Origin: a virus | Virus record (IMG/VR): IMGVR_UViG_3300028897_000188 | Span: 1-55,621 of that record | Length of the DNA: 55,621 nucleotides | Strand: one strand, 5' to 3' | Part shown: positions 1-55,621 of the stretch, in pieces | How the letters are laid out: the number at the start of each line of letters is the position of its first letter | How positions within the stretch are numbered: the first letter of the stretch is position 1 | The notes under the pieces: model-generated | Database searches by the model: none | Told to the model about the DNA's origin: nothing | Seen by the model: only the letters and a program-made list of their open reading frames with translations | Position numbers and translations under genes: made by a program

Positions 1-2042
1 CCTCTAACTATCCCTGTAGAACTGAAAGAGGAAGAACTTCTAGAGCTTGACGAAGAGCTTAGAGAACTGGAGCTTGAAGAAATAGAACTTGAGGAGCTAA
101 GACTTGAGGATGAAGAGCTACTAGAGCTTGACGAAGAAATTGAAGAAGAACTAGAAGAAGAGCTACCACAATCACAAAAATCATCTACTGAATTAACTTT
201 AAAATTATCTACATATGCAAGAACACCTGTTCCGTTTTCATCATTAGCACCGTCATATAAAAACCCAAACCAAGGACGAACATCTCCTGTATTACAAGGT
301 ATTCCATGATCTCCAGTTCCGCTATATGGATGGATTTCCCAAATATAAGAATCACCATATCCACCAATCGAATGATAATAATAAGCCCTATTTCCTATTC
401 TTACTATCCTTAAAGCACCTGTCTGATGACTAGTATTAAGTATACCAATAGCGTTAATCTCGGCTGTTCTTCCATCATACCATACAGGTATTCCAGTAGG
501 ACAATTTGGGCCAGGACATCCACCAAAATAATCAGCGTTAGCTTCTACCATATAATAGTTTGCAAAACTACCTGGATATGATGGAAGAACATAGAACCCA
601 ATCTGTATAGCACTAATCCTACCGTTACTTGGAAGAGTTTCTTTAGCTTTCAATAAAAAGAACCACCAGTCTATTTGAATATCAAAGTCACCCTCAAGAC
701 AGAATTGGCTTCTATAACGAACACCTTGAGCACCATTTGAACGATATGCTACCCAACGTGCGCTATTACTCCATGTATAGGCTTCTGTTAAAGTAGGATA
801 TCCATGATTATCTACATATGACCACCTTTGTCTATCGCTTACTGGAGCACCGTTTACTGCATCATTAAAATCATCGTCTACTCCCCATGTTCCATACCAA
901 TCACAAGAGCTAAAACTTGAGCTTGACGAAGAAGAGCTTGAACTTGAATAAGAACTAGATGAAGTAGAAGAACTTGAAGAAGAAAACATAAATTCTCCAA
1001 TACATCCAGTTATATCATTATGATCTGTATTACTACCTTCCCATGTTCCGAAGACACTAAGATATCTATATTCTGTAGCAGAGCAGGAGATTGAATAAGT
1101 AGCTGTTCCTCCATTGTTTATAATTGTTCTTGCTGGATCATCATATACGGTAAATGTTAAAGTATTCCCGATTCTCTTAAAAGTTACATATTTTTTACCC
1201 CAAGGTGGATTATTGCCTGTAGGAGTAATTGTTCTTACTGGACTAGCATTACCACTTTCAAAATCTTTCGACTCAACTCCCCAACGATAAACAGAAAATC
1301 CAAAATCATTAATTTTCATACCGAAAGCCACACCAGCACTTGCGGCTTCTAATTCAGTCCATGTAGGATTAGCTATATTTGACATTGATACGATGACTTG
1401 GAAACAAGCACTTAACGGAGAAATAGTTAGACCAATATCACTAGTATCACTTCCTCCAATATAAGTTACAGGAGGTTCTTTTAGATTAATAAAATCCGAA
1501 GCAAAAGAAACACTTGAAGAAGAAATTGAGGAAGAGCTTATTGAACTGGAGCTTGACGAAGAGGAACTTTCGCTGGAACTTGAAGAACTTTCGCTAGAAC
1601 TTGAAAAGCTTACACTAGACGAAGATATGGAACTTGAAGAAAACGATGAGCTTGAAGTAGAACTTCCAAATTCTATATTAGTAATTTTTAGAGGGAATTT
1701 CTCACCCACACCACTATAAACAAGAGCAGTTATATCCGCTCCATTTGGTAAACTTATAAAATCCAATGCTACTATTTGTCCAGAAACATATGCATTTCCA
1801 GTTGATCCAGGATTTCCAGCACTAGTAGAAAGGCTGAAAGAACCGCTAGTAGGAGAACCACCAGTATAAGTTATTCGCATAACATTTGGCTTGTAATCAT
1901 ATATCCATGATCCAGACGGAGCAAGACCAGAAAAGCCATAGGCACTTGGCCCTATCTCTTGAAATAACCATCCAGTTCCATCCCAAGAACAAAAAATGGT
2001 ACATTGCCAGTCTTCAAAATGTTGTGTCCAAACTATACTCAT
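1..2042 (-). CDS. Polyserine-linked tail adhesin, 3' partial
   Basis: The gene runs off the left edge; about 680 residues are visible. Its ATG overlaps the stop of the upstream adhesin gene (ATGA), so the two are probably translationally coupled. Polyserine linkers at about residues 124-180, 350-380 and from 624 to the edge separate beta-rich globular blocks. The block at about 380-620 (motif DIQIDWWFF) resembles modules in the next two genes (DVVLDWSTS, DVSLKWINT), so it looks like a duplicated binding module. No catalytic motif is visible. By context it is a virion surface protein, probably a tail fibre or receptor-binding protein. Function is inferred from position and architecture only. 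Confidence 0.75.
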   Translation of the reverse strand, partial: MSIVWTQHFEDWQCTIFCSWDGTGWLFQEIGPSAYGFSGLAPSGSWIYDYKPNVMRITYTGGSPTSGSFSLSTSAGNPGSTGNAYVSGQIVALDFISLPNGADITALVYSGVGEKFPLKITNIEFGSSTSSSSFSSSSISSSSVSFSSSSESSSSSSESSSSSSSSSISSSSISSSSVSFASDFINLKEPPVTYIGGSDTSDIGLTISPLSACFQVIVSMSNIANPTWTELEAASAGVAFGMKINDFGFSVYRWGVESKDFESGNASPVRTITPTGNNPPWGKKYVTFKRIGNTLTFTVYDDPARTIINNGGTATYSISCSATEYRYLSVFGTWEGSNTDHNDITGCIGEFMFSSSSSSTSSSSYSSSSSSSSSSSFSSCDWYGTWGVDDDFNDAVNGAPVSDRQRWSYVDNHGYPTLTEAYTWSNSARWVAYRSNGAQGVRYRSQFCLEGDFDIQIDWWFFLLKAKETLPSNGRISAIQIGFYVLPSYPGSFANYYMVEANADYFGGCPGPNCPTGIPVWYDGRTAEINAIGILNTSHQTGALRIVRIGNRAYYYHSIGGYGDSYIWEIHPYSGTGDHGIPCNTGDVRPWFGFLYDGANDENGTGVLAYVDNFKVNSVDDFCDCGSSSSSSSSISSSSSSSSSSSSLSSSSSISSSSSSLSSSSSSRSSSSFSSTGIVR

Positions 2043-5000
2043 AAAACAGATAATACTAGTTGTGAATATGGTGCTGTTCTATCAGAAATATCTAGAGATA
2101 TTGGAACTCCATCTGATATTGCTACTCCTAAAAAGTTCTTAGCTCCATTTCCACCAGTAAGCGAAATATTAAAACTTCCAGACCCACCTGTTATGTTATT
2201 TAGAGTTAATTTTAAGTAATTATTTGTATATCCTACATTCCATGTTGTTCCTGCACTTGGAGCTAGCCACAATGAACCTGTTCCAGAACTATCCCACTCC
2301 TGATTTACTGCATCCCATGATCCAAGTAGTGGTGGAGAAAAAACTAAATCCCAATATGTTCCATATTCAAAGTATGTGTCACATCCTACTCCAGAGGAAG
2401 AACTTGACGAAGATGATCCGCTGAAACTTGACGAAGATTGACTAGTAGAGCTTGAGGAATAACTTGATTCACAAAATCTTATATTAGTTATACTGTAAGC
2501 TTCATCTTCACCAAACTGTCTCTGTACTGATATATAGTTAAAATCAGCGGTTCTATCAGAAATATCCAGAACCATTTGCTGACCAGCACTTACAGTCTGG
2601 TATCCAGTATTTACAGAACCATTAGCCGCATTAAGAACAAGAATAAAATTTCCATATCCAGCGGATACAGGAAGAATATTATCTAATGTTACAACTATAA
2701 AATTACTTGTATATCCTTCTTTCCATCCTGCATCTGCATCTAGCCATATAGTACGTGAAGTTGTCTTATCCCATTCCTGATTTACTGCATCCCATTGTCC
2801 ATATTGAATGTCATGTGGACTCCAGAATGTATCATCAAAATAATTATCACACGCTCCTGGAATTTGTGAACTGGAGCTTGAGCTTGTCGAACTTGAGGAA
2901 GATAGAGAACTACTGGAGCTTGACGAAGAGGAAGATACAGAACTTGAGGATGAGCTAAGTGAACTTGACGAAAAGCTAAGACTACTTGACGAAGAACTTA
3001 TAGAGCTTATAGATGAGGAGCTTGAAGACCTTGACGAAGAACTTGAACTCTGACAACTCACATTAACTGCTTCAATTACACTCAATCCCTTTATCTTAGA
3101 AATATGACCTCTTGTTCCCACCGAGTCTGTAACATTACCCATACCGAAACCAAAATGTAGATAATGTGAAGCAGAAGTAGAATAACTCTGAGTATACATT
3201 TGTACCCATGAATCATGTACTCCATCTGTCTTGTAGTAAAATCTCACATTAAGACTGTTCGGGCCTATTTGCTCTGATCTAAGTCTTATCTTGCCAGAGT
3301 AATTTCCACTATCATATGATGGATAGCTTAACCATGAATCAGGAAAAGCTCCACCAACATCTCCTAATTGTCTACGTAAATAATACCTAACATATTTACT
3401 TCCTCCTGCTCCAGGAGCCAAATAAACACCAAAAATATTTTTAAAATTGTCTAGTTGATCTGTAGGACTTTCCGAAATACACAAGAAAGAAATCCATGTA
3501 TAATCAGCATTTGCTGGATACTGATAGCTAGTAGACCAATCCAAGACAACATCAAATATGGTTCCAGACACTCCTGGAATTTCTGATCTATAGGCATATC
3601 TATTATTTAGATTAAATGCATGTCCACCAGAGACATTCACATAATCCACTACAAGTCCTCCAGATGGTGTTCCATCTAAATATGAAAGGTTCCAATCATT
3701 TTCATTTTCTCTTATATTAAACGGAGTAGGTTGTGCTCCAGACACTCCTACAAAATCCTCCGTAAAACAGTTAGAACTAAAGCTTGAACTTGACGAAGAT
3801 ATTGAACTTGACGAAGATGACATAGATTCAGAACTTGAACTTTCACTTGCAGAGCTTGAAGACGAAGACGATAGATAACTTACAGATGACTTCCAACTTT
3901 CTGAGCTTCTACTTGAAGAACTTCTACTTGAAGAGCTTTCGCTTGAGGAGCTTCTACTTGAGCTTGACGAAGATACACTTGAACTGGAGCTTGAGGAGCT
4001 TTCACTTGAGCTTGAAGTAGAACTGCTAGAAGCAGACGAAGAACTATAAGATTCTGGAGATATTCTTTTTCTATACATACTTTGCAAACTAATATTTTCT
4101 CTAGGTGCTCTCCAGAAAGGCAATGGTAAATATGGCTCAATAGTAGTAGGAATATCTGTTTCGTCTGAATCATAATACAAATCAATCATAGCTCTAATGG
4201 CATTTTCCAAGTTAGTACTTCTGCTTTGTGTATGTGGATCAACGGCAGAAGCTTGGATTGCACCAGTAGAATTAGCTCCAGCAATGACTTCAATATCTGG
4301 TTCAAGCCAACCAGCGGTAGTAAAATCTTCAACTTGAGATGTTGCACTTGGAGTAAAATAATATGTTCCCGCAACCCAAAAACCCGAAATCCAATCGTGA
4401 TCTGGTGAAGCCTTCTCAAAAGGTTCCCAGTATTCAGGATATGGAATACCTAAAACAGTTTCACAGGAAGCTACACTATTAGATATTAATCCCCATCCAC
4501 TACCATAGTAATATTGACATGTTGACCACATTATAGATGGGGCTGGATAACCTAGAATATAATCACTATGTCTATATGTTATGAATTGATTTGGTGCTCT
4601 TCCAGAAAAATTATATCCAGTATCGGCTCTAGAAGCTATCACTACATATACTTGGTGCATAAAGTTCTTGAATCTTCCAGTAGCGGCTCTAGCCCATCCT
4701 AATCCCTTCTGTAAAGGTTGATCAAAGATATTACCTATTGTTCTCCATGTAGCCGCTCCTGGATCTAAAGTTCTAGCATACGCATCACCAGGACAATTAG
4801 AATATTCATAGTATAATCCACGTCCACCAAAATATCCACTACTATGCCCAGTTAGAAATTCGCTTCCTATAGGAGTAACTAGTTCCAAGTCAAGATTAAA
4901 AGTAGCAACAGCCGAGTAAGTATAGTCATATTTAGTACAATCTGGTTGTGGATCTCTGTCTATAGCTGCATAATTACCCCAAAATTTATATTGCCAAATG

Positions 5001-8000
5001 GTTTCAGAAAATGACTTAACACGAAATAGACTTGCATGTTCAAGATATTCTGGATCACCAATAAAATATTCATCTGGATATAGACCTTTAGAAGCATACG
5101 GAGTATTAATATCTCTACTATAACTTTGTACCCAATCACTAGAAACATAATAAAAACCTGGAGGATCACCAGGAGAACCAAATCTATATTGTGATTCCCA
5201 CTCTGTATTTACATCAACCTGTTCCTCACCATCAATAGTACCAGTAGCTAGCACATCAACCTCATAACGATTGGTTCCTTCTACATTACTCCAAGGATTA
5301 CCAGTATAGTAACCATATTCTTCACCATCTCCCTCTGTATCTCCATACATTCCTTTTAATACGGCAGAACCACCAGGTGTAAATGCCCATCTAAAAATCA
5401 TATAAGTTTGATCTAACCAATGAGCTATATCACGTCTTCTACATGGAAAATCAACATAATCGGTTCCTTTAGCATTTAAAATTTTAGCATAGTCATCCGT
5501 TGCTGGATTCCACACAAATACAGGATCACCCCTATCATTATCATTATGAACAGTTCCATATGGGAAAGCATAAGGATTATCTGGATTAGTTCCTCCCATC
5601 TGGAAGTAAAGTCCTTCAAATGCAAAGCTTGATTCGCTGGAGCTTGAACTTGACGAACTCCCAGAAGAACTACTACTTGAGGAGCTTAGAGAATTGGAGC
5701 TTGACGAAGATGAGCTTGACGAAGACGAAGAATAACTACTTGAGCTTGAGCTTTCTGAGCTTGAGCTTCCTGATTGAGAAGAAGACGAAGAAGATATACA
5801 CCAATCAGCAATCATTATCTCATTTGTTGTATCGTTTATATTACAAGGCCAAGCCTTACATTCTCTTCCATAATATTGTGGACATGCTCTACTCTCGCTA
5901 CTTGAGCTTGAGCTTTCTGAGCTTGATGATTGAGAAAAAGAAAAAGAGCTTGAGGACGAAGAATAACTATAGCTACTTGACGAAGAGCTTAGAGAACTAG
6001 AGCTTGACGATGAGGAGCTTGAACAGCTAACAGCATCATAAGTTACAAAGTCATCCCTCATGCTCAACATTGAAGTTTTTAGAAAACCAGATCCCTTATA
6101 ATCTCTATGATATCTTACCTCATCTATATATCCCTTAAATGGTCTACCAGCAAGATATCCATATTGGCCTATAAGCCCACCATCTCCACGTCTTCCGATT
6201 GTTCCTGATCTTAATTGTCCTTCCGTAATAAGTAAATTCTCAGCACGATTCTGATATGAACGTACTCTACCTCCACTTCCCCAAGCCATTGCTACATATG
6301 TCCATTCTTTTCCGTTTGCTCCAGACGGAACTAGAGGTATTTGTTCTCCTGTAGCTCTGTACCATGACCCACCACTATAAATACCTCCTTGAACACCACC
6401 ATTAGAAAGCCCAAGGAATACAGATGACTCACTAGGTATACCAGCGTGATTTACTTTTGCTATATAAGAAGTATTTTGTCCTATAGGTCTTCTGGCTTCA
6501 CACCTTACCCATGCTTCTACACTAACTTGAGTATGACCAAGATAATCCATTCCATCAGAAGAACCAATACCAACATATCCAGGACTATTAGGCCAGCCGT
6601 AAACACTAGTTGATAGAACACCAGTCATGTAAAGACCCTTGCCTGTAAATTGCCATCCCTGACCAGCACTAACACACCAGTTATCTTGATATCTCACACC
6701 TGGAGATATAAACCCACCACAACCAGATGGGCCGAAGTCCATATTTACAGCACTACCTTCCAGATTAGAATATTTAGTACTTTGATATGTTCTATTAATA
6801 AGAGCATTAGGATCATCATGGATCTCTTCCATATGCATAACACAAGCATATGACTCATCCCAAACATTCATTCCAGCACTTGCTACGATTCCTATATTAG
6901 AGAAATCACGTCCATCTCCGCTGACTGGTATTCCAAGAGAACCTACGTAGTCAAAGTTATCTTCTTGATCATTTCCAAAATGTAAAGTGAAATATCTCGT
7001 TCCTCCAGAAATCACTATTGATGGGCCTATATACAGAGTGGCTTCTCCAGCGGAAGGAATCCACCTAGTTATTTCTACATTAAGCTGGCTTCCAATTTCG
7101 TCTGTCACCTTTAGCTTATATCTTTTCTCTCCAAGCTCCGTAAATATATGCGTAAGGTCTGCTCCTGTACTTCCAGAATTATTACTGATCTTTAATGGGA
7201 ATGAGAATGAAGCAGAATCACACTCAATCTTGGAACCACTTACAGAAAATGGTATAGTACATTTCCAAGGTATTCCAGAAGAGCTTGAGGAGCTTGTGCT
7301 TGAAGACGAAGATGATTGAGATGAAGAACTTGACGATGAGGAACTGCTTGAGGAAGAAGACGATGACGAAGAAGAACTGGACGAAGATGACGATGATAAA
7401 CTACTAGATGAGATTGACGATGAGGAAGAGCTAAAAGATGAAGAAGAAAAACTAGCACCAGAAGGAGTAAAAGTAATTATATTATCACGAAGAGTAGCAT
7501 TTGTATGTTTCAACCAGTTAACACTTCTTTCAATGCTTGAAATTCTAACCTCATCTATAGTATGGTATTGTGCTTCACGACCACTAACTACCCTCCAGTT
7601 ACCAATTCCATATCTATCAGCTACACCACGACCTATAACACCGCTAACATTAGCAGATTGACCGTCTAATATACCATTCAAAAAAACTTCTACTGGCCCA
7701 CCAGAAGCCCATCTACCGACCATATAATATTGAGTGTCTATCTGTAAAGTTGTTGCTCCGTTTGCTGTTCCGCTGCCAGTAGGAGTATATTGAAAAAATC
7801 TAGGAGTTCCATTAATATTGACTAAGTTAAAAGAAGAACTGGTAACACTTTCTGGATTCATTACTATTGATCCGTTGTTAGTAGGCATAGAACCACTAGG
7901 AGTTTTAAAGAAAGCTTCAACTGTATTAGCATCCCTACCATCTGGATCAAGTCCTTTGGTTCTTATATATTGACCATCTGGAGAACTACCAAATCTTTGC

Positions 8001-8506
8001 CCCTTACCTAGTAAAGAATCAACCTGAGTAGGATATCCTACTGTTCCTCCACCAAAACCGTGATTTTCATTTTGAGTTGAATCTTTAAATTCATCTGCCG
8101 TTCCGTCACTTGACTCCTTTAGATGGAATACATGAGTAAATCCAGAATCCCAAACGGCTTGAGCCGCACTAGTTCCTACAGTACCTACATATTGAGTATT
8201 ATCTGGTTCACTAGAGTCATAATATAAAGTGAAATCTGCTCCGCTGGCTGGAAGATTAGGAATCTTGGTAAACACCCAAGCCCTTTCATTAATATCATCC
8301 CATACATCTACTTCTATATAAAGTTGATTGAGATTTTTATCTTCTATTTTCATCTTTAAAGAAGACGAACCAATCTTAGTGAAGATATCTGTAAGGTCTT
8401 CTGATGTAAGTCCAGATGCAGAAGCAAGAGGAATCATAACAGGGAAATCTGTTAAGTCTATTCCTGCTCCTGAGACATTAAATGTTATGTAATTATTCCA
8501 AGCCAT
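2039..8506 (-). CDS. Giant multidomain tail adhesin with DUF2341/LamG-like modules and polyserine linkers
   Basis: 2155 residues. The N-terminus (about 1-110) looks like a DUF2341 domain, followed by a concanavalin/LamG-like jelly roll (about 150-340). The pair recurs at about 415-820. Polyserine linkers lie near 352-412, 825-862, 905-957, 1485-1579, 1819-1880 and 2015-2037. A large unrecognised block spans 957-1485. Two tandem paralogous modules close the protein; both contain the motif LDISDRTA. DUF2341 and LamG folds commonly bind carbohydrate, so a glycan-binding tail surface protein is likely. The start ATG lacks a clear Shine-Dalgarno site: the preceding 23 nt after the upstream stop are almost all A/T. 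It lies between two other adhesin genes in the late tail operon. Confidence 0.85.
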   Translation of the reverse strand: MAWNNYITFNVSGAGIDLTDFPVMIPLASASGLTSEDLTDIFTKIGSSSLKMKIEDKNLNQLYIEVDVWDDINERAWVFTKIPNLPASGADFTLYYDSSEPDNTQYVGTVGTSAAQAVWDSGFTHVFHLKESSDGTADEFKDSTQNENHGFGGGTVGYPTQVDSLLGKGQRFGSSPDGQYIRTKGLDPDGRDANTVEAFFKTPSGSMPTNNGSIVMNPESVTSSSFNLVNINGTPRFFQYTPTGSGTANGATTLQIDTQYYMVGRWASGGPVEVFLNGILDGQSANVSGVIGRGVADRYGIGNWRVVSGREAQYHTIDEVRISSIERSVNWLKHTNATLRDNIITFTPSGASFSSSSFSSSSSSISSSSLSSSSSSSSSSSSSSSSSSSSSSSSSSQSSSSSSTSSSSSSGIPWKCTIPFSVSGSKIECDSASFSFPLKISNNSGSTGADLTHIFTELGEKRYKLKVTDEIGSQLNVEITRWIPSAGEATLYIGPSIVISGGTRYFTLHFGNDQEDNFDYVGSLGIPVSGDGRDFSNIGIVASAGMNVWDESYACVMHMEEIHDDPNALINRTYQSTKYSNLEGSAVNMDFGPSGCGGFISPGVRYQDNWCVSAGQGWQFTGKGLYMTGVLSTSVYGWPNSPGYVGIGSSDGMDYLGHTQVSVEAWVRCEARRPIGQNTSYIAKVNHAGIPSESSVFLGLSNGGVQGGIYSGGSWYRATGEQIPLVPSGANGKEWTYVAMAWGSGGRVRSYQNRAENLLITEGQLRSGTIGRRGDGGLIGQYGYLAGRPFKGYIDEVRYHRDYKGSGFLKTSMLSMRDDFVTYDAVSCSSSSSSSSSSLSSSSSSYSYSSSSSSFSFSQSSSSESSSSSSESRACPQYYGRECKAWPCNINDTTNEIMIADWCISSSSSSQSGSSSSESSSSSSYSSSSSSSSSSSSNSLSSSSSSSSGSSSSSSSSESSFAFEGLYFQMGGTNPDNPYAFPYGTVHNDNDRGDPVFVWNPATDDYAKILNAKGTDYVDFPCRRRDIAHWLDQTYMIFRWAFTPGGSAVLKGMYGDTEGDGEEYGYYTGNPWSNVEGTNRYEVDVLATGTIDGEEQVDVNTEWESQYRFGSPGDPPGFYYVSSDWVQSYSRDINTPYASKGLYPDEYFIGDPEYLEHASLFRVKSFSETIWQYKFWGNYAAIDRDPQPDCTKYDYTYSAVATFNLDLELVTPIGSEFLTGHSSGYFGGRGLYYEYSNCPGDAYARTLDPGAATWRTIGNIFDQPLQKGLGWARAATGRFKNFMHQVYVVIASRADTGYNFSGRAPNQFITYRHSDYILGYPAPSIMWSTCQYYYGSGWGLISNSVASCETVLGIPYPEYWEPFEKASPDHDWISGFWVAGTYYFTPSATSQVEDFTTAGWLEPDIEVIAGANSTGAIQASAVDPHTQSRSTNLENAIRAMIDLYYDSDETDIPTTIEPYLPLPFWRAPRENISLQSMYRKRISPESYSSSSASSSSTSSSSESSSSSSSSVSSSSSSRSSSSESSSSRSSSSRSSESWKSSVSYLSSSSSSSASESSSSESMSSSSSSISSSSSSFSSNCFTEDFVGVSGAQPTPFNIRENENDWNLSYLDGTPSGGLVVDYVNVSGGHAFNLNNRYAYRSEIPGVSGTIFDVVLDWSTSYQYPANADYTWISFLCISESPTDQLDNFKNIFGVYLAPGAGGSKYVRYYLRRQLGDVGGAFPDSWLSYPSYDSGNYSGKIRLRSEQIGPNSLNVRFYYKTDGVHDSWVQMYTQSYSTSASHYLHFGFGMGNVTDSVGTRGHISKIKGLSVIEAVNVSCQSSSSSSRSSSSSSISSISSSSSSLSFSSSSLSSSSSSVSSSSSSSSSSLSSSSSTSSSSSSQIPGACDNYFDDTFWSPHDIQYGQWDAVNQEWDKTTSRTIWLDADAGWKEGYTSNFIVVTLDNILPVSAGYGNFILVLNAANGSVNTGYQTVSAGQQMVLDISDRTADFNYISVQRQFGEDEAYSITNIRFCESSYSSSSTSQSSSSFSGSSSSSSSSGVGCDTYFEYGTYWDLVFSPPLLGSWDAVNQEWDSSGTGSLWLAPSAGTTWNVGYTNNYLKLTLNNITGGSGSFNISLTGGNGAKNFLGVAISDGVPISLDISDRTAPYSQLVLSVL

Positions 8507-8527
8507 ATTATTAATATTTATCTAAAT

Positions 8528-11500
8528 TTAGATTACATCTATCTCAAATGTCATTTCTGTTGCTCTACTCCAACGGATTCTCAACGCTCCTGAAGTTCCA
8601 TAGAAAGGAAGTACATTTGGATCAGGATTAGCATTAGTAAAGTCATATGTTTCTCTAAACATAAATTTAGCATATCCAGTTGGTAGAGACTGTCCTATAA
8701 TTGATTGTAAGTATGATATTCCAGCCCCTCCAAAATCAAAAGTAAACGCAGCGGCCCCATCTGGAAACTGACCAGAATTATCTATTTGAATTCCTGTTCC
8801 TGCATCCCAATCTGCTATCGTAGGTGGAACGGCATGATTTGATATCTCCATATACATCCCCTCTGTATATGGTGGACTTATTGAATCATCAGGGAAAAAG
8901 GCAACCGATGCACCAACAATTATCATCCTTGCGGCTACTACCGTACTAGCTGACGGTATACCAGATACATTATAAGTAACAACCGATCTCTCTAGTTCCC
9001 AATCAGAAGAATCTCTGCCTATATATCCTGTAATATATGTAGGAGAAAGAAATATACCTCCTGCTGTGGGAGAGTTCCTAACACCATCCCACGTTGCCGC
9101 ACTAAAACCTAGCGCTGCGCTTGATCCTGCTATTGGTGCGCTAAATGAAAATGTTGTAGCACTAGCAGAAGAACTTGACTCTGACGAAGAGCTTAGTGAA
9201 CTGGAACTTGAATAACTGGAGCTTGACGAATTAGAAGAACTAGATGAGGAGCTACTAAAACAGCTTAAACAAGCAGAAGTAGGTGGAGTCAAAAATCTAA
9301 AATTATAAAAAGCCATATCCAAGTCTGTTCCATTTGGATGCAATGTTGATGCTCTAAGCATTACTCTTATATCTTCTCCACTTGTGCTTCCAGCCCATTC
9401 CCATCTTAATTGTGAAAAATCAAAATGGTAGAAGTATAAAGTATTACCAGTTCCAGGCTTCACAATTCTGAATCTACCATTGACAGGATAGTTATTCGGA
9501 GAAGTTGAGCCATAATCAAAAACAGTTTCAGATCCACCAAGAGTTGTTCTTACTTGAAGTTGATTTCTATTTGTACCGACATTATACGTATTCCTTACTG
9601 TAATAGGATTATCATTAGCGGCTGGTAAAACAGGATGCAAACCAAATTCAAAATATGCTCCTGCTCCAACTACAGAGTAAGTTTCAATTGTCCAATCAAT
9701 AGATATATCGAAAGGACAATTATTAGGAATAGTCCATTCACTTTGAATTTCAGAGCTACGTGTTACTCCTGCTACGGCTCCGAAATTATCATATCTGTAG
9801 AAGTTAAGCTGACCAAATCCACTAGGAGCCGTAGGTGGTGGTGAATCAAAGTATGTAGCTGGTGAACCTCCCATATAATTATTTTGATTAAGAATTACTC
9901 CCCAACGATGATAGTCTGGATCGCCACCTGATATATCTAGTAAATCTTCCGCACAATTAGAACTGTAAGAGCTTGAGATACTTGAGGAGCTTGAGCTTGA
10001 ACTTGAAGTAGAGCTTGAACTTGACGATGGACAAGGAATCCCACCAGACACATTTACACAAAGGTCTGTAATTGTAGATATATGTCCTCTTACTGAATAG
10101 TTTCCTACATCTGTACCGACATTTCCAGCGGCAAATCCAAAATGTATATACAATGGATTCAATGATACTCCAAGATTATGTAATTCAGGAACACCAACAA
10201 AACCAGAGGGCCAAAATTCTACCCAATCATCGTCATGTCCTAGAAGAGGAGAATTATAATTTTTGTAGTAAAAATGTTCTTCTAATTGAAAATTCCCACC
10301 ACCAAGATCACGTATAATTCCTTTAAGTCTCAACCATCCTTGCCATGCCGCTCCTAAAGTACTAGGCATATAACAAGCAAATACTTCTCCATATCTATCT
10401 GGTGCTACTGGATGTTTTCTCCTATATTGTAAAACTTGTTGTGTATATGCTCCTCCACAATTATCACTAGGAGGAGGATATCCATCAAGACCGAGTTGTG
10501 CATAGAAAGAATTATGTACTCCCCACATTGATTTATGATTAGTAAAGTCATATGGACTTTCAGATAGAGCTAAGAAAGCCACCCAACTAAACGAACCACT
10601 ATTAGGTGAATATTCATAAGTGTTAATCCATTTAAGAGATACATCTACTATATTTCCATCAACTATAGGTATTGCTGTATGATAACTCCATCTATCCCAA
10701 AGTTGTCCATGACCAGCAAATTTCAAATAGGGCCATAAATAATTAGCATGAGGAATTTGTTCTTCTACTGGAAGAATCCCTCCATATTGATCCCATTCAT
10801 TTATTCTTACTTTCGTATAGTCAAGAACATCTCCCTGTAGAACTCCGTTTATAGTTCCAGCAGATGGTACATATCCAGAAGGATATAATATCCCTGCACT
10901 TGGCCCTGCACTAGTTATATACCCACCAGATGGATAATTAGAAAAAGTAAAACAGTTAGTAGTCTCACATCCTAAAGCCAAATTATAGGAAGATGAAGAA
11001 GATTTACTACTACTTGAAACTGATATTGAGCTACTTGAGGAAGATAAACTACTTGAGGAAGATAAACTACTTGAGGAACTTGAAGAACTTGAATATGAAG
11101 AGCTTGACTGACTACTACTACTAGAACTTGACGAAGATGGATGTAACCAGAAATTGACTAGCGGCCCAACTCCACTTGGATATCCAACCAATCCACCAGA
11201 CGGAGTATCTTCAAAGTCATGGAATATAGTCCAAATACTATCTGGACACCCACATTCTCTATGTAGATAAGTCAACGCCCATGCTTCTCCAGCCAATGTA
11301 GCCCATCCATTTACTGGTTGAGCAAATTTCAATTCAATGGTATCGTCATCTATAATACATACATTCTTAGGTTCTATACGTCTTGCTAATGCCGTAGGAT
11401 TTTTACCACAACCAGCACCTTCTAGTGATTCCCATGCCTGAATTACTACATATCTTCCAAGACCATGATTAATAGTCCATGTCTTTGTTGAAGTTTTCTG

Positions 11501-13582
11501 TATATGCAGATAGGTAGCAATACCAGCCGATGGAGTAGGCCCACCAGCCGACAGGAACCTACTTCCTGTAAAGAACGTATTAAAATATCCATTTGAGTCC
11601 AGAGGATATAGAGGAACAGAAGTAGCAATTCGCTCTTCCTTTGCAGGAGGAGCTAAAAATTCGTGATACAGAACATGCTTGTTAACTGGTCTTACATATT
11701 CCCAGTTTCGTATTAACTCATCTGCTAAAAATTTATTAATGATAAAATCGTCACCAGCAAATAACTCATTAAAAGGCTCAACATCAATCAGCGGCTCCGT
11801 ATTCAGATCCAATTCTACTATGTAATGAGGAGTTATTACTGGATGTCCAGTAGGCCCGACTCCTGTAGTCAAACGTGAAAAATCAACATGCTGTCTGAAA
11901 ACAGTTCCGAAGAACTGACCATCCAATCCGTTAGTGAATGAGTTCATTGCATGGAGTACAGTATAGTCAGGACACGCTTGTAATGTATGAGTAATTATCT
12001 CCGTTAGTTTCTCTTCTCTTCTCTTACCGTCATAAATATAAACTTCTAAAGTAGGAGAACCAGCGGAAGGACATGTCCTGTCTACTCCTATTCTATACCG
12101 TTTGCTGACTTCATAATCAGTCTTGGTTCCTATAGTAGAGTAAATAGTTGCTCCGTATTTCTCATATACAGCAAATCGTCTTTGTGTTCCTACCTTTTCC
12201 ATTGCCACACCAATCCAGTCATTAGGTGTGGTTCCGAATCCATAGACATCTTGACTGACACCATAGAAGATAAAGCTACAGTCTGTAACTGTTTTCGGAG
12301 ACATGGCAACTCCAGCACAATGCTCAAAGTCTCCAGAAAAACTTTGACCAGATAGAGTCAATGTCCTAGTCAAAGTATCAACGGTATCATATGCGGAGAT
12401 TCCTATAGAATATGTTCTGATATCAGTTACAAAAGAATTTAATTCTCTTGGATCATAACAAAGGAAACTTTCAGGTGGCCCACAATCCCATATTTCAGCG
12501 GTACAATTACCACTTGGAGCTTCCGTAGCGTGAACTGGATAGAAAGCAGGATTGAATTGAGAATACCATAAATCTCCTCCTCCACCAGATGGAAACTGAC
12601 CGTAGAATTCCAGCCAATTGTAGTCATTGATAGGATATATTTCTGGCCCAAAATAACTTCTTACTCCAGTAGGAAGTCCAGGGTGAAAGCCTGGAAATCT
12701 GTCATAACTCGCTTCATTCTTTAAAGTGATTCCATCCAGTTCAAATAATTCAGGCTGACACCACTCATCCCACCGTTCATAGACATTCATTACATTTTCA
12801 GAATTTGATAGATACAGTTTGTAGATAATATACAGAGCATTGTAAGCACCAATGCGCTTTAAGAAGTAAATCAGATTTTCTACCCATTCTCGGATATTCA
12901 ATTCTGACATCTCTTCTGCTATTTCTATTCCGTATATCTGAGCAATGTACCCTAACCACTTCAAGTCAATTTCTCTAGCGTCCATTAAAGACCATAGAGT
13001 TTTCAACATTGTATAAGGTTCATGGTGAACTTGATCAAAATAGACTTGTAACCATTCCTTTACATTGGTGGTCTGGTTATGTGCTGGTAAGGCTCTTAAT
13101 GCGTAGTCTTTAAGACCTTCAAATTCTATAGCATAGGTGTTTGAAGATCTACTTACGGGCCAAAGCTTTCCGAAGAAAGCAAATGTTCTTTTTTGATTTA
13201 CATAATTTCTATAGGCTTCATTTTCAGATCTAGCTAGCCAAGCATGGAAGAAGCTATCCTTACGGAAGTACATCTCATTGCCTACACCAACGGCACTTAA
13301 AGCTTCTGTCTCTGTATCTGTACGATACTTCTTGAAGTCATCATAGACCCCACGATACTCCATCTTGAAGCGATTACCATCTATTTCTTTAATGAGAAAC
13401 TTATGACCCACAAATCCTTTGGTAGCATCATTCTCATAGAGAACAGTAAACGCTCCTCCATCCGTCCATATACTTTGCCTTGGGCCAGCTAAGTAAGACA
13501 GTTGAGTACCAGTTTGTCTACTTCCTAAAATATCAAAATATCTTTGAAGTAATTGGTAATTGGGATCTGAAAACTTACCCAT
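8528..13582 (-). CDS. Tail protein I-like N-terminus fused to polyserine-linked adhesin
   Basis: 1684 residues. Residues about 120-260 resemble the P2 gpI / TIGR02242 baseplate-tail protein family, including the stretch around LKWLGYIAQIYGIEI. Near 640-760 are segments seen in phage tail proteins, including a W-x-I-N-H-x-L-G motif. Three polyserine linkers (about 814-866, 1184-1207, 1442-1472) separate beta-rich modules; the module after the first linker resembles a module in the 2155-residue neighbour. The N-terminus probably docks to the baseplate and the rest projects as an adhesin. P2 gpI is only about 180 residues, so this is a large fusion. A purine-rich AGGAGA lies upstream of the ATG. 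Tail location is well supported; ligand unknown. Confidence 0.8.
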   Translation of the reverse strand: MGKFSDPNYQLLQRYFDILGSRQTGTQLSYLAGPRQSIWTDGGAFTVLYENDATKGFVGHKFLIKEIDGNRFKMEYRGVYDDFKKYRTDTETEALSAVGVGNEMYFRKDSFFHAWLARSENEAYRNYVNQKRTFAFFGKLWPVSRSSNTYAIEFEGLKDYALRALPAHNQTTNVKEWLQVYFDQVHHEPYTMLKTLWSLMDAREIDLKWLGYIAQIYGIEIAEEMSELNIREWVENLIYFLKRIGAYNALYIIYKLYLSNSENVMNVYERWDEWCQPELFELDGITLKNEASYDRFPGFHPGLPTGVRSYFGPEIYPINDYNWLEFYGQFPSGGGGDLWYSQFNPAFYPVHATEAPSGNCTAEIWDCGPPESFLCYDPRELNSFVTDIRTYSIGISAYDTVDTLTRTLTLSGQSFSGDFEHCAGVAMSPKTVTDCSFIFYGVSQDVYGFGTTPNDWIGVAMEKVGTQRRFAVYEKYGATIYSTIGTKTDYEVSKRYRIGVDRTCPSAGSPTLEVYIYDGKRREEKLTEIITHTLQACPDYTVLHAMNSFTNGLDGQFFGTVFRQHVDFSRLTTGVGPTGHPVITPHYIVELDLNTEPLIDVEPFNELFAGDDFIINKFLADELIRNWEYVRPVNKHVLYHEFLAPPAKEERIATSVPLYPLDSNGYFNTFFTGSRFLSAGGPTPSAGIATYLHIQKTSTKTWTINHGLGRYVVIQAWESLEGAGCGKNPTALARRIEPKNVCIIDDDTIELKFAQPVNGWATLAGEAWALTYLHRECGCPDSIWTIFHDFEDTPSGGLVGYPSGVGPLVNFWLHPSSSSSSSSSQSSSSYSSSSSSSSSLSSSSSLSSSSSSISVSSSSKSSSSSYNLALGCETTNCFTFSNYPSGGYITSAGPSAGILYPSGYVPSAGTINGVLQGDVLDYTKVRINEWDQYGGILPVEEQIPHANYLWPYLKFAGHGQLWDRWSYHTAIPIVDGNIVDVSLKWINTYEYSPNSGSFSWVAFLALSESPYDFTNHKSMWGVHNSFYAQLGLDGYPPPSDNCGGAYTQQVLQYRRKHPVAPDRYGEVFACYMPSTLGAAWQGWLRLKGIIRDLGGGNFQLEEHFYYKNYNSPLLGHDDDWVEFWPSGFVGVPELHNLGVSLNPLYIHFGFAAGNVGTDVGNYSVRGHISTITDLCVNVSGGIPCPSSSSSSTSSSSSSSSSISSSYSSNCAEDLLDISGGDPDYHRWGVILNQNNYMGGSPATYFDSPPPTAPSGFGQLNFYRYDNFGAVAGVTRSSEIQSEWTIPNNCPFDISIDWTIETYSVVGAGAYFEFGLHPVLPAANDNPITVRNTYNVGTNRNQLQVRTTLGGSETVFDYGSTSPNNYPVNGRFRIVKPGTGNTLYFYHFDFSQLRWEWAGSTSGEDIRVMLRASTLHPNGTDLDMAFYNFRFLTPPTSACLSCFSSSSSSSSNSSSSSYSSSSSLSSSSESSSSASATTFSFSAPIAGSSAALGFSAATWDGVRNSPTAGGIFLSPTYITGYIGRDSSDWELERSVVTYNVSGIPSASTVVAARMIIVGASVAFFPDDSISPPYTEGMYMEISNHAVPPTIADWDAGTGIQIDNSGQFPDGAAAFTFDFGGAGISYLQSIIGQSLPTGYAKFMFRETYDFTNANPDPNVLPFYGTSGALRIRWSRATEMTFEIDVI

Positions 13583-13811
13583 CGTTATTGTCTCTCCTGA
13601 TTGTTATACCTTTTTCAATAGTTATTTCACCACTATCACCACTTCCAAGCTTATCCATTAATTCAGGAGACAATCTTTGTTCGATGTATATACCATCATC
13701 CTTTCTAATTTCTTTATATATAGTAATTCCAGAAACTACTATAGCTAAAATAGTGGCTATTATCGTTATAATTTTTACTACATTAATTTTTCTTTTGTTG
13801 TGGTTTTCCAT
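13575..13811 (-). CDS. Small single-pass membrane protein
   Basis: 78 residues. A basic N-terminus (MENHNKRK) is followed by one hydrophobic segment at about residues 10-28 and a charged C-terminal region, suggesting N-in topology. It overlaps the upstream 112-residue membrane protein by 29 nt and the downstream adhesin by 8 nt. It has no recognised domain. Two membrane proteins in a row inside a baseplate operon could point to lysis (spanin or holin accessory) or to tail-membrane contact, but neither is shown by motifs. Confidence 0.6.
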   Translation of the reverse strand: MENHNKRKINVVKIITIIATILAIVVSGITIYKEIRKDDGIYIEQRLSPELMDKLGSGDSGEITIEKGITIRRDNNDG

Positions 13812-14121
13812 TTCTTTTTGGTATTTCCCATACCATTTGTCTTACCTTAGTAATTGGAATGAATACTTCATTTCCATTTAACATTGTAATGGTAAGATTT
13901 TGTACATTAATATCTGTTATATATCCTTCTCTTCCGTCATAGATAACTTTCACATTTCTAGAAAGCTCTTTATCCATTCTTACAAAAAAATATGCTACAA
14001 GACTCCTAAGAACTTGAATTATAGCTAATGACAAAATTGCTGTCATTACCATTTGAAGAAAGAAATACCATAATTCAGGAGTGATCGCTGTTACTATATT
14101 TTTTACTGCTTCTTGTTCCAT
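13783..14121 (-). CDS. Membrane protein with MscS-like beta domain (candidate)
   Basis: 112 residues. One long hydrophobic region spans about residues 18-50. After it comes a short beta-rich segment (VKVIYDGREGYITDINVQ ... NEVFIPITKV) resembling the Sm-like beta domain of small mechanosensitive (MscS) channels, where a G-x-V-x-D-I strand precedes an I-P-N-like turn. Native MscS has three membrane helices and a large cytoplasmic domain, so this would be a minimal relative. The start overlaps the stop of the baseplate J-like gene (TAATG). The MscS link rests on pattern only. Confidence 0.5.
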   Translation of the reverse strand: MEQEAVKNIVTAITPELWYFFLQMVMTAILSLAIIQVLRSLVAYFFVRMDKELSRNVKVIYDGREGYITDINVQNLTITMLNGNEVFIPITKVRQMVWEIPKRNGKPQQKKN

Positions 14122-15851
14122 TAGTATTCCTGTACTATTTTTACTGCATCAAAAGCCAAAACTGGAAATTGATTTAAACCTAATTGAATCGGTCTAAGCA
14201 TATTATCTCTATTAGTCCAAGGAGGAGTTACCCATCTTGGATATAGACCATAAGCCGCTGACATAGAATAGATAAATTTATTGCTATTGATATCACGTAT
14301 ATCTATATTTCGTACTCCTTTTATATTCTCAAATTCATTACTAGGTGATATTTGTGTTGTATCCATCAAAAATTCTACAACATCCTTGAAATCCATTTCA
14401 CTATTGAATAATTGATTTTGTGGTCTAAAGTAGTAAATCAATTTATTCAATACATCTTGTGCTACCTCCGTAAAGTTATAGATCCTCTTTATCCGTACTC
14501 CTATCTCAAATGTGAAGTAAACAAGGTCTGGAACTTCAAATACCTCATAAGCTGATATCATTTTTCTTGGAGCTAAATAATTGAGTAATTCATCTTCCCA
14601 TGCTACTGCATATCTAAGCGGTACAAGAGTTGCCGCTGACACTCCCCAGTCAGTCCAGAACATTCCAGCGGAGGTTACTATAGTATTGTTCCCCCATACT
14701 TGAGGAATAACACTTAAATGAACTATATTATACTCCTGTGGGTTTCCAGCGGAAGGAGATATATCTTGTTCTCCCCAAGCATTTGCTCTTATGACATCTG
14801 AACGTGAAGAAAGGTAGGAATTGTAGTCATTCGGGGTAACATCCCTAAATTGCGCTCTTAAAGCGGAAGCAGAGTTGAAGCGGATCTCCGTTATAGTTTC
14901 TGGAGAAGAAGCTCCAATGCTAGCGGCTGAAAGAGAAATTGTAATGGTGTTATTGTTTACAAATGAAGGAATTGGATCTGTAGTTGGATTCCATAACTCC
15001 ATAAACTCATCATCTATAATCTGCCATGTTTCACCAGCATCAGCACCTATAGTTCCCTCTGTTCCTAGAGAATCAAGCACTCTAACATCTATCTTGTCAT
15101 TTACATCTGGAACACTTCTAGCTGAGTTAAAAACTATCTTCTGTCTTTCATATCTATCAAAAATAAACATGTAGACATTATCAGATACTTGAGGAATCAA
15201 ATCTAAATAAAAATCTGAAACCCTTTCCCATTGAGTGGTAGCAGTTCCATCAGAAGGACTAATAAGAACTCTTACTGTAGGATAAACGTCTGTTAAATCA
15301 TCGTCATATGCATAATCTACTGGAAGTATCAATTCATTATCAATTAAATCGTCACCAGAGTATCCTTCTAAGTCTATAATTTGTCCTTGTCTTATTGGAA
15401 GAGGAAATGTTACGGATGGGCCAGAAGCGGTTACTTGGACGGATGCAGTAGTGGCAAATAAAATAGAATTCCCCTCATCGTCTGATCTTCCAGAATTCAA
15501 TTGCTTCCAAGGAAGTACTCTTAGGATATCTCCAGCGTTAGTTCCAGATACAGTCACGGTTACTGTAGCTCTAGCTGATCTTACACCTTTAGGTTCATAT
15601 CCAACTTGCCTAGCTAATCTATTTGCCGCTTCATAAACATCGCAAGTTTCTAAATAAACATTTTTCGCAATCTTGTTTGTGAAGAAAGTAGTCAATTCTC
15701 CAACATATGACATAAGCTCTATAAGAATAGAAATATTAGAACCTTCAAAATTATAATCTCTAAAAACATCATTTTGTTGTAGTTCTTCCCTGAATTTGTC
15801 TACCAATGTTAGAAAGTCAATTTCTAGGTAGCTCGGTATGAATTCTGCCAT
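14121..15851 (-). CDS. Baseplate J / T4 gp6-like baseplate wedge protein
   Basis: 576 residues. The N-terminus resembles baseplate J family proteins: an aromatic/acidic start followed by LVDKFREELQ and a helical region ending in YLETCDVYEAANRLARQVGY. The C-terminal part (DLVYFTFEIGVRIKRIYNF, then NKLIYYFRPQNQ) matches the late helical and beta segments typical of gp6/J. These proteins form the dimeric ring of the baseplate wedge. The gene has a good GGAG Shine-Dalgarno and sits two genes downstream of gp25, as expected. Several S-A-G or P-S-A-G insert-like loops occur, as in the neighbouring adhesins. Confidence 0.82.
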   Translation of the reverse strand: MAEFIPSYLEIDFLTLVDKFREELQQNDVFRDYNFEGSNISILIELMSYVGELTTFFTNKIAKNVYLETCDVYEAANRLARQVGYEPKGVRSARATVTVTVSGTNAGDILRVLPWKQLNSGRSDDEGNSILFATTASVQVTASGPSVTFPLPIRQGQIIDLEGYSGDDLIDNELILPVDYAYDDDLTDVYPTVRVLISPSDGTATTQWERVSDFYLDLIPQVSDNVYMFIFDRYERQKIVFNSARSVPDVNDKIDVRVLDSLGTEGTIGADAGETWQIIDDEFMELWNPTTDPIPSFVNNNTITISLSAASIGASSPETITEIRFNSASALRAQFRDVTPNDYNSYLSSRSDVIRANAWGEQDISPSAGNPQEYNIVHLSVIPQVWGNNTIVTSAGMFWTDWGVSAATLVPLRYAVAWEDELLNYLAPRKMISAYEVFEVPDLVYFTFEIGVRIKRIYNFTEVAQDVLNKLIYYFRPQNQLFNSEMDFKDVVEFLMDTTQISPSNEFENIKGVRNIDIRDINSNKFIYSMSAAYGLYPRWVTPPWTNRDNMLRPIQLGLNQFPVLAFDAVKIVQEY

Positions 15852-15852
15852 T

Positions 15853-16062
15853 TTATTTTACTCCTAAAGTTGTTTTTGCATCCTCTATTGCCAACTCAGC
15901 ACTTATTTGGGAACGTCCTACATTACCCATATCCTCTATCTCTACTCTATAGTGACGTTTCTCTTCATCCCAGTAAAGCATAGCATCATAATTGCCTATC
16001 TTTATTGCCTTGCCTTTATCTATAAACTGATGATTTAATTTTAACCAATTATTGAATTTCAT
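15853..16062 (-). CDS. Small hypothetical protein between gp25 and gp6-like genes
   Basis: 69 residues, starting MKFNNWLKLNHQF. The first residues faintly resemble the M-K-F-x-x-[YF]-L motif of the cargo block just upstream but lack the acidic residue. The rest is a short alpha/beta sequence with no recognised domain. It lies tightly between gp25-like and gp6-like genes, so it is co-transcribed with them and may be a virion accessory protein. Confidence 0.6.
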   Translation of the reverse strand: MKFNNWLKLNHQFIDKGKAIKIGNYDAMLYWDEEKRHYRVEIEDMGNVGRSQISAELAIEDAKTTLGVK

Positions 16063-16072
16063 TTCTTCTCCG

Positions 16073-16456
16073 TTATCTAGTCAAAACAAAATTGATAGTT
16101 TCGGTATCATCTCTTCCAAGTATAGTAAATCTAATTCTACAGCGATAATAGTTGTCATCTGGTCTAGGTTCTATATCGAAACCTGTTACGGTAACTCTTG
16201 GTTCCCATATATTGATAGCTTCCAATAATCCCTCCGCTATGAGCCTTGCAGTAACTTCATCAATAGGCTCAAATAAAAGTCCTCTGAAATTAGTAGCAAA
16301 AGTAGGCAACATCCTTCTTTCGCCTTGAATAGTCAATATAATGTTACGTATACTATTGAGAATAGCGGCTACATCAACATCTCTTTGAATATCACCATCG
16401 GATTGCCGACTGTAATTTTCGTCTAAATCACTCCAAAAATATGTTTGATCAACCAT
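16073..16456 (-). CDS. T4 gp25-like baseplate wedge protein (GPW/gp25 family)
   Basis: 127 residues, the usual length for gp25. It carries the family signature GERRMLPTF after a helix, then the acidic EPID segment, and ends in paired beta strands. gp25 nucleates the baseplate wedge and contacts the sheath; homologues are the lysozyme-like TssE proteins of type VI secretion. The gene overlaps the upstream zinc-protein gene at the stop/start. Confidence is high because signature, length and neighbour order agree. Confidence 0.92.
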   Translation of the reverse strand: MVDQTYFWSDLDENYSRQSDGDIQRDVDVAAILNSIRNIILTIQGERRMLPTFATNFRGLLFEPIDEVTARLIAEGLLEAINIWEPRVTVTGFDIEPRPDDNYYRCRIRFTILGRDDTETINFVLTR

Positions 16457-16830
16457 TATTCTTTCCTCTTAGGATCAATTACAATGTCATAAGAATTTTT
16501 TTTAGTGCTACTAGATTTATTTATCTTTTTTTTATCGGGATTTTCGATAATTAGGATGGATTCTGTATTTCTTCTAGACATTATTCTTTCCTTGTTTTTC
16601 CTGTAGTAATTGGCATTGTAATTTTTGACATGATCTTTGTTGTCTTGTTTCCATTTCTTGTCTCTTTTTCTCTTGAGGATTTTATATCTTAAAGACTGTC
16701 TATCTCTTCTATTCCTGTCGCTCTGGCAATCCTTACATTCACCATTTTTCTTATTCGGTCTGGAGCGATTATTGTAGTACTGCTTGTCAAGTCTCCTGTT
16801 TCTGCCACATGTAGGACACACTTTTTTCAT
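16456..16830 (-). CDS. Basic zinc-binding protein, HNH-N-terminus-like
   Basis: 124 residues, strongly basic. The N-terminus has paired cysteines CPTCG and CKDCQ about 28 residues apart, a likely zinc knuckle. A long Lys/Arg/Asn-rich helix follows, with tyrosine-asparagine repeats (NYNANYYRKNKERI) like the region before the catalytic part of many phage HNH endonucleases. The HNH motif itself is absent, so it is either a truncated HNH relative or a nucleic-acid-binding protein. It overlaps its neighbours by a few nt and is part of the cargo-gene cluster. Confidence 0.6.
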   Translation of the reverse strand: MKKVCPTCGRNRRLDKQYYNNRSRPNKKNGECKDCQSDRNRRDRQSLRYKILKRKRDKKWKQDNKDHVKNYNANYYRKNKERIMSRRNTESILIIENPDKKKINKSSSTKKNSYDIVIDPKRKE

Positions 16831-17201
16831 ACTCTTCTCTTTATAAGCCTTGTGCTATTATAATGTTTGCTCTTAGGATCTTTCACATTGAAATAGTATC
16901 CATGTTTATCCTTATCGACATACTCTAAAAACTTTGGTTTTGTTTTCAGTTCCTTTGCCAATAGTGCTCTATAGACTGTGACTCCCATTGGCTCTTCACC
17001 TTCTTTTATTTTATCAGTCAATTTGCGAGTCAAGTTACGGAGTTTTATCTCATCTATAAGACTAGTAAAAACATTTCCACTAAGACCAGTAAAATTCTTT
17101 TTCTTATGAGCTAAATAGAAACTCAATAGATCCTTATCGCTCATTTTTTCTATATTAACACTAGGAGCTTTCTTCTCCTCTAAATACTGTTTGAATTTCA
17201 T
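16827..17201 (-). CDS. Hypothetical protein with capsid-targeting-like N-terminus
   Basis: 124 residues beginning MKFKQYLEEKKAPS. This matches M-[KR]-[FL]-x-x-[YF]-[LIV]-x-E, like the T4 internal-protein targeting peptide MKTYQEFIAE, and contains L-E-E, a possible [LI]-x-E prohead-protease site. The remainder is helical and basic with a C-terminal FNVKDPKSKHYNSTR segment and no recognised domain. It follows the GP88-like gene within 11 nt and overlaps the next gene. Packaging into the head is an inference. Confidence 0.6.
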   Translation of the reverse strand: MKFKQYLEEKKAPSVNIEKMSDKDLLSFYLAHKKKNFTGLSGNVFTSLIDEIKLRNLTRKLTDKIKEGEEPMGVTVYRALLAKELKTKPKFLEYVDKDKHGYYFNVKDPKSKHYNSTRLIKRRV

Positions 17202-17211
17202 TTCTCTCTCC

Positions 17212-19035
17212 TTAGATTATTGTCTTTAAAACTTTCTTTCCTCCTTTAGCAAGTTGAGTATAATCCGCTACTCTTCTTGGATTAAAACCACATGCGTTAG
17301 GACACGTAGTACAATGAGCGGTAGCACAACATAGCTTTGAAAGAATCTTGTTCCAATTTTCTTTCGGATGGGCTTCTTTCATTCCTTCAATGGCTTGTTT
17401 CCAGCCCTTGCTACCTGGACTCATATTCTGGTAAAGCTCTTTGTTCTTTAACCTTTCTCCTCTTGCTTTGAAATGCAATAAAGTAATAACATCAACCGCT
17501 GGATCTTTAGAATACCTTACTGCATCCTGTGGGTTATATGCCACTACTCTTATGTTGACGTTGCCTGGATATTGCTTCTTTATACTCTTAGCAATTTCCA
17601 ATTTAAATCCTCTCTGTTCATCTACAGACATATTGATATTAAATACTGGTTTGCCTTTCAGCGGCCCTTCTGTAAACTTACGTCCTCCGTATTTCTTCAC
17701 GAACTTCTCTTGCTTAGTAATTGCCTTTAGTTGAAGCCCCACCAATTGTGCATCTGCAATGATCTTCTCTATCTCTTTATCCGTAGCTTCATTTTCTATA
17801 TAGTCACCAGAAGAGAAGAACCTCAACCCACCCATTCTGTTAAATGTTTCTCTATTTTTTATTCCTGTTTTTGATAGAACATAATTACCATCTTTATCTG
17901 TTTGATATGTTCCATCTTTATTTTTTACTAGCCAGCCCTTGAATGTATCTTGATATCTCAATCCTCTTTTTTCGGCTTTAGCCAAGAAGTATCCAGGATT
18001 CTTTGCCGCTATTTCTCTTCCAGACTCCACATAACAATAGGAACATGTAGGATTATTGGCTTCTGTGACTTGTAATTTTATCTCCCTATCTCTTAACTTC
18101 TTTATGGTTCCCTCATCAGCACCAGATTCAATTGCGTTAGTTAAATCCTTCTGAGCTTCTGCCCACTCTTTCATCATATCAAGAAGTTTTTCTCTCTTTG
18201 GACACACGGTTGACATATCGACTGATTTCTTAGTCTTTGTGTTTCCGTCAATTGCGCTCCATTGTTTTACACATCCTTGAAGCTCCTTTAAATTGTTATA
18301 CTGCTTTGCTCTTATCTTAAATAAAAATTCAAGATATGCTTCTTCTGGAAACCACCCTTTACCAAATTTGTCTTTAGTCCATTCAAATAATTTCGCAACT
18401 TGACCATCTGTACTTCTACCAAGACTTGCTTCAAGATCCACAACACTCTTGAATCTCTTCATTACATTAGTTAATTGTTGCTCACCTTCTTTCTGCTCTT
18501 CCTGCCACGCTTTATACATCTTTATGATGTCATTAGCGAATCTCTGTTTTTCTTTATAGCTCTTGAGATGGTCTGAATATAATTCCTTTTGATCTCTATC
18601 AGCGGTGGCTTGTCTTCCCCAACCAGTAGTAGGACTGGCTTCAAGACCGTGAAGAATATACTTCCCTATAAATGACTTCTTTCCTAAATCATCCAGAGCA
18701 TGGAAAGATATCTTGGCTTTGCTAGTTAAACTTTTGAAAACCTTTTCTACTTCTTTATCCCATTCACTACTTGGCTGAATATCTTTAGTTGCTTGGTATT
18801 CAGCGGCTAGTTCTTTTCGTCTTTTCTTCTCCTCTCTTGATACTTCATTGACTAAGGTAAAATGTTCCTTTTCATCTTCTGTCAATGCTCTCTCAATTGG
18901 ATAATATACATCCTCAAATAAAGGATGTTCAATGAAGAGCCAAGTGTTAACTCCTAATACAATTTCATTAACTTCACGTATCTGATCTTTGAAATTATCA
19001 TTATCGTTTGATCTCAAATACTGGCTTAATCTCAT
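17212..19035 (-). CDS. GP88-like / radical-SAM-type iron-sulfur protein (candidate)
   Basis: 607 residues starting MRLSQYLRSND. The first 270 residues are helical and charged. A cysteine motif CSYCY at about residue 330 is followed by RFFSSGDY near 405 and later alpha/beta segments, an order resembling the phage GP88 family, which is thought to be radical-SAM-like. A C-terminal cluster (CCATAHCTTCPNAC, near 570-585) may bind a second metal site. Reaction and substrate are unknown. Start and stop overlap or closely adjoin neighbours, and it directly follows the CCA-adding enzyme gene. The N-terminus only partly fits the capsid-targeting motif (no acidic residue after YL). Confidence 0.55.
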   Translation of the reverse strand: MRLSQYLRSNDNDNFKDQIREVNEIVLGVNTWLFIEHPLFEDVYYPIERALTEDEKEHFTLVNEVSREEKKRRKELAAEYQATKDIQPSSEWDKEVEKVFKSLTSKAKISFHALDDLGKKSFIGKYILHGLEASPTTGWGRQATADRDQKELYSDHLKSYKEKQRFANDIIKMYKAWQEEQKEGEQQLTNVMKRFKSVVDLEASLGRSTDGQVAKLFEWTKDKFGKGWFPEEAYLEFLFKIRAKQYNNLKELQGCVKQWSAIDGNTKTKKSVDMSTVCPKREKLLDMMKEWAEAQKDLTNAIESGADEGTIKKLRDREIKLQVTEANNPTCSYCYVESGREIAAKNPGYFLAKAEKRGLRYQDTFKGWLVKNKDGTYQTDKDGNYVLSKTGIKNRETFNRMGGLRFFSSGDYIENEATDKEIEKIIADAQLVGLQLKAITKQEKFVKKYGGRKFTEGPLKGKPVFNINMSVDEQRGFKLEIAKSIKKQYPGNVNIRVVAYNPQDAVRYSKDPAVDVITLLHFKARGERLKNKELYQNMSPGSKGWKQAIEGMKEAHPKENWNKILSKLCCATAHCTTCPNACGFNPRRVADYTQLAKGGKKVLKTII

Positions 19036-20465
19036 GTTGCAATTCTCCTGATATAATCATCTATTTCTTTTGGATCTGAAACATCATTGTCCATGATCCA
19101 TTCTGTAGTCTGACGAATCACATCTCCTAATTTCTTTCCAGACTTCATTCCAGTAATAGCCATTACATGGTTTCCGTCCACAAGCTTAATACGTTTGCCT
19201 ACTTCTTTAGTTCCATACTTCTCTTTGATCTTAATAGCCTTATCAATTATCTTTTCAAATTCTCCAGCATGTTTGAAAACTTCTCCTCTGGAAAACTCAT
19301 CTGCTTTACCTACAGCCACAAGCACATCCCAGTTTTCATCATTGACTAGTTTTGCAACTTTAGCTGGACGCATATCAAGGATCTTGTGAAACTTCATATG
19401 ATTGCCTACCGCAAAGACAATGGCATCTCTTTCCTTATTACTCATCCTTAACCTGTCTGCGATTGCATTGACTAGTTGGATGCTTTTTTCTGCGTGACTG
19501 TAGTATGTAGGTGTTCCTCCTGATTTGTGTGGGGCAAAGGTGACTCCTTTTCCGATATCATGTAAAAGTATAGCCAGATTTTTAAGCGGATTTTTAGTAT
19601 CGCTCTTTTTAAGTGCTGACATAACATGACTGTAAACCGTTCCTCCCTCCCCTCTTGTTTCAGGATGGTGTTGTAAATTTTCTCTAAACCATTTCAGATT
19701 CATTACTTCTGGTAAAACATATTTCAATATTTTTAACTCATCCAAAATCTTAATGTAGTTAGCAAATTTCTCTCCGCTCTGAGCCGCTGATTTTAGTAGC
19801 TCTTCCTTGACCCTTTCTGGAGCAAGGCTTAAAATATTCGGAGAAAGTTTCTGAGCCGCTTTTTTAGTTTTCGGATCTATATCAAAATCCAACTTGGAAG
19901 AAAATCTTGCGAGTCTCATCATTCGCAAATAGTCTTCTCCAAATCTCTTAAAAGGATCTCCTACCGTTTTCAAAACCTTGTTCTTGATATCTCTTCTACC
20001 GTCAAAGTAGTCTATGATCTCACCCTTTGCATTTAAGCCCATTGCATTTATAGTAAAATCTCTTCTTCCTACATCGTCTTCAAAGCTTCCTGTAATCTGT
20101 ACGGTGTCTGGTCTTCTACCGTCAAAGTATTTTCCGTCTGTTCTAAACTGAGCTATCTCAAAATCAAAACCACCTTCTTTAGCTACAACTATTCCAAAGT
20201 CTTTAGACTTTCCAATGTCATAAGTCCTAAAGAGTCTGGAAATCTCCTCTATTGGCATGTTTGTAGCAATGTCTACATCATGTGGTTTCAGGTTCCCTAA
20301 GATGATATCTCTTACAGAACCTCCGACTATGTAAGCTTTGTACTTGGCTCTGTTTATCTTATTTAAGATAGAAACTGCCGCTTGCAGTTCCTTATTTCTC
20401 CGTATGTAGTCCTGCCAATCTTTCAATTGCTGTCTAGCTTCTATAAGATATTTTAAAAATTTCAT
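19032..20465 (-). CDS. CCA tRNA nucleotidyltransferase / poly(A) polymerase family with HD domain
   Basis: 477 residues. The class II nucleotidyltransferase head begins near residue 40 with YIVGGSVRD, then the metal-binding DVDIA, the RRDFTINAM loop and FKRFGEDYLRMMRLARF. An HD domain follows (LLHDIGKG near 301, then GNHMKFHK), as in bacterial CCA enzymes. The expected activity is adding or repairing tRNA 3' CCA. Unusually it has a 35-residue N-terminal extension starting MKFLKYLIEARQ, which fits the capsid-targeting-like motif with an L-I-E/A junction. Start and stop overlap the neighbours (ATGA). The enzyme assignment is strong; virion packaging is inferred. Confidence 0.88.
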   Translation of the reverse strand: MKFLKYLIEARQQLKDWQDYIRRNKELQAAVSILNKINRAKYKAYIVGGSVRDIILGNLKPHDVDIATNMPIEEISRLFRTYDIGKSKDFGIVVAKEGGFDFEIAQFRTDGKYFDGRRPDTVQITGSFEDDVGRRDFTINAMGLNAKGEIIDYFDGRRDIKNKVLKTVGDPFKRFGEDYLRMMRLARFSSKLDFDIDPKTKKAAQKLSPNILSLAPERVKEELLKSAAQSGEKFANYIKILDELKILKYVLPEVMNLKWFRENLQHHPETRGEGGTVYSHVMSALKKSDTKNPLKNLAILLHDIGKGVTFAPHKSGGTPTYYSHAEKSIQLVNAIADRLRMSNKERDAIVFAVGNHMKFHKILDMRPAKVAKLVNDENWDVLVAVGKADEFSRGEVFKHAGEFEKIIDKAIKIKEKYGTKEVGKRIKLVDGNHVMAITGMKSGKKLGDVIRQTTEWIMDNDVSDPKEIDDYIRRIAT

Positions 20466-20857
20466 AAATTATTAGCAAACTGTATCCATTTATTTTTTAT
20501 ATAATTAAAAGGTAAATCTTCACTATATGGATCAGATGTTTTTTTAGCCCATAGTCTCACCACAATCATGTTTGGTGGATATGTTTCTACTTTATCCATT
20601 AGTTTTTTACCTACAACTTTTATTTTGTCTATTTGGTCTTGTGTTAAGTCGGCTTTCAAAAAGGATATATACCCACTAGGACTTGTTTCTATTTTATGGT
20701 CTGATTGAAGCCCTGAATGACTAGCATATGTTTTGTATCCCTTTTTGTTCAATATCACAAGAGCCTTGGCTATTGATTTATCATACCCTGCCTTTGCTCC
20801 TTTTATATGGGTTTCTGGATTAAAAGCAAACTCCTGTATATATCTCTTAAATCTCAT
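20462..20857 (-). CDS. Hypothetical protein with capsid-targeting-like N-terminus
   Basis: 131 residues beginning MRFKRYIQEFAFNPE, matching M-[KR]-[FL]-x-x-[YF]-[LIV]-x-E with an I-Q-E junction. The core has the stretch LNKKGYKTYASHSGL, similar to small phage and bacterial proteins with an LN-x-K-G-Y-x-T-x-x-S motif, then alternating alpha/beta segments. Catalytic role unknown. Stop and start overlap the neighbouring genes, so it is co-translated with the CCA-adding enzyme. Confidence 0.6.
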   Translation of the reverse strand: MRFKRYIQEFAFNPETHIKGAKAGYDKSIAKALVILNKKGYKTYASHSGLQSDHKIETSPSGYISFLKADLTQDQIDKIKVVGKKLMDKVETYPPNMIVVRLWAKKTSDPYSEDLPFNYIKNKWIQFANNL

Positions 20858-21201
20858 TAGTTATATACTTCTCCAGACCCTCCGCATGTAGGACATGGAC
20901 GGACACGTTTCGGAACCTCATCTATAAATCTGAAATTCCTGTATTCAAATGTCTTAGTAATTTCTTCTCCAAAAAGGGTTTCAAATTGTCTAGCAACCGT
21001 TTCGTTCTCTCTATGAAAATTCTCATTCTCTAAAACAAGATACCAAGCAATCAGCTTAATGCGCTCCTTCATGGTTTTTGAACGTCTGTTTATTTTTCCA
21101 GAATTACCTTTGAATTGCTCAAATCTGGAATAAGCTTTTCTAACTTCTTGTCTCAAATCCATTTGCCTTTCGTTTATTAAATACTTGTCTACTAAGCTCA
21201 T
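20857..21201 (-). CDS. Hypothetical protein with DnaJ-type CxxCxGxG ending
   Basis: 114 residues. The N-terminus MSLVDKYLINERQ resembles, with one residue shift, the targeting-like motif of its neighbours. The middle is a basic helical segment and the end is CPTCGGSGEVYN, half of a DnaJ-type zinc motif, which may complete a site through dimerisation. It overlaps the downstream gene by one base (TAATG). No function is recognised. Confidence 0.55.
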   Translation of the reverse strand: MSLVDKYLINERQMDLRQEVRKAYSRFEQFKGNSGKINRRSKTMKERIKLIAWYLVLENENFHRENETVARQFETLFGEEITKTFEYRNFRFIDEVPKRVRPCPTCGGSGEVYN

Positions 21202-21210
21202 ATCTTCTCC

Positions 21211-21786
21211 TTATGTGAATTTGCTGTATACTTCTAATACGTCCTCAATCTTTGCTTTGTTTATCTCTACAATACTCTTGCCAGTATTGACGTTATCTCT
21301 GGTAGCTTTAATGCCGTATGTTCCAGTCTCATCTAATGACTTCCATATATGATCCCATGCTGTATAGTAATCTTGCTGTCTTTGATACTGCTCTCCTTCC
21401 GTTAAAGCCGCTCCAGCGGATACGGTAACTTGAGTAGTAGAAGGAATTGTAGCTGGAGGAGGAGTTGGATTAGGTATGGTTGTGGCTACTTCTTTTGTTA
21501 TTTCCCAATCGCTTAAATTCCCATCTACTCCGTAGTTTGCTCCCTTTGTTAATGTACATCCAGAAAGCGTTCCACATTTCCCTTCATTTTCTAAGTCAAT
21601 TAATAGTTGATCCAAGTAGTCATCTGAATCACTCTCAAGCCCTGCCAATACTACGTTTTCAATTGCTTCTCTTTGCTCCTGTAAGTCATCAGCAATAGCG
21701 GTAAGCTCCGTTATAGAGTCTCCCATTTGAGAAATTTGGTCTGGATACCCATCCACCATTTCTTGTAATTTTGTTACGTCACTCAT
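21211..21786 (-). CDS. Helical virion-associated hypothetical protein
   Basis: 191 residues, acidic and mostly helical at both ends (about 1-65 and 125-191), with a Pro/Thr-rich linker (IPNPTPPPATIPSTT) at about 103-120. Lying just after PAAR, it is probably a tail-tip or baseplate accessory protein. No domain recognised. A good GGAG-type site is not obvious, but the start lies 2 nt after the upstream stop. Confidence 0.6.
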   Translation of the reverse strand: MSDVTKLQEMVDGYPDQISQMGDSITELTAIADDLQEQREAIENVVLAGLESDSDDYLDQLLIDLENEGKCGTLSGCTLTKGANYGVDGNLSDWEITKEVATTIPNPTPPPATIPSTTQVTVSAGAALTEGEQYQRQQDYYTAWDHIWKSLDETGTYGIKATRDNVNTGKSIVEINKAKIEDVLEVYSKFT

Positions 21787-21787
21787 T

Positions 21788-22096
21788 TTACCCTCCTGTA
21801 AACACGTTAGGGGAACCAGTTACTATGATCCCGAAAAAACATCCTGTGAAGTAATCAGTCAATCTTACTTCTGGTAAACCATTGGTAAACACGCTTCCAG
21901 AGCCAGTCACCATTATCCCTGTATGTCCACACCCACCTAATACCACATCCGTTAGTCTTGCAGATGGTAGTGAATTTGCAAACACATTAGGTGAACCAGT
22001 TACTATGATTCCAGACATCCCTATGCAAGTAGGTGAGCTATGACAGCAACAAGTTCCTACTCCCACATCCGTTAATCTACCATGAGGTAATCCCAT
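21788..22096 (-). CDS. PAAR-motif tail-spike tip protein
   Basis: About 102 residues from the chosen start MGLPHGRLTD. It contains three PAAR-type repeats (P-x-x-R-L-T-D, each followed by G-x-I-x-V-T-G-S-x-x-V-F) and several Cys/His residues that could hold the metal ion at the cone tip. PAAR proteins sharpen the spike of contractile tails and type VI systems. An ATG 12 codons upstream (22132) is also possible, but it adds a hydrophobic stretch that does not fit the family and overlaps the previous gene. The gene follows the spike genes as expected. Confidence 0.88.
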   Translation of the reverse strand: MGLPHGRLTDVGVGTCCCHSSPTCIGMSGIIVTGSPNVFANSLPSARLTDVVLGGCGHTGIMVTGSGSVFTNGLPEVRLTDYFTGCFFGIIVTGSPNVFTGG

Positions 22097-22097
22097 A

Positions 22098-22811
22098 TTA
22101 AAACCTATTCTGAGGAAGAAAATCAGTAACATTAGATGCTAGTGATTTCTCCATGTTCTCTTTAGCCGCATTAACTGTACTATCTGTTTGTGTTTTGTAA
22201 ATATCCAAGTTCTGTTTCAATCCTGAATCAAGACCTTCCGTTAATTTGTCAAAATCGAAATTTCCGCTGGCATCAATTGGTAGATCATCTATGACTTGAT
22301 CTATTCTATCATTCATATCATCCATTTGATCAGCCCATGTTGCGGCATCTTTTGAGCTAAGAATACAGGTTTGATTTCTTTCTATTGCATCTAGTAATCT
22401 GTTCAAGCTATATCTTTCAAACTGAGATATTAAATCTGATAAACTACTACATAAAAATCTTTCTGCTACTGAAAGAGCGGCTAAAGCCACACCAGCCGTG
22501 TCTCTTTCTATGTTTTTTATTTTTCTATTTAATTCTCCTCTAATCTTATTGAGACAATCTTGAATGAAATCTGGTAACTGTGGAATTTGACTATCATCAC
22601 ATCCAAAAGTAGTAGTAGTCATATTATTTACTACATCTTGAGCCATATCAAATGGATCTGTAAGAAGACCTGTATCAAAATCAAAAGCGTCATTTATCCA
22701 ATCTTGAACTTGAGTTTCTAAAGTATCCCTATATGACTCCAATGCGGCTACATCTGATTCTAAAGATCTTATAGCCGAATCTGTACATCTTCTGGTCGAT
22801 GGTGTTGCCAT
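22098..22811 (-). CDS. Helical tail/baseplate hypothetical protein between spike and PAAR
   Basis: 237 residues, predicted mostly helical with coiled-coil-like stretches (for example LESDVAALESYRDTLETQV near the start and an Asn/Lys-rich helix near the end) and scattered cysteines. It lies between the spike helix gene and the PAAR tip gene. It might be a chaperone, adaptor or tip-associated virion protein; no family is recognised. Confidence 0.65.
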   Translation of the reverse strand: MATPSTRRCTDSAIRSLESDVAALESYRDTLETQVQDWINDAFDFDTGLLTDPFDMAQDVVNNMTTTTFGCDDSQIPQLPDFIQDCLNKIRGELNRKIKNIERDTAGVALAALSVAERFLCSSLSDLISQFERYSLNRLLDAIERNQTCILSSKDAATWADQMDDMNDRIDQVIDDLPIDASGNFDFDKLTEGLDSGLKQNLDIYKTQTDSTVNAAKENMEKSLASNVTDFLPQNRF

Positions 22812-22822
22812 ATACTTCTCCT

Positions 22823-23146
22823 TTAATTCAAATTAATCCTTGGTGCTGTTACGTTTACTTCTGTGGATGAAGTAATATTAGCCTTTCCTGTTACTATTAT
22901 ATTAAGCTCTCCAGATACGGTATCTGACTCATCCCCACCTATTTGAGTTGTCCTGTCTCCGTCAACCTTTCTTTCTTCGTTTTCATTAATTTCTGTTTGT
23001 TTATTTCCCTTGACTTTATACCTTTCATCTGCTTCTACGGTTACGTAATTGTCTTGATTAATATGGACATATTTATTCTCTATGACTATCTCATATTTGT
23101 CTGACTGGTTACGGATTACCATTACTCCGTTATTATCAATTTCCAT
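22823..23146 (-). CDS. Spike beta-helix protein (gp5 C-terminal-like), split from the OB domain
   Basis: 107 residues made of short repeats (VEADERYKVKG, TEINENEERKVDG, TTQIGGDESDTVSG) typical of the triple-stranded beta-helix in T4 gp5 and VgrG. In homologues this helix is fused to the OB-fold domain. Here it starts with its own ATG 25 nt inside the end of the OB gene, in another frame. The first residues MEIDNNGVMV match the point where a fused protein would continue. It should trimerise into the needle under the PAAR tip. Confidence 0.85.
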   Translation of the reverse strand: MEIDNNGVMVIRNQSDKYEIVIENKYVHINQDNYVTVEADERYKVKGNKQTEINENEERKVDGDRTTQIGGDESDTVSGELNIIVTGKANITSSTEVNVTAPRINLN

Positions 23147-23796
23147 GTAGGTATTGAGTCAATCTCTACTGCCAGTCCACCATGAGTTACCAATACAAAA
23201 TTATGAGGATACTTAGCGGCATAAGCTGGACTAGGCTCATCCCAACTTCCTCCGTAAGCTACCTGTATTGCTTGATCAAGATTTTCCTCTTTAGAAGTAA
23301 CTAGTGTTTGATCTTTTACTCCTCTAGCTAATCTATGTACATCTGGTTCTCCTAGCCTGTTATCAGTAGGATATCTTCCGTCTGGATCTCTAAACCCTTC
23401 TTTTTTTGAAGAAGCTTCTGGTTTAGTAACCATTGTCTTCTTCAAGGAATTTTTGCTCTCTGGAATCCCAGGCATGGAAGCAAAATATCTAGGTTGTGAT
23501 GGATTTCCATTTTCAAAAAATAACATAACATGAGAACCTTGTAGTGGAATTCCCCAAACTCCGAAACCGCTTATAGATCCTTCTGTTATAGGTAAACAAG
23601 GCTCGGCCCAAGGAAGCTCTTCTGTGGGTATTCCGTCTGTCTCTGTTTTGAATTTTTTTTCTGTATGAAGACCGAATACTCTAACCCTTACACGTCCTGC
23701 TTTTTTAGGATCTTTATTATCCTCTACAACTCCTCTAAAAAACCCTATTAGCCTATCAGTTTCAGCTTGTAAATCACTAGGAGCATTTTTTAACAT
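23122..23796 (-). CDS. Baseplate spike OB-fold protein (gpV / gp5 N-terminal-like)
   Basis: 224 residues. RLIGFFRGVVEDNKDPKKAGRVRVRVFG and then PWAEPCLPI ... GFGVWGIPLQGSHVMLFFENG are classic gp5/gpV OB-fold strands that connect the hub to the spike. No lysozyme domain is present, unlike T4 gp5. The end reads HGGLAVEIDSIPTWK and stops, while the beta-helix restarts in the overlapping gene, so the spike is made as two polypeptides. It follows the hub gene by 2 nt. Confidence 0.88.
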   Translation of the reverse strand: MLKNAPSDLQAETDRLIGFFRGVVEDNKDPKKAGRVRVRVFGLHTEKKFKTETDGIPTEELPWAEPCLPITEGSISGFGVWGIPLQGSHVMLFFENGNPSQPRYFASMPGIPESKNSLKKTMVTKPEASSKKEGFRDPDGRYPTDNRLGEPDVHRLARGVKDQTLVTSKEENLDQAIQVAYGGSWDEPSPAYAAKYPHNFVLVTHGGLAVEIDSIPTWKLIITE

Positions 23797-23798
23797 GA

Positions 23799-25154
23799 TT
23801 AATTCCTTCTAATTATATTTGGTTGAGTTTTTTGACTATATAAATTTGTAACTTCCGCATCATACAACATTTTTGTTTTGCTATTATGATAAGCGTTTTT
23901 TATACAAACAAGTCTTTGTTTATATGGATATGTTTGTCCAGCCTTAAAACTATGAGTGACGGATTTTATCATATACTTTCCCATCAAAGCATCATTCATT
24001 TTTTCGGCTCCTTGAATTCCAGGCCACTCAAGCTCTATATGTTGTCCAGCATGTCTTTTCTCATCTCCCTCTACTACAAGATTCATAATGAACTGCATGT
24101 TGTAGCGTTTAGACCAATCATTAAAAGCAATATCAGAAAGCGTTTCGGTATTATTATCACCAACTATTAAACTGGATGAGCTAACATCATTCATTTTAGT
24201 ATATAATGTTTTTCTACCTAACATTACATTTTTACTCACTCCATCAGAATATCTATATCCTGTTTGAAGAAGGGATTTTGTATTGAAGTCATATCCTCTC
24301 CATTTCCCTCCCCTCAATACTGGATTAGATGTTCTGTCTAATCCACTAATCCACCACTCCAGAATTTTATTTGATTCTGATATATTAGAACCTTGAAACC
24401 TATATGGTTTTTTATCTAGTGTCTTATCCACATCCAATAACAAGTAATTCAATGATACAGCATTAGTGGTTAAGCCGTTTACTGTATTATTAAAAACAAG
24501 ATATCCACTTGTGCCACTACGTCTTCCCTTTGCTCTTCTACATAAATAATTTAAAGCTGTTTTTGGTATCCAATAAGGAATTATAAAATCCGTCTTGTTA
24601 CTTGATTCTTCTACTTTCAAAGGAAACCCACCATCTTGTACAAACACCATGTAGTTAAGTATATCAGAAATTATTTTTGAATATCTCTCATTCTGCCAAC
24701 TTCTACTGTATCTTCTCAAAGATAGAGCGGCATAAAATGGATCTACAAATTGTATCTCCATAATCTGTTCATTGCTTTCCCGAATACCAGAACCAGCTTG
24801 TGAAATTCTGTTTATCTTCCAAATATCAAAGACCATATTTTTATCAGACTCCCCTCTACCATAAATCAAAGCTATTTTTTCTTGTCCAGTAAAGGGGCCA
24901 TTTTCAAAAAAATTATATCTATCATTGAAGATTATTTTACCAACCATACAAAAGCTATAGATATCTTCTACAAAATATAATTCGTAAATATCTTCATTCT
25001 GCATAACAACATTTCCAATTTCGGTAAGTAATACTACCGCATAAACACCTTTAGTAAGAGCCACTTGTCCTTTACTTCCAACATCTCTTACTACTTTTTT
25101 TCTTCCTTCATTGTCGGTTACTGGGCCGAGATTTGTTTTTATTTGATCTGCCAT
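23799..25154 (-). CDS. Baseplate hub protein (gp27/gpD-like)
   Basis: 451 residues. Segments such as YELYFVEDIYSFCMVGKIIFNDRY, the EIQFVDPFYAAL block and the late GQHIELEWPG ... MIKSVTHSF match hub proteins of T4-like phages. The gene order hub, OB spike, beta-helix, PAAR supports this. The hub forms the trimeric ring that holds the spike at the centre of the baseplate. Its stop is followed by 2 nt before the spike gene, and its start overlaps the gp53-like stop by one base. Confidence 0.82.
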   Translation of the reverse strand: MADQIKTNLGPVTDNEGRKKVVRDVGSKGQVALTKGVYAVVLLTEIGNVVMQNEDIYELYFVEDIYSFCMVGKIIFNDRYNFFENGPFTGQEKIALIYGRGESDKNMVFDIWKINRISQAGSGIRESNEQIMEIQFVDPFYAALSLRRYSRSWQNERYSKIISDILNYMVFVQDGGFPLKVEESSNKTDFIIPYWIPKTALNYLCRRAKGRRSGTSGYLVFNNTVNGLTTNAVSLNYLLLDVDKTLDKKPYRFQGSNISESNKILEWWISGLDRTSNPVLRGGKWRGYDFNTKSLLQTGYRYSDGVSKNVMLGRKTLYTKMNDVSSSSLIVGDNNTETLSDIAFNDWSKRYNMQFIMNLVVEGDEKRHAGQHIELEWPGIQGAEKMNDALMGKYMIKSVTHSFKAGQTYPYKQRLVCIKNAYHNSKTKMLYDAEVTNLYSQKTQPNIIRRN

Positions 25155-25546
25155 TATGCTTTTTGCTCTGCTATTCTTTCAAGATCTTTAACTAGTGTAT
25201 AAACGTAATCTTGTCTTAAAACCTTCAAAATTTGACCATCCTCTAATTCCTCAAATGGATTTACTATATTATTTAATATTGCCAATATCCACCAAATGTA
25301 TTGATTTTCATAAAGGTTCCAAGAAATGTTATCCCAAAATTCTCCATTAGCTACTTCATAAGTATTGTAGAAAGCTGTCTCTGTAAATACCTCATCATTT
25401 AAGATATAGCTTCTAAAGATATTCATAAACTTTGTTTCTCTATCTTCGTCCAGCAAGATATTGAACAATCTCATAAAGCTAAAATTGTTTATCTGTTTGC
25501 CTGTTAATTCAGCAAAGTTCTCTTCTGTATATTCTGTTACAGCCAT
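25154..25546 (-). CDS. T4 gp53-like baseplate wedge protein
   Basis: 130 residues. The C-terminal half has the LysM-like pattern seen in gp53: ANGEFWDNISWNLYENQYIWWILAILNNIVNP, then the glycine-leucine strand DGQILKVLRQD. In T4 gp53 helps join wedges. Position between a small unknown protein and the hub is consistent. Family assignment by pattern and context. Confidence 0.75.
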   Translation of the reverse strand: MAVTEYTEENFAELTGKQINNFSFMRLFNILLDEDRETKFMNIFRSYILNDEVFTETAFYNTYEVANGEFWDNISWNLYENQYIWWILAILNNIVNPFEELEDGQILKVLRQDYVYTLVKDLERIAEQKA

Positions 25547-25923
25547 TAGATATTCTCCATGCCTTTCTTAATCCCTTCGTCAATATCTGGAGTCAATACT
25601 CCTTCTGCCGCCAGCACTTCTCTGGCAAACTGTAGATTATGAATTCTGGATCTCCTTGATAGCTCTGGTTTACTTCCGTAACGAATAGCTTGGTGGTAGT
25701 TAGCTTGACCAGTAAAATAAGTCATTACACCGTCCTCTGATTCTGTCATTTGAATACCAGTATCTTCCTCATCCCTGATTAACATCTTCTCCATTTTCTT
25801 CTTATTTTTGCCTTGCTCTGTATCGGATTTATCAAGAGCCTTTTTAAAGACGTTATCAATTGTCTCTACTTCTTTGTATTTTGCTTTTTTTTGCAAATAC
25901 TTATCCATTTTATCACTTGCCAT
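25546..25923 (-). CDS. First gene of the late tail operon, hypothetical
   Basis: 125 residues, charged N-terminal half (Lys/Glu-rich helix) and a C-terminal part with NYHQAIRYGSKPELSRRSRIHNLQ. No family recognised. It is the first gene after the T4-like late promoter, and its stop/start overlap the gp53-like gene (TAATG), so it is most likely a virion or assembly protein. Confidence 0.6.
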   Translation of the reverse strand: MASDKMDKYLQKKAKYKEVETIDNVFKKALDKSDTEQGKNKKKMEKMLIRDEEDTGIQMTESEDGVMTYFTGQANYHQAIRYGSKPELSRRSRIHNLQFAREVLAAEGVLTPDIDEGIKKGMENI

Positions 25924-26057
25924 TTGACTTACCCTCCTTCAAGATTTGTTTACTCTTTTTGCGCTTGCAGTTCTTTGGTTTTATTTGACTCTTCCGCTTG
26001 AGTCTCCAGTTAGGTTTCAAATAAACACTCCTCCAAGAGTACAATCCTACTAATTAT

Positions 26058-26065
26058 TATTTATA
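26058..26065 (-). promoter_or_regulatory. T4-type late promoter -10 element (TATAAATA)
   Basis: The minus strand reads AAAAAATATATAAATAATAA, a perfect match to the T4 late promoter -10 octamer TATAAATA, about 135 nt upstream of the first tail-operon start and downstream of a terminator that closes the previous transcript. It can account for transcription of the whole baseplate and tail block to the left edge. T4 uses gp55, gp33 and the clamp for such promoters. Confidence 0.8.
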
Positions 26066-26103
26066 TATTTTTTGATCGGAATTTCTAAAAAAGGTAGGTA
26101 GAT

Positions 26104-26142
26104 ATAAAAAAAAGTGGCAGAGGATCTCTCCCCTGCCACTTG
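26104..26142 (-). terminator. Rho-independent terminator
   Basis: On the minus strand an 8-bp stem AGTGGCAG/CTGCCACT with a 12-nt loop is followed by eight T residues. It closes the transcript carrying the 50-residue acidic gene and structured RNA, and separates it from the late promoter 40 nt further on. Confidence 0.88.
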
Positions 26143-26146
26143 CAAC

Positions 26147-26159
26147 GAAAGGAGGTGAT
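26147..26159 (-). other. 16S rRNA 3'-end (anti-Shine-Dalgarno) mimic
   Basis: Minus-strand sequence ATCACCTCCTTTC matches the conserved 16S 3' tail over 13 nt. It lies in a single-stranded gap between two hairpins. Read on the plus strand it is a perfect Shine-Dalgarno site 7 nt before a TTG that opens only a 21-codon frame, so a tiny plus-strand peptide is the alternative reading. Confidence 0.5.
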
Positions 26160-26340
26160 ACTTTGAGGTGTCCAATCTCAAAGCAACACATGAAAACAAC
26201 AACCTTGCCCCAAAAACAAGGTTATTGAAGAACTAGTCATTTTTTCTTCCGAAAAACTGGACTGGCATCCAGAAATGACTAGGGTTGACCTAGCGGCTCA
26301 AACTAGGTCGGGTCGGGCATCTCACAACAACAACGGAGGA

Positions 26341-26493
26341 TTATTCTTTAGTAGAAAAAAGATCAGATGGTTGACCGCTTGAAAACAGATCTTGCGGATT
26401 CCCAGTATCAAACAACTCTCCTTCTTCTACAGGAGCTTGAACTTCGTCTGGATCAATAACGAATTCATCTATGTCAAAAAAATCTCCATCCAT
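26341..26493 (-). CDS. Small acidic protein with two DLF motifs
   Basis: 50 residues, very acidic (starts MDGDFFDIDEF). The ATG has an ideal AAAGGAG site 7 nt upstream. The C-terminus carries two short motifs, NPQDLFS and QPSDLFS, which resemble the Q-x-x-D/S-L-F peptides that bind bacterial sliding clamps; T4 gp33 and gp55 also end in clamp-binding peptides. It has its own promoter and a long structured 3' UTR, and lies beside the late promoter. A regulatory or clamp-binding role is a guess from these motifs. Confidence 0.65.
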   Translation of the reverse strand: MDGDFFDIDEFVIDPDEVQAPVEEGELFDTGNPQDLFSSGQPSDLFSTKE

Positions 26494-26531
26494 GATTTAA
26501 CTCCTTTGGTTAAAATTGTGATTATATATAA

Positions 26532-26560
26532 TACTTATCACAAGTTAATACAAATGTCAA
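26532..26560 (-). promoter_or_regulatory. Sigma70-type promoter for the 50-residue acidic gene
   Basis: TTGACA (26555-26560), 17-nt spacer, then TAAGTA in the context TGATAAGTAT. The same combination recurs at 42829-42857. It overlaps the 3' end of the upstream basic-protein gene and lies about 40 nt before the acidic gene. Confidence 0.65.
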
Positions 26561-26862
26561 GCAATATTTTTCATCCATTGCTTTTTAATTTTACGATTCT
26601 TCCATGATATGCGAGTACTTACATCTCCCCTTTGATAGTCATCCCATGCATCAGGAAGATTTTTAGGACTTCTTTTCAGTCTGCCGTAAACGCTTGACCA
26701 TAGACGTTTTTCTTGAGTGCTCTTTGGGAACTTATACCAGTTGCGGAACCTGTAATGACGCTTGCTGACAGTCGGTACAGGATCTACACGAAAACGAAAA
26801 TGAACATTCCCACAAAACCTTGTATGCCAAGGTCTTACAAAGAGTCTATCTCCGTATTCCAT
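26557..26862 (-). CDS. Small basic hypothetical protein
   Basis: About 101 residues, rich in Arg, Lys and Trp (for example RHYRFRNWYKFPKS). The start MEYGDRL is chosen because GGAGG lies 6 nt upstream; a GTG four codons earlier would place that site inside the gene. It has its own perfect promoter and a leader hairpin next to the ribosome site. The charge suggests nucleic-acid binding; no family recognised. Confidence 0.65.
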   Translation of the reverse strand: MEYGDRLFVRPWHTRFCGNVHFRFRVDPVPTVSKRHYRFRNWYKFPKSTQEKRLWSSVYGRLKRSPKNLPDAWDDYQRGDVSTRISWKNRKIKKQWMKNIA

Positions 26863-26871
26863 AATGACCTC

Positions 26872-26894
26872 CACTAAGTTGAATTTACTTAGTG
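26872..26894 (-). promoter_or_regulatory. Leader hairpin immediately before a Shine-Dalgarno site
   Basis: The 8-bp stem CACTAAGT/ACTTAGTG with a 7-nt loop ends at the GGAGG of the basic-protein gene. It could protect the 5' end or modulate ribosome access. Confidence 0.5.
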
Positions 26895-26944
26895 AATGTC
26901 ATAATCAAATTTCAGCATAAGATCCTCCATTTCAATATATATCC

Positions 26945-26973
26945 ATCATACCACAACCGATTTCAAATGTCAA
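26945..26973 (-). promoter_or_regulatory. Strong sigma70-type promoter
   Basis: TTGACA (26968-26973), a 17-nt spacer and TATGAT (26945-26950), about 80 nt upstream of the basic-protein gene and just inside the end of the glycosyltransferase gene. Confidence 0.85.
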
Positions 26974-27650
26974 GCTTTTTTTGCATCGTCCAAAATCGGC
27001 TGTACAAAATCCTCAAATACACGCTTATACTTAATAACATAATCTTGCTGTGATCCAGCGGAGATGTCATCCTTAGTGCTTTTAGCAACAAAGCTAGCGT
27101 CTGGTACTGGTACTCCTACATAACCCATTCTAAAGGCTTTGAGAAGGAACGCATAATCCAGTAACCGTTTATATTTATCATCTGTTACCAGACCCACCTT
27201 TTCAATTACATCTGATCTAAACATTGAATTTGAACTTATGTAGTTAGCCTGTAATAGCCTGTTTATATCAAATGGATCGGCAGGAAATTTCTGGTTCACA
27301 TGTCCTTTAAATTCAAAGGATGCATAAGCATATCCTACTCTATCAAACTCCTTGAACTTCTTGAGCTTCGCTACCATCTTGTCAATCATTCCTCTTCCTA
27401 AAACAATATCTCTATCTATCATAAGATAGAACGGAGGAAGTTTCTTGAAGCTCTTGTACCACTTTATGGCTTCCAATGCATTAGTAGGAATGTTGTTATT
27501 TCCGTAACTCTTGACCCATGTATATTTAGTTTTATTTCTCTTTATGGAAATTTTTGTATCCCTGCTTACCTCATGCTCTGGAAGCAACGGAGTGACAACT
27601 AGTACTTCTGGATCTCTGCACTCATTTACTACACATATCTTGTTTTGCAT
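26970..27650 (-). CDS. GT2-like glycosyltransferase (GT-A fold)
   Basis: 226 residues. A central motif MIDRDIVLG resembles the D-x-D-type nucleotide-sugar site of GT-A enzymes, followed by NYISSNSMFRSDVIEKVG (typical acceptor-side motif) and LLDYAFLLKAFRMGY. A GGAG site precedes the ATG. Next to a UDP-sulfoquinovose-synthase-like gene, it may transfer a modified sugar to a host glycan or phage component. Donor and acceptor are unknown. Confidence 0.7.
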   Translation of the reverse strand: MQNKICVVNECRDPEVLVVTPLLPEHEVSRDTKISIKRNKTKYTWVKSYGNNNIPTNALEAIKWYKSFKKLPPFYLMIDRDIVLGRGMIDKMVAKLKKFKEFDRVGYAYASFEFKGHVNQKFPADPFDINRLLQANYISSNSMFRSDVIEKVGLVTDDKYKRLLDYAFLLKAFRMGYVGVPVPDASFVAKSTKDDISAGSQQDYVIKYKRVFEDFVQPILDDAKKA

Positions 27651-27675
27651 TTGATCTCCTACAACATATTTATTG

Positions 27676-27753
27676 TTAATGCGCTATTAAGCCAATAGCA
27701 AAAACAATCGTAAAACTCAAAAGAAACAGAGCTATATGAAAATAAACTTTCAC
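27676..27753 (-). CDS. Tiny hydrophobic membrane peptide (candidate)
   Basis: 25 codons from a GTG with AAAGGAG 8 nt upstream. The peptide VKVYFHIALFLLSFTIVFA is almost wholly hydrophobic and ends in IGLIAH. It fits the gap between the epimerase-like gene and the glycosyltransferase. Without homology support it could still be a chance ORF. Confidence 0.45.
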   Translation of the reverse strand: MKVYFHIALFLLSFTIVFAIGLIAH

Positions 27754-27767
27754 TAAAATCACTCCTT

Positions 27768-28934
27768 TCAACGATTGTTGAAAATTATCTTAGGCTCTAC
27801 TACAGCTTCTAAAGGAAAAAGCTCATCCTTCATTGGTAGTAAAACTTTAAACATGTATTCGATTTCTTCTTCAATCGTCCTTGTAGGTTTATAATTCAGA
27901 TTTCTAAGTTTGTCAGTAACATAATGGTAGTAATGTTCTCCTGTATATTCTACCCTTGGTGTCTCTATGTTACTCTCTTGAACTTCGATACCAAAGTTTT
28001 TAGAAACCTTGCCTACCATGTTTGCAACATCATTCATGGAGTGCCATTCGCTTAACTGATTCCACACTTGAACACTCCCTGCCATAGCTGGATTGTTTAC
28101 TGCTATCATTAAGGCTTGAACGCTATCATTGAGACTTAAAAATCCTCTTTGATGGTTTCCTTCTCCGTATATAGTCAAAGGAATTCCCAATACAGCTTGC
28201 ATGACAAACCTGTTAATAACCGTTCCTCCAGCTTCGTCTGTATCCAATCTGCTATAGATTTTATGCTTATCAATCTCATCCGTATAGATACCAAACACAA
28301 TAGATTGCTGGACATCCGTACACCTTAGATCCCAAGCTCTTGCAAGGTAATCAATCAAATAGGTAGAAGCAGTTTTACTACAATGGTAGATGCTCCCTGG
28401 TCTACGTGGATAAATCATCTCATTGCTTTTTCTACCCTTATGCTCGACTGTGAAATATCCCTCTTCAATATCAATATTGGAATAATGGTCATACTCTCCT
28501 GTAGTACCAATAGTGATATAATGACACTCTGGAGTATATTTCTTTATAGTCCATAAAAGATTATTGGTTCCAAGATAATTATTTGATAACACCATTTCAG
28601 CATTTTTTCTCGACTTCATGCTGTATGGGCCAGAAGGATTATGAGCAAGATTAATTACTACATCTGGCTTAAAATCCTCAAACATGTTCTTTAAAATTTC
28701 TGGTTCACACTCAATGTCTATTTCCTCAAAACAAAATGTACCATCGTACATATCATTAAACAGAATAGCTTTATCGTTCATGTCTAAAAGAGGAGTAGCA
28801 GACATGCTACCCATTCCCTCTATCCATTCTCTTCTCCAGAAGTTATCGAAACCGATTACTTCTCTACCTTCTGCTAACAATCTTTGAGTCAAAGCATTTC
28901 CGATATAACCATCACAACCGAATACGAAAATCAT
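27768..28934 (-). CDS. UDP-sulfoquinovose synthase (SQD1)-like NAD-dependent epimerase
   Basis: 388 residues. The Rossmann start GCDGYIGNAL is followed by the SDR tyrosine motif at IYHCSKTAST. The sequence then follows SQD1 closely: RCTDVQQSIVFGIYTDE, RLDTDEAGGTVINRFVMQA, IYGEGNHQRGFLSLNDSVQ and PRVEYTGEHYYH. SQD1 adds sulfite to UDP-glucose to give UDP-sulfoquinovose. The adjacent glycosyltransferase could use the product. A GGAGG site precedes the ATG. A related branched-sugar epimerase is possible. Confidence 0.8.
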   Translation of the reverse strand: MIFVFGCDGYIGNALTQRLLAEGREVIGFDNFWRREWIEGMGSMSATPLLDMNDKAILFNDMYDGTFCFEEIDIECEPEILKNMFEDFKPDVVINLAHNPSGPYSMKSRKNAEMVLSNNYLGTNNLLWTIKKYTPECHYITIGTTGEYDHYSNIDIEEGYFTVEHKGRKSNEMIYPRRPGSIYHCSKTASTYLIDYLARAWDLRCTDVQQSIVFGIYTDEIDKHKIYSRLDTDEAGGTVINRFVMQAVLGIPLTIYGEGNHQRGFLSLNDSVQALMIAVNNPAMAGSVQVWNQLSEWHSMNDVANMVGKVSKNFGIEVQESNIETPRVEYTGEHYYHYVTDKLRNLNYKPTRTIEEEIEYMFKVLLPMKDELFPLEAVVEPKIIFNNR

Positions 28935-29040
28935 AACACAACCTCCTCAATGGTGCTTTAAAGTAACATATAAACCCTTAATGTTGCTTTTAAGTGACAT
29001 TAACTAGCAAAAATGGGCTTAATGTTAGGAAAAAGCGACA

Positions 29041-29193
29041 TTATACTTTGAACTCTTCCTCCTCTATGAATTCTTTCTTCTCTTCTTCTTTCTCCTTTTC
29101 TTTTTCTTTTGGTTTAGGAGACAGAGTACCAGGCCAACAAACCTCTCCGTCACCACTCCACTCCATTTGGAATGGTTTAGCATGTATAATCAT
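29041..29193 (-). CDS. Small Lys/Glu-rich protein
   Basis: 50 residues starting MIIHAKPFQMEWSGDG and ending in a KEKEKEKEEEKK-type tract plus an acidic tail. The ATG overlaps the stop of the secreted-protein gene. The C-terminal tract is helix-forming and low complexity. No function recognised. Confidence 0.55.
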   Translation of the reverse strand: MIIHAKPFQMEWSGDGEVCWPGTLSPKPKEKEKEKEEEKKEFIEEEEFKV

Positions 29194-29609
29194 CTTTCTG
29201 CTCCTTTTGGTATTGGTGATATTTGAACAATTAATTTTTCACAAGTAGATAAATCAGCATTTGAATGATAGAAAATACAAACATCTATAACATAATAATA
29301 AACAGTTCCATTATCTTTATCTCCAAGTGAGGAAATACTAACACCGTAAAAATCCTCTGAATACCCATGCTTCTTAATTATATTTCCAATCTTATCTGCT
29401 CTATTGTCTTTTTGTGGATTCCATGTTATCCAATTGACAGAATTAACATAATCTTGTACTGAGTCCAATACATAATTGACTAGTAGTTCTTCTTGCTTTA
29501 CTTTAGGATTTTTAAATGGATCAGGAGTTTGTTGTGTAGCGGCAAAACAGGATAAACTAAAAATCATACAACACAATAAGCTAAAAATCGTCCATTTTAA
29601 TTTTCTCAT
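29190..29609 (-). CDS. Secreted hypothetical protein with signal peptide
   Basis: 139 residues. MRKLKW plus a hydrophobic core and the site SCFA/A give a Sec signal peptide of about 23 residues. The mature part is soluble with aromatic beta segments (VYYYVIDVCIFYH). The protein should reach the periplasm or exterior of the host. It starts at the upstream zinc-ribbon stop (TAATG). Role unknown; exclusion, envelope change or spanin-like function are possibilities without motif support. Confidence 0.65.
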   Translation of the reverse strand: MRKLKWTIFSLLCCMIFSLSCFAATQQTPDPFKNPKVKQEELLVNYVLDSVQDYVNSVNWITWNPQKDNRADKIGNIIKKHGYSEDFYGVSISSLGDKDNGTVYYYVIDVCIFYHSNADLSTCEKLIVQISPIPKGAER

Positions 29610-29869
29610 TATTCACCTTCCTCTGGAAGTCTTACGTTTTCTCCTCTTTCTTTTGCTTCATTATATTTTCTATAGTATTGAGTAGTATTCCCATCCCAAT
29701 CACAAATATCTGTTTTAGGATTATACTTCAATTCAAAATTAGGAGCTTTAAGAAATATCTTACGTGCATCTTTACCACATTTAGGACATGTAGTTATTTC
29801 TACATCTGAATCAGTCCAGTCTTCAAAAATATTTCCGCAATGTTCACATTCCCAGTCATTAGCTACCAT
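29609..29869 (-). CDS. FmdB-type zinc-ribbon protein
   Basis: About 86 residues from MVANDWECEHCGN, chosen because GGAGG lies just upstream; the longer frame to 29935 overlaps another gene. Four cysteines (CEHCG, CPKCG) 20 residues apart make a zinc ribbon of the FmdB type. The tail contains WDGNTTQYYRKY. Likely a small regulator or RNA/DNA adaptor. Three zinc-ribbon genes lie in tandem here. Confidence 0.7.
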   Translation of the reverse strand: MVANDWECEHCGNIFEDWTDSDVEITTCPKCGKDARKIFLKAPNFELKYNPKTDICDWDGNTTQYYRKYNEAKERGENVRLPEEGE

Positions 29870-29990
29870 TGTAATCCTCCATACATTGTCTTTCAAATAG
29901 ACAATCGGTACACAACAATCTTCCATCGTCATCATAGACTAGCTCTTCTTCTGCTCCACAGTCCTCACACTTTTCCGTTTCCATATCCAT
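29859..29990 (-). CDS. Tiny zinc-ribbon protein
   Basis: 43 residues with CEDCG and CTDC pairs 17 residues apart, a compact zinc knuckle, plus a third cysteine near the end. It overlaps both neighbours: the start lies inside the upstream FmdB-like gene and the end overlaps the next start by 11 nt. Such overlap plus preserved cysteine pairs supports a real gene. Confidence 0.55.
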   Translation of the reverse strand: MDMETEKCEDCGAEEELVYDDDGRLLCTDCLFERQCMEDYNGS

Positions 29991-30150
29991 CTTTTGCCCA
30001 TCCTTTTCCTTTCAAAACAAAGTTGCTTTTGGATATTATTCTCTTTGCTTCCGCTCCGCAAATTTTACATTTAGTTGTTTCTCGCTTAGAAGTTATCGGA
30101 AGTACTTCTTCTGTTATATGACAATTATTACATTTAAATTCGTATATCAT
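29965..30150 (-). CDS. FmdB-type zinc-ribbon protein
   Basis: 61 residues. MIYEFKCNNC, a CKICG pair and the tail FVLKGKGWAKDGYG match the FmdB family of small zinc-ribbon proteins nearly end to end. These are thought to be regulatory but no phage role is known. Its start overlaps the upstream stop. Confidence 0.78.
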   Translation of the reverse strand: MIYEFKCNNCHITEEVLPITSKRETTKCKICGAEAKRIISKSNFVLKGKGWAKDGYGNGKV

Positions 30151-30728
30151 TTTCTTTTCACCAAAAGCCCCACGCTTCCAGCACTTATATCTGGTAGCTC
30201 TGGAAGACTATAAATCATTTGATCAAAAAGCTCAAGAGGAAATGACTCTGACTTCATTGAGAATAACTTAACATAACATGAGTCCTCTTTTTTAGCAAGA
30301 GAAAATTTTAAAAGACATTCGTTTAGATCCTTCACAAATCCTTTGTTATGAAGATAGTCTATGATAATATAATCAGTATCATCTTCTCTTAAAATAAAAA
30401 CTCCTTCTGGTTCAAATACATGATTTTCTCTAGTTCTCTTCAAAGCCTTGATAAGCTTATCTCTCTTGTAATTTCCCTCAATGGTTGCTACTGTAAGGTA
30501 TGGATTAATTGCTTCATGTTTGATATCATATCGAATCAACCAAGACTTAATGTAGTCAAACACTCGCTTGAGATGCATCTTGCTAAGTCCGAAACCTACA
30601 GAAGTTTCTACTATATAAGGTTTATCATGTCTAGCAACCTTTTCGTAAAAATCCCTTTCAGTAGTTCCTAAAGGAGTATGAACCAATCTAGTCCTAACAT
30701 CTTCTTGCACAAAATCTTTAAACTTCAT
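30147..30728 (-). CDS. Hypothetical protein with capsid-targeting-like N-terminus
   Basis: 193 residues starting MKFKDFVQEDVRTR, fitting the M-K-F-x-x-[YF]-[LIV]-x-E motif. Two weakly repeated alpha/beta halves (around PYLTVATIEG and SCYVKLFSM) recall 2H phosphoesterases, but the catalytic H-x-T histidines are missing. It overlaps the GT-B-like gene by 11 nt. It could be a virion-packaged protein encoded away from the main cargo block. Confidence 0.6.
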   Translation of the reverse strand: MKFKDFVQEDVRTRLVHTPLGTTERDFYEKVARHDKPYIVETSVGFGLSKMHLKRVFDYIKSWLIRYDIKHEAINPYLTVATIEGNYKRDKLIKALKRTRENHVFEPEGVFILREDDTDYIIIDYLHNKGFVKDLNECLLKFSLAKKEDSCYVKLFSMKSESFPLELFDQMIYSLPELPDISAGSVGLLVKRK

Positions 30729-31548
30729 TTTTTAGAAAATCCTCCATTCCTCTGATTATAATATTTGGATCATCTGACTCTGGAATAACTACACACTTTT
30801 CATTTCCAAAATTATAGATCCCTCCGTATCTGTACTGTCCTGGATTTTCTCCCCAACTAAAAACCGCTTTCTGCTGGAGATTAGCTAACCCAGTCCAATA
30901 GGACGCTGGACAAATAACCGCTTTTGCTAAAGTTATATATTGTACAAGATACTTCCATCCATTCTCATAGTAATCAACTTGGTTAAGAATCACATTGTCT
31001 TTTGAAAACCAAGTATCAGTACTTCCCACTACAATAGCATTATACCTCTTTTTTAACCATTTGTAAACATACGCAAGCTTTTCTATTTTTTCTGTCTTGG
31101 CTGGAATGAATATTACTTTCTTTTGATGTCTTCTTGGTATCTTGATATTGACTTTAGGAATTTCATCGAAAAGCTTGTTATATATGGAATACGGAGGAGT
31201 GGTCTTGGAATAGGATAGATGGTGAATTTCTATATCTCTCTTATTGCACTTCTCTCTTTTTATAATTTCTTCTTTGAATCTTTTTAAGATTAATCTAAAA
31301 TCGCTTTTGTGGATTTTATTATGTGTATAGCCTTGCTGATTCTTCTCATCCCTAGAGTATTGCTGGTATACGTGAAGTATGTTTTCGGCTGGAACAAAGT
31401 CCTCATAGAGAAAGGCTCTGTTCAAATGGGTAGACAAATATATCTTATCCCACTCAACCGCTTCCGCTAACCAACGTGCATAAGGACGAAAAGTAAACAA
31501 CTCTTCTTCCCATGATCCTATGTATGGGCCGATAGCTAATATCTTCAT
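30718..31548 (-). CDS. GT-B-like glycosyltransferase (candidate)
   Basis: 276 residues. The C-terminal part (TLAKAVICPASYWTGLANLQQKAVFSWGE) resembles the donor-binding end of GT-B enzymes such as the GT9 heptosyltransferases (ADA-x-I-x-P-x-S-G-x-T-x-L-A). The N-terminus starts like a nucleotide-binding strand (MKILAIGPYIGSW). If it is heptosyltransferase-like, ADP-heptose from the two heptose genes in this window would be a fitting donor, but that is inference. Confidence 0.5.
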   Translation of the reverse strand: MKILAIGPYIGSWEEELFTFRPYARWLAEAVEWDKIYLSTHLNRAFLYEDFVPAENILHVYQQYSRDEKNQQGYTHNKIHKSDFRLILKRFKEEIIKREKCNKRDIEIHHLSYSKTTPPYSIYNKLFDEIPKVNIKIPRRHQKKVIFIPAKTEKIEKLAYVYKWLKKRYNAIVVGSTDTWFSKDNVILNQVDYYENGWKYLVQYITLAKAVICPASYWTGLANLQQKAVFSWGENPGQYRYGGIYNFGNEKCVVIPESDDPNIIIRGMEDFLKNEV

Positions 31549-32015
31549 ATTCTATTCTCTGAAATAATTACGTTACCTTTCCATTTATCAAGTACTTCCA
31601 TCTTCATGTCATGCATATTTTTACTAATGGCTATGACCTCCGTATTTCTCAATACATCGTCAAAAATTCCATCCATCAGAAAAAAGTCTTTTTCCTCTTT
31701 GCTTAGATTATTGAAGTTTAGAAGTATTTTATTATTCTTCCTAAAAAAGCTGATTATATCCACACCTACTTTATTCATAACATAGTACTTCTTGGATGTA
31801 CGTTTCAGGATAGAATTATACTCACGTATATTATCTTCTATCACAAAACGATTAGTCTTCGGAAATAAATAAAGAACTTTGTTAATGAGGTTTTTGGTAG
31901 GTGTTTCAAAATCAAGTTTGATTAGATGTACACGTACAATGTTCTGAAATTTCGTATCAGTATAATTTTCTTCGTTTAGACTTATGTAGTCTGTTCCTAC
32001 GTTTGTTATTCGCAT
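31545..32015 (-). CDS. Hypothetical protein overlapping primase
   Basis: 156 residues, no family recognised; alternating hydrophobic strands and Lys/Asn-rich loops suggest a small alpha/beta protein. Its ATG has a good GGAGGG site and lies 59 nt inside the primase gene, an unusually long overlap, so both frames are probably real. Its stop overlaps the GT-B gene start. Confidence 0.6.
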   Translation of the reverse strand: MRITNVGTDYISLNEENYTDTKFQNIVRVHLIKLDFETPTKNLINKVLYLFPKTNRFVIEDNIREYNSILKRTSKKYYVMNKVGVDIISFFRKNNKILLNFNNLSKEEKDFFLMDGIFDDVLRNTEVIAISKNMHDMKMEVLDKWKGNVIISENRI

Positions 32016-33024
32016 TACTCTTACCCTCCAACAGTTTATTAGAAATAGTCAATTTGGCATAAGCTGTAGAAAAATTTACAGAGTGTCGGGTAATAAGCTC
32101 ATATACATTTTGAACATTCTTACCTCTTACAATACTATTTATATCATCATACTCTGCAAATTCGGAGGGATGGAAAAAATAATTCACTTTTCTTGAATAT
32201 TTATTTTCCTCCATGAATTTAATAAGAGCTTTTCTTCCTTCGTCATCATTGTCCAAAGCAATGATAACTCCTTTACTAGTCATTAGCAATAACTTAAATA
32301 GGAACTCATCTGAAATGAATTTACCTAGACAAGAAGTTCCCTGAGTGCCTACCATCCAAGCATCTATGACACCCTCTGAAACTATTATGTACTTATCTGG
32401 ATCAAACAGGTGGGAGTTCATTATGATAATCTCTTTAGGAGAAGCTGGATTATCATATTTTGGTATTATACCAGTTTTGGGAATTCTTCTGGCTTGAAAA
32501 TAAACTATATTATCGTCTTTATCCAATATAGGAATAATGATCCTGTTCCTATATTTACCTTTGTAGCAAATGTAGAGTTTGTGTTTAGTTGGATCAAGCA
32601 ACCTGTCATCGTAAAATTTCTTTAAAGCTTTTACATAACGCTCTGATGGATTCAGACAATCTTCTTTTATCCAATTAAAATGTGTTAACTCTACTACATC
32701 TTTTTTCTTCTTCGTTTTATTTATTCTTCTCTTGACTCTGGATTTATCCCATTTCTCATTCTTTAGACGGTCTACGGCATCTTCATATGATATCCCTAAC
32801 ATGCGTGAATAGATATCATAAAAATTTCCATGCTCATCACAATTGAAGCAATTCCAACCTGGAACTCCATCATTGTAGTCAAGATTGAATCTTTTCTTAA
32901 AGGGATTCTTTTTACTGTCTCCGCAAAGAGGACACCTTGCTAAGAAATGCGTTCCGCTCTTGCTTGGTTTTACTTGCTCAAAATGAGCATACATAAATTC
33001 AGACACAACTTCTAAGTCTATCAT
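31957..33024 (-). CDS. DNA primase (T4 gp61 / DnaG-like)
   Basis: 355 residues. A CHC2-type zinc finger (CPLCGDSKK ... CFNCDEHGN, about residues 31-65) is followed by a TOPRIM domain with EGVIDAW (near 215) and DNDDEG (near 253). It makes RNA primers for lagging-strand synthesis. The clamp, clamp loader and RNase H are encoded in the same window. The C-terminus is basic. Confidence 0.88.
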   Translation of the reverse strand: MIDLEVVSEFMYAHFEQVKPSKSGTHFLARCPLCGDSKKNPFKKRFNLDYNDGVPGWNCFNCDEHGNFYDIYSRMLGISYEDAVDRLKNEKWDKSRVKRRINKTKKKKDVVELTHFNWIKEDCLNPSERYVKALKKFYDDRLLDPTKHKLYICYKGKYRNRIIIPILDKDDNIVYFQARRIPKTGIIPKYDNPASPKEIIIMNSHLFDPDKYIIVSEGVIDAWMVGTQGTSCLGKFISDEFLFKLLLMTSKGVIIALDNDDEGRKALIKFMEENKYSRKVNYFFHPSEFAEYDDINSIVRGKNVQNVYELITRHSVNFSTAYAKLTISNKLLEGKSNANNKRRNRLHKSKRRKLY

Positions 33025-33171
33025 TTAATCCTCATAAAACTCGCAATCAAAATCACTAGGAGTATATAAAAGTGATTTATTCGGCTGGAGCTTTTCCTTA
33101 AAACATCCCTTGTTACAATATACCAATCCCTTCTTGGTCTTGCAATTGAAACAATTTTTACAAAGCTTCAT
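33025..33171 (-). CDS. Small cysteine-rich zinc protein
   Basis: 48 residues from MKLCKNCFNCKTKKG. This start follows the upstream stop by 1 nt (TGATATG), the same junction used by the Cys-rich gene after clamp loader. A longer frame from 33207 would overlap by 35 nt. Cysteine spacing (CKNC, then CNKGC) suggests zinc binding. Function unknown. Confidence 0.6.
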   Translation of the reverse strand: MKLCKNCFNCKTKKGLVYCNKGCFKEKLQPNKSLLYTPSDFDCEFYED

Positions 33172-33172
33172 A

Positions 33173-33556
33173 TCAGATGTATTTGGTATTTTGATGTTTT
33201 GTTGCATAATATCTAATTTCTTCTTTAATGTCTCTTGGGAATAAGTTAAAAAATTTATTCACTTCATTATAGCAATCCAGCGACACACAAAGAATCTGAG
33301 ACATCGTAACAGCAATCTCAAAAGGATCTAAACTTCTATTGTTCTTTTTCAAATTGTAGTAAATCTTTTTCAAGGATCTCTTTAAAGACTGTGATACAGC
33401 CATTCTGGTAATACGCAAGTCTTTGGAAATTTCAGAACCAGTCATAGACTTACCAGTTAAATATACTGCAAAATTTTTCTTCCTCTTCTTTCCAATATGT
33501 TCATCAATAAAAAACGAATATCCTTCCTTTGTAGAAATAACCTTAACATTTTCCAT
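33173..33556 (-). CDS. Helix-turn-helix protein, sigma region 4-like
   Basis: 127 residues. Residues about 35-70 (SMTGSEISKDLRITRMAVSQSLKRSLKKI) form a clear helix-turn-helix of the type seen in sigma-70 region 4 and related regulators. No region 2 is visible, so it is probably not a full sigma factor. A GGAGGG site precedes it. It may act in the early-to-late transcription switch. Confidence 0.65.
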   Translation of the reverse strand: MENVKVISTKEGYSFFIDEHIGKKRKKNFAVYLTGKSMTGSEISKDLRITRMAVSQSLKRSLKKIYYNLKKNNRSLDPFEIAVTMSQILCVSLDCYNEVNKFFNLFPRDIKEEIRYYATKHQNTKYI

Positions 33557-33568
33557 ACCTACCCTCCA

Positions 33569-35374
33569 TTAAATTTCACATGTACCAGTTCCACAAGATA
33601 GCTCATCGGCATCGGTATGAACCTTACCTTCGTCTATATATTTTTTTACCTCCTTTTTAGATTTGATTGGCACAAGGATTTGTCCGTGTTTACTTCCATC
33701 TACATAAAGCGTCACTCCTTTTAGATCTCTGATATATTCAAGAAGTAAATGACTTAACTGCTCCGCTTTAAATCCTTTCGGAGTATTGATAGTCTTGGAT
33801 ATAGCTCCGTCAACGTACTTCTGAATAATTACCTGAGTTTCAAAATGATCTTCTGGTTTAAGATCTGTGGTATCAACAAACCACTCTGGAGTAGCTTGAT
33901 TGTTTTTGATTATATCTTGATAAATTGGATGAACATAAGCTCTGTCTCCAATTTCATCATGTCTCATATAAGCCTTGAACGGCAAAGGCTCTGCACTACC
34001 TGTCACTTCTGGAATAAGAGAAATAGTGCCTGTAGGAGCAACTGCCATTAAGGATACATTTCTGATTCCATACTTCTTTATATCCATCCTGATACTTGCT
34101 GGAAGACTCCTAATGAAATTAGCCTTGCTAAACATCTTCGTATCGAATTTAGGAAATGCTCCCTTCTCTTCTGCAATTTTTATAGATGCTTCGTAAGCAT
34201 AGTTCCTTATATTTTTGACTAGCTTCTCAATCTCATCAATTGCTTCTGGAGAGCCATACCTTACCTTCTTAGCAAACAGATACTCCGCAAGCCCCATGAA
34301 TCCTAATCCTATACGTCTTCCATCAAAAGCTTTACGCTGGATCTCTGGAATAGTAATAGGATAGCGATTTACCTGAATTATATTATCTAGGAAACGTACA
34401 GCATTGTAGACTGTCTCTTGCATAAGTTTCCAGTTTGTGTTTTTCTTAGAAATGAATCTAGGTAGGACTAATGAACCAAGGCAACATACACCATGAGCAC
34501 CAAGAGGAACCTCCCCACAAGGATTTGTGGAGATGATCGGATCAAAGTAATAGGAGTTATTACTTCTAAGGTTATCCCAGTTAATAAGCCCTGGTTCTGC
34601 ACACTTAACCATGTTGTCTAAAACAAGATCCCAAATTTCTCTGGCTTTAACTGTATCCCAAACCTTATGATGCCATTTCAAATTCCAATTATCGTTTGCT
34701 TCTACGGCATCTAGAAAGTCTTCCATAACTCCTACTGATAAATTGTAATTGCTTAACTCTCCTTTTTTGATTATAGGCTCTATGTAGTCAAAGACATCTG
34801 GATATTCCTTTAGAGCTTCTTGGATCTGTTCCATAGTAGCCGTGAATCTTTGGTTTTTGACTTTGATAAACTTGAAGATATCTGGATGAGAGACAAGCAT
34901 TAGAATTAAACCAGCGGCACGTCTTGATCCACCTGTCTTTATACAATTAGCTCCTGAATTAGCCCATTTAAGAAACGATAGAGGGCCGCTTGACTCTCCT
35001 CCTTTCTGTACTATAGGAGCGGATTCGGGGCGCAGGAAGGAAGCATTACAACCTACTCCTCCTCCTTCTGACCAAAGAATACCGCAATTCTTCTGGAAGT
35101 CTCCTATCTCTTCAATTGAATCTTCAAAAGGCTCTACGTAGCAATTGAAAAGAGTTCCTCTAGGTCTTCCTGAGTTCCTGAGAATCCTACCTCCAGGAAG
35201 AAATAACATATCTTCAATCATTCCACCATATCTTGTTTCCCATTTACTTCTATCTGTGATTTCTACGCTGGCTCCTACACGTCCTACTCTATCCGCTAAC
35301 TCATTCCAGTTCTCTGATTCGTTAAATGCATATCTACTTTTAAATGTATCTTCTGAATTTTTACTCAACGTCAT
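33569..35374 (-). CDS. Class II (B12-dependent) ribonucleoside reductase, NrdJ-like
   Basis: 601 residues. The first catalytic cysteine lies in FNCY at residue 78. The finger loop NPCGE is near 284 and PTGTISLIPEVTGS near 446. The C-terminal pair SCGTGTC matches the redox-active tail. The NrdJ-like sequence, absence of an ATP cone and lack of a nearby small subunit fit the adenosylcobalamin type, which works with or without oxygen. It supplies dNTPs for phage DNA. It relies on host cobalamin. Confidence 0.88.
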   Translation of the reverse strand: MTLSKNSEDTFKSRYAFNESENWNELADRVGRVGASVEITDRSKWETRYGGMIEDMLFLPGGRILRNSGRPRGTLFNCYVEPFEDSIEEIGDFQKNCGILWSEGGGVGCNASFLRPESAPIVQKGGESSGPLSFLKWANSGANCIKTGGSRRAAGLILMLVSHPDIFKFIKVKNQRFTATMEQIQEALKEYPDVFDYIEPIIKKGELSNYNLSVGVMEDFLDAVEANDNWNLKWHHKVWDTVKAREIWDLVLDNMVKCAEPGLINWDNLRSNNSYYFDPIISTNPCGEVPLGAHGVCCLGSLVLPRFISKKNTNWKLMQETVYNAVRFLDNIIQVNRYPITIPEIQRKAFDGRRIGLGFMGLAEYLFAKKVRYGSPEAIDEIEKLVKNIRNYAYEASIKIAEEKGAFPKFDTKMFSKANFIRSLPASIRMDIKKYGIRNVSLMAVAPTGTISLIPEVTGSAEPLPFKAYMRHDEIGDRAYVHPIYQDIIKNNQATPEWFVDTTDLKPEDHFETQVIIQKYVDGAISKTINTPKGFKAEQLSHLLLEYIRDLKGVTLYVDGSKHGQILVPIKSKKEVKKYIDEGKVHTDADELSCGTGTCEI

Positions 35375-35868
35375 ATATCTACCCTCCTATTATCAAATAC
35401 TCCTATCAACTTACCAGCGACATAATAAAAACCAGCACCACATTTCAAACAATGAACAACCTCTTGTCTAATATGAGTTTGAGGAATAACATCATCTCTT
35501 CTAAAGGCTCTTATTGGTTCTTGAGAATAAACGATTGTTTGAGGATAGTCACATTGAGAACATCTTATGTTATCTTTTTTACATCTATGAGGATCACAAA
35601 AAAGACTCCATATGTTATCAAAAGAAGCAGAAATCTTTCTATCCTGATAAGCTAATACTCTATGGATTAGAAACGCTAACCTTGTAGGGATATTCTCCTT
35701 TGTAACTAATTCAACTAGCTCCTGATAAAACTCTCCGTAACTAGGAAAGTTAGGAATGACAGGTTCGGCTATTTCTTTCTTATATTCTTCATCCTGAAAC
35801 TTCTTAAATACTTCTTTCCAATCACTATCTACAAAATCCTCTAAATCATTTAACAGGTCATCATTCAT
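35371..35868 (-). CDS. Zinc-binding hypothetical protein
   Basis: About 165 residues; the second ATG is chosen because GAGG lies 6 nt upstream and the overlap with the previous gene is then 8 nt. Four CxxC-type or Cys/His clusters (CDPHRCKKDNIRCSQC, HCLKCG) suggest one or two zinc sites in the C-terminal half. The N-terminus is acidic. Its stop overlaps the reductase start. No family recognised. Confidence 0.6.
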   Translation of the reverse strand: MNDDLLNDLEDFVDSDWKEVFKKFQDEEYKKEIAEPVIPNFPSYGEFYQELVELVTKENIPTRLAFLIHRVLAYQDRKISASFDNIWSLFCDPHRCKKDNIRCSQCDYPQTIVYSQEPIRAFRRDDVIPQTHIRQEVVHCLKCGAGFYYVAGKLIGVFDNRRVDI

Positions 35869-36184
35869 TTTCTTCCTCATCCACTAAAGAGTATCCACAC
35901 TTCGGACACCAATCCCAGTCTTCTTCCATGTCTACAGAACAGTTAGGACAAATCATTCCTACCTTTTCTCTTATCCATTTCTCCAGACCCATTTGAATTA
36001 GATGAGTTGTATAGCCTATCGGATCTTTGAAAACCATGCCACTATTTTCAAAACCTGAATCTATCTCTAACTTATCTCTGTCAAGATCATAGGTTAAAAT
36101 AACCGAAACTGTTCTCTTATCATCTTTGCTAGGATCATTGTCCTTTGGTACTTCTTCACCAATGGGTTTTTCTTCAAATTCCAT
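35861..36184 (-). CDS. Zinc-ribbon hypothetical protein
   Basis: 107 residues with an acidic N-terminus and a C-terminal zinc ribbon (CPNCSVDMEEDWDWCPKCG). A GGAGG site precedes the start. It sits between RNase H and a second zinc protein. Role unknown. Confidence 0.6.
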   Translation of the reverse strand: MEFEEKPIGEEVPKDNDPSKDDKRTVSVILTYDLDRDKLEIDSGFENSGMVFKDPIGYTTHLIQMGLEKWIREKVGMICPNCSVDMEEDWDWCPKCGYSLVDEEENE

Positions 36185-36185
36185 A

Positions 36186-37139
36186 TTAACCTCCGTATAA
36201 AGGTAACAATTTATTTTCTACTTTGTGAATGTTCTCAAGAAATGATCTCATATTGTTCTTCTCAAAAAACAGGTAAATGTTTTCACTAGGTGGTAAGTTG
36301 TAACTATTATTATAACAATCCACAATGCGCTGTACGATTGTGTTTGGTATCATATCAAAATCTACAAGGACTCTATTGCGCTTTAGGTTTTTACTAAGAT
36401 CAATTTTTCCATATGCTTTATTAGTATGTCCTGCTTCAATGAATCCTTTTATATCCCCTTTTATTTTATTCCATGCCGCTTCCCCAAAACCAGGTCTTCT
36501 CTTCCCTTCCGTACTCTCTGTCAATCCCCAGTCATCGGGAGTTAAGATATTCGGAATGTCATCTTTCCTTTGTCCACAAAAAATTAACTGCAAAAGAAAA
36601 TCCTTCACGTCTGGAATATCTTCTGGACTGTAAAGGACTTGTTTGATTGGATCATAAATTCTAAGATTTTTCTTTCTTGCGAATAGTTGAAAGTAATCTT
36701 CATCTCTGACAACAATAATGGCATCGTTTTTCATTTTCATTGTCAGTACAGCAATGATGTCATCGGCTTCTGCCGATTTTACTTTCAATACTTTGAATGG
36801 AAAATGGTGTTTTAAATCGGAAGCTAGTAAATGAATGTGTTTGTAAATCTCATCCCAGTTGTGTTCAGATTTCTTCTTATTCTTCTTTCTGGATTCCTTA
36901 TATCGACTATAGTAGGATTTCCTCCATTGATTTTTATCATCTACAGCTACGATTACTTCTGTTACATTTGCTACTTTCCATAATGTAGTCATTATGGAAT
37001 TAATACAATTGTATCTCCATAAACCCCATGCTGGAGGATGGTCGCTCCATACCTCCTTGTTACCCATGTAGTTTCTAATTGCAAGATTGTTAAAATCAAA
37101 GAATACAGTTACATCTTTAAACTCATCAATATAATCCAT
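36186..37139 (-). CDS. T4 RNase H-like 5'-3' exonuclease (FEN family)
   Basis: About 317 residues from ATG 37139 (GGAG 8 nt upstream; an adjacent GTG would add one residue). Motifs follow the FEN/PIN order: FDFNNLAI, WRKSYYSRYKESRK, the acidic EADDI, VVRDEDYFQL and later GFGEAAWNKI. T4 RNase H removes Okazaki primers and is 305 residues. It is encoded with the primase, clamp and clamp loader set. Confidence 0.85.
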   Translation of the reverse strand: MDYIDEFKDVTVFFDFNNLAIRNYMGNKEVWSDHPPAWGLWRYNCINSIMTTLWKVANVTEVIVAVDDKNQWRKSYYSRYKESRKKNKKKSEHNWDEIYKHIHLLASDLKHHFPFKVLKVKSAEADDIIAVLTMKMKNDAIIVVRDEDYFQLFARKKNLRIYDPIKQVLYSPEDIPDVKDFLLQLIFCGQRKDDIPNILTPDDWGLTESTEGKRRPGFGEAAWNKIKGDIKGFIEAGHTNKAYGKIDLSKNLKRNRVLVDFDMIPNTIVQRIVDCYNNSYNLPPSENIYLFFEKNNMRSFLENIHKVENKLLPLYGG

Positions 37140-37163
37140 CACAATTTCTCCTTAAACAAATTC

Positions 37164-37243
37164 AGAGTGGTTATAAAACCTCATGGTGAGGTTTACAGGG
37201 ATCGAACCTGTTATATCCTGTTTGTGTTTGCTGAATCCACTCT
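37164..37243 (-). other. tRNA-like 3' fragment (T-arm plus CCA) in a folded intergenic region
   Basis: On the minus strand a perfect T-arm (ACAGG TTCGATC CCTGT) is followed by AAACCTC, A and CCA, exactly like the 3' part of a tRNA. No matching 5' acceptor half or anticodon arm is found upstream. Instead GAGGTTT lies just after CCA and can pair with AAACCTC. AGAGTGG/CCACTCT closes the whole segment. It is a degraded tRNA, an att-site-like tRNA piece or a tRNA mimic. Confidence 0.5.
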
Positions 37244-37252
37244 TAAAACTTT

Positions 37253-37579
37253 TTACTTAATCTTTCTTATGTAACCGTCTTTTTCATGTTGAATCCAAAA
37301 AGACTGTTTATATGTAGTTCCCTGCATATACTTCTGAGCATTGCTTCCACTCCTAAAACGAAGTCTCTGTCTTCCGTAATTCATATTCTGATAAAACTCA
37401 TCGTGACTCACTTTAAAAACTGGAAGATTATCTCTTTTATTTATAGCATCAGCGAAAACTCCTTCAATTCCTGTCTTTACTCCATTCTCTCCTGCTCCGT
37501 CTGGTTTTACCGCTTGATCTTTATCTCCTGCTATCTTTGCTTCTGGACTGTCTTGAAAATTACCAGCTAATTCACCCAT
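37253..37579 (-). CDS. Hypothetical protein
   Basis: 108 residues. The first half is Gly/Asp-rich and probably flexible; the second half has NLPVFKVSHDEFYQNMNYGRQRLRFRSGSNAQKYM, basic and aromatic. No domain recognised. One-base overlap with the upstream gene (TAATG). Confidence 0.55.
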   Translation of the reverse strand: MGELAGNFQDSPEAKIAGDKDQAVKPDGAGENGVKTGIEGVFADAINKRDNLPVFKVSHDEFYQNMNYGRQRLRFRSGSNAQKYMQGTTYKQSFWIQHEKDGYIRKIK

Positions 37580-37983
37580 TATAATTCCTCCTCTAAAAAC
37601 TCTAATAACAATGTCATTTCGTCTTGCTCTATTTCTTCTTTCTTGATTAACTTCTTAACTAATCTTTTAATCAATCCCTTGGCTTTACTCTTTTCCACTC
37701 TGGCTCCTTTTACCTTTTCTGTGGGGCCAATCCTAATAGTTTGAAGTCCAGCCATTGGATCTGTAAAAACTTTTTTTATAAGCTTGTAGTCAATTCTCCG
37801 TTGACTAGGAGAATCCAAGTAATACTTCAATAGCTTATTTTTAATTTGTTGAGCGTTTCTTGCCATAAAGGTGTCAAAGGCTTCATTGCCAATTGCTACC
37901 TTATCTGGATTTATCGCTTTGTCTGCTAAGAATAATAAAGCTATATCAGCGAACTCATCAGGTGTCAATAGTAAAGTTGCCAT
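37579..37983 (-). CDS. Hypothetical basic helical protein
   Basis: 134 residues, helical. The C-terminus alternates a Lys/Arg-rich stretch (KSKAKGLIKRLVKKLIKKEE) with an acidic end. It overlaps the upstream nuclease-like gene by 26 nt; AAAGGATGG precedes its ATG. No family recognised. Confidence 0.55.
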   Translation of the reverse strand: MATLLLTPDEFADIALLFLADKAINPDKVAIGNEAFDTFMARNAQQIKNKLLKYYLDSPSQRRIDYKLIKKVFTDPMAGLQTIRIGPTEKVKGARVEKSKAKGLIKRLVKKLIKKEEIEQDEMTLLLEFLEEEL

Positions 37984-38557
37984 AATCCATCCTTTTTTGT
38001 CTATCAGGTATTACTGCTTCTTTTATGTGATCTGGTTTGACTAGTTCAAAAAAATCGTTCATGTCATATAAAAACACCTGTTCTAATGAATGAGCCTTAC
38101 CACACCGCTCACAATTAATATTCTTCTCCCATGTACAAATTATATGATTTAACTCTTTTATCAAGAAGTAAAAACTATCCTTGATAATACTATTTATACC
38201 AATAATAGGTTTCCTTCTTAATTTTCTATAGATTAACATTGGATGCTTATTTTCAGGAGTGTCTTCAACACATTGCGACCAAAACTGCTCTAGAGCAAAC
38301 TTGGTAGGAATTACATGTTGCCAAAAGGAAGTCTTAGGATATCCTGTCTTACATTCAATAGAAAATATATCCGTCAAGAACTCTGAATCTTTTGCTAGTG
38401 GTTTTATATCACCAGTAAGATGCACGTTCTCTTCATGTATTGTAGCAAGACCTCCACTAGCATCCTGTCTCCAATACTTATATGGTTTTTCTTGTCCTGT
38501 CAACCATTTTGTTAAAAATTTTGAAATTTCTCGCTCAAACTCTCCACCTTTAGCCAT
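37958..38557 (-). CDS. PD-(D/E)XK-like nuclease (candidate)
   Basis: 199 residues. FEREISKFL near the N-terminus, then GDIKPL and FSIECKTG (about residues 50-75) give the E...D...E-x-K pattern of PD-(D/E)XK nucleases such as Holliday junction resolvases and VRR enzymes. A later NCERCGKAH could bind zinc. It may trim or resolve DNA. Motif assignment only. Confidence 0.6.
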   Translation of the reverse strand: MAKGGEFEREISKFLTKWLTGQEKPYKYWRQDASGGLATIHEENVHLTGDIKPLAKDSEFLTDIFSIECKTGYPKTSFWQHVIPTKFALEQFWSQCVEDTPENKHPMLIYRKLRRKPIIGINSIIKDSFYFLIKELNHIICTWEKNINCERCGKAHSLEQVFLYDMNDFFELVKPDHIKEAVIPDRQKRMDYGNFTIDT

Positions 38558-38559
38558 AT

Positions 38560-39204
38560 TTACCTCTCTATTAACTCATCCCATATCTCCTTTCCCTTAG
38601 TAAGATCAAAAGGCATATCTAAGTCATGCAAAAGACTAAACACATCTCCAAAGTTAAAAAGAAAATTCGGAAAGTAAAGTAGTCTATATGGAATTCCAAG
38701 TTCTAATACTCTAGTAAAAAATTCTGCAAAGTCAATCTGATAATCCTCTAACTTGGTTCTTGGTTTGGGATCATCAAAGGATTCTGGAAGAGATTTTCTT
38801 GATCCCATTATATCTTCTATCTTCCTATGGCAGATAATGAGTTTGAAGTCTTGTCTCACGCTCCACCATGCTTTAATAAGCTCTGGATGCCACGTTATTC
38901 GTGGATCTTTGAAGACATCAACTTTGCCTTGTCTCTCATCTTTATCTACTGCATTGATAGCATCTCTATAAGTAAATCCTTTCCAATAATCTCCCCATGC
39001 TTCAACACTCAAATCAATTTCTTTCCCCTCTTTCAAAAATCTATGGTAAAGGTCATGTGTGATAGTATAAGCCGTAGATAGCTCCATTCCAGCCCTTATA
39101 TCAGTATTCCATGATACATTCTTACCTAAACCAAACCCCACTTTTCCTAAATACTTAGTTAAAATACTTGTACCACATCTGCCTAATCCAGTAATTATAA
39201 TCAT
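38560..39204 (-). CDS. Sulfotransferase-like P-loop protein
   Basis: 214 residues. The N-terminus TGLGRCGTSILTKYLGKVGF has the 5'-phosphosulfate-binding loop pattern of sulfotransferases, and FKDPRITW the 3'-phosphate loop. Such enzymes move sulfate from PAPS to sugars or other acceptors. In the same window as a sulfosugar-synthase-like gene it hints at sulfated or sulfonated glycans. The start has GGGAG; a strong hairpin lies just upstream. Confidence 0.7.
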   Translation of the reverse strand: MIIITGLGRCGTSILTKYLGKVGFGLGKNVSWNTDIRAGMELSTAYTITHDLYHRFLKEGKEIDLSVEAWGDYWKGFTYRDAINAVDKDERQGKVDVFKDPRITWHPELIKAWWSVRQDFKLIICHRKIEDIMGSRKSLPESFDDPKPRTKLEDYQIDFAEFFTRVLELGIPYRLLYFPNFLFNFGDVFSLLHDLDMPFDLTKGKEIWDELIER

Positions 39205-39217
39205 TATTTTCTACTCC

Positions 39218-39270
39218 CAAAAAATAGAAAGGGAAAGGCTACTTTATCTAGGTAGTATCCTTTCCCTTTC
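39218..39270 (-). terminator. Strong hairpin/terminator before the sulfotransferase gene
   Basis: Minus-strand stem GAAAGGGAAAGG/CCTTTCCCTTTC with an inner CTAC/GTAG and then TATTTTTT. It can terminate transcripts coming from the ubiquitin-like operon. The T run abuts the Shine-Dalgarno of the sulfotransferase gene, so it may instead be partly read through or protect that mRNA. Confidence 0.8.
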
Positions 39271-39750
39271 TTTACTTCTTATTGAAGGCTTCAAAGTCTA
39301 GCATTAAAACTTGGACTCCACCTTCAATCCAGGCGGCTAAAATTGTGATTGTCGGAAGGTTTTGACGGTTCCTAGACTGTTCTCACCAACGGACAACCAG
39401 ATTTTTCCTTTCTTCTAATCTAAATAAATAATCTATAAGTATAATCTTCTCTAAGGTCGCTATGGAATCGAAAGAAATTTGACAGAGCTTAAAAGTAGAC
39501 TTAGGGATATATCTTCCTGAATTAAGGTAGTGAAACTTAATTGCTTCTACCAAAGCAATCTGTAAAACCTCATTGTCATTTAAGGCTATTTGCCACTACT
39601 GTTAAGTTATCTTTTGTTCCGATTCGATAGACTTTTTTACTACTTCTCTATAAATAATATTCTCTAGTATAAAATGTATTAGCTATGCACAATCATAAGC
39701 AAAAGCCCTCCTAGTAGTATTTGTGAGTTAACCTCACATAAAGTATTTAT
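39271..39750 (-). other. 480-nt gap with possible decayed or frameshifted ORF
   Basis: No intact gene with a start codon is seen. The minus strand has an open frame at 39576-39647 without a start (KKVYRIGTKDNLTVVANSL) that is continued, one frame over, by a 70-codon frame at 39383-39595 (NDNEVLQIALVEAIKFHYLN...). Together they read like a broken gene. A TATAAATA octamer lies on the plus strand at 39649-39656. A structured RNA is another reading. Confidence 0.4.
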
Positions 39751-40809
39751 CTAAAAATGATAGCTACCACCATCAGTTAGAGGATTTCTTTTATCTTTTT
39801 CCGCTAAATCCCAAGAGACATAATTTGATTCTCGACCACGACCAAAACGGATCTTCTCTTTGAACTCCTCTTTCAACTTTTTTTCGTCAAGTTCTACCTC
39901 ATCCATATTTTTGATCTTTGCGGTGACTCGCAGAAAAGCTCCACAAGGAGTTTTAACTCTGACATGTCCAGCGATTCCATCTTTAGCAATCAGAAGACTT
40001 ACATTGTGATTGCTGTTAATGAAATTTTCATCATGCTGTGAGAAACCAGCTTTGTCTCCCTTTGCTCCACCCATTTCATGGTGAGAGTGCATGACTCCTA
40101 CAACGCTAACCTTGTTATACTCATCTGTTAGAACTTTACTGACAAGAGCAGAATTTGCGTTCTGGTTAGGTAACAAGAGATCCATGACTTCTACTTCATT
40201 TTCGGATTTCCACCTACCCACAAGATATGCCAGCCATTCTTGGCTACCAGCCCATTTCATAAACAGCAAAGCTTTCTTTCTGGCAACGGAAGACATATAG
40301 ACAACCGCTTTATCAGGAGCTTTACTACATGCCGTAACACAATCAAGTTCTTCGGTGACATCCCAAAACCCATCTTCGTCTTCATGGATTCCATCCTTGT
40401 CTTCTCCATTGCCACCATGAGCGGCAGGAGCGGCAGGAGTAGTAGGATCGTGATAGACAATTGTACCACCTTGAGGATTCGTGTCAAACTCATCCGATTG
40501 TAATTCCATTTCTCTAACTAGAAGAATGGCATCAACCAGATCTTTATGTTGTTCACTAACCCTACGTACATGTCTCCTAGAACCCTGCCGTAGCTGTACT
40601 TTACAAGCATTAGCAATTGATTTGTGACTATACTCCGCTTCTGGATCTGTCAGATAATTAATGATCAGTCCTTGTAACGGAGTCAAGTTATTCTCATCAA
40701 TTGCTTCGATAACCTTTGGATGTAAACTTAGCTTTTCCATAATTTTTTCCTTTCTATCCTTTCTTAATCTTTTTTGATAATTGGCTCTATGTATTCTTGG
40801 ATCTATCAT
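39751..40809 (-). CDS. JAMM/MPN+ metalloprotease (ubiquitin-like deconjugase, candidate)
   Basis: 352 residues. The C-terminal half is a JAB domain: Glu201 in EWLAYLVG, then HSHHEMG (His241, His243) and FSQHD (Ser267, Asp270) give the zinc-binding JAMM set, with about eight extra residues inserted between the His and Ser-Asp parts. The N-terminal 90 residues look helix-turn-helix-like; a low-complexity Pro/Gly/Asp linker follows. It should process or remove the Ubl encoded in the same operon. Start overlaps the E1-like stop (ATGA); an ATG at 40740 with AAGGA is an alternative. Confidence 0.85.
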   Translation of the reverse strand: MIDPRIHRANYQKRLRKDRKEKIMEKLSLHPKVIEAIDENNLTPLQGLIINYLTDPEAEYSHKSIANACKVQLRQGSRRHVRRVSEQHKDLVDAILLVREMELQSDEFDTNPQGGTIVYHDPTTPAAPAAHGGNGEDKDGIHEDEDGFWDVTEELDCVTACSKAPDKAVVYMSSVARKKALLFMKWAGSQEWLAYLVGRWKSENEVEVMDLLLPNQNANSALVSKVLTDEYNKVSVVGVMHSHHEMGGAKGDKAGFSQHDENFINSNHNVSLLIAKDGIAGHVRVKTPCGAFLRVTAKIKNMDEVELDEKKLKEEFKEKIRFGRGRESNYVSWDLAEKDKRNPLTDGGSYHF

Positions 40810-41390
40810 CTATCAAACCTGAAAAGTTTCTCCACGCTGGAGATTACTTCTTTTTTCTCATACTTCATAACCTTTGCTACTGCTAAAGCCGCTACAATCA
40901 TAGCAGGAACAGCCCATGAAGGAACAATGGTATATCCTTCTCCGTCTTCTCCAAACTCCGCAACGGAATTATGGATACCAAAATTTTCTCCATCATAACC
41001 AGCTTTGAAATATTTTGCTCCCATCTTTCTAGCAATCTCTTGGTTCTCCGTTTGAGCTTTCGCCTTATCGGTACAGTCAATAACCCAATCGGTTTTATCT
41101 CCCATTTCATTAAAAGGAAAGGGATAGGAATAGACAATACATTCTTCTCTGATTCCTTGAATTGCTATCTTTGTGATATCGGCTTTGTTCTTCCCAATAT
41201 ACCTGTAGGGAATATCCAAACGGTTTAGGTTATGCTCTTCCAATGTATCAGGATCATAAAGAACAATTTTACCAATACCAGACATTGCTAAAATCTTAGC
41301 TACCCAATAGCCTATTCCACCACACCCCACAACTGTAACTGTTTGCGACTGATTGAGTTTAAGCTTTTCCTGTCTCTGATAAAGACCCAT
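40806..41390 (-). CDS. E1-like ThiF/MoeB-family adenylyltransferase
   Basis: 194 residues, a minimal E1 adenylation domain. It has GCGGIG (22-27), the acidic D46, NLNR (54-57) and the CTD motif (106-108), all ATP/Mg-binding features of ThiF/E1 proteins. It lacks the CxxC zinc pairs and an obvious catalytic cysteine beyond the Rossmann core, so it may only adenylate the Ubl C-terminus or pass it directly to the E2-like partner. A GGGAG site precedes it. Confidence 0.87.
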   Translation of the reverse strand: MGLYQRQEKLKLNQSQTVTVVGCGGIGYWVAKILAMSGIGKIVLYDPDTLEEHNLNRLDIPYRYIGKNKADITKIAIQGIREECIVYSYPFPFNEMGDKTDWVIDCTDKAKAQTENQEIARKMGAKYFKAGYDGENFGIHNSVAEFGEDGEGYTIVPSWAVPAMIVAALAVAKVMKYEKKEVISSVEKLFRFDR

Positions 41391-41406
41391 TGTTTTCTCC
41401 CTTCAT

Positions 41407-42285
41407 TTAACCATCTAAACCAGTATCCCAAACATCTTCATCTTCTGTTTTCTTTTTATTTCCGTCAAGAACTTTACCAAAATCTTTAGTTATTGTAGTC
41501 AAATGATCTCTAACAGTTTCTATTTGAGGTAATCCAGTAGGATTGCTTGTAGCCACGCTACCTTCATTGATAGTCTCAAGTACTGCTAGCGCATCTTTGG
41601 CGCAAAAAACGATATCATCTGGAGTACTCCAGCTTGAAGGTTTTTGCCATTGACCCCAACAATCAGAATCATTACTCATTTTATGATAATGCCAGAACGG
41701 ACTCATATTGGCATCTGGATTGTGAGTAGTTATTTCTACGATTTGACTACCCTTGGTTCTGATCTTTATAATGATATCTTTAACCAGGCGATTCCGCAAT
41801 GCTCTATCAATTGATTTTGGTTTTTTGGCTCTTGATTTTTTGAAAAATTTGGCTTGATATTTTCCACGAAATAACCATAACAATTCATCATGCACTCCCT
41901 CATTCTTTACTACCATGAGTCCTTTCTTTGCATGAGTGTATGTTATATCTGGCATCATTGCGGCATTGTTATAACGCTCTTGAAGCTGTCTCTCTTTGCG
42001 CTCCAATTCGTTTTGCTTTTGCTGATGCATGGTGAGAAGTTGATTGATCTTAGTATTGATCTTGTCTCTAATCCTTTGTTGTTGGGCGTTTAGCTTTTCC
42101 CTAAACTCTCCACGAATTTTCTCTTCTAGATCCTCATCTTCAATTACTTCCATATCAGAGAATCGAAAAGTTTTACCAGCAAAATTTAGAGACAGTCCAC
42201 TTGCCTTGATTTCCTCTAAAGTTATGGACTCAAGTACTTCAATCATTTCAACTTGACGTTCATTGACTTCCTCTTCAAAAGACAT
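41407..42285 (-). CDS. E2-like ubiquitin-conjugating protein (candidate) with coiled coil
   Basis: About 292 residues from the chosen ATG (a GTG three codons earlier is possible). Residues about 45-110 form a charged coiled coil. The C-terminal domain has HNPDANMSPF, then HYHKMSNDSDCWG, placing a cysteine (Cys209) after His/Pro-rich motifs much as in prokaryotic E2 families (H-P-N ... C-x-G). It is encoded between the Ubl and E1 genes. Fold assignment is by motif and operon context; a structure prediction would settle it. Confidence 0.6.
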   Translation of the reverse strand: MSFEEEVNERQVEMIEVLESITLEEIKASGLSLNFAGKTFRFSDMEVIEDEDLEEKIRGEFREKLNAQQQRIRDKINTKINQLLTMHQQKQNELERKERQLQERYNNAAMMPDITYTHAKKGLMVVKNEGVHDELLWLFRGKYQAKFFKKSRAKKPKSIDRALRNRLVKDIIIKIRTKGSQIVEITTHNPDANMSPFWHYHKMSNDSDCWGQWQKPSSWSTPDDIVFCAKDALAVLETINEGSVATSNPTGLPQIETVRDHLTTITKDFGKVLDGNKKKTEDEDVWDTGLDG

Positions 42286-42299
42286 GGCACACACTTATC

Positions 42300-42427
42300 C
42301 TTTCGTCACAAATTAAAGTAGGGATAGAATAGCCGATCTTCTATTTTAGAGGATAAGTTGACGGTGTTGGTGGATTCTCTTACTGAATAGAGACACAACT
42401 ATCCTATCCCAAAACGAAACGAAAGCT
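42300..42427 (-). promoter_or_regulatory. Structured spacer between Ubl and E2-like genes
   Basis: The 130-nt gap has no ORF with a clear start. GGGATAG near one end can pair with CTATCCC near the other (about 90 nt apart). It may tune E2 expression relative to Ubl. Structure is by eye only. Confidence 0.35.
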
Positions 42428-42709
42428 TCAACCAGCTTCGTCATAAGGTCGGAGTTCGACTCGGTGATCTGGCTCAAACTCTGTAGGAGCCGTTGATTTA
42501 CGGACTTCTACACCATTCACGTAACAACGGAACTTACCGAAACCAGCATCCAGAGCCGCATTTTTAACGGTCTGTAAAAAAGGTGCTCCTGTTTCTACAG
42601 AAATGTAAGAACCATTAATAAGGATGCTAGCTGTTCCCTCTGGTGCTTCCAGAGCGGTAGTAGCTTCTCTGTCTTCTCCTGTACTTTGATCAAAAATGTT
42701 GTCTTCCAT
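42428..42709 (-). CDS. Ubiquitin-like beta-grasp modifier (Ubl)
   Basis: 93 residues: about 25 flexible N-terminal residues, then a beta-grasp-like sequence (SILINGSYISVETGAPFLQTVKNAALDAG ... CYVNGVEVRKS ... HRVELRPYDEAG). It ends directly in glycine, so no processing would be needed before activation. It is the first gene of the operon with E2-, E1- and JAMM-like genes and has a near-perfect promoter and GGAGG site. Codon use is GC-richer than its neighbours, consistent with high expression. Confidence 0.78.
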   Translation of the reverse strand: MEDNIFDQSTGEDREATTALEAPEGTASILINGSYISVETGAPFLQTVKNAALDAGFGKFRCYVNGVEVRKSTAPTEFEPDHRVELRPYDEAG

Positions 42710-42756
42710 AATAGACCTCCAATTTTAAATTAATGGTTTTCAAATTACGTACTCCC

Positions 42757-42785
42757 ATCATACACTAATCGAAAACATTTGTCAA
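42757..42785 (-). promoter_or_regulatory. Strong sigma70 promoter of the Ubl operon
   Basis: TTGACA (42780-42785), 17-nt spacer, TATGAT (42757-42762). It starts transcription about 40 nt upstream of the Ubl ATG. Confidence 0.88.
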
Positions 42786-42828
42786 CCTTTTTTTTTCGTC
42801 ATACAAAAAAATTTTCATTGTCCATACA

Positions 42829-42857
42829 TACTTATCATAATCTTGAAACAATGTCAA
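42829..42857 (-). promoter_or_regulatory. Second, upstream promoter of the Ubl operon
   Basis: TTGACA (42852-42857), 17-nt spacer, TAAGTA in TGATAAGTAT, the same arrangement as at 26532-26560. It lies just after the clamp gene stop and gives the operon tandem promoters. Confidence 0.6.
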
Positions 42858-42860
42858 GCA

Positions 42861-43610
42861 TTATCTTTGTTGCAATGATAACAGACAATATTTTTCAGTA
42901 CCGTCCTCCGCATAAACATACGTCATTCCTAACTCATTGTCCACGTCATATGTAAATTTAGCTTTGAATTTTTTTTCGATGTCAATCACATTCATTAAGT
43001 TTACCATATCTTTAAATGAAAAGCAAAGGGATAAATCATCTCTATCAATATCATCTAAATGAAATTTCAAACCATTAGAATGTTGGTTGTCCTTATCGGC
43101 AGTTTCTAAAAATACCTTTTTATCTTTGACATCCAAATAAACTTTACCAAATCTGGCTCCGATTTTTTTGATCTTGTCAAATCTCTTCATAAACTCTTCA
43201 TCAACATCAATTTCAAAAAACCAATCAACATCCTGCTTGACATCTGGTGTGCCAAGTCTCTTAGGTACTGTAGGATAACAAAAGGAAATTCTACTCTTTT
43301 GTCTACCATCTTTAAGAACCATGTATCCAGCACCAGCCGATCCTTCGTAAATGTCTATATCAATTTCTTCATTGTCGAATAACTGAATAAAAGGCATTAC
43401 GTTTTGTGCCACATCTGAAAAGTTAAAAGAAAGCTCTTCATTAGTATCAAGAATATCATTCGGAAGCTTGAGAAGTGAAATACTATTTCCATCATTGGAT
43501 CTCATATCAGATTCAATAGTATCACCACATCTCAATTGAAGAGTCTCAATACTAAAATTAAGAGTTGCTTTTTTCAGAACATCTTCCAAATTAGTTAGGT
43601 TAATTTTCAT
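42861..43610 (-). CDS. Sliding clamp, T4 gp45-like
   Basis: 249 residues, slightly longer than T4 gp45 (228). Alternating beta strands and short helices, with FSFKDMVNLMNVID and a closing GMTYVYAEDGTEKYCLLSL strand, fit a processivity clamp. Position directly after the clamp-loader genes mirrors T4 order 62-44-45. In T4 the clamp also activates late transcription. Assignment relies on context plus pattern. Confidence 0.75.
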   Translation of the reverse strand: MKINLTNLEDVLKKATLNFSIETLQLRCGDTIESDMRSNDGNSISLLKLPNDILDTNEELSFNFSDVAQNVMPFIQLFDNEEIDIDIYEGSAGAGYMVLKDGRQKSRISFCYPTVPKRLGTPDVKQDVDWFFEIDVDEEFMKRFDKIKKIGARFGKVYLDVKDKKVFLETADKDNQHSNGLKFHLDDIDRDDLSLCFSFKDMVNLMNVIDIEKKFKAKFTYDVDNELGMTYVYAEDGTEKYCLLSLQQR

Positions 43611-43627
43611 AACACTACCTCCACAAA

Positions 43628-44005
43628 TTATTTTTTCTTTCTCATATTCATATAGAAGCTCACTATCATTCGTGCTTCTCTGGTTGATAGATTCTGATGC
43701 TTCTCCTTGAGCTTCTTTATCCCTGCATCCAATACTTCTTCTGACTTTTTCTTGGGCCAGCGGATAAAGCGTTTGCCTTTAGGAATTGAGTGCCACAAGT
43801 ATTCATAAATAGCTTCATCACCTAATGTATACAGGTAAGGCAATACTTTGTCAACCACTTTTACAAGATCTTTGAAAAAAGAAAAATGTAGACAAAGAAA
43901 ATAAGCAGAAGCCACTTTCTTATCATACTCCACCTTTCTTGACTTCAAACAGATTTGGTCTACAAAAGTAAACGGAGTTATTTTATCAGGATCTTTCATA
44001 TGCAT
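43628..44005 (-). CDS. Clamp-loader small subunit, T4 gp62-like
   Basis: 125 residues. The segment LGDEAIYEYLWHSIPKGKR matches T4 gp62 LSDEAHFNYLMAAVPRGKR closely. T4 gp62 is 187 residues, so this form is shorter. It works with gp44-like ATPase to open the clamp. An alternative ATG lies two codons later; neither start has a strong Shine-Dalgarno, and it overlaps the upstream gene by 20 nt, consistent with coupling. Confidence 0.8.
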   Translation of the reverse strand: MHMKDPDKITPFTFVDQICLKSRKVEYDKKVASAYFLCLHFSFFKDLVKVVDKVLPYLYTLGDEAIYEYLWHSIPKGKRFIRWPKKKSEEVLDAGIKKLKEKHQNLSTREARMIVSFYMNMRKKK

Positions 44006-44402
44006 CTATCATTGCTGGTAGAGCCTTTCTAATTTCTCTCTCTACCACTAAAAATTCTTTCCATAAATCAGGATGTAAATGACGTACCTCATAGTCCTTT
44101 CCTTTTTCCTCACAATCATCAATGCCTTGTTTCATACCAATAGTCATTCCCAAATCAATATAGAAGACGGTTTTCTCCGCAACATCTCTCCATAAGAAAC
44201 CAGCTTCAATTCCTAACTTTCTTTCCCCTGGTATAGAATCCCTTAAAACAAATTTGCGAGTGTAAAGCAAATGACTAGCATATGGACTCTCATTATGATT
44301 TAACAAACAATCCCTCATACATAAGTCTCCATAGGCTTCATTAATCAGAATATCATTAGCTGACTTTCCAGCATACGGAGATTCAATTACTACTCTTTTC
44401 AT
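43986..44402 (-). CDS. DUF7768-like nucleoside deoxyribosyltransferase-fold protein
   Basis: 138 residues. VVIESPYAG at the start, then SPYASHLLYTRKFVL, ERKLGIEAGFLW and VFYIDLGMTIGMKQGI follow the pattern of the DUF4406/DUF7768 group related to nucleoside 2-deoxyribosyltransferases. Possibly nucleotide salvage. It is inserted between the clamp-loader subunit genes. Confidence 0.65.
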   Translation of the reverse strand: MKRVVIESPYAGKSANDILINEAYGDLCMRDCLLNHNESPYASHLLYTRKFVLRDSIPGERKLGIEAGFLWRDVAEKTVFYIDLGMTIGMKQGIDDCEEKGKDYEVRHLHPDLWKEFLVVEREIRKALPAMIDAYERS

Positions 44403-44593
44403 AATCTCATTTCCTCCTGTTTAATAAAATCTTCCCAATAGAATTTTTGTTCTTTGTAATCTTGACATATAGAACTACTTGCTTTCAATCCCAGTCTCTT
44501 TATCAAGTTATGAGTCCAAGTATTAACATAACATTTTTCTTCTTTTACTGGAAAAAAATTTCTTACACAATATTGGCATGTATCACAACTCAT
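44399..44593 (-). CDS. Small cysteine-rich protein
   Basis: 64 residues from MSCDTCQYCVRN; the start lies 1 nt after the clamp-loader stop (TGATATG). Seven cysteines in pairs and singles suggest a metal site. It resembles other small Cys-rich proteins of this phage (33025, 50789, 52158). Confidence 0.6.
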   Translation of the reverse strand: MSCDTCQYCVRNFFPVKEEKCYVNTWTHNLIKRLGLKASSSICQDYKEQKFYWEDFIKQEEMRL

Positions 44594-44594
44594 A

Positions 44595-45491
44595 TCACAC
44601 AATTTGCTGGTAGATCATACTCATTACCATTCGCATGAAGTTAATCTCTGGAATGGGATAAGTATTGTGTCTATTCAAATGTTCACCTATTTCCAATACT
44701 GCATTTCCAGGCTTCTTAAATTCTCCAGCGTTCTCATAGCAGTAGAAATATAGATCTGGATAATCAACATAATTTCCTCTTAGCTCTTTACGGATCTCAT
44801 CTACATCTTTAGTAATGAGTAGTTTGAATATCTTCTTATTCAATGCTTCCGTTGCGGAAATACTTGAGCCTACAAGCTTTCCATCAATAGTATTCTCATG
44901 TAGTGACCATATGGTTTTACGGATATCAGGATAACACTTCTTAACGATATCCATAGCCACCTTACCATCAAACTCCACATCTTCCTGTCTCAAGATATTC
45001 AACACATGTTTGCCTATTTCTTTAATAGGTGGATTCTCAAGACCCACAACCCAACATCTGGATCTAAGCTCTGGTAGCATGTCATTGATATTGTTTGTTA
45101 GAAAAACAAACCTAGTTATTTTATGAACATCCTCCATTAACTGTTTCAGCATCTTTTGAGCGTTCTGTTTTGAAGTAGAAGTCAAAGAGTCAGACTCATT
45201 CAAAACACATATCTGCATTTTTGTCATCGGCATTGAAGTAGAAAACGGTTGAATCTTTTCTCTCACAATATCAATACCTGTCTCATCGGAAGCATTAAGC
45301 CACATCTTATCGTAGCCAGTTTCCTTGAGAAGTATATTTGTGAAGGTTCCTTTTCCCACTCCTGCCGTACCATAGAGCATGAGATTCGGAACCTCTTTTA
45401 AAGCTTTTCTAAGTTTAGGTTTAATGTCTTCATTGAGAATCATGTTCTCAAATTCTTTTGGTTCATATTTGAACGTCCATAGATCTCCCAT
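44595..45491 (-). CDS. Clamp-loader AAA+ ATPase, T4 gp44-like
   Basis: 298 residues. Walker A GTAGVGKGT (about 41-49), Walker-B-like VLNESD, the SRC motif (RSRCW, about 139) and an EPKEFENMI N-terminal box match gp44/RFC-type loaders. T4 gp44 is 319 residues. AAAGGAG precedes the ATG. Confidence 0.88.
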   Translation of the reverse strand: MGDLWTFKYEPKEFENMILNEDIKPKLRKALKEVPNLMLYGTAGVGKGTFTNILLKETGYDKMWLNASDETGIDIVREKIQPFSTSMPMTKMQICVLNESDSLTSTSKQNAQKMLKQLMEDVHKITRFVFLTNNINDMLPELRSRCWVVGLENPPIKEIGKHVLNILRQEDVEFDGKVAMDIVKKCYPDIRKTIWSLHENTIDGKLVGSSISATEALNKKIFKLLITKDVDEIRKELRGNYVDYPDLYFYCYENAGEFKKPGNAVLEIGEHLNRHNTYPIPEINFMRMVMSMIYQQIV

Positions 45492-45531
45492 ATCTACTCC
45501 TTTTACTCTTTTTGCAATGGTTTTCCAAAAC

Positions 45532-46443
45532 TCAATCTTCTTCTACATACTCATCAAAGATATCTTCAAAAACATCTTTAGGTACTACAGCCGTTCCTTT
45601 TTGACTAACAACATAAGCGGCACATTTATTAGCTATCTTTGCTGATCTTAACACACTCAATCCTCTTTGTAAACATATTGCCATGATTGCAGTAACGGTA
45701 TCTCCAGCACCAATTACTTCGCTATCGAAAACTTTTTCTCCCTTGATATGTTCCGCAACATCCAATGTTCCATTAGAAGTCCTTTCCATTAGAGTCATAC
45801 CCCTGTCTCCTTTAGTAATAAGGATGTTTTGAGGTAAAGCTGGATGTCTCCATCTCATTTGATGGTATTCGGATTCATTAGGAGTGACTAGTAAAACTCC
45901 TTCTGGATACAAAGCCCAGTTTTCAGGTTTCGGATCAATTATGATTTTATCCTTATAAGCTCCAATCCAATCCATGAATTTTCTACTCACCACTCCTTTA
46001 GCATAATCGGAAACAATTATCATATCATACTCTTCTTCCAGCATTTGATGAGTCAAAGCAATATGAGTGGTCTTCTCATGGTAAAAATCTATTTCTGTTT
46101 TATCTTCAATGTCAATTCTTATCAATTGCTGATTGTCTGCAAATATACGTTCCTTTATAGTAGTAGGATTGTTATTAGGCATGTACCAAAATTTAATTCC
46201 ATCTTCTTTTAAAAGTTTCTGTACTGATTCTCCAGCTTCATCTTGACCGAAAGCACCAGCTATATCTACAGTACCTTTACCAGTTATAGCAGAAATGTTT
46301 CTGGCACAATTAGCGGCTCCTCCCAAAACATCATATTGAAACTTTACATCTACTACTGGAACTGGAGCTTCTGGAGAAATCCTATTTGCTTTACCCACTA
46401 CATATCTGTCAATCATTAAATCACCAATGACTAGAAATTTCAT
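45532..46443 (-). CDS. D-glycero-beta-D-manno-heptose-7-phosphate kinase (HldE domain I / RfaE1-like)
   Basis: About 303 residues from ATG 46443 with GGAGG 5 nt upstream. It starts with FLVIGDLMIDRYVVGKANRI, then EAPVPVV and GGAANCARN. The ribokinase signature near 240 is VIGAGDTVTA. All match RfaE1/HldE-N, which makes heptose-1,7-bisphosphate. The HldE second domain is missing here but an equivalent is encoded on the plus strand at 49149. A hairpin leader may control translation. Confidence 0.85.
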   Translation of the reverse strand: MKFLVIGDLMIDRYVVGKANRISPEAPVPVVDVKFQYDVLGGAANCARNISAITGKGTVDIAGAFGQDEAGESVQKLLKEDGIKFWYMPNNNPTTIKERIFADNQQLIRIDIEDKTEIDFYHEKTTHIALTHQMLEEEYDMIIVSDYAKGVVSRKFMDWIGAYKDKIIIDPKPENWALYPEGVLLVTPNESEYHQMRWRHPALPQNILITKGDRGMTLMERTSNGTLDVAEHIKGEKVFDSEVIGAGDTVTAIMAICLQRGLSVLRSAKIANKCAAYVVSQKGTAVVPKDVFEDIFDEYVEED

Positions 46444-46458
46444 AAGTACCTCCTTGGA

Positions 46459-46522
46459 GCGGAGCACTTACAGGAAAAATTAAAAGGAGAAACAAAAACA
46501 AAAAAACCTGTAAGCACTCCGC
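46459..46522 (-). promoter_or_regulatory. Long leader hairpin with possible pseudoknot on the heptose kinase ribosome site
   Basis: GCGGAG-TG-CTTACAGG pairs with CCTGTAAG-TG-CTCCGC around a 32-nt T-rich loop, just after the tRNA-Gly and before the heptose kinase. The loop contains CTCCTT, which can pair with the AAGGAG of the Shine-Dalgarno. Could sequester translation start or mark tRNA processing. Confidence 0.5.
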
Positions 46523-46527
46523 ATATA

Positions 46528-46604
46528 TGGAGCGGTAGACTGGACTTGAACCAGCAACAACCAGCTTGGAAGGCTAGTGTTCTACCAATTTGAACTACTA
46601 CCGC
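46528..46604 (-). tRNA. tRNA-Gly (UCC), CCA encoded
   Basis: Acceptor GCGGTAG/CTACCGC, anticodon loop CTTCCAA (anticodon TCC), T-arm with GTTCAAG and encoded T-CCA. Confidence 0.9.
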
Positions 46605-46673
46605 ATTGAGGAGAGTATAACAGAACCAGAATCAATTGTAAACGTACTTTTTTTGATAAGTAAAAATAATTGG

Positions 46674-46702
46674 TTTACATTCCCTAGTCACTATGTTAGC
46701 AT
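46674..46702 (+). promoter_or_regulatory. Likely promoter of the initiator-like gene
   Basis: TTTACA, 17-nt spacer, TAGCAT; the palindrome ATTCCTTATTAGGAAT follows immediately. Promoter match is moderate. Confidence 0.5.
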
Positions 46703-46718
46703 ATTCCTTATTAGGAAT
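46703..46718 (+). promoter_or_regulatory. Operator-like palindrome ATTCCTTATTAGGAAT
   Basis: It differs by one base from the 16-bp palindromes of the downstream iteron array and sits at the expected transcription start of the neighbouring gene, so the encoded protein may bind both and repress itself. Confidence 0.7.
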
Positions 46719-46737
46719 AATGTGGAGGTATAAAATT

Positions 46738-47262
46738 GTGAGCATAGAACATGAAATCGGAACAGATCCTTTATTTGTAGAACTAGTCAAAGTAACAAAT
46801 CTTTATGAGAATTTCAATTCCCAACATATTCATTCATTAGACATAATCAAAAAAATTGGCAGATATGCAATAATACCTCATTACTTGACAGATTGTTTAA
46901 TGTTAGCATTAGAAGATTCACCAAAAACATGTTGGAAATTGTTCTTATACCTCTATCAACATATTAATGGAAAAGCATTAGATCAAAACGGAACTCCAAA
47001 AACATTCATTAGGGAAGATAAAATAAAAAAAGCTACAGTCTTTATGAAGAAAATTAATTGTAATAGTTCATCTCAATTTTATAAAGCTATTAGAATTTTA
47101 AAAGAGAAAAAAATTATTTACATTAACAATGAAAATATTTTTTTAAATGGATTCCCTTTAACTTGGAATGTAGGGAATGAAATAAGAGAGAGCATAAAAA
47201 AAATTATAGAAGAAGAAATCGAAAAAATCAAAAGCAGAATAACCGAAAAAGAGAGGGCTTGA
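46738..47262 (+). CDS. Winged-helix replication-initiator-like protein (RepL-type candidate)
   Basis: About 174 residues from a GTG with GGAGG 9 nt upstream (the longer ATG frame lacks a ribosome site and covers the operator). The segment PKTCWKLFLYLYQHINGKA ... FYKAIRILKEKKIIYINNENIFLNGFPLTWN resembles plasmid RepL and phage replication winged helices. An AT-rich tract and iterons follow. Likely origin-binding initiator and autorepressor; a pure regulator is possible. Confidence 0.65.
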   Translation: MSIEHEIGTDPLFVELVKVTNLYENFNSQHIHSLDIIKKIGRYAIIPHYLTDCLMLALEDSPKTCWKLFLYLYQHINGKALDQNGTPKTFIREDKIKKATVFMKKINCNSSSQFYKAIRILKEKKIIYINNENIFLNGFPLTWNVGNEIRESIKKIIEEEIEKIKSRITEKERA

Positions 47263-47279
47263 AAAGCCTTCTTCTTTAT
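47255..47279 (+). terminator. Weak hairpin terminator after the initiator-like gene
   Basis: GGGCTT/AAGCCT stem across the stop codon, then TTCTTCTTT. Confidence 0.45.
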
Positions 47280-47377
47280 ATTTCTTATTATTAATTTATA
47301 TTCTTCTATATTATTCTTCTATAGTATTCTTATGGGAACGAGATTTAAAACAAAAATAAATAGTTACAAGATTTTTC
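47272..47377. other. AT-rich unwinding-element-like stretch
   Basis: The first 58 nt are almost only A/T with T-rich pyrimidine runs (TTCTTTATATTTCTTATT), between the initiator-like gene and the iteron array. This matches the usual layout of iteron-controlled origins. Confidence 0.55.
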
Positions 47378-47517
47378 ATTCCTTATAAGGAATAACCATT
47401 CCGTATAAGGAATAACCATTCCGTATAAGGAATCATTCATTCCGTATAAGGAATAACCATTCCGTATAAGGAATGAGCAAACTTGTAAAATGAACACAAT
47501 CATTCCTTATAAGGAAT
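47378..47517. repeat. Six palindromic iterons, ATTCC[GT]TATAAGGAAT
   Basis: Copies at 47378-47393, 47398-47413, 47418-47433, 47439-47454, 47459-47474 and 47502-47517. Spacing is 20, 20, 21, 20 and 43 bp, i.e. about two helical turns, so bound dimers would line up on one face. Copies 1 and 6 have T at the sixth base, the others G. A seventh related copy lies at 46703. Candidate replication origin or operator array. Confidence 0.85.
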
Positions 47518-47529
47518 GGAGGAGGAACT

Positions 47530-47853
47530 ATGAAAAGAGCATTACAAGCAATTTTAATCGCAGGGGAAGAAATGAAGTTTGATGTTTTAGCTAACAGGAA
47601 GAAAATCACAATCAGGGAAGGTCATCGTGATTATACTAAAGGCCCAGTTTTAATAGGTTGTAATCAACTTGACTGGGCTACAATGAGAAACATTGTAGAT
47701 GTTAGATATACTACTTTGGTAGAAGTTACGGAAGAGGAATATAAAGCAGATGGATTTGAGACAAAATCACAAATGCTGGATGGACTCGCTCAATTCTATC
47801 CTCAAATTAACTGGGAAAGTCCTGTAACCGTAATAAGATGGGAGGAAATGTAA
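47530..47853 (+). CDS. ASCH-domain-like protein
   Basis: 107 residues. RKKITIREGHRDYTKGPVLIGC, then VRYTTLVEVTEEEYKADGF and PVTVIRWE fit ASCH/PUA-like proteins, which often bind RNA or modified nucleosides. A GGAGGAGG site follows directly after the last iteron, so it is expressed from the origin region. Confidence 0.65.
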   Translation: MKRALQAILIAGEEMKFDVLANRKKITIREGHRDYTKGPVLIGCNQLDWATMRNIVDVRYTTLVEVTEEEYKADGFETKSQMLDGLAQFYPQINWESPVTVIRWEEM

Positions 47854-48206
47854 TGGATTTTAATGACTACCAAATGAAATGTAGGAAAACTGACGTGTGG
47901 CATGAAGTAGAAAAGGATATTGTCTTACCTCTTGAACCACCTTGGATGTATTACGTCTTGGGTATGGCTGGAGAGATCGGAGAATTTCAAGAGAAAGTAA
48001 AGAAGTTATTCAGAGATAAAAAAGGACATGTTGATTATGAATTCTCTAAAGACATTGCTTATGAGCTTGGAGATGTTCTCTGGTATATGGCTAGATTCTG
48101 TGATGAGTTAGGGATTCCGTTTGATGATATTCCTAAATTAAACGTAGAGAAATTATTCTCACGTAAAGACAGGAACAAACTACAAGGTGACGGAGATAAT
48201 AGATAA
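47853..48206 (+). CDS. MazG-like NTP pyrophosphohydrolase
   Basis: 117 residues from ATG 47853 (overlaps the ASCH stop; GGAGG just upstream). GMAGEIGEFQEKVKKLF and ELGDVLWYMARFC give the paired E-x-x-E and E-x-x-D metal motifs of MazG. It may clear nucleotide alarmones or damaged dNTPs, as in several phages. Confidence 0.85.
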   Translation: MDFNDYQMKCRKTDVWHEVEKDIVLPLEPPWMYYVLGMAGEIGEFQEKVKKLFRDKKGHVDYEFSKDIAYELGDVLWYMARFCDELGIPFDDIPKLNVEKLFSRKDRNKLQGDGDNR

Positions 48207-48313
48207 TGGATGAAGAATATGGATATATAATGTTATACTATATGGAGTTATGGAATTTATGCTTTACTCCATGTGGTCTTTGTTATGATTTAGATTTAAG
48301 AAGTATAATATGA
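48206..48313 (+). CDS. Tiny hypothetical protein
   Basis: 35 residues rich in Tyr, Leu and Cys; TAATG overlap with MazG-like stop and ATGA overlap with the next gene. Coupling supports it, homology is unknown. Confidence 0.45.
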   Translation: MDEEYGYIMLYYMELWNLCFTPCGLCYDLDLRSII

Positions 48314-48474
48314 TTATCGAAGTCAAAGAAAATAAAGCCAAGTGTCCTGAGTGTGGTAAATGGAGAGATGTAACTTTCCATGATATCAGGAAACAAAAAG
48401 AATTAAAATGTTGTAAGAACTATGCTTTGTTGGAGGTAAAAAATGTCAAAAATCAAAAAATACAAAAGAAGTAA
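48310..48474 (+). CDS. Small zinc-ribbon-like protein
   Basis: 54 residues; CPECG near residue 12 and CC near 34 could hold a zinc ion. Starts inside the previous stop and overlaps the next gene by 32 nt. Confidence 0.5.
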   Translation: MIIEVKENKAKCPECGKWRDVTFHDIRKQKELKCCKNYALLEVKNVKNQKIQKK

Positions 48475-48901
48475 AGAAGAAGAAAAACAGTTAGGTCAAA
48501 AAGACGCTGGACGCTTTGACGAAGGTAAAGTAAGAATGGATCTGATTCCTGCATGGGCTTTGGAGAAGATTGCGGAAGTATATACATACGGAGCGCAAAA
48601 ATATGACGATAATAATTGGCTTAAAGGAATGAAGTGGAGTAAGGTTTCTGGCCCATTGGAGCGTCACTATAATAAATGGAAAAGAGGAAACATTAAAGAT
48701 GAGGAAAGTAATTGCTACCACCTTGCTATGGTAGCTTGGAACGCAATAGCCTTAATGATATATCAGGAGTTTGGTTTGGGTACGGATGATAGGTGTCCTG
48801 TAGTAATGGATATGTTGGATGATAAACAAAGAAAGAAGATGATTGAACATTGGTTAAAGTGTTCAATGGAAGGAAAACAATATAACGGTCTGGAGGAATA
48901 A
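48443..48901 (+). CDS. dATP/dGTP diphosphohydrolase-like protein (DUF5664)
   Basis: 152 residues. RFDEGKVRMDLIP, EVYTYGAQKYDDNNWLKG, LERHYNKWKRGN and NCYHLAMVAWN follow the DUF5664 pattern of phage MazG-like dATP/dGTP hydrolases. It probably adjusts dNTP pools. It has a GGAGG site. Confidence 0.78.
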   Translation: MSKIKKYKRSKEEEKQLGQKDAGRFDEGKVRMDLIPAWALEKIAEVYTYGAQKYDDNNWLKGMKWSKVSGPLERHYNKWKRGNIKDEESNCYHLAMVAWNAIALMIYQEFGLGTDDRCPVVMDMLDDKQRKKMIEHWLKCSMEGKQYNGLEE

Positions 48902-49152
48902 TGGAATTAACGATTGAAAGACTTCAAGAAGCATATAAAAAAATAAACGGAGTAGAATATGACTTAAACAAAAGATGGGAAGAAGGGATTTCTCACCATC
49001 CTAAAAGTGAAGAGTTGTTTAAAAAGATTCAAGAAGTAGATTTTATTTGGAATGACGATCATTTTTGCTGGAAGTATGGTGGAGATGGAGACAACGGAGA
49101 AATCTTTATGTATGTTTTGGATGTCATATTTGAAGAAGAGGATAAGAAATGA
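48901..49152 (+). CDS. Hypothetical protein
   Basis: 83 residues, acidic, with a helix near the start and WNDDHFCWKYGGDGDNGEIFMY. No family recognised. It overlaps neighbours at TAATG and ATGA and is in the nucleotide/heptose gene run. Confidence 0.6.
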   Translation: MELTIERLQEAYKKINGVEYDLNKRWEEGISHHPKSEELFKKIQEVDFIWNDDHFCWKYGGDGDNGEIFMYVLDVIFEEEDKK

Positions 49153-49943
49153 TTTACTGTTTTGATATAGATGGAACCATATGTACAAAAGCTAGTCATT
49201 ATAAATTTGCTAAACCAATACAACCAATGATAGATAGGATAAACAAGCTGTATGAGAACGGTAATACAATTATTCTGTCTACTGCCAGAGGGAAAGGAAG
49301 CGGAGTGGATTATGAGGAGCTAACCAGACAACAGATTTTTAAATGGAAAGTAAAACATAATGAGATACTTTTCGATAAACCTTCCGCTGACTTCTACGTA
49401 GATGATAAAGCCGTGTTGCCTGAAACACTCTATCTAAAGGAGTACCGTCAAGTATTTACAAACGGATGTTTCGATATAATTCACGCTGGACACATCAAAC
49501 TTCTAAGGGAAGCATCAGAGCTTGGTATTGTAACAGTAGGAGTTAATTCAGATGACTCCGTTAGAAGGATCAAGAGAGAACCAGTTAACAAGCTGGAGGA
49601 TAGGATGGAAGTTCTATCTTCTATAAGATACGTGGATAGAGTTATACCGTTTACTCAGGATACTCCATTTGATTTAGTTATGCAATTACTACCAGATGTG
49701 ATTGTTAAAGGAGCCGATTGGAAAGGTAAGGATGTTAATGAATTTAAGTTTGTAGAGTCTTACGGAGGGAAGGTTCATTTTGTAGAATTGCTTACTGGTT
49801 ATTCAAGTAGCAAAATAATGTCTAGTTGGGAAGATCGCTATACGGAGTGTTTATGTGATTGTGAAAAAGAGATTTGTGGTATTTGTAGCCAGCCGTATTG
49901 TGATCATGTGAATTGTAAATGTAGAGAATGGAACATGAGATAA
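49149..49943 (+). CDS. HAD phosphatase fused to RfaE2/HldE-C-like cytidylyltransferase
   Basis: 264 residues. Residues 1-100 form a HAD domain (CFDIDGT, LSTARG). Residues about 105-235 have FTNGCFDIIHAGH, GVNSDDSVRRIKR and a GYSSSKIM end, matching HldE-C, which makes ADP-heptose. A Cys-rich tail (CLCDCEKEICGICS...) may bind zinc. With the kinase at 45532 it could give the last three ADP-heptose steps. The HAD part resembles capsule phosphatases rather than GmhB, so its step is inferred. Confidence 0.8.
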   Translation: MIYCFDIDGTICTKASHYKFAKPIQPMIDRINKLYENGNTIILSTARGKGSGVDYEELTRQQIFKWKVKHNEILFDKPSADFYVDDKAVLPETLYLKEYRQVFTNGCFDIIHAGHIKLLREASELGIVTVGVNSDDSVRRIKREPVNKLEDRMEVLSSIRYVDRVIPFTQDTPFDLVMQLLPDVIVKGADWKGKDVNEFKFVESYGGKVHFVELLTGYSSSKIMSSWEDRYTECLCDCEKEICGICSQPYCDHVNCKCREWNMR

Positions 49944-49944
49944 A

Positions 49945-50031
49945 TGGTACTAGGGGAGGGAGTTGAACCCTCAATCCCTTTCGGGCAACGGATTTTAAGT
50001 CCGTTGTGTATACCAATTCCACCACCCTAGT
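49945..50031 (-). tRNA. tRNA-Leu (UAA), CCA encoded
   Basis: Anticodon loop CTTAAAA, long variable arm, acceptor ACTAGGG/CCCTAGT plus A-CCA. Its first bases contain the TAG stop of the upstream gene. Confidence 0.92.
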
Positions 50032-50404
50032 AAACTTTTACTTCATCTATTGTGTAGTCAATGTATTCCATATCGAATTCAAACTGCTCATCGACAGTAT
50101 TATTTTTCCTGTCAATTATTTCACTAAATTTTTCCCAGTATTCAAGAGGATCAATTTTTAACATTTCAGGATCTACAAAACTATAGCCATATTTTTCTTG
50201 GGAATCTTTCAATCCAACTTCTTCATTGAATTTATCTACTTCTTCTTTAATACGGTGAGCTTCCGCTTTACAGTTAATACAGAAATTTTCTGCATTGTCT
50301 TTATCAAAGAATCCCTTCGTAACCCATGTGTGATAACTATCATGTTCTCCGCTGTGACCAATGACTACATATACAATTTTCGGTTCTAACAAAGTAGGTG
50401 TCAT
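50027..50404 (-). CDS. Hypothetical protein ending inside a tRNA gene
   Basis: 125 residues, acidic alpha/beta (YVVIGHSGEHDSYHTWVTKGF at the start). Its TAG stop lies in the 5' acceptor stem of tRNA-Leu, so mRNA and tRNA share a transcript and processing would cut at the stop codon. Confidence 0.6.
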   Translation of the reverse strand: MTPTLLEPKIVYVVIGHSGEHDSYHTWVTKGFFDKDNAENFCINCKAEAHRIKEEVDKFNEEVGLKDSQEKYGYSFVDPEMLKIDPLEYWEKFSEIIDRKNNTVDEQFEFDMEYIDYTIDEVKVY

Positions 50405-50425
50405 TTTTCTTTCCTTTCATTAAAA

Positions 50426-50511
50426 TGGTACGTGAGGAGGGAGTCGAACCCTCAATCCTTGCGGCACTAGATCCTAAGTCTAGCGTGTATACCTATTTCC
50501 ACCACTCACGT
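50426..50511 (-). tRNA. tRNA-Leu (UAG), CCA encoded
   Basis: Anticodon loop CTTAGGA, long variable arm, acceptor ACGTGAG/CTCACGT plus A-CCA. With the UAA tRNA this covers A-rich leucine codons. Confidence 0.92.
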
Positions 50512-50514
50512 ATA

Positions 50515-50604
50515 TTATCGAATCCAAAACATTCCCTGCTCTTCCCAATAATCATTCCAAGCAGTTTTTATCTTCTTCCATATTTTTTTAATCTTCTTCT
50601 TCAT
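50515..50604 (-). CDS. Tiny basic peptide gene between two tRNAs
   Basis: 29 residues (MKKKIKKIWKKIKTAWNDYW...), amphipathic and basic, with GGAG 6 nt before the ATG. It may act at membranes or on nucleic acid; it might also be fortuitous. Confidence 0.45.
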   Translation of the reverse strand: MKKKIKKIWKKIKTAWNDYWEEQGMFWIR

Positions 50605-50614
50605 ATTTTACTCC

Positions 50615-50698
50615 TGGTTGGGGAGGTAGGATTTGAACCTACGTGTGATGTATCGGTTTTACAGACCGACTCCTTCGACCAGACTCGGACACTCCCCA
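50615..50698 (-). tRNA. tRNA-Tyr (GUA), CCA encoded
   Basis: Anticodon loop CTGTAAA, class II variable arm, acceptor TGGGGAG/CTCCCCA plus A-CCA. The first base pair T-A is unusual. Confidence 0.88.
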
Positions 50699-50702
50699 AT
50701 AT

Positions 50703-50801
50703 TTATTTTATAAGTACTCCGCAATGAGGACATTTTCTTGGAAGTTCATAAACACTCAAACAAGTATCATTTCCACAATGAGGACATTTTATAGTTTGCA
50801 T
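50703..50801 (-). CDS. Tiny zinc-ribbon protein
   Basis: 32 residues with two CPHCG knuckles 18 residues apart, a minimal zinc ribbon. It precedes tRNA-Tyr and follows a Cys-rich gene with a 13-nt overlap. Identical knuckles argue that the frame is real. Confidence 0.6.
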   Translation of the reverse strand: MQTIKCPHCGNDTCLSVYELPRKCPHCGVLIK

Positions 50802-50923
50802 TTACATCTATCTCCTTTTTTTACTTCCTTTCTTAACTTCTTACAGTATAAGGTATTATCCTCTTTCCAGATAATGTGTTCACATTTCAGTTTGCATAAA
50901 GGTTTTATTCTACCTACCGTCAT
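50789..50923 (-). CDS. Small cysteine-rich protein
   Basis: 44 residues from MTVGRIKPLCKLKCEH, chosen because GGAGG lies just upstream and the overlap with the previous gene is 14 nt. A longer frame to 50974 is possible. Cysteines (CKLKC, C, CKC) suggest metal binding. Confidence 0.5.
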   Translation of the reverse strand: MTVGRIKPLCKLKCEHIIWKEDNTLYCKKLRKEVKKGDRCKCKL

Positions 50924-51158
50924 TTCCTCCGTCTGGTAGGATATCTCTTTGTTCCAATCCTTTTTTATATTCATTTACAATTCGCTCCAAAATGGTTTTA
51001 ACATTTTTTATTTCATAAACGGAGCAATAAAGTTTAATCGGTACAGCTATATGATCCGTATCAACGTCTTCCACATTCTTCAAGACTTTATCTACTAATC
51101 CCATAGCTCTGCTTAATCTTGCGATATCATGTTTTATGGCTTCGTAAACATCATCCAT
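50910..51158 (-). CDS. Hypothetical helical protein
   Basis: 82 residues, helical and amphipathic (MDDVYEAIKHDIARLSRAMGL). Overlaps the upstream gene by 8 nt. No family recognised. Confidence 0.55.
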   Translation of the reverse strand: MDDVYEAIKHDIARLSRAMGLVDKVLKNVEDVDTDHIAVPIKLYCSVYEIKNVKTILERIVNEYKKGLEQRDILPDGGNDGR

Positions 51159-51609
51159 TTTTTTTCTTCTTTTTCACTTTTCGTTTTCTTTGAGGTTTTG
51201 ATAGAATATTTTTTACTTTCGCTTTTTCTATTTCCTCTTCTAAAAGTTTTATGTTTGCATACGGAAAGTATTTATCTGTAGTTATATATTTTTTAAAGAT
51301 TTTTCTAAGCCAATCTCCAAGTCTTGTGGGTATTGTGTTTCTAGGTATTCCTTTAGTTTGTTGTCCTGTTTTTCTTTGAAACGACATATCAAAGACATAA
51401 GAATCTCTTGTAGGAGCCTTGTAGAATTCCTCCACTACTTCTCCATCTATTTTCTTTTTTATTCTGACTTCATCTATATAGGTTCTATTGTAGCATATAA
51501 ACCGATATCCCTTTTGAGGATGAGCGGTAAGCTTGGAGAATGTAATTCTTCCATGCTCTCCCATATTAATAAAGGGAACACCTTTATCGGTATATTCTAA
51601 TGATATCAT
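51151..51609 (-). CDS. Basic hypothetical protein
   Basis: About 152 residues. The start at MISLEYTDKG is preferred because the promoter -10 (51636-51641) lies over the codons of a longer TTG frame; AGGA precedes this ATG. Strand-rich N-terminus and very basic Lys-rich C-terminus (RKRKVKKKKK) suggest nucleic-acid binding. Function unknown. Confidence 0.6.
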   Translation of the reverse strand: MISLEYTDKGVPFINMGEHGRITFSKLTAHPQKGYRFICYNRTYIDEVRIKKKIDGEVVEEFYKAPTRDSYVFDMSFQRKTGQQTKGIPRNTIPTRLGDWLRKIFKKYITTDKYFPYANIKLLEEEIEKAKVKNILSKPQRKRKVKKKKKNG

Positions 51610-51635
51610 ATTTTTTGATCCTAATTTTTTCTTGC

Positions 51636-51664
51636 ATATTATCATAGCCAATTTTGAATGTCAA
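51636..51664 (-). promoter_or_regulatory. Sigma70 promoter, minus strand
   Basis: TTGACA (51659-51664), 17-nt spacer, TAATAT (51636-51641) preceded by TGA. It is back to back with the HU promoter. Confidence 0.8.
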
Positions 51665-51676
51665 CAAAAAAAATTC

Positions 51677-51705
51677 TTGACAGTCTTTTAGATAAATAGT
51701 ATTAG
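51677..51705 (+). promoter_or_regulatory. Sigma70 promoter of the HU gene
   Basis: TTGACA, 17-nt spacer, TATTAG (51700-51705). The divergent pair is only 12 bp apart at the -35 boxes. Confidence 0.8.
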
Positions 51706-51738
51706 AGGGCTACTACTACTTATTTAGGAGAAATTGTT

Positions 51739-52011
51739 ATGAATAAAAAAGAACTAATCAAACGTGTTTCTGATGAAATAGGAGTTATTCAATCAGAGAC
51801 AGCTATCATTGTAGATGCTGTACTGAAAGAAATATATAAAGGAATATTAGAAAACGATAAGGTCACTTTTGAAAATTTCGGAGCTTTCCATAAGAAGGTA
51901 AGAAGAGCAAGGAAAGCCAGCAACCCTAAGACTGGAGCAACCATAGACGTTCCAGCTAAAACGGTTGTGAGTTTTAAAATGTCTAGAAAGCTGAAACAAG
52001 ATCTGAATTAA
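51739..52011 (+). CDS. HU/IHF-family DNA-binding protein
   Basis: 90 residues, the standard length. MNKKELIKRVSDEIG, FENFGAFHKKVRRARKASNPKTGATIDVPAKTVVSF and SRKLKQDLN match HU end to end, including the N-P-x-T-G beta-arm tip. It bends and packs phage DNA and may assist origin or transposition-like functions. AGGAG site present. Confidence 0.92.
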   Translation: MNKKELIKRVSDEIGVIQSETAIIVDAVLKEIYKGILENDKVTFENFGAFHKKVRRARKASNPKTGATIDVPAKTVVSFKMSRKLKQDLN

Positions 52012-52014
52012 TGT

Positions 52015-52091
52015 CATGGTGTAGCTCAGTCTGGTAGAGCGGGTGCTTTGGGAGCATCAGGTCGGAGGTTCAAATCCTCCCACCGTGACCA
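52015..52091 (+). tRNA. tRNA-Pro (UGG), CCA encoded
   Basis: Anticodon loop TTTGGGA, acceptor CATGGTG/CACCGTG with one T-G wobble, T-arm GTTCAAA and encoded A-CCA. It follows the HU stop by 3 nt, so it is probably processed from the HU transcript. Confidence 0.9.
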
Positions 52092-52157
52092 AAAGGAAAT
52101 GGTATGGTAGGTAGACGAAACGAAATGTAAATTGTTCCTGTTTATAGGAGCAATCAA

Positions 52158-52358
52158 ATGGCAGATGACATCATAAATCATTGTGAATATAAAAATATGA
52201 TGCCATATTGCGCTAAAAAGGAGGAACAAGACGAACAAGAGAAATGTTCCTATTATGAAAAAGCTAGTCATTTCAATAGGTGCATGTATCTAAAATTTGA
52301 TGAATACTGTGATAATGTAAAAGCCAAACTTAAAGTATTAGAAGGAGAAAAGAAATGA
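52158..52358 (+). CDS. Small cysteine-rich protein
   Basis: 66 residues with five cysteines (HCEYKNMMPYC, KCSYY, RCMY, YC) and acidic helices. AGGAG precedes it and it overlaps the ExbB-like start. Unknown role. Confidence 0.6.
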   Translation: MADDIINHCEYKNMMPYCAKKEEQDEQEKCSYYEKASHFNRCMYLKFDEYCDNVKAKLKVLEGEKK

Positions 52359-52876
52359 AATCCAAAGACAGTATTCTAATAAGATGGTGGATATTAGCGT
52401 CATTGGTGTTATTAGGATTTGCTAGTTTGTTTCCTACTGGCATAATCTATAAAGTGAATGACGCTGATATTACAAAAGTCAGTTTTCTAATATTCGGAAT
52501 ATTCTTTTACTACTCTGCAAAGATAGGAACCTACCTTTGGAAGATAAATTCAAAACCAAAACTATCAAAATATGAAGTAGAAACATATCGGCATAAAACC
52601 GAAACAGGATGGTTTGCGGCAGATGCTCTTTTCATCTTAGGATTTTTCGGAACAGTTGTGGGCATCAGCTATGGAACAGAGGGATTCAAAGAATTTACTG
52701 ATTCAGCAAAAGTAGTAACTACAATGGGAACAGGAATAGGAACAGCTTTATACACAACTATTGCTGGTTTGGTTAGTGGTTTAATTCTCAAGTGGCAGTT
52801 ATTTATGATATGCCATTATCTAGATGGACTTGAGAATGAATGTAGTCATTGTAAATGTAATGCGGAGAAAAAATGA
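52355..52876 (+). CDS. MotA/TolQ/ExbB-like proton-channel protein
   Basis: 173 residues with four hydrophobic segments (about 10-30, 42-60, 88-110, 128-150). The last two carry ILGFFGTVVGISYG and GTGIGTALYTTIAGLVSGL, the core pattern of TolQ/ExbB/MotA helices lining an ion path. The ExbD-like gene overlaps its end, as in exbBD. Likely an ion-driven membrane complex. Confidence 0.75.
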   Translation: MKSKDSILIRWWILASLVLLGFASLFPTGIIYKVNDADITKVSFLIFGIFFYYSAKIGTYLWKINSKPKLSKYEVETYRHKTETGWFAADALFILGFFGTVVGISYGTEGFKEFTDSAKVVTTMGTGIGTALYTTIAGLVSGLILKWQLFMICHYLDGLENECSHCKCNAEKK

Positions 52877-53520
52877 GATCCTTTAGATCATATAATGCCA
52901 ATATGTCATTGCAAGACATTGTAATGATTCTTCTGATATCTTTTCTGTTTATTATTGTCTTTATGAAAGTTGAGAAAAAAGACGATGCTAAAATAAAAAC
53001 AAAAGCGGAGTTTGTTATCAACGTGGAATGGGATGAAAAATCTGACGATGATGTTGATACTTGGTTAAGAGATCCACAAGGGAATTTGGTGTTTTATAAA
53101 GATAAAGAAGTTGGTATAATGCATATTGACAGAGATGATAGAGGAATGGTAAATGATTATGTATATGTACGGAGTGAAAGAGTTTATACTAAAACAAACC
53201 AGGAATTAACTACAATCAGAGGATTCATAGAGGGAGAATGGATTCTCAATCTTCATTATTACAGAAGAGGACAACCAATAAAACCAGTAAACGTACATGT
53301 TACAATAACCAAGCTAAATCCAGAAGCAAAGATAATCTTAAATAAGAAATTGGTATTGGATAACTATTGGCAAGAAGTAACAATAGCAAGATTTGAAATG
53401 ACTAGTAGCGGAAAGATTTTAACTATAGAGGAAGACCTTCCATATGAAATGGTACAAAGTCAAATAGGAGATGGGAACTCACAAGTTTCAGTTCAAAATT
53501 ATAGAGGAGATAGACCATGA
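52873..53520 (+). CDS. ExbD/TolR-like protein with beta-sandwich domain
   Basis: 215 residues. One membrane helix (about 15-34) begins with SLQDIVMILLISFLFI, placing Asp15 where ExbD/TolR/MotB have the essential membrane aspartate. The outer part has DVDTWLRDPQGNLVFY and DRDDRG, then paired strands, like DUF2135-type or similar beta sandwiches, not the usual ExbD fold. It may couple proton flow to an envelope target. Confidence 0.65.
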   Translation: MRSFRSYNANMSLQDIVMILLISFLFIIVFMKVEKKDDAKIKTKAEFVINVEWDEKSDDDVDTWLRDPQGNLVFYKDKEVGIMHIDRDDRGMVNDYVYVRSERVYTKTNQELTTIRGFIEGEWILNLHYYRRGQPIKPVNVHVTITKLNPEAKIILNKKLVLDNYWQEVTIARFEMTSSGKILTIEEDLPYEMVQSQIGDGNSQVSVQNYRGDRP

Positions 53521-54071
53521 TATATGGATTCATTGGATTAGTTTTAACATATGTTATTTTAACAACCATGTTTTTATGGATGTTAAGAAAGACTGACACG
53601 GCACAATGGAAAAAGCTTTTGGTTATTCCATTAACTCTGTGGTGGGCTATTGCGCTATACTACACTCCTCTAGGGTTTATGGGATACCCTGTCTCTAAAG
53701 ACATACCAGACAAGGCTATAGTGATAAGCGTCAAAATAGTTGAGCCTACCAATAATAATAAAGGTGGTATGTATTTTTGGGTAATAGATGTTAACAAAGC
53801 AAAACCTCTTCCAGTAGACCCACGTAAAGCCTTTATAATACTGAATCAGCAAGAACCAAGGGCTTATAAACTCCCATATGATAAGGGTTTACATAAAGAC
53901 CTCACAAAGAAAAAAAAGAAACAAAAAGAAGAGAACGGTGTTTTAATATGGAGCAGGAATAGAAAGAAAAAACAACTTGGAGAAGCTACTAACCAAGAGA
54001 AGCTTATAAAAGGTAAATTCAAAGTTGTAAACCCAGTATCTTTATTGCCTTCCAAAACAAATCCTCAATAA
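53517..54071 (+). CDS. Third membrane protein of the ExbB/ExbD-like operon
   Basis: 184 residues. Two hydrophobic segments (about 1-22 and 32-50), then a soluble domain (SVKIVEPTNNNKGGMYFWVID) and a basic C-terminal stretch rich in KKKKK and RNRKKK. Overlaps the ExbD-like stop (ATGA). No family recognised; likely a partner or substrate of the channel pair. Confidence 0.55.
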   Translation: MIYGFIGLVLTYVILTTMFLWMLRKTDTAQWKKLLVIPLTLWWAIALYYTPLGFMGYPVSKDIPDKAIVISVKIVEPTNNNKGGMYFWVIDVNKAKPLPVDPRKAFIILNQQEPRAYKLPYDKGLHKDLTKKKKKQKEENGVLIWSRNRKKKQLGEATNQEKLIKGKFKVVNPVSLLPSKTNPQ

Positions 54072-54110
54072 AATCAATAATTTACACTTCAAAAAAAAAT
54101 CAAAAAAAGC

Positions 54111-54139
54111 TTGACATTCTATCTTATATAAGGTAGAAT
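54111..54139 (+). promoter_or_regulatory. Strong early promoter
   Basis: TTGACA, 17-nt spacer, TAGAAT (54134-54139). Confidence 0.82.
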
Positions 54140-54172
54140 TAATTAGAAACTGAAAAAAGAAAGGAAAACCCA

Positions 54173-54334
54173 ATGGAAAAAAAATTAGAGGAAATTAAAA
54201 AATTCTTAAACATTTCAATGGAAACGCTCCTTTCTCAACCTACTGATTTAATTGAAAAAATGGTAGAAGCTGTCGATGACGAAGATATGTTCAAGGTTCA
54301 TTTGTTGGGATATTCAATAAATTCAAACAGTTAA
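54173..54334 (+). CDS. Small acidic early protein
   Basis: 53 residues, helical and acidic (SQPTDLIEKMVEAVDDED). Own promoter and AAAGAAAGGAAAAC leader shared with the next gene. Possibly a host-takeover protein; no family recognised. Confidence 0.6.
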   Translation: MEKKLEEIKKFLNISMETLLSQPTDLIEKMVEAVDDEDMFKVHLLGYSINSNS

Positions 54335-54351
54335 AAATTTGAAAAAAACTC

Positions 54352-54380
54352 TTGACATTTGATTTGAAATCTGGTATCCT
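54352..54380 (+). promoter_or_regulatory. Early promoter
   Basis: TTGACA, 17-nt spacer, TATCCT (54375-54380). Confidence 0.75.
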
Positions 54381-54448
54381 ATGTACAGTAGTACAGAGGA
54401 TGAAAAAAAATCCAAGTTTTCAAATCCAATAAAAGAAAGGAAAACATC

Positions 54449-55081
54449 ATGGCAAAAGCAAACACAAAGAAAAAATCGACTCTGGATTTTAACGCTGTAG
54501 TGGCTGGTTCCGCTACTCCGAAATCCGCAAAGGCAAAAGGCAAAGTGGAGAAGGAAATCATTACCGATGCTCCGCAGGAAGTCAAAGACGCTGTATCCGC
54601 TGTAATCGAAGCGAAAGCACGAAAGAAAAAAGCGGAGTCCGATATTAAGGTGAATGAGACTCCTGTTATCGCTTTCGGTTCAGAGCTTAAAGATGGAAGA
54701 GCTTTGAACGGTGACTATAACAAGTCCTATAAGATTCAGGGAGCAAAGGACGAAGACGTTGTTACCTTTGTTACTGCAAACAAATATTCCCATAAGGAAG
54801 AGGATGAGGAAGAGATTGCAGATGTTATGGGTGAGGACAACTTTGAAGAGTTGATGCCGAAAGCCTATGAGATTAAGGTAAAAGCGGAAGTCTTCAATGA
54901 TCCCGACATGCAGGAATTTCTGATGAAGCAAATGGGTGATCGCTTCAATGAATTCTTTGAGGTCGAGTCCAACCGCAAAGTGGTTTCCAACTTTGACGAA
55001 GAGCTTTACAAACGCTATGATCAGGAAACCATTGACGATATCAAGGTTTTCGTGAAACAGGCGAAACCTTCAATCCGCTAA
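54449..55081 (+). CDS. Highly expressed early protein, Ala/Lys-rich
   Basis: 210 residues. An Ala/Lys-rich, likely disordered first 70 residues precedes an acidic globular part (VVTFVTANKYSHKEEDEEEIADVMGED ... FNEFFEVESNRK). No family recognised. Codons are clearly GC-richer than the surroundings, and it has its own strong promoter; this suggests strong expression or foreign origin. A perfect 10-bp hairpin follows. Confidence 0.7.
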   Translation: MAKANTKKKSTLDFNAVVAGSATPKSAKAKGKVEKEIITDAPQEVKDAVSAVIEAKARKKKAESDIKVNETPVIAFGSELKDGRALNGDYNKSYKIQGAKDEDVVTFVTANKYSHKEEDEEEIADVMGEDNFEELMPKAYEIKVKAEVFNDPDMQEFLMKQMGDRFNEFFEVESNRKVVSNFDEELYKRYDQETIDDIKVFVKQAKPSIR

Positions 55082-55094
55082 TAACTTCTATTCA

Positions 55095-55120
55095 GAGGAG
55101 CTAGTGAGAGCTAGCTCCTC
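55095..55120 (+). other. Perfect 10-bp intergenic hairpin
   Basis: GAGGAGCTAG/CTAGCTCCTC with a TGAGAG loop and no T run after it. It lies between two genes and may stabilise the upstream mRNA or reduce read-through. Confidence 0.6.
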
Positions 55121-55136
55121 ATAGGAGACAAACCAA

Positions 55137-55418
55137 ATGGCTCAAGAAGAAATCCTTTATATAGAAAATGTTGACGAAGAGATTGAGATTGAAGTAAGCT
55201 TTGATTTTAATCCACCTGAAAAAATGACAAGGCACTATCCAGGATCCGATGCTTCTTGTGAGATTTGCGAAGTGGTTAGAACTGATAACGGAGCAGAGCT
55301 TTTCTTACTTCCAGAAGAGCAAGAGAGACTTGAGGAAGTGCTTTTGGAAAAGACTCTGGAGAAACTTGAAGAGCAAGCGGAATACAAAAAATACGGATAT
55401 ATGTGGAGAGATATATAA
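55137..55418 (+). CDS. Hypothetical acidic protein
   Basis: 93 residues. The middle has CEICEVVRTDNGAELFLLPEEQERLEEVLLEK, an acidic helix. AGGAG precedes it and it overlaps the next start (TAATG). No family recognised. Confidence 0.6.
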   Translation: MAQEEILYIENVDEEIEIEVSFDFNPPEKMTRHYPGSDASCEICEVVRTDNGAELFLLPEEQERLEEVLLEKTLEKLEEQAEYKKYGYMWRDI

Positions 55419-55582
55419 TGACTAAATTTACAAAAGAATTTAAAGATGCTTTGGAGAATCTACCTTTAAAACCTACACTCAAGCAGATGCAAGCCGCTGT
55501 AGATGAACACCAAAAGCGGATTGAGGAAATCTGTGAAGAAGTAAAAAAATCTAATGGCAAAGAAAAAAATCATATTCGATAA
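55418..55582 (+). CDS. Small hypothetical protein
   Basis: 54 residues, helical and charged (FKDALENLPLKPTLKQMQAA). TAATG coupling to the upstream gene. No family recognised. Confidence 0.5.
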   Translation: MTKFTKEFKDALENLPLKPTLKQMQAAVDEHQKRIEEICEEVKKSNGKEKNHIR

Positions 55583-55621
55583 AAAGAAATCGGAAGAGAA
55601 AAAAGTCTTCCATACTCCTAC
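55554..55621 (+). CDS. Partial basic protein at the right edge
   Basis: The frame opens MAKKKIIFDKKKSEEK and runs off the window, overlapping the previous gene by 29 nt. Too short to judge. Confidence 0.35.
   Translation, partial: MAKKKIIFDKKKSEEKKVFHTP

Follow-up and report, generated by a model that had tools for sequence, protein, structure and literature searches.

The window, as we refer to the whole stretch of DNA analysed here, makes up an entire IMG/VR virus record (55,621 bases), and its gene products include a baseplate wedge protein, the large subunit of ribonucleotide reductase, a DNA primase and a T4 RNase H-type exonuclease. A short tract resembling the 3′ tail of 16S rRNA lies at the junction between a metabolic operon and a baseplate operon, both of which are encoded on the minus strand. 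The wedge protein is distantly similar to gp53 of cyanophages; in an annotated phage collection, the baseplate protein matched the wedge proteins of cyanophages and of one marine virus at 28.9-48.2%, and the same collection held no DNA match to the window. No relative was found among cellular genome contigs (genome_contigs), and the 16S tail used for comparison may not be that of the host. The window also carries five tRNA genes (Gly, Leu, Leu, Tyr, and Pro, at 46528-52091), which were its only matches to Rfam; with E values of up to 1 allowed, Termite-leu alone appeared, at 19 bits against a cut-off of 51.

At the junction, an open reading frame (ORF) at 26341-26493 of the minus strand encodes an acidic protein of 50 amino acids beginning with FFDIDEFVIDPDE. 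It is preceded by the Shine-Dalgarno (SD) sequence AAAGGAG (26501-26507, minus strand) and by TTGACA (26555-26560, minus strand), part of a promoter-like site upstream of the gene. The ORF lies directly upstream of an RNA with an array of hairpins, which is followed by an intrinsic terminator and, at 26058-26065 of the same strand, by the late-promoter-like site TATAAATA. TATAAATA resembles the T4 late consensus, and we take it to be a T4-late-type promoter for the baseplate operon; ATAATTAGTAGGAT often follows it. A small basic ORF with a TTG start (LKPNWRLKRK...) is located between this site and the baseplate genes (25913-26044, minus strand), and by eye a similar reading is present in L005, L129, and L147, three of the relatives introduced below.

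Relatives were gathered by protein and DNA scans of viral contigs. Three contigs were identical to the window across the 861 bases compared, and ten distinct relatives span the boundary (L005, L006, L007, L129, L139, L147, L156, L143, L166, and L169), with L008 giving the same reading as L007 there. The acidic ORF is conserved in all ten (48-54 codons) and is always followed by a terminator. With the window included, the order acidic ORF, 3′ untranslated region (UTR), terminator, and TATAAATA is found in 11 of 11 sequences, TATAAATA being placed 64-111 bases past the terminator start. The proteins of this family, 48-54 amino acids long, share the pattern FFDIDEFVIDPDE ... DTGxxxDLFSSGxxQDIFTTK, and the phage collection yielded only two weak matches, with E values of about 9. 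Nine of 11 sequences have TTGACA within their top-scoring promoter-like site, or 10 of 11 if L129 is added by eye; TGATAA commonly follows about 14-15 bases later. The combined promoter score did not exceed that of shuffled sequences in most of the 11 sequences. The location of TATAAATA between the terminator and the baseplate genes in all 11 sequences resembles the layout of T4-type late transcription units, from which the present group differs in consisting of divergent phages that are known from metagenomes only.

Because the acidic ORF, the terminator, TATAAATA, and TTGACA are shared, the simplest view of the RNA downstream of the ORF is that of a 3′ UTR belonging to a short mRNA, not of an RNA standing by itself. 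We picture a T4-like phage in which this short mRNA, probably made early, codes for the 50-amino-acid acidic protein, and the hairpin array and the strong terminator would close the unit and separate it from a baseplate operon starting at TATAAATA. The transcription start of the acidic-gene mRNA, like its processing and any regulatory effect, is something that we infer.

Hairpins and terminator of the 3′ UTR

A structured minus-strand RNA ending in a terminator had been proposed from the letters of the DNA, and the folding analysis bears this out. The 241 nt of the minus strand at 26100-26340 fold with -86.5 kcal/mol (z score of -5.2), a value that 0 of 200 shuffles equalled, and the UTR was more stable than its shuffles in all eight sequences folded (z scores of -4.9 to -9.6), namely the window, L005, L006, L007, L129, L139, L147, and L156. 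The array comprises four hairpins, all on the minus strand: H1 (GACCUAG/CUAGGUC, 26287-26309), present in 6 of 11 sequences; H2 (CUAGUCA/UGACUAG, 26232-26283), present in 7 of 11 and holding two inner hairpins in the window; H3, described here in its window form (26197-26227); and H4 (26155-26189). The terminator (26104-26141, minus strand) consists of a G+C-rich hairpin of 13 pairs at 26112-26141 and a T run, read as a U tract in the RNA, and has the properties of an intrinsic terminator.

Covariation across related phages, suggested earlier as a check, was seen as two-sided changes that keep the base pair, at pairs 3, 5, 6, 11, and 12 of the terminator and at one position each of H1 and of Hx, a hairpin that the window lacks; the pairs were counted on hand-picked arms, a choice that favours structure. 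In H2, the innermost counted position switches between U-A and A-U, yet is unpaired in two of six sequences, and the outermost counted position is unpaired in the window. The length of the UTR ahead of the terminator varies from 33 to 244 bases across the relatives, and the hairpin array is thus lineage specific. It is almost absent from L156 and L166. In L147, a larger and quite different array occupies the equivalent position (L147:4197-4470), with the H2 stem alone retained. A CTAG-type motif was considered as an operator and was discarded, as it is not in excess within the window. Taken together, the sequence, the synteny, and the conserved hairpins with their compensatory changes establish that the structured 3′ UTR is real, and it is absent from Rfam.

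The 16S-like tract and its conservation

The tract AUCACCUCCUUUC (26147-26159, minus strand) is a 13-nt match to the 16S 3′ tail, and its description in the sequence-only reading as a copy of that tail proved accurate: ATCACCTCCTTTC has a single exact copy in the window, on the minus strand, compared with a mean of 0.01 in 100 dinucleotide shuffles. Its placement between two hairpins was only partly correct. The tract is flanked by the 26155-26189 hairpin and the terminator, but about five of its bases are located inside H4, the 3′ strand of which contains the CAC of the 13-mer. In the window, the first five bases of the 13-mer have unpaired probabilities of 0.11, 1.0, 0.01, 0.01, and 0.02, and four of them (A, C, A, and C) are predicted to be paired in the H4 stem. 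The portion outside H4, CUCCUUUC (26147-26154, minus strand), is eight bases long, six of which have unpaired probabilities above 0.9 in the isolated RNA.

The longest match to the 16S tail was determined for eight sequences. It measures 13 nt in the window, a length reached by 0 of 500 shuffles, and 10 nt in L005 (3 of 500 shuffles); in L006, L007, L129, L139, L147, and L156 it is 5-7 nt, as expected by chance (36 to 496 of 500 shuffles). By eye, L143 contains TCCTTTCT near the terminator. An anti-SD mimic should both exceed chance and be kept within its RNA family; the tract exceeds chance in two of the eight sequences tested, and the relatives therefore rule out a family-wide mimic.

It is conceivable that H4 and the terminator are separated by a neutral, pyrimidine-rich spacer whose drift has produced a 16S-like sequence, and that what matters at this locus is limited to its ORF, hairpins, and terminator. 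We regard this as a serious contender, if one that falls short of an even chance. It accords with the chance-level match in six of eight sequences, with the ACC at the start of the tract, which forms the base of the H4 stem in L005 and others, and with L129, which carries a purine spacer in place of the pyrimidine tract. It sits less easily with the rarity of matches of this length among shuffles of the window and L005, and with the 12-mer ACCTCCTTTCGT, which is identical in these two sequences; of the runs that they share, only one in the terminator (17) is longer, and one in H2 is equal in length. The exact sharing of ACCTCCTTTCGT hints at constraint within this pair, as judged from the sequences. 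The 16S-like tract is real; among the sequences tested, only two sister phages carry it, and the stem accounts for part of it.

Read on the plus strand, the same bases provide a full SD sequence with 7-nt spacing to a TTG start, and the frame that follows has only 21 codons (26163-26228), just as had been described. The 15-mer around the tract usually represents an SD on the plus strand, since 85 of the 120 matches listed among viral contigs, where it occurs at least 120 times, precede an ORF of at least 40 codons. Another 35 listed matches lack a full 40-codon ORF; 29 of them were examined, and the remaining six either repeat the window's own site (two) or are cut by a contig end (four). Of the 29 examined, 14 lie outside ORFs of more than 90 codons; in their flanks, read by eye, a terminator follows the copy of the window only. 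Despite the well-formed SD, a 21-codon peptide gene appears extremely unlikely at this site: frame, start, and length vary among the relatives, SD and start were not found in 6 of 11 sequences, the gene would be antisense to the conserved structured UTR, and the terminators found in this stretch all point along the minus strand. The plus-strand peptide was ruled out because no frame is conserved in the relatives, and the earlier preference for the minus strand was sound.

Predicted pairing of the tract with the SD of the acidic gene

In the predicted fold of the region from 26560 to 26100, the seven bases CUCCUUU of the tract form a helix with the acidic ORF's SD, AAAGGAG, at pairing probabilities of 0.91-1.00. 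The minimum-energy structure extends this helix by GUUG/UAAC across one C-C mismatch (seven pairs, the mismatch, and four pairs), and a repeat finder listed the arms formed by the tract and the SD first among 12 inverted repeats. When the flanks were shuffled and the core was kept, 28 of 2000 shuffles of the window paired equally well with its own ribosome site. This test was restricted to the window, L005, and L156, and it failed in L005 (299 of 2000) and L156 (705 of 2000). The expected number of pairs between the SD region and the spacer is 9.74 in the window, 5.10 in L143, and 4.93 in L156, the only 3 of 11 sequences with more than 4; it is below 1.4 in the other eight. Across the 11 sequences, spacers did not pair better with their own ribosome site than with swapped ones (permutation p of 0.105), and nothing was left of the signal once the window and L005 were removed (Fisher combined p of 0.34). 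Of the 61 other ribosome sites in the window, 13 form a stronger duplex with the tract than its own site does. A look by eye at L156, L006, and L143 had encouraged the idea of family-wide cis pairing, which was set aside when the swap and flank tests gave it no support.

A precedent is provided by icaR of Staphylococcus aureus, for which excerpts of the published study describe a 3′ UTR motif that binds the SD by base pairing, which prevents initiation and provides an RNase III site (PMC3868564). The window resembles icaR, as presented in those excerpts, in having a long 3′ UTR with a C/U-rich motif whose complement is the mRNA's own SD. The motif is UCCCCUG in icaR (PMC3868564) and CUCCUUU in the window, where the mRNA is that of a phage and the pairing is a prediction only.

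We tentatively prefer, at less than even confidence, to read the feature as the 3′ UTR of a short acidic-protein mRNA, with a spacer that in the lineage of the window pairs with the SD of that mRNA. In this lineage, the bases separating the last hairpin from the terminator are CUCCUUUC; in the full-length mRNA they would pair with AAAGGAG, extended by UAAC/GUUG. This pairing would close the mRNA on itself and may lower translation of the acidic protein and/or create a duplex that RNase III could cut, in the manner of icaR. If the tract has a function, this pairing with its own SD is the most likely one, and neutral drift is almost as likely.

Action in trans and wider significance

The sequence-only reading had favoured an independent, dedicated anti-SD mimic, and this claim was not supported. 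The simplest account of the RNA is a small-protein mRNA 3′ UTR with a tract above chance in two of eight sequences, about five tract bases are taken up by H4, and the rest are predicted to be hidden by pairing with the mRNA's own SD. The idea of that reading, that the mimic shifts translation by binding phage or host ribosome sites, could take the form of a processed, stable 3′ RNA whose anti-SD tract pairs in trans with the SDs of phage or host mRNAs. The predicted duplex of the tract with a full SD (-22.5 kcal/mol, compared with -11.7 kcal/mol with its own ribosome site) is consistent with such a role, as are the mostly free CUCCUUUC predicted for the isolated 3′ UTR and the 5′ extension of the tract, which matches 16S and not the complement of its own SD. 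However, the tract is buried in the predicted fold of the full-length mRNA, is not retained across the family, and has no standout target among the 62 ribosome sites of the window. We consider this role unlikely.

The predicted duplex also invites comparison with OLE RNA. Excerpts of a published report describe a segment of that RNA identical to the 16S anti-SD, which pairs with an SD-like strand and is recognised by bS21 (PMC12054373). The likeness, on the basis of these excerpts, is that of a structured RNA with a perfect 16S anti-SD copy able to pair with an SD-like strand; the window RNA differs in being the 3′ UTR of a small gene with no sequence or Rfam match to OLE, and in having a candidate duplex with no known protein partner. 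By analogy, the SD/anti-SD-like duplex in the mRNA could act as a lure for bS21 or another ribosomal protein of the host, since a duplex of the same kind forms in the predicted mRNA fold. We judge this very unlikely: the OLE RNA family model found no OLE-like sequence in the window, and the window has no bS21 gene, though a host copy would suffice.

In a broader form, a phage lineage would have recruited the 3′ UTR of a small-protein mRNA as the carrier of a copy of the host 16S 3′ tail; this RNA, released from the mRNA or retained in it, would compete for SDs or engage ribosomal proteins in infection. This is improbable in our estimate. Ribosome mimicry is unproven, and the tract is best read as cis self-pairing or as an accident of the lineage. 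Excerpts of a review of phage small RNAs mention none that mimics rRNA (PMC12197685), and none of the titles and abstracts listed in literature searches, which mostly did not extend to subscription papers, deals with a phage RNA carrying a copy of the 16S tail.

If neither reading of the tract holds, the locus would be a caution that a stem base and a pyrimidine spacer can yield a 16S-like match in short UTRs. Should the tract work in trans, a fragment of ribosomal RNA would be serving a virus as a regulator of translation. If the cis pairing is real, it would represent 3′-UTR control of translation in a phage, with the eleven sequences as its natural variants.

Follow-up and report, generated by a model that had tools for sequence, protein, structure and literature searches.

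Does a phage encode its own enzymes for attaching and removing a ubiquitin-like (Ubl) protein, and which proteins would such a system modify? The question is raised by four adjacent genes of the virus record IMGVR_UViG_3300028897_000188, of which the whole 55,621 nucleotides were analyzed (referred to as the window). Prokaryotic systems that combine a Ubl with E1, E2, and JAMM proteins are, to our knowledge, bacterial and mostly located on mobile elements or directed against phages. No report of a four-gene cascade in phages was found in the open-access papers and the few preprints covered. The 55.6 kb record carries T4-type genes, namely those for gp44, gp62, the sliding clamp, RNase H, primase, and ribonucleotide reductase. 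Phage tail genes are present in the same window. The features discussed below are the following (all on the minus strand):

42428..42709, minus: Ubl modifier, 93 aa, ending in ...RPYDEAG; β-grasp domain at residues 25–88, disordered N-terminus, Gly93
41407..42294, minus: E2-like protein, 295 aa with a GTG start (292 aa if translation begins at the in-frame ATG at 42285)
40806..41390, minus: E1-like ThiF adenylyltransferase, 194 aa; PF00899, E 2.8e-23
39751..40809, minus: predicted JAB/JAMM isopeptidase, 352 aa; Prok-JAB in relatives, metal-site motif
42757..42785, minus: σ70-type promoter TTGACA-17-TATGAT, 11/12 match, directly upstream of the Ubl gene
42861..43610, minus: sliding clamp (gp45-type), phrog_223, E 5e-4; adjoins the operon on its upstream side
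43628..44005, minus: gp62-like clamp loader A subunit, PF16790, E 1.4e-5, plus synteny
44595..45491, minus: gp44-like clamp loader AAA+ subunit, PF00004, E 3.9e-9; Gp44_lid, E 2.5e-5

Gene organization and promoter

The four minus-strand genes had been read in a preliminary description as a conjugation/deconjugation set, and this reading is supported by the results presented here. The Ubl and E2 genes are separated by 133 bases and the E2 and E1 genes by 16 bases, while the stop codon of the E1 gene overlaps the start codon of the JAMM gene (ATGA). Because residues of the E2-like protein are numbered from the GTG and not from the ATG at 42285, the cysteine formerly designated Cys209 is Cys212 in the following.

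Tandem strong promoters had been proposed for the operon; only a single strong promoter was identified in front of it. A σ70-type promoter with a score of at least 10/12, mostly with a 17-base spacer, precedes the Ubl gene in 26 of the 33 clamp-linked loci and never appeared in shuffled sequences. Comparable promoters were found less often before the neighboring genes (clamp gene 8/33, gp44 3/25, gp62 1/27). Hence, a host-type polymerase seems to transcribe the Ubl gene on its own.

Predicted properties of the four proteins

The 93-residue protein was modeled by AF2 (pLDDT 77.5) as a β-grasp fold with the order strand–strand–helix–strand–strand–strand, on which the earlier proposal had been made to depend. 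Its structural neighbors (Foldseek/VIA) include the Raf RBDs, which are β-grasp domains, SUMO, ubiquitin, UFM1, MoaD, and ThiS (Z about 6.3–7.4), and Gly93 superposes on residue 76 of ubiquitin in the structure alignment. The β-grasp fold is thus accompanied by the C-terminal glycine of a Ubl modifier, which is free in this phage, as previously noted. The glycine is kept in 29 of 30 Ubls, the sole exception being that of locus L090 (...DEASAS). Sixteen terminate at the glycine and 13 have one to five extra residues, an example being ...VAGNVNP; a short tail in 13 of the 30 implies processing. Neither the Ubl nor the E2-like proteins matched any Pfam, PHROG, or NCBIfam model.

The E2-like protein consists of a helical/coiled-coil N-terminus, an E2-like domain at about residues 112–266, and a C-terminal W motif (W289). 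The W motif was also considered as a general replisome docking motif and rejected, since other ORFs were not enriched in it (5 seen, 3.55 expected). The coiled coil that had been described corresponds to a long helix at residues 54–110 in the AF2 model (pLDDT 77.6), which leads into a β-meander, with a further helix behind the cysteine. A cysteine behind a histidine motif, as in the active site of UBC/E2 proteins, is present in the motif F.HYH.....DCWG: among the aligned relatives, Cys212 and His204 are conserved in 32/32 and His202 in 31/32. Of the His/Pro motifs formerly placed in front of the cysteine, the histidines were found, but the proline is absent there. The H-Y-H is located 8–10 residues before the cysteine, and W..P and then a helix follow it, an order and spacing resembling HPN-C-WSP of UBC enzymes. 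When the model was aligned with known structures (VIA-align), most rows were UBC, RWD, or UEV domains covering residues 110–265, with middling Z-scores of 4.6–5.9. No E2 match below E 1 was obtained with Foldseek in the PDB, and the BFVD search gave neither a match under E 0.001 nor an entry clearly named as an E2 (the UBC of African swine fever virus appeared at E 0.16). In HHalign, the E2 core was matched neither to UBC (E 0.5; approximate UBC sequences) nor to PRTRC_B (E 0.04–0.05) with significance; the best alignment with these UBC sequences placed HYH...C...W..P onto HPN...C...WSP. The 295-residue protein is tentatively assigned a divergent UBC-like domain, as suggested by the model and by the spacing around the invariant cysteine, which suits an E2 active site. 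This assignment is weaker than that of the Ubl, as no sequence-profile match was significant. Cys212 is its predicted catalytic cysteine.

The E1-like protein is a minimal E1 of the ThiF type, as judged from its sequence. The GxGGxG...NxxR core reported earlier was recovered as G22-C-G24-G25-I-G27 and N54-L-N-R57. Across the aligned relatives, G22, G24, G25, G27, D46, K69, and D108 are each conserved in 42/42 and R57 in 38/42, so that the nucleotide-binding core is combined with the arginine, lysine, and aspartate of an E1/ThiF adenylation site. A conserved thioester cysteine as in canonical E1s is lacking: the cysteine columns vary among relatives (C23 29/42, C84 19/42, C106 32/42) and none is invariant, which agrees with the former remark that no catalytic cysteine is obvious. 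Matches in the PDB included MccB, E1s, MoeB, and BubCD, and in curated libraries the protein was closest to ThiF/MoeB.

In the JAMM protein, the metal site described before was found as H241-S-H243...S257-x-x-D260, to which the JAMM glutamate E191 can be added. E191, H241, S242, and H243 are conserved in 39/39 aligned relatives, S257 and D260 in 38/39; the E, HxH, and SxxD elements of a JAB/JAMM metal site are thus complete. Prok-JAB was matched by 17 of 17 relatives scanned (best 1.4e-9), while the protein of the window itself stayed below the cut-off (E 0.011). The nearest PDB sequences of the JAMM profile were RPN11/AMSH at marginal E-values of 0.06–0.9. The core spans about residues 149–330 and is preceded by an additional ~140 aa at the N-terminus. 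The loop extension previously seen as part of a distinct variant is real, but it is an insert of six residues private to this phage and missing from the aligned relatives.

Conservation and distribution of the gene set

First viral scans with single proteins retrieved identical copies of this phage only. A four-sequence E1 alignment yielded relatives at 39–61% identity, and a refined alignment yielded more, up to 71%. The order Ubl-E2-E1-JAMM is complete in 65 fetched loci, which correspond to 36 distinct E1 sequences (every E1 pair less than 95% identical) in 25 groups at 70% identity. E1 and E2 are encoded by separate genes in all sets, and the active-site residues are conserved across relatives at 30–70% identity. 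That 36 distinct loci share these four genes in one unchanging order excludes a chance assembly. Apart from one clean match in a MAG bin, all of them lie on viral contigs. The carriers are a family of uncultured large phages.

In tblastn searches of 50,697 phage records, no relative of the Ubl or the JAMM protein was found, and the E1 matches were distant ThiF proteins only. E2 matches in these records were pilot proteins at E 1–10, that is, at chance level, and were rejected. Two of the E1 matches (MT835977, Acinetobacter "phage" MD-2021a) were dropped because the loci are of the cellular TcdA/MoeB type; a Prevotella E1 match was TcdA-like as well. A scan of 84,980 bacterial and archaeal genomes, which used one peptide pattern and hence had a limited reach, revealed a single close E1 match on a 16 kb contig in a Thermoplasmata MAG. 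Since gp44, gp62, and the clamp are also encoded on it, this contig is probably a misbinned phage. A search for the E2 across 398 genomes from a single bacterial phylum, for which there was no positive control, gave no match.

In the E1 tree, which was rooted on MoeB because midpoint rooting is misleading, the 36 viral proteins (including that of the MAG contig) form one clade with no clearly cellular member. Its sister is the multiubiquitin-type E1 of an Agrobacterium plasmid (support 0.99; supports overall 0.92–0.99), and the clade is separated from the E1s of PRTRC and of crAss-like phages.

Location next to the sliding clamp gene

The location of the operon beside the clamp gene, which was missed in the preliminary description, is the main new point. 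Among the 36 distinct sets, 33 have the clamp gene directly before Ubl-E2-E1-JAMM, in the order gp44–gp62–clamp–Ubl–E2–E1–JAMM, or in a shorter version starting from the clamp where the contig ends early. When the search was started from the clamp instead, independently of the Ubl, 44 loci were retrieved, 34 of them with a Ubl gene downstream. The neighborhood gp44–gp62–gp45 is that of a T4-type replisome. The clamp was assigned via phrog_223 (DNA polymerase processivity factor) in 9 of 23 relatives (best 3.8e-8), with archaeal PCNA heading a weak list of PDB matches. The gp44-like protein gave tblastn matches to T4-like clamp loaders, and the gp62-like protein reached 26.0 bits with PF16790, slightly below the 27-bit cut-off.

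About ten related clamps have no neighboring Ubl gene, and these are scattered over the clamp tree. In eight such records, among them two of 133 and 171 kb and possibly fragments, an E2 was sought and not found. Conversely, three divergent operons (L104, L105, and L107) have no clamp gene alongside. Because the link to the clamp is strong but not absolute, the operon looks accessory yet fixed in position. None of the clamp lysines was specific to Ubl-bearing phages.

Comparison with known systems

The Bil system (BilABCD, type II BUB) likewise unites Ubl, E2, JAMM, and E1 genes in one operon, with a JAMM protein predicted to mature and remove the Ubl. BilA contains two Ubl domains, BilD an inactive and an active adenylation domain plus a Cys domain, and BilB a CEHH motif (PMC11354881). 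The phage set, in contrast, encodes a single 93-aa β-grasp Ubl, a single-domain E1 of 194 aa with no conserved cysteine, and an E2-like protein with HYH...CWG and no conserved histidine after Cys212. Moreover, Bil operons act against phages, whereas this operon is phage-encoded. The view of a variant distinct from Bil is thereby borne out. From type II CBASS with its Cap2/Cap3 E2-E1 fusion, the set differs by the separate E1 and E2 genes.

Separate genes for a small Ubl with C-terminal glycine, E2, E1, and JAB are known from the row 6d operons (Iyer et al., 2006; PMC1779556) and are shared by row 6d, the PRTRC plasmid system, and the phage set. However, the PRTRC order C-F-B-A-ThiF with a ParB family gene was not found in the phages, and Prok-E2_D (PF14460) gave no match in 18 members of the phage set. 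The row 6e multiubiquitin-E1 operon of the Agrobacterium plasmid, whose E1 is the sister of the phage E1s, differs by its multiubiquitin gene and a larger E1 with an additional N-terminal part; for row 6e, E2-like domains lacking the cysteine were reported (PMC1779556).

A ThiF protein and a JAB protein (HSHNNM..FFSGTD, HHalign E 4e-16) are also encoded by crAss-like (Steigviridae) and Flavobacterium phages, within the replication module, close to the genes for primase and uracil-DNA glycosylase and with an upstream E2-like candidate (HSHV...GGCLG). This set differs in its order E2-JAB-E1, its larger proteins, and an E1 clade near PRTRC. Profile comparisons with the phage set demonstrated no E2 or Ubl homology, nor did the phage Ubl match PRTRC_C or the crAss flanking proteins. 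As a separate lineage within a replication module, it supports the general notion that modules of this kind are retained by phages next to genes for replication. Functional analogues of the four-gene set, with which they share parts and probably chemistry, are Bil, CBASS, and PRTRC. Eukaryotic PCNA ubiquitination/SUMOylation, a Ubl cascade tied to a sliding clamp, is comparable by analogy only: the phage clamp is T4-type, no E3 was seen, and the link is a genetic one.

Proposed function and alternative explanations

Taken together, the four genes likely encode a complete phage-borne cascade for Ubl conjugation and deconjugation, a judgement that refers to the cascade and not to its target; the fact that no E3 was detected speaks against it. 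We infer all chemical steps of the cycle from homology. A host-type promoter of its own would drive surplus production of the Ubl, and the JAMM protein would trim the tail in relatives with one to five residues past the glycine, whereas the Ubl of this phage would be born with a free Gly93. The minimal E1 is predicted to adenylate Gly93 using ATP. As it has no conserved catalytic cysteine, the acyl-adenylate may be handed directly to Cys212 of the E2-like protein, which, anchored through its coiled coil and its W-motif tail, would move the Ubl onto a target lysine. Finally, the JAMM protein would take the Ubl off the target.

The conserved place beside the clamp points first to replication. 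On position alone, the phage replisome is the most likely single target class, with host and defense targets as a close rival, and the sliding clamp can tentatively be named as the first candidate. It is accordingly conceivable, albeit far from certain, that a virus-specific Ubl system reversibly tags the phage's own clamp or replisome, as a counterpart to the ubiquitin and SUMO modification of PCNA, with a cysteine-less E1 charging the E2 directly.

The same cascade might instead be aimed, early in infection, at host proteins or host defense (Bil, CBASS), the site next to the clamp being just a stable early-gene site. The operon's own promoter, strong and of the host σ70 type, is typical of early phage genes, and the sporadic absence from related phages suits an accessory takeover or counter-defense function; yet accessory counter-defense genes are usually mobile, while this operon keeps its site behind the clamp in 33/36 lineages, and no known anti-defense family was identified nearby. 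A modification of virion or tail proteins appears very improbable. Bil tags phage tail fibers, and tail genes are encoded in the same window, but in all clamp-linked relatives the operon lies beside replication and not structural genes and has a host-type promoter.

Alternatively, the genes could form a sulfur-carrier system of the ThiS/MoaD type, in which a JAMM-trimmed Ubl thiocarboxylate serves a biosynthesis or tRNA step and the "E2" is a sulfurtransferase. The E1 is indeed nearest to ThiF/MoeB and, like sulfur-carrier E1s, has no catalytic cysteine, and the invariant E2 cysteine could carry sulfur. We nevertheless regard this as unlikely, given that rhodanese, desulfurase, ThiG/MoaE, and cysteine synthase genes were not seen in the operon, that the E2-like model resembles UBC folds and the full JAMM protein RPN11/AMSH, and that the link to replisome genes is constant.

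If the cascade is real, bacterial viruses themselves would use reversible protein tagging, in a system long kept beside the sliding clamp, and a replication-linked control by Ubl would become testable with a minimal set of four proteins. The surprising points are the owner of the system, a group of phages, and its place at the sliding clamp, which hint at a ubiquitin/SUMO-like protein regulation in these viruses.

A W-anchored motif and the JAMM N-terminal region

Three of the four system proteins share a short acidic motif, anchored on a tryptophan residue, that is repeated in their disordered tails with the variants YWDNS, DVWST, D.WEV, and EWNTG. Its sites are as follows:

Ubl: N-terminus
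E2-like protein: C-terminus (W289)
JAMM protein: W149 and the C-terminal tails

The motif was also found in three divergent phage sets, L109, L111, and L113 (VWDSN, DVWEAG, and SWDTG), and no enrichment was observed among other ORFs. It is possibly a docking motif common to the proteins of the system. Residues 1–140 of the JAMM protein (39751–40809) constitute an extra N-terminal region, which varies in length among the relatives and had no match in Pfam. It reads like a small helical domain, possibly a DNA-binding one.

E2-like copies in related loci

In the related locus L088, the E2-like gene is duplicated in tandem (8231–9220 and 9227–9973); the CWG motif is present in both copies, which are perhaps an E2 pair. 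Two phage E2 copies were located on short contigs of a Thermoplasmata MAG (L127; contigs C50 and C54 of G001), which are probably misbinned phage DNA.

Other genes of the window

2039–8506: very long ORF (2155 aa)
8528–13582: very long ORF (1684 aa)
27768–28934: epimerase
38560–39204: sulfotransferase-like
45532–46467: sugar kinase (HldE-like)
49149–49943: nucleotidyltransferase

Both very long ORFs, with poly-Ser linkers repeated between domains, probably encode tail or adhesin proteins. The remaining four genes, assigned by eye, suggest that the phage encodes surface-sugar chemistry.

Gene sets in other phages

In crAss-like and Flavobacterium phages, both cultured and uncultured, the replication module contains genes for ThiF, JAB, and an E2-like candidate (loci L209–L212, L219, and L220; crAss001 gp79–gp75, DAC15, cr126_1, FpV4, cr128_1, and cr106_1). 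The annotation of these genes goes no further than hypothetical, metalloprotease, or thiamine biosynthesis. In the more divergent phage loci L109, L110, L111, and L113, E1 and JAMM are accompanied by a small ORF upstream. At three of the four loci this ORF ends in ...AKDARG and is probably a Ubl; the system therefore extends beyond the 36 sets counted.

Follow-up and report, generated by a model that had tools for sequence, protein, structure and literature searches.

In phage lambda, the replication origin lies inside gene O and carries four 18-bp iterons (at 39034, 39054, 39078 and 39101), imperfect palindromes of the form TCCCT...AGGGA spaced 20, 24 and 23 bp apart. Dimers of the initiator bind the iterons of lambdoid origins; in Stx phages, O dimers occupy six of them next to an AT-rich tract (PMC7466680). 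RepA_N initiators, as in the phage satellite PLE, are dedicated proteins that bind semi-palindromic repeated sites (PMC7145576). In T4, three active origins lie near strand switches, and no role has been proven for the evenly spaced repeats of oriE, which have been called iterons (PMC3016281). At oriE, direct repeats recur every 24 nt within gene 5, and the repEA and repEB genes of this origin are tiny antisense ORFs. At T4 79402-79569 (locus L125, 2903-3070) the repeats keep a 24-nt in-frame period within gene 5, a pattern suggesting that they may be coding repeats.

We analyzed a stretch of viral DNA of 55,621 nucleotides (the window) in which the T4-type replication genes mentioned in a preliminary description were confirmed by PHROG family matches to the large and small clamp-loader subunits and the sliding clamp, with further matches to a primase and an exonuclease. 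The window also contains six short palindromes downstream of a gene for a 174-aa protein. Like the lambdoid ori/O system, with its four to six imperfectly palindromic sites of ∼18 bp, AT-rich neighbor and, in lambda, 20–24 bp spacing, this locus combines regularly spaced sites with AT-rich DNA; in lambda, however, gene O contains the iterons and its product belongs to a defined family, whereas the sites in the window lie downstream of an orphan gene and have an extra copy at its promoter. Iteron plasmids and phage-satellite replicons share the semi-palindromic repeated sites, but the window protein has no match to RepA_N, Rep_3 or RepL by Pfam, nor to RepL by hhalign. T4 oriE, likewise from a T4-type phage, has regularly spaced repeats close to a strand switch (PMC3016281), so the earlier statement that the layout is unusual for such a phage holds only in part; the oriE repeats are within gene 5, whereas the palindromes of the window are intergenic.

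The palindrome array and its flanking DNA

The array and the elements next to it are as follows.

47274-47377, no strand: AT-rich tract preceding the array, ∼72–82% A+T; candidate unwinding element and/or promoter region
47364-47370, no strand: TTACAAG, inverted heptamer pair around sites 1–5, left arm
47378-47393, no strand: site 1, ATTCCTTATAAGGAAT, perfect palindrome
47398-47413, no strand: site 2, ATTCCGTATAAGGAAT
47418-47433, no strand: site 3, ATTCCGTATAAGGAAT
47439-47454, no strand: site 4, ATTCCGTATAAGGAAT
47459-47474, no strand: site 5, ATTCCGTATAAGGAAT
47482-47488, no strand: CTTGTAA, right arm of the inverted heptamer pair
47502-47517, no strand: site 6, ATTCCTTATAAGGAAT, perfect palindrome, 43 bp after site 5

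The six 16-bp palindromes of the preliminary description are real and all lie at 47378-47517, with the consensus ATTCC[T/G]TATAAGGAAT. Successive spacings are 20, 20, 21, 20 and 43 bp; the 20–21 bp reported earlier thus describes four of the gaps and not the fifth, which amounts to about two periods. A common helical phase was found for the array sites at ∼10.3 bp per turn (coherence 0.93). Symmetry is perfect at the outer sites (1 and 6), and the middle four (2–5) share one asymmetric G. When at most one mismatch was allowed, the only matches to the pattern in the whole 55.6 kb window were seven sites, the six of the array and one at 46703, and a reversed control pattern gave zero matches there at the same stringency. 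At up to three mismatches there were 24 strand-matches against 13.4 expected, a count that none of 100 shuffles attained. The restriction of the seven copies to this locus, common to the gene promoter and the array, supports the reading of the array as an origin.

The AT-rich tract described earlier was also borne out, as the flank of the array is among the most A+T-rich DNA of the window. The 80-bp stretches near 47041-47155 (within the 3′ end of the 174-aa gene) and 47271-47365 (immediately before the array) have some of the highest A+T contents in the window, the other main place of comparable content being at ∼20440. Iteron-type origins are characterized by a short site repeated at regular intervals, an adjacent AT-rich unwinding tract and a cognate initiator gene of a recognized Rep/O family; the first is present in the array and the second is present when judged solely by A+T content. 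The likeness to the spaced imperfect palindromes of lambda and to the six iterons beside an AT-rich tract in Stx phages (PMC7466680) further supports an origin.

The array is located at the main divergent strand switch of the window, which also argues for an origin since three active T4 origins are near such switches (PMC3016281). The cumulative GC skew turns at 46–47 kb, and the coding direction turns at the same place. We rejected the GC-skew minimum as evidence for an origin because in a related phage (G003) the convincing minority-strand genes keep a normal GC3 skew, the lower pooled value coming from doubtful ORFs, and we therefore read the skew as following the coding strand; the window itself has only three such genes for this test. 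The skew is hence silent on replication, which weighs against the origin reading.

The 174-residue protein and the palindrome at its predicted promoter

The gene upstream of the array has the following features.

46614-46642, minus strand: predicted host-type promoter, TTTACA-17-TATACT, TG-extended (consensus scan 10/12)
46674-46702, plus strand: predicted host-type promoter of the 174-aa gene, TTTACA-17-TAGCAT (consensus scan 9/12)
46703-46718, no strand: palindrome ATTCCTTATTAGGAAT, candidate auto-operator, directly 3′ of the predicted −10 box
46724-46729: Shine-Dalgarno sequence GGAGGT of the 174-aa gene, eight bases upstream of the start
46738-47262, plus strand: gene of the 174-aa protein, GTG start; orphan, with a possible HTH plus wing at about residues 93–136
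47251-47273, plus strand: intrinsic-terminator-like hairpin closing the transcript of the 174-aa gene

The matching palindrome claimed for the promoter of this gene was found at 46703-46718, adjoining the predicted −10 box (46697-46702). Because the predicted promoter ends immediately upstream, the palindrome probably lies over the transcription start. An autoregulated DNA-binding protein has its own site overlapping its own promoter, and this is the arrangement seen here with a consensus-predicted promoter and a candidate site. The predicted promoter at 46642-46614 fires leftwards, toward tRNA-Gly, a PfkB-type kinase and the clamp-loader genes, and is divergent from that of the 174-aa gene. 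Between tRNA-Gly and the start of the PfkB-kinase gene on the left strand, 46456-46530 is a long inverted repeat that could form a hairpin with a pyrimidine-rich loop.

The 174-aa protein gave zero matches in Pfam, PHROGs and NCBIfam (in Pfam, 0 families at E≤1), so that by these three collections the gene is not a cognate initiator gene of a recognized Rep/O family. A PDB sequence search returned nothing significant, known phages gave matches at chance level only, and no homologue was found in plasmids, GTDB genome contigs or 13 related contigs; phmmer without filters against the ORFs of the fetched loci likewise gave chance-level matches only. In IMG/VR the sole counterpart is on a 99.97%-identical contig, which is the same phage and therefore provides no independent variation. 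A single-sequence AlphaFold model was poor (pLDDT 40); its helices at 93–105 and 111–123 and strands at 127–130 and 133–136 are compatible with a possible HTH plus wing at about residues 93–136. RepL (PF05732), which the protein resembles by eye, was rejected after an hhalign profile comparison with a 12-member RepL alignment, in which it scored 12–13 and shuffled copies had a mean of 12.9 and a maximum of 20.4. For lambda O (Phage_rep_O), the protein likewise had no Pfam match.

The label of a winged-helix initiator-like protein was therefore not confirmed: no family matched, the RepL score equaled that of shuffled sequences and the model had a pLDDT of 40, so that "initiator-like" describes the layout and a weak secondary-structure pattern rather than homology. 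We conclude that the protein is an orphan that probably binds DNA, as suggested by the layout only. Its lack of an initiator family match counts against the origin reading, and an array that would work like those of the lambdoid group, if it is an origin, departs from that group at the initiator family. Common to both leading readings below is binding of the protein to the palindrome and repression of its own promoter, which we consider quite probable.

A small protein gene whose promoter carries a site, with tandem sites nearby, would also fit a partition-type centromere, at which the protein would be a self-regulating adaptor of the TubR/ParR kind and the array would maintain the phage genome as a plasmid. 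We regard this as very improbable, since such systems have an adjacent partner NTPase and no ParA, ParM or TubZ was found among the neighboring proteins scanned, and since the visible genome consists of T4-like replication genes and tail genes.

Palindromic arrays in related phages

Related contigs were found by clamp-loader searches, and pieces of eleven were scanned for clustered repeated 14-mers, in addition to an earlier scan of three. Intergenic arrays were few across the scanned contigs. Palindromic arrays of other sequences were found in three distant relatives with the clamp-loader module (G208, G002 and G003). In G208 (IMGVR_UViG_3300035158_000869), six palindromes of the GTAATT-NN-AATTAC type lie at 34943-35085 (L132 15143-15285) with spacings of 20, 24, 24, 24 and 37, the first and last copies being the two most symmetric. 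This array resembles that of the window in its six palindromes, similar spacing, symmetric ends, strand switch and accompanying clamp-loader module, but it differs in the palindrome itself, in lying in a syntenic, mostly non-coding region and in having no neighboring gene with a matching promoter site. Its design is almost that of the window and is the closest architectural match. G002 has four copies of the CTATGCCATTATGGCATAG type inside nested inverted repeats, and G003 (L025 1200-1500) has four TACAAC-AAAA-GTTGTA-like sites interleaved with several TTTACA-TATAAT-like promoter sequences. By divergence score, the G208 array is near the top of its contig; the values at the G002 and G003 arrays are less extreme, a stronger switch being located at ∼116 kb in G003.

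The three arrays are in a mostly non-coding region of 2.5–3.5 kb. A small "KAGR" gene borders it on one side and a J-domain-like gene on the other, followed by a DUF932 gene; G206 has the same gene order and other repeats. These flanking genes point outward from the non-coding region on both sides. In four relatives, the protein beside the origin-like region has a weak DnaJ-type match with an HPD motif (e.g. L132 17325-18047). The G002 region (L039 8600-9900; contig 48.2–49.5 kb) comprises ∼3 kb of non-coding DNA with four palindromes of 19–23 bp at a strand switch and nested inverted repeats of up to 66 nt with 76% complementarity; it has the appearance of an origin or control hub in the related phage.

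Comparable arrays in strand-switch regions of related phages support an origin or hub role for the array of the window. The KAGR, J-domain-like and DUF932 genes are absent from the window. In G002 the block is flanked by HU and a homologue of the gene at 51151-51651, which in the window are adjacent, divergent and 87 bp apart (51651-51739); the block is therefore missing at its expected place, and the array is ∼4.2 kb away. This suggests an apparent loss or relocation of the non-coding origin-like block in the lineage of the window. The window is also only part of a genome whose unsequenced remainder could hold the usual origin-like block, which weighs against an origin at the array.

The 174-aa gene, the array and the following operon are absent from all relatives examined, and so may be accessory cargo, a further point against the origin reading. 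Collection searches for matching half-sites with identical spacing returned only the same phage and apparently unrelated matches; L009, with one 18-mer match, was dismissed as a relative since it looks unrelated and aligns with the window over short matches only. In the relatives' arrays, no adjacent gene carrying the same palindrome was found. This counts against the window array as an origin and fits the alternative that another protein, of host or phage, binds the array and the 174-aa gene is a mere neighbor sharing the operator, as does the absence of the 174-aa protein from any recognized DNA-binding family. Since, within the 55.6 kb, the palindrome recurs outside the array only at the predicted transcription start of that very gene, we find this alternative improbable.

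Possible replication origin or control of the downstream operon

Beyond the array are three genes for which a second role of the palindromes has to be considered.

47530-47853, plus strand: ASCH-domain protein, first gene past the array (Pfam PF04266, E=1.4e-7)
47838-48206, plus strand: MazG-like pyrophosphohydrolase
48443-48901, plus strand: dATP/dGTP diphosphohydrolase-like protein (PF18909, E=2.6e-27)

The array most likely serves either to start replication or as a control switch with multiple sites. The origin-plus-autoregulation layout put forward in the preliminary description is real and resembles an iteron origin, but initiator homology is missing and an operator reading fits nearly equally well. 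For the latter, the 174-aa protein would be a local regulator without a replication role. It would repress itself through site 46703 and control the ASCH-MazG-dNTP hydrolase operon from the six sites in the operon's leader or promoter, which it would coat or use as a roadblock. The operon starts 13 nt past the last site, and site 6 ends one base before the ASCH Shine-Dalgarno sequence (47518-47526), an operator-like placement that speaks against an origin. The terminator-like hairpin at 47251-47273 implies that transcription of the ASCH gene requires a separate promoter within or next to the array. The regulator gene adjoins the operon it would regulate, and the whole 45.5–49.9 kb segment is lineage-specific, given that none of its genes has a counterpart in G002-G004. 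Against such a switch, a consensus scan showed no good host-type promoter inside the array, and the relatives' arrays occupy a mostly non-coding strand-switch region, in some with large inverted repeats. Six in-phase sites are also many for a local operator. We regard the operator switch as a realistic possibility that falls well short of even.

An origin is slightly more likely than a set of operators controlling the ASCH/MazG/dNTP-hydrolase operon, in view of the six in-phase sites, the AT-rich flank, the strand-switch arrays of the relatives and the lack of a good promoter inside the array. The 174-aa gene would be expressed early from its host-type promoter, and its product would bind the 16-bp palindrome as a dimer. 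One dimer at the promoter site would give negative autoregulation, whereas in-phase dimers on one helix face of the six-site array would form a compact nucleoprotein complex. This complex may strain the adjoining AT-rich DNA and so mark a replication start, as lambda O does on its iterons. We hold this lambda-O-like combination of an autoregulated DNA-binding protein and an origin array tentatively, at a little under an even chance. A more far-reaching proposal, which we think unlikely, is that the lineage swapped the ancestral origin block of four relatives (KAGR, non-coding repeats, J-domain-like, DUF932) for a self-contained origin module with a new family of autoregulated initiator; fast-changing palindromic origin arrays would then be the rule in this T4-like phage group.

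The compact array, its candidate dedicated binder and the relatives' arrays offer a protein and its DNA target with which protein-marked origins, as distinct from the R-loop type, could be tested directly in T4-like phages; alternatively, the array would clearly exemplify a phage switch in which six operators act on nucleotide-hydrolase genes.

Other genes of the window include a PfkB-family kinase (45532-46467) and a HAD-like plus cytidylyltransferase-like protein (49149-49943), which are linked through PHROGs to heptose-phosphate enzymes and may represent part of an ADP-heptose-type sugar pathway carried by the phage. At 2039-13582, two very large tail-region proteins have long serine runs separating their domains.

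Follow-up and report, generated by a model that had tools for sequence, protein, structure and literature searches.

What do three overlapping genes for membrane proteins, the first of which resembles TolQ and ExbB, do in a phage? The question arises at positions 52355 to 54071 of a viral record of 55,621 bases (the whole stretch is referred to as the window), which carries genes for a contractile-tail baseplate wedge and hub and for a T4-type clamp loader, primase and exonuclease, and which therefore derives from a contractile-tailed phage distantly related to T4. The first-pass annotation had described the locus as an ExbB/ExbD-like ion-channel pair in a phage, with a TolQ/ExbB-type protein, a one-helix protein with the membrane aspartate of ExbD and a different outer domain, and a third membrane protein, and had proposed that it could disturb the proton gradient, exclude other phages or drive an envelope process. 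The three genes are named Q, D and T below. No description of a Q-D-T cassette was found in the open-licence PMC literature.

The operon and the putative pore subunit Q

The three open reading frames are located on the plus strand in successive frames, Q at 52355-52876 (173 amino acids), D at 52873-53520 (215 amino acids) and T at 53517-54071 (184 amino acids). Two 4-base ATGA overlaps, at 52873-52876 and 53517-53520, confirm that they belong to one overlapping operon. Q is preceded by a Cys-rich open reading frame of 66 amino acids (52158-52358, +) that has no family match; it shares a further ATGA overlap with the start of Q, to which it is thus translationally coupled, and may or may not be part of the Q-D-T system. 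The sigma-70-like site with the best score in this region (54111-54139, 11 of 12 matches) lies behind T, so that T is probably the last gene of the transcription unit, although promoter-like sites overall are no more frequent here than in shuffles.

By its sequence, Q is a member of the known MotA/TolQ/ExbB family, as had been supposed. The window protein matches the Pfam family MotA_ExbB (PF01618) with an E-value of 2.7e-7 and 30.8 bits, above the cut-off of 22.9, and the same family is matched by 69 of 75 Q proteins at an E-value of 0.01 or better. TMEM128, the third Pfam match of Q, was below its own cut-off and was rejected. A profile of the 75 Q proteins compared to the PDB recovers ZorA (6.4e-8), MotA (1e-7), TolQ (4e-5) and ExbB (6e-4), and this profile aligns through the pore helices with TolQ (24.5 bits) and ExbB (21.3 bits) of E. 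coli. The alignment places Thr100 of Q (codon 52652-52654, +) on ExbB Thr148 and TolQ Thr145, and Thr135 (codon 52757-52759, +) on ExbB Thr181 and TolQ Thr178. The first position is a threonine in 57 and an asparagine in 17 of the 75 Q proteins (one or the other in 74), and the second is a threonine in 72 of them. In ExbBD, the residues Thr148 and Thr181 of ExbB and Asp25 of ExbD are named as essential (PMC12905483). Q has four helices, a cytoplasmic loop of only 29 residues and a tail of 20 residues; there is therefore no space for a torque interface of flagellar type or for a tail of Zorya type.

The Asp-bearing subunit D and the third protein T

The first-pass annotation was right on the architecture of D. 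The AlphaFold2 model, obtained from 86 aligned sequences (mean pLDDT of 84), comprises a single helix followed by a periplasmic beta-sandwich. The transmembrane helix, supported by the model and by topology, spans residues 13 to 33 (52909-52971, +), and Asp15 (codon 52915-52917, +) is near its cytoplasmic end, where it precedes the hydrophobic stretch as in ExbD, TolR and MotB of E. coli and occupies the position of ExbD Asp25, TolR Asp23 and MotB Asp32. At least 143 of 149 dereplicated loci have an aspartate at the start of this helix, a residue that is absolutely required in ion-driven motors of 5:2 stoichiometry (PMC12905483). It is replaced by glycine in three viral contigs (L116, L153 and L167), which read FRGY instead of FRD; if D is part of a motor, these variants should not conduct ions in the usual manner.

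Outside the membrane, D is not of the ExbD/TolR type, by sequence or by model. None of the 86 D proteins matches the ExbD/TolR family at an E-value of 0.05; ExbD and ZorB are also absent from the list of fold matches, which by itself proves nothing. The head (53005-53442, +) is modelled with a TerD-like fold. VIA-align gives Z scores of 12.5 (to 3ibz), 11.6, 10.8 and 9.8 for four TerD-type entries over 137 to 142 aligned residues, against 10.3 for two other chains and at most 6.2 for all the rest. The TerD entries stood out by VIA-align and not by Foldseek alone, since Foldseek returned nothing significant from the PDB for the D model, with unrelated beta proteins at the top of its list; among viral models, it found a "putative tellurium resistant like protein" at 1.5e-3. 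None of the 86 D proteins has a match to Pfam TerD, and eight have weak matches to DUF2135, the best at 0.0034. The comparison with hhalign to TerD and DUF2135 was not significant, and is weak evidence in either direction as the alignments were small and that of DUF2135 contained some rows in the wrong frame. Searches in PHROGs, NCBIfam and Pfam gave no usable result and no curated family match for D. Since the fold match comes with no significant TerD sequence match, we speak of a TerD-like fold and not of the TerD family. Weak single matches from the D and T searches (DUF6715, DUF4131, holins) were dismissed as chance-like.

The alignment of D reveals that W53, D60, D62, R87, D88, D89, G91, E111, R116, G121, E168 and T170 of the head are invariant and that D95 is nearly so. 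The acidic residues among them (D60, D62, D88, D89, E111 and the near-invariant D95) suggest a putative metal site. TerD and DUF2135 beta-sandwich proteins share the fold of the head and, by eye, Asp-rich loops at comparable places, and, according to the title of PDB entry 2kxt, a TerD protein binds calcium. By analogy, the probable ligand of the D head is Ca2+ or a component of the envelope. The TerD proteins compared differ from D in lacking a membrane helix and a motor subunit as partner. The head also occurs in another setting: in Azospirillum halopraeferens, a protein of 430 amino acids (L197:592-1881, +) that adjoins a putative SrfB carries a C-terminal domain matching the D head (E-value of 1.9e-9).

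T is a new protein, and it is indeed a membrane protein, with two helices. Model, conservation and topology agree on a membrane hairpin (residues 2-25 and 27-54) and a small C-terminal domain, modelled as alpha/beta (mean pLDDT of 82), and the model has no long periplasmic linker of the TolA kind. The loop between the helices is rich in lysine and arginine, so that by the positive-inside rule the C-terminal domain is probably periplasmic. T has no curated family match and no match to TonB or TolA, and Foldseek found nothing significant for it in the PDB; OB-like folds (eIF5A, S23, SSB) gave domain Z scores of 5.5 at most, too weak to be kept. The window T aligns with the T proteins of a second clade of bacterial cassettes, for example through the motif PRAYKLPY.

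Conservation, distribution and surroundings of the cassette

Q, D and T are complete, in the same order and on one strand in 138 of the 149 dereplicated loci. This conservation, together with that of the aspartate of the D helix, establishes Q-D-T as a real conserved cassette, far beyond chance. In a first set of 170 loci found through D, 159 had the three genes in order on one strand, and Q and D overlap in 136 of 164 loci. The distance matrices of Q, D and T over 108 loci correlate with r values of 0.82 to 0.89, part of which is accounted for by shared descent. In some phages, a homing endonuclease is inserted between the genes of the cassette and the remaining order is kept.

Among isolate phages, the cassette is found in Pootjesviridae and relatives, in phage 16-3 and relatives and in several other Rhizobium phages. 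One scan of viral contigs yielded 76 with the cassette, some of them 196 to 360 kb long, and a viral scan with the single sequence P0002 returned only a near-identical fragment. In bacteria, a scan aimed at one clade recovered 216 cassette loci, and the cassette was present in 16 of 398 sampled Pseudomonadota genomes and in 31 of 274 genomes of one Pseudomonadota class (that of G323). Many Azospirillum genomes have two copies about 24 kb apart. The cassette is thus not phage-specific and also occurs in ordinary chromosomal settings of many Pseudomonadota.

The trees contain two deep clades, in both of which phages and bacteria occur, and at least three switches between phage and bacterium are required by branches with good support. 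The cassette has been exchanged several times between phages and bacteria. One row counted as bacterial (L250) resembles a 16-3-type prophage by its neighbours. The window is placed in the second clade, on a long branch near bacterial rows and one further viral contig. In a first tree, obtained before the second bacterial clade was added, it was grouped with Pootjesviridae-type phages, again on a long branch and set apart; because of this shift, we are unsure of its exact position.

The neighbouring genes were clustered on the sense strand only, a first round having been swamped by antisense open reading frames in GC-rich loci. No constant neighbour was found in the bacterial loci of the first clade. 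For the second clade, 8 of 30 bacterial loci (L247, L248, L279, L284, L285, L286 and two more) have downstream of T a gene for a small protein, mostly with a lipobox; it is DUF3108-like in one locus and is in none of the viral loci. Several loci of this clade are close to genes read as accA, tilS and dnaE, i.e. in ordinary chromosomal surroundings. The cassettes of phages are surrounded by genes for replication, nucleotide metabolism and regulation. A gene for a trypsin-like peptidase precedes Q directly in 28 of 65 viral loci, with its end at most about 270 bases away in nearly all measured cases; it has an apparent export signal, for example in L005, L006, L011, L169 (where it is Pfam Trypsin_2) and other 16-3-type phages. 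The annotation of phage 16-3 describes such proteases as typically periplasmic, and the peptidase is a possible partner of the motor. No conserved effector-type neighbour was detected in phage or bacterial loci, among neighbours that were clustered and of which some were identified. Proteins with a VWA domain are found near some cassettes (L275:4303-5793, -, with an FHA domain in addition, and its relatives; an annotated VWA protein of phage RHph_I1_18, L002:8757-10190, +), and recall the VWA partners of ter operons.

Elsewhere in the window, a ThiF-type E1-like gene (40806-41390, -; PF00899, 2.8e-23) adjoins an open reading frame with a JAB-like motif HSHHEMGG (39751-40809, -), and a small open reading frame (42428-42709, -) may encode a ubiquitin-like beta-grasp protein. 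The region 39751-42709 (-) is thus a possible ubiquitin-like conjugation set of the phage. There are also a PfkB/RfaE-like kinase (45532-46467, -), a fusion of HAD and cytidylyltransferase-like domains (49149-49943, +; PF01467), a sugar epimerase-like and a glycosyltransferase-like open reading frame (27768-28934, - and 30718-31548, -). The phage may make a sugar of the ADP-heptose type, which would suit changes of the envelope or surface. Positions 2039-8506 (-) and 8528-13582 (-) encode two very long proteins that look structural and contain numerous poly-serine linkers.

A candidate ion-driven motor and its possible roles

By analogy with the characterised systems, Q and D are likely to assemble in the inner membrane into a motor of the MotA/TolQ/ExbB kind that is driven by ions. 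In motors of the 5:2 pattern, five subunits surround two helices and ions are transferred through the aspartate (PMC12905483; PMC11890865). Accordingly arranged, five Q subunits would surround two D helices, and protons (or Na+) would travel by way of Asp15 of D and the threonines of Q, causing the Q ring to turn relative to D. Because Q has almost no cytoplasmic part, the work would be delivered in the periplasm, through the TerD-like head of D and through T. The position of T, which follows Q and D as TolA follows TolQ and TolR, suggests that it acts as a force-transducing partner against the Q ring, in the place of TonB or TolA.

The closest parallels are thus TolQ-TolR-TolA and ExbB-ExbD-TonB. 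Q is homologous to TolQ and ExbB, the pair of pore threonines and the aspartate of the D helix are kept, and the gene order (Q, a single-helix Asp protein, a third inner-membrane protein) is that of tolQ-tolR-tolA. However, the long cytoplasmic helices of TolQ and ExbB are missing from Q, a TerD-like head replaces the ExbD/TolR domain, T consists of a hairpin and a small domain without a long linker, and the cassette has neither TolB/Pal nor TonB-dependent receptors as neighbours. Q-D-T most likely works like TolQRA or ExbBD-TonB, yet would be a separate family. With MotA-MotB, whose MotA chains are matched by the Q profile, the cassette shares the four helices and the aspartate at the start of the B-subunit helix, but not the torque-generating cytoplasmic domain, the OmpA-like head or the flagellar context.

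Should Q and D instead pass protons uncoupled, the phage would lower the proton motive force, with an effect on the timing of lysis or a block of DNA entry by other phages. Superinfection exclusion through membrane depolarisation is an established idea, and the whole ion path is kept in Q-D. A leak channel is nevertheless unlikely in our judgement, since the head of D and T are retained alongside the pore, and the cassette also persists next to housekeeping genes on bacterial chromosomes, a setting in which a leak would do damage. The earlier proposal that the proton gradient is disturbed by mere dissipation is, for the same reasons (a conserved T, a conserved periplasmic head and a bacterial chromosomal home), a poor fit.

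A phage-borne anti-phage motor of the Zorya kind, which would sense the envelope damage done by a second phage and trigger an effector, would agree with ZorA being the closest PDB match of the Q profile, with the PADLOC ZorA models that match many Q proteins and with an Asp subunit that bears a periplasmic domain in both systems; Zorya requires peptidoglycan sensing as well as ion flow (PMC11890865). These PADLOC matches, however, cover the pore region only, the 173 residues of Q leave out the long ZorA tail, no peptidoglycan-binding domain of ZorB type is among the fold matches of D, and neither a nuclease nor another effector gene, such as those of the ZorC/D/E type, is a constant neighbour. 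We hold such a defence motor to be improbable. It is very improbable that Q-D serves as an auxiliary energiser which feeds the TonB or TolA of the host, so that uptake or outer-membrane constriction continues during infection. Q does resemble TolQ and ExbB, and one phage study counts an ExbB gene among possible auxiliary genes (PMC11361711), but D, not being ExbD/TolR outside the membrane, is without the parts that meet TonB or TolA and peptidoglycan, and the co-travel of T with Q-D suggests that the cassette brings its own partner.

For a motor formed by Q and D with T, an expression early or in the middle of infection would be expected, because the phage copies sit among replication and nucleotide genes. 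The motor would then modify or reinforce the envelope of the host cell, and might in this way keep competing phages out; this envelope role is suggested by the early or middle gene setting and by the periplasmic-type protease. From the same neighbourhood, the exclusion of competitors is a possible role in infection that we put forward with more doubt than confidence, and the upkeep or remodelling of the envelope is another, held with just the same reserve. For jumbo phages, it has been proposed that ter genes help them to compete against superinfecting phages (PMC7824862), so that exclusion is a reasonable candidate role.

Few biological machines use a flow of ions to perform mechanical work in the envelope, and Q-D-T would add a family to them. 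The cassette is present in a few per cent of the sampled Pseudomonadota species and in phages that range from 16-3-like siphoviruses to very large ones, and the isolate Rhizobium phage 16-3 and Azospirillum brasilense are workable model systems. Our widest reading, which falls somewhat short of an even chance, is that Q-D-T may represent a further functional class of 5:2 motor beside the flagellar, Ton/Tol/gliding and Zorya classes, with a TerD-like Ca2+-binding head, common in Pseudomonadota and used by several unrelated phage groups to control the envelope against rivals. The ter genes have an old, unexplained phenotype of phage inhibition, and the TerD-like head of D may connect this phenotype with the energetics of the envelope. 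With Q-D-T, viruses would possess a membrane machine that is driven by ions.
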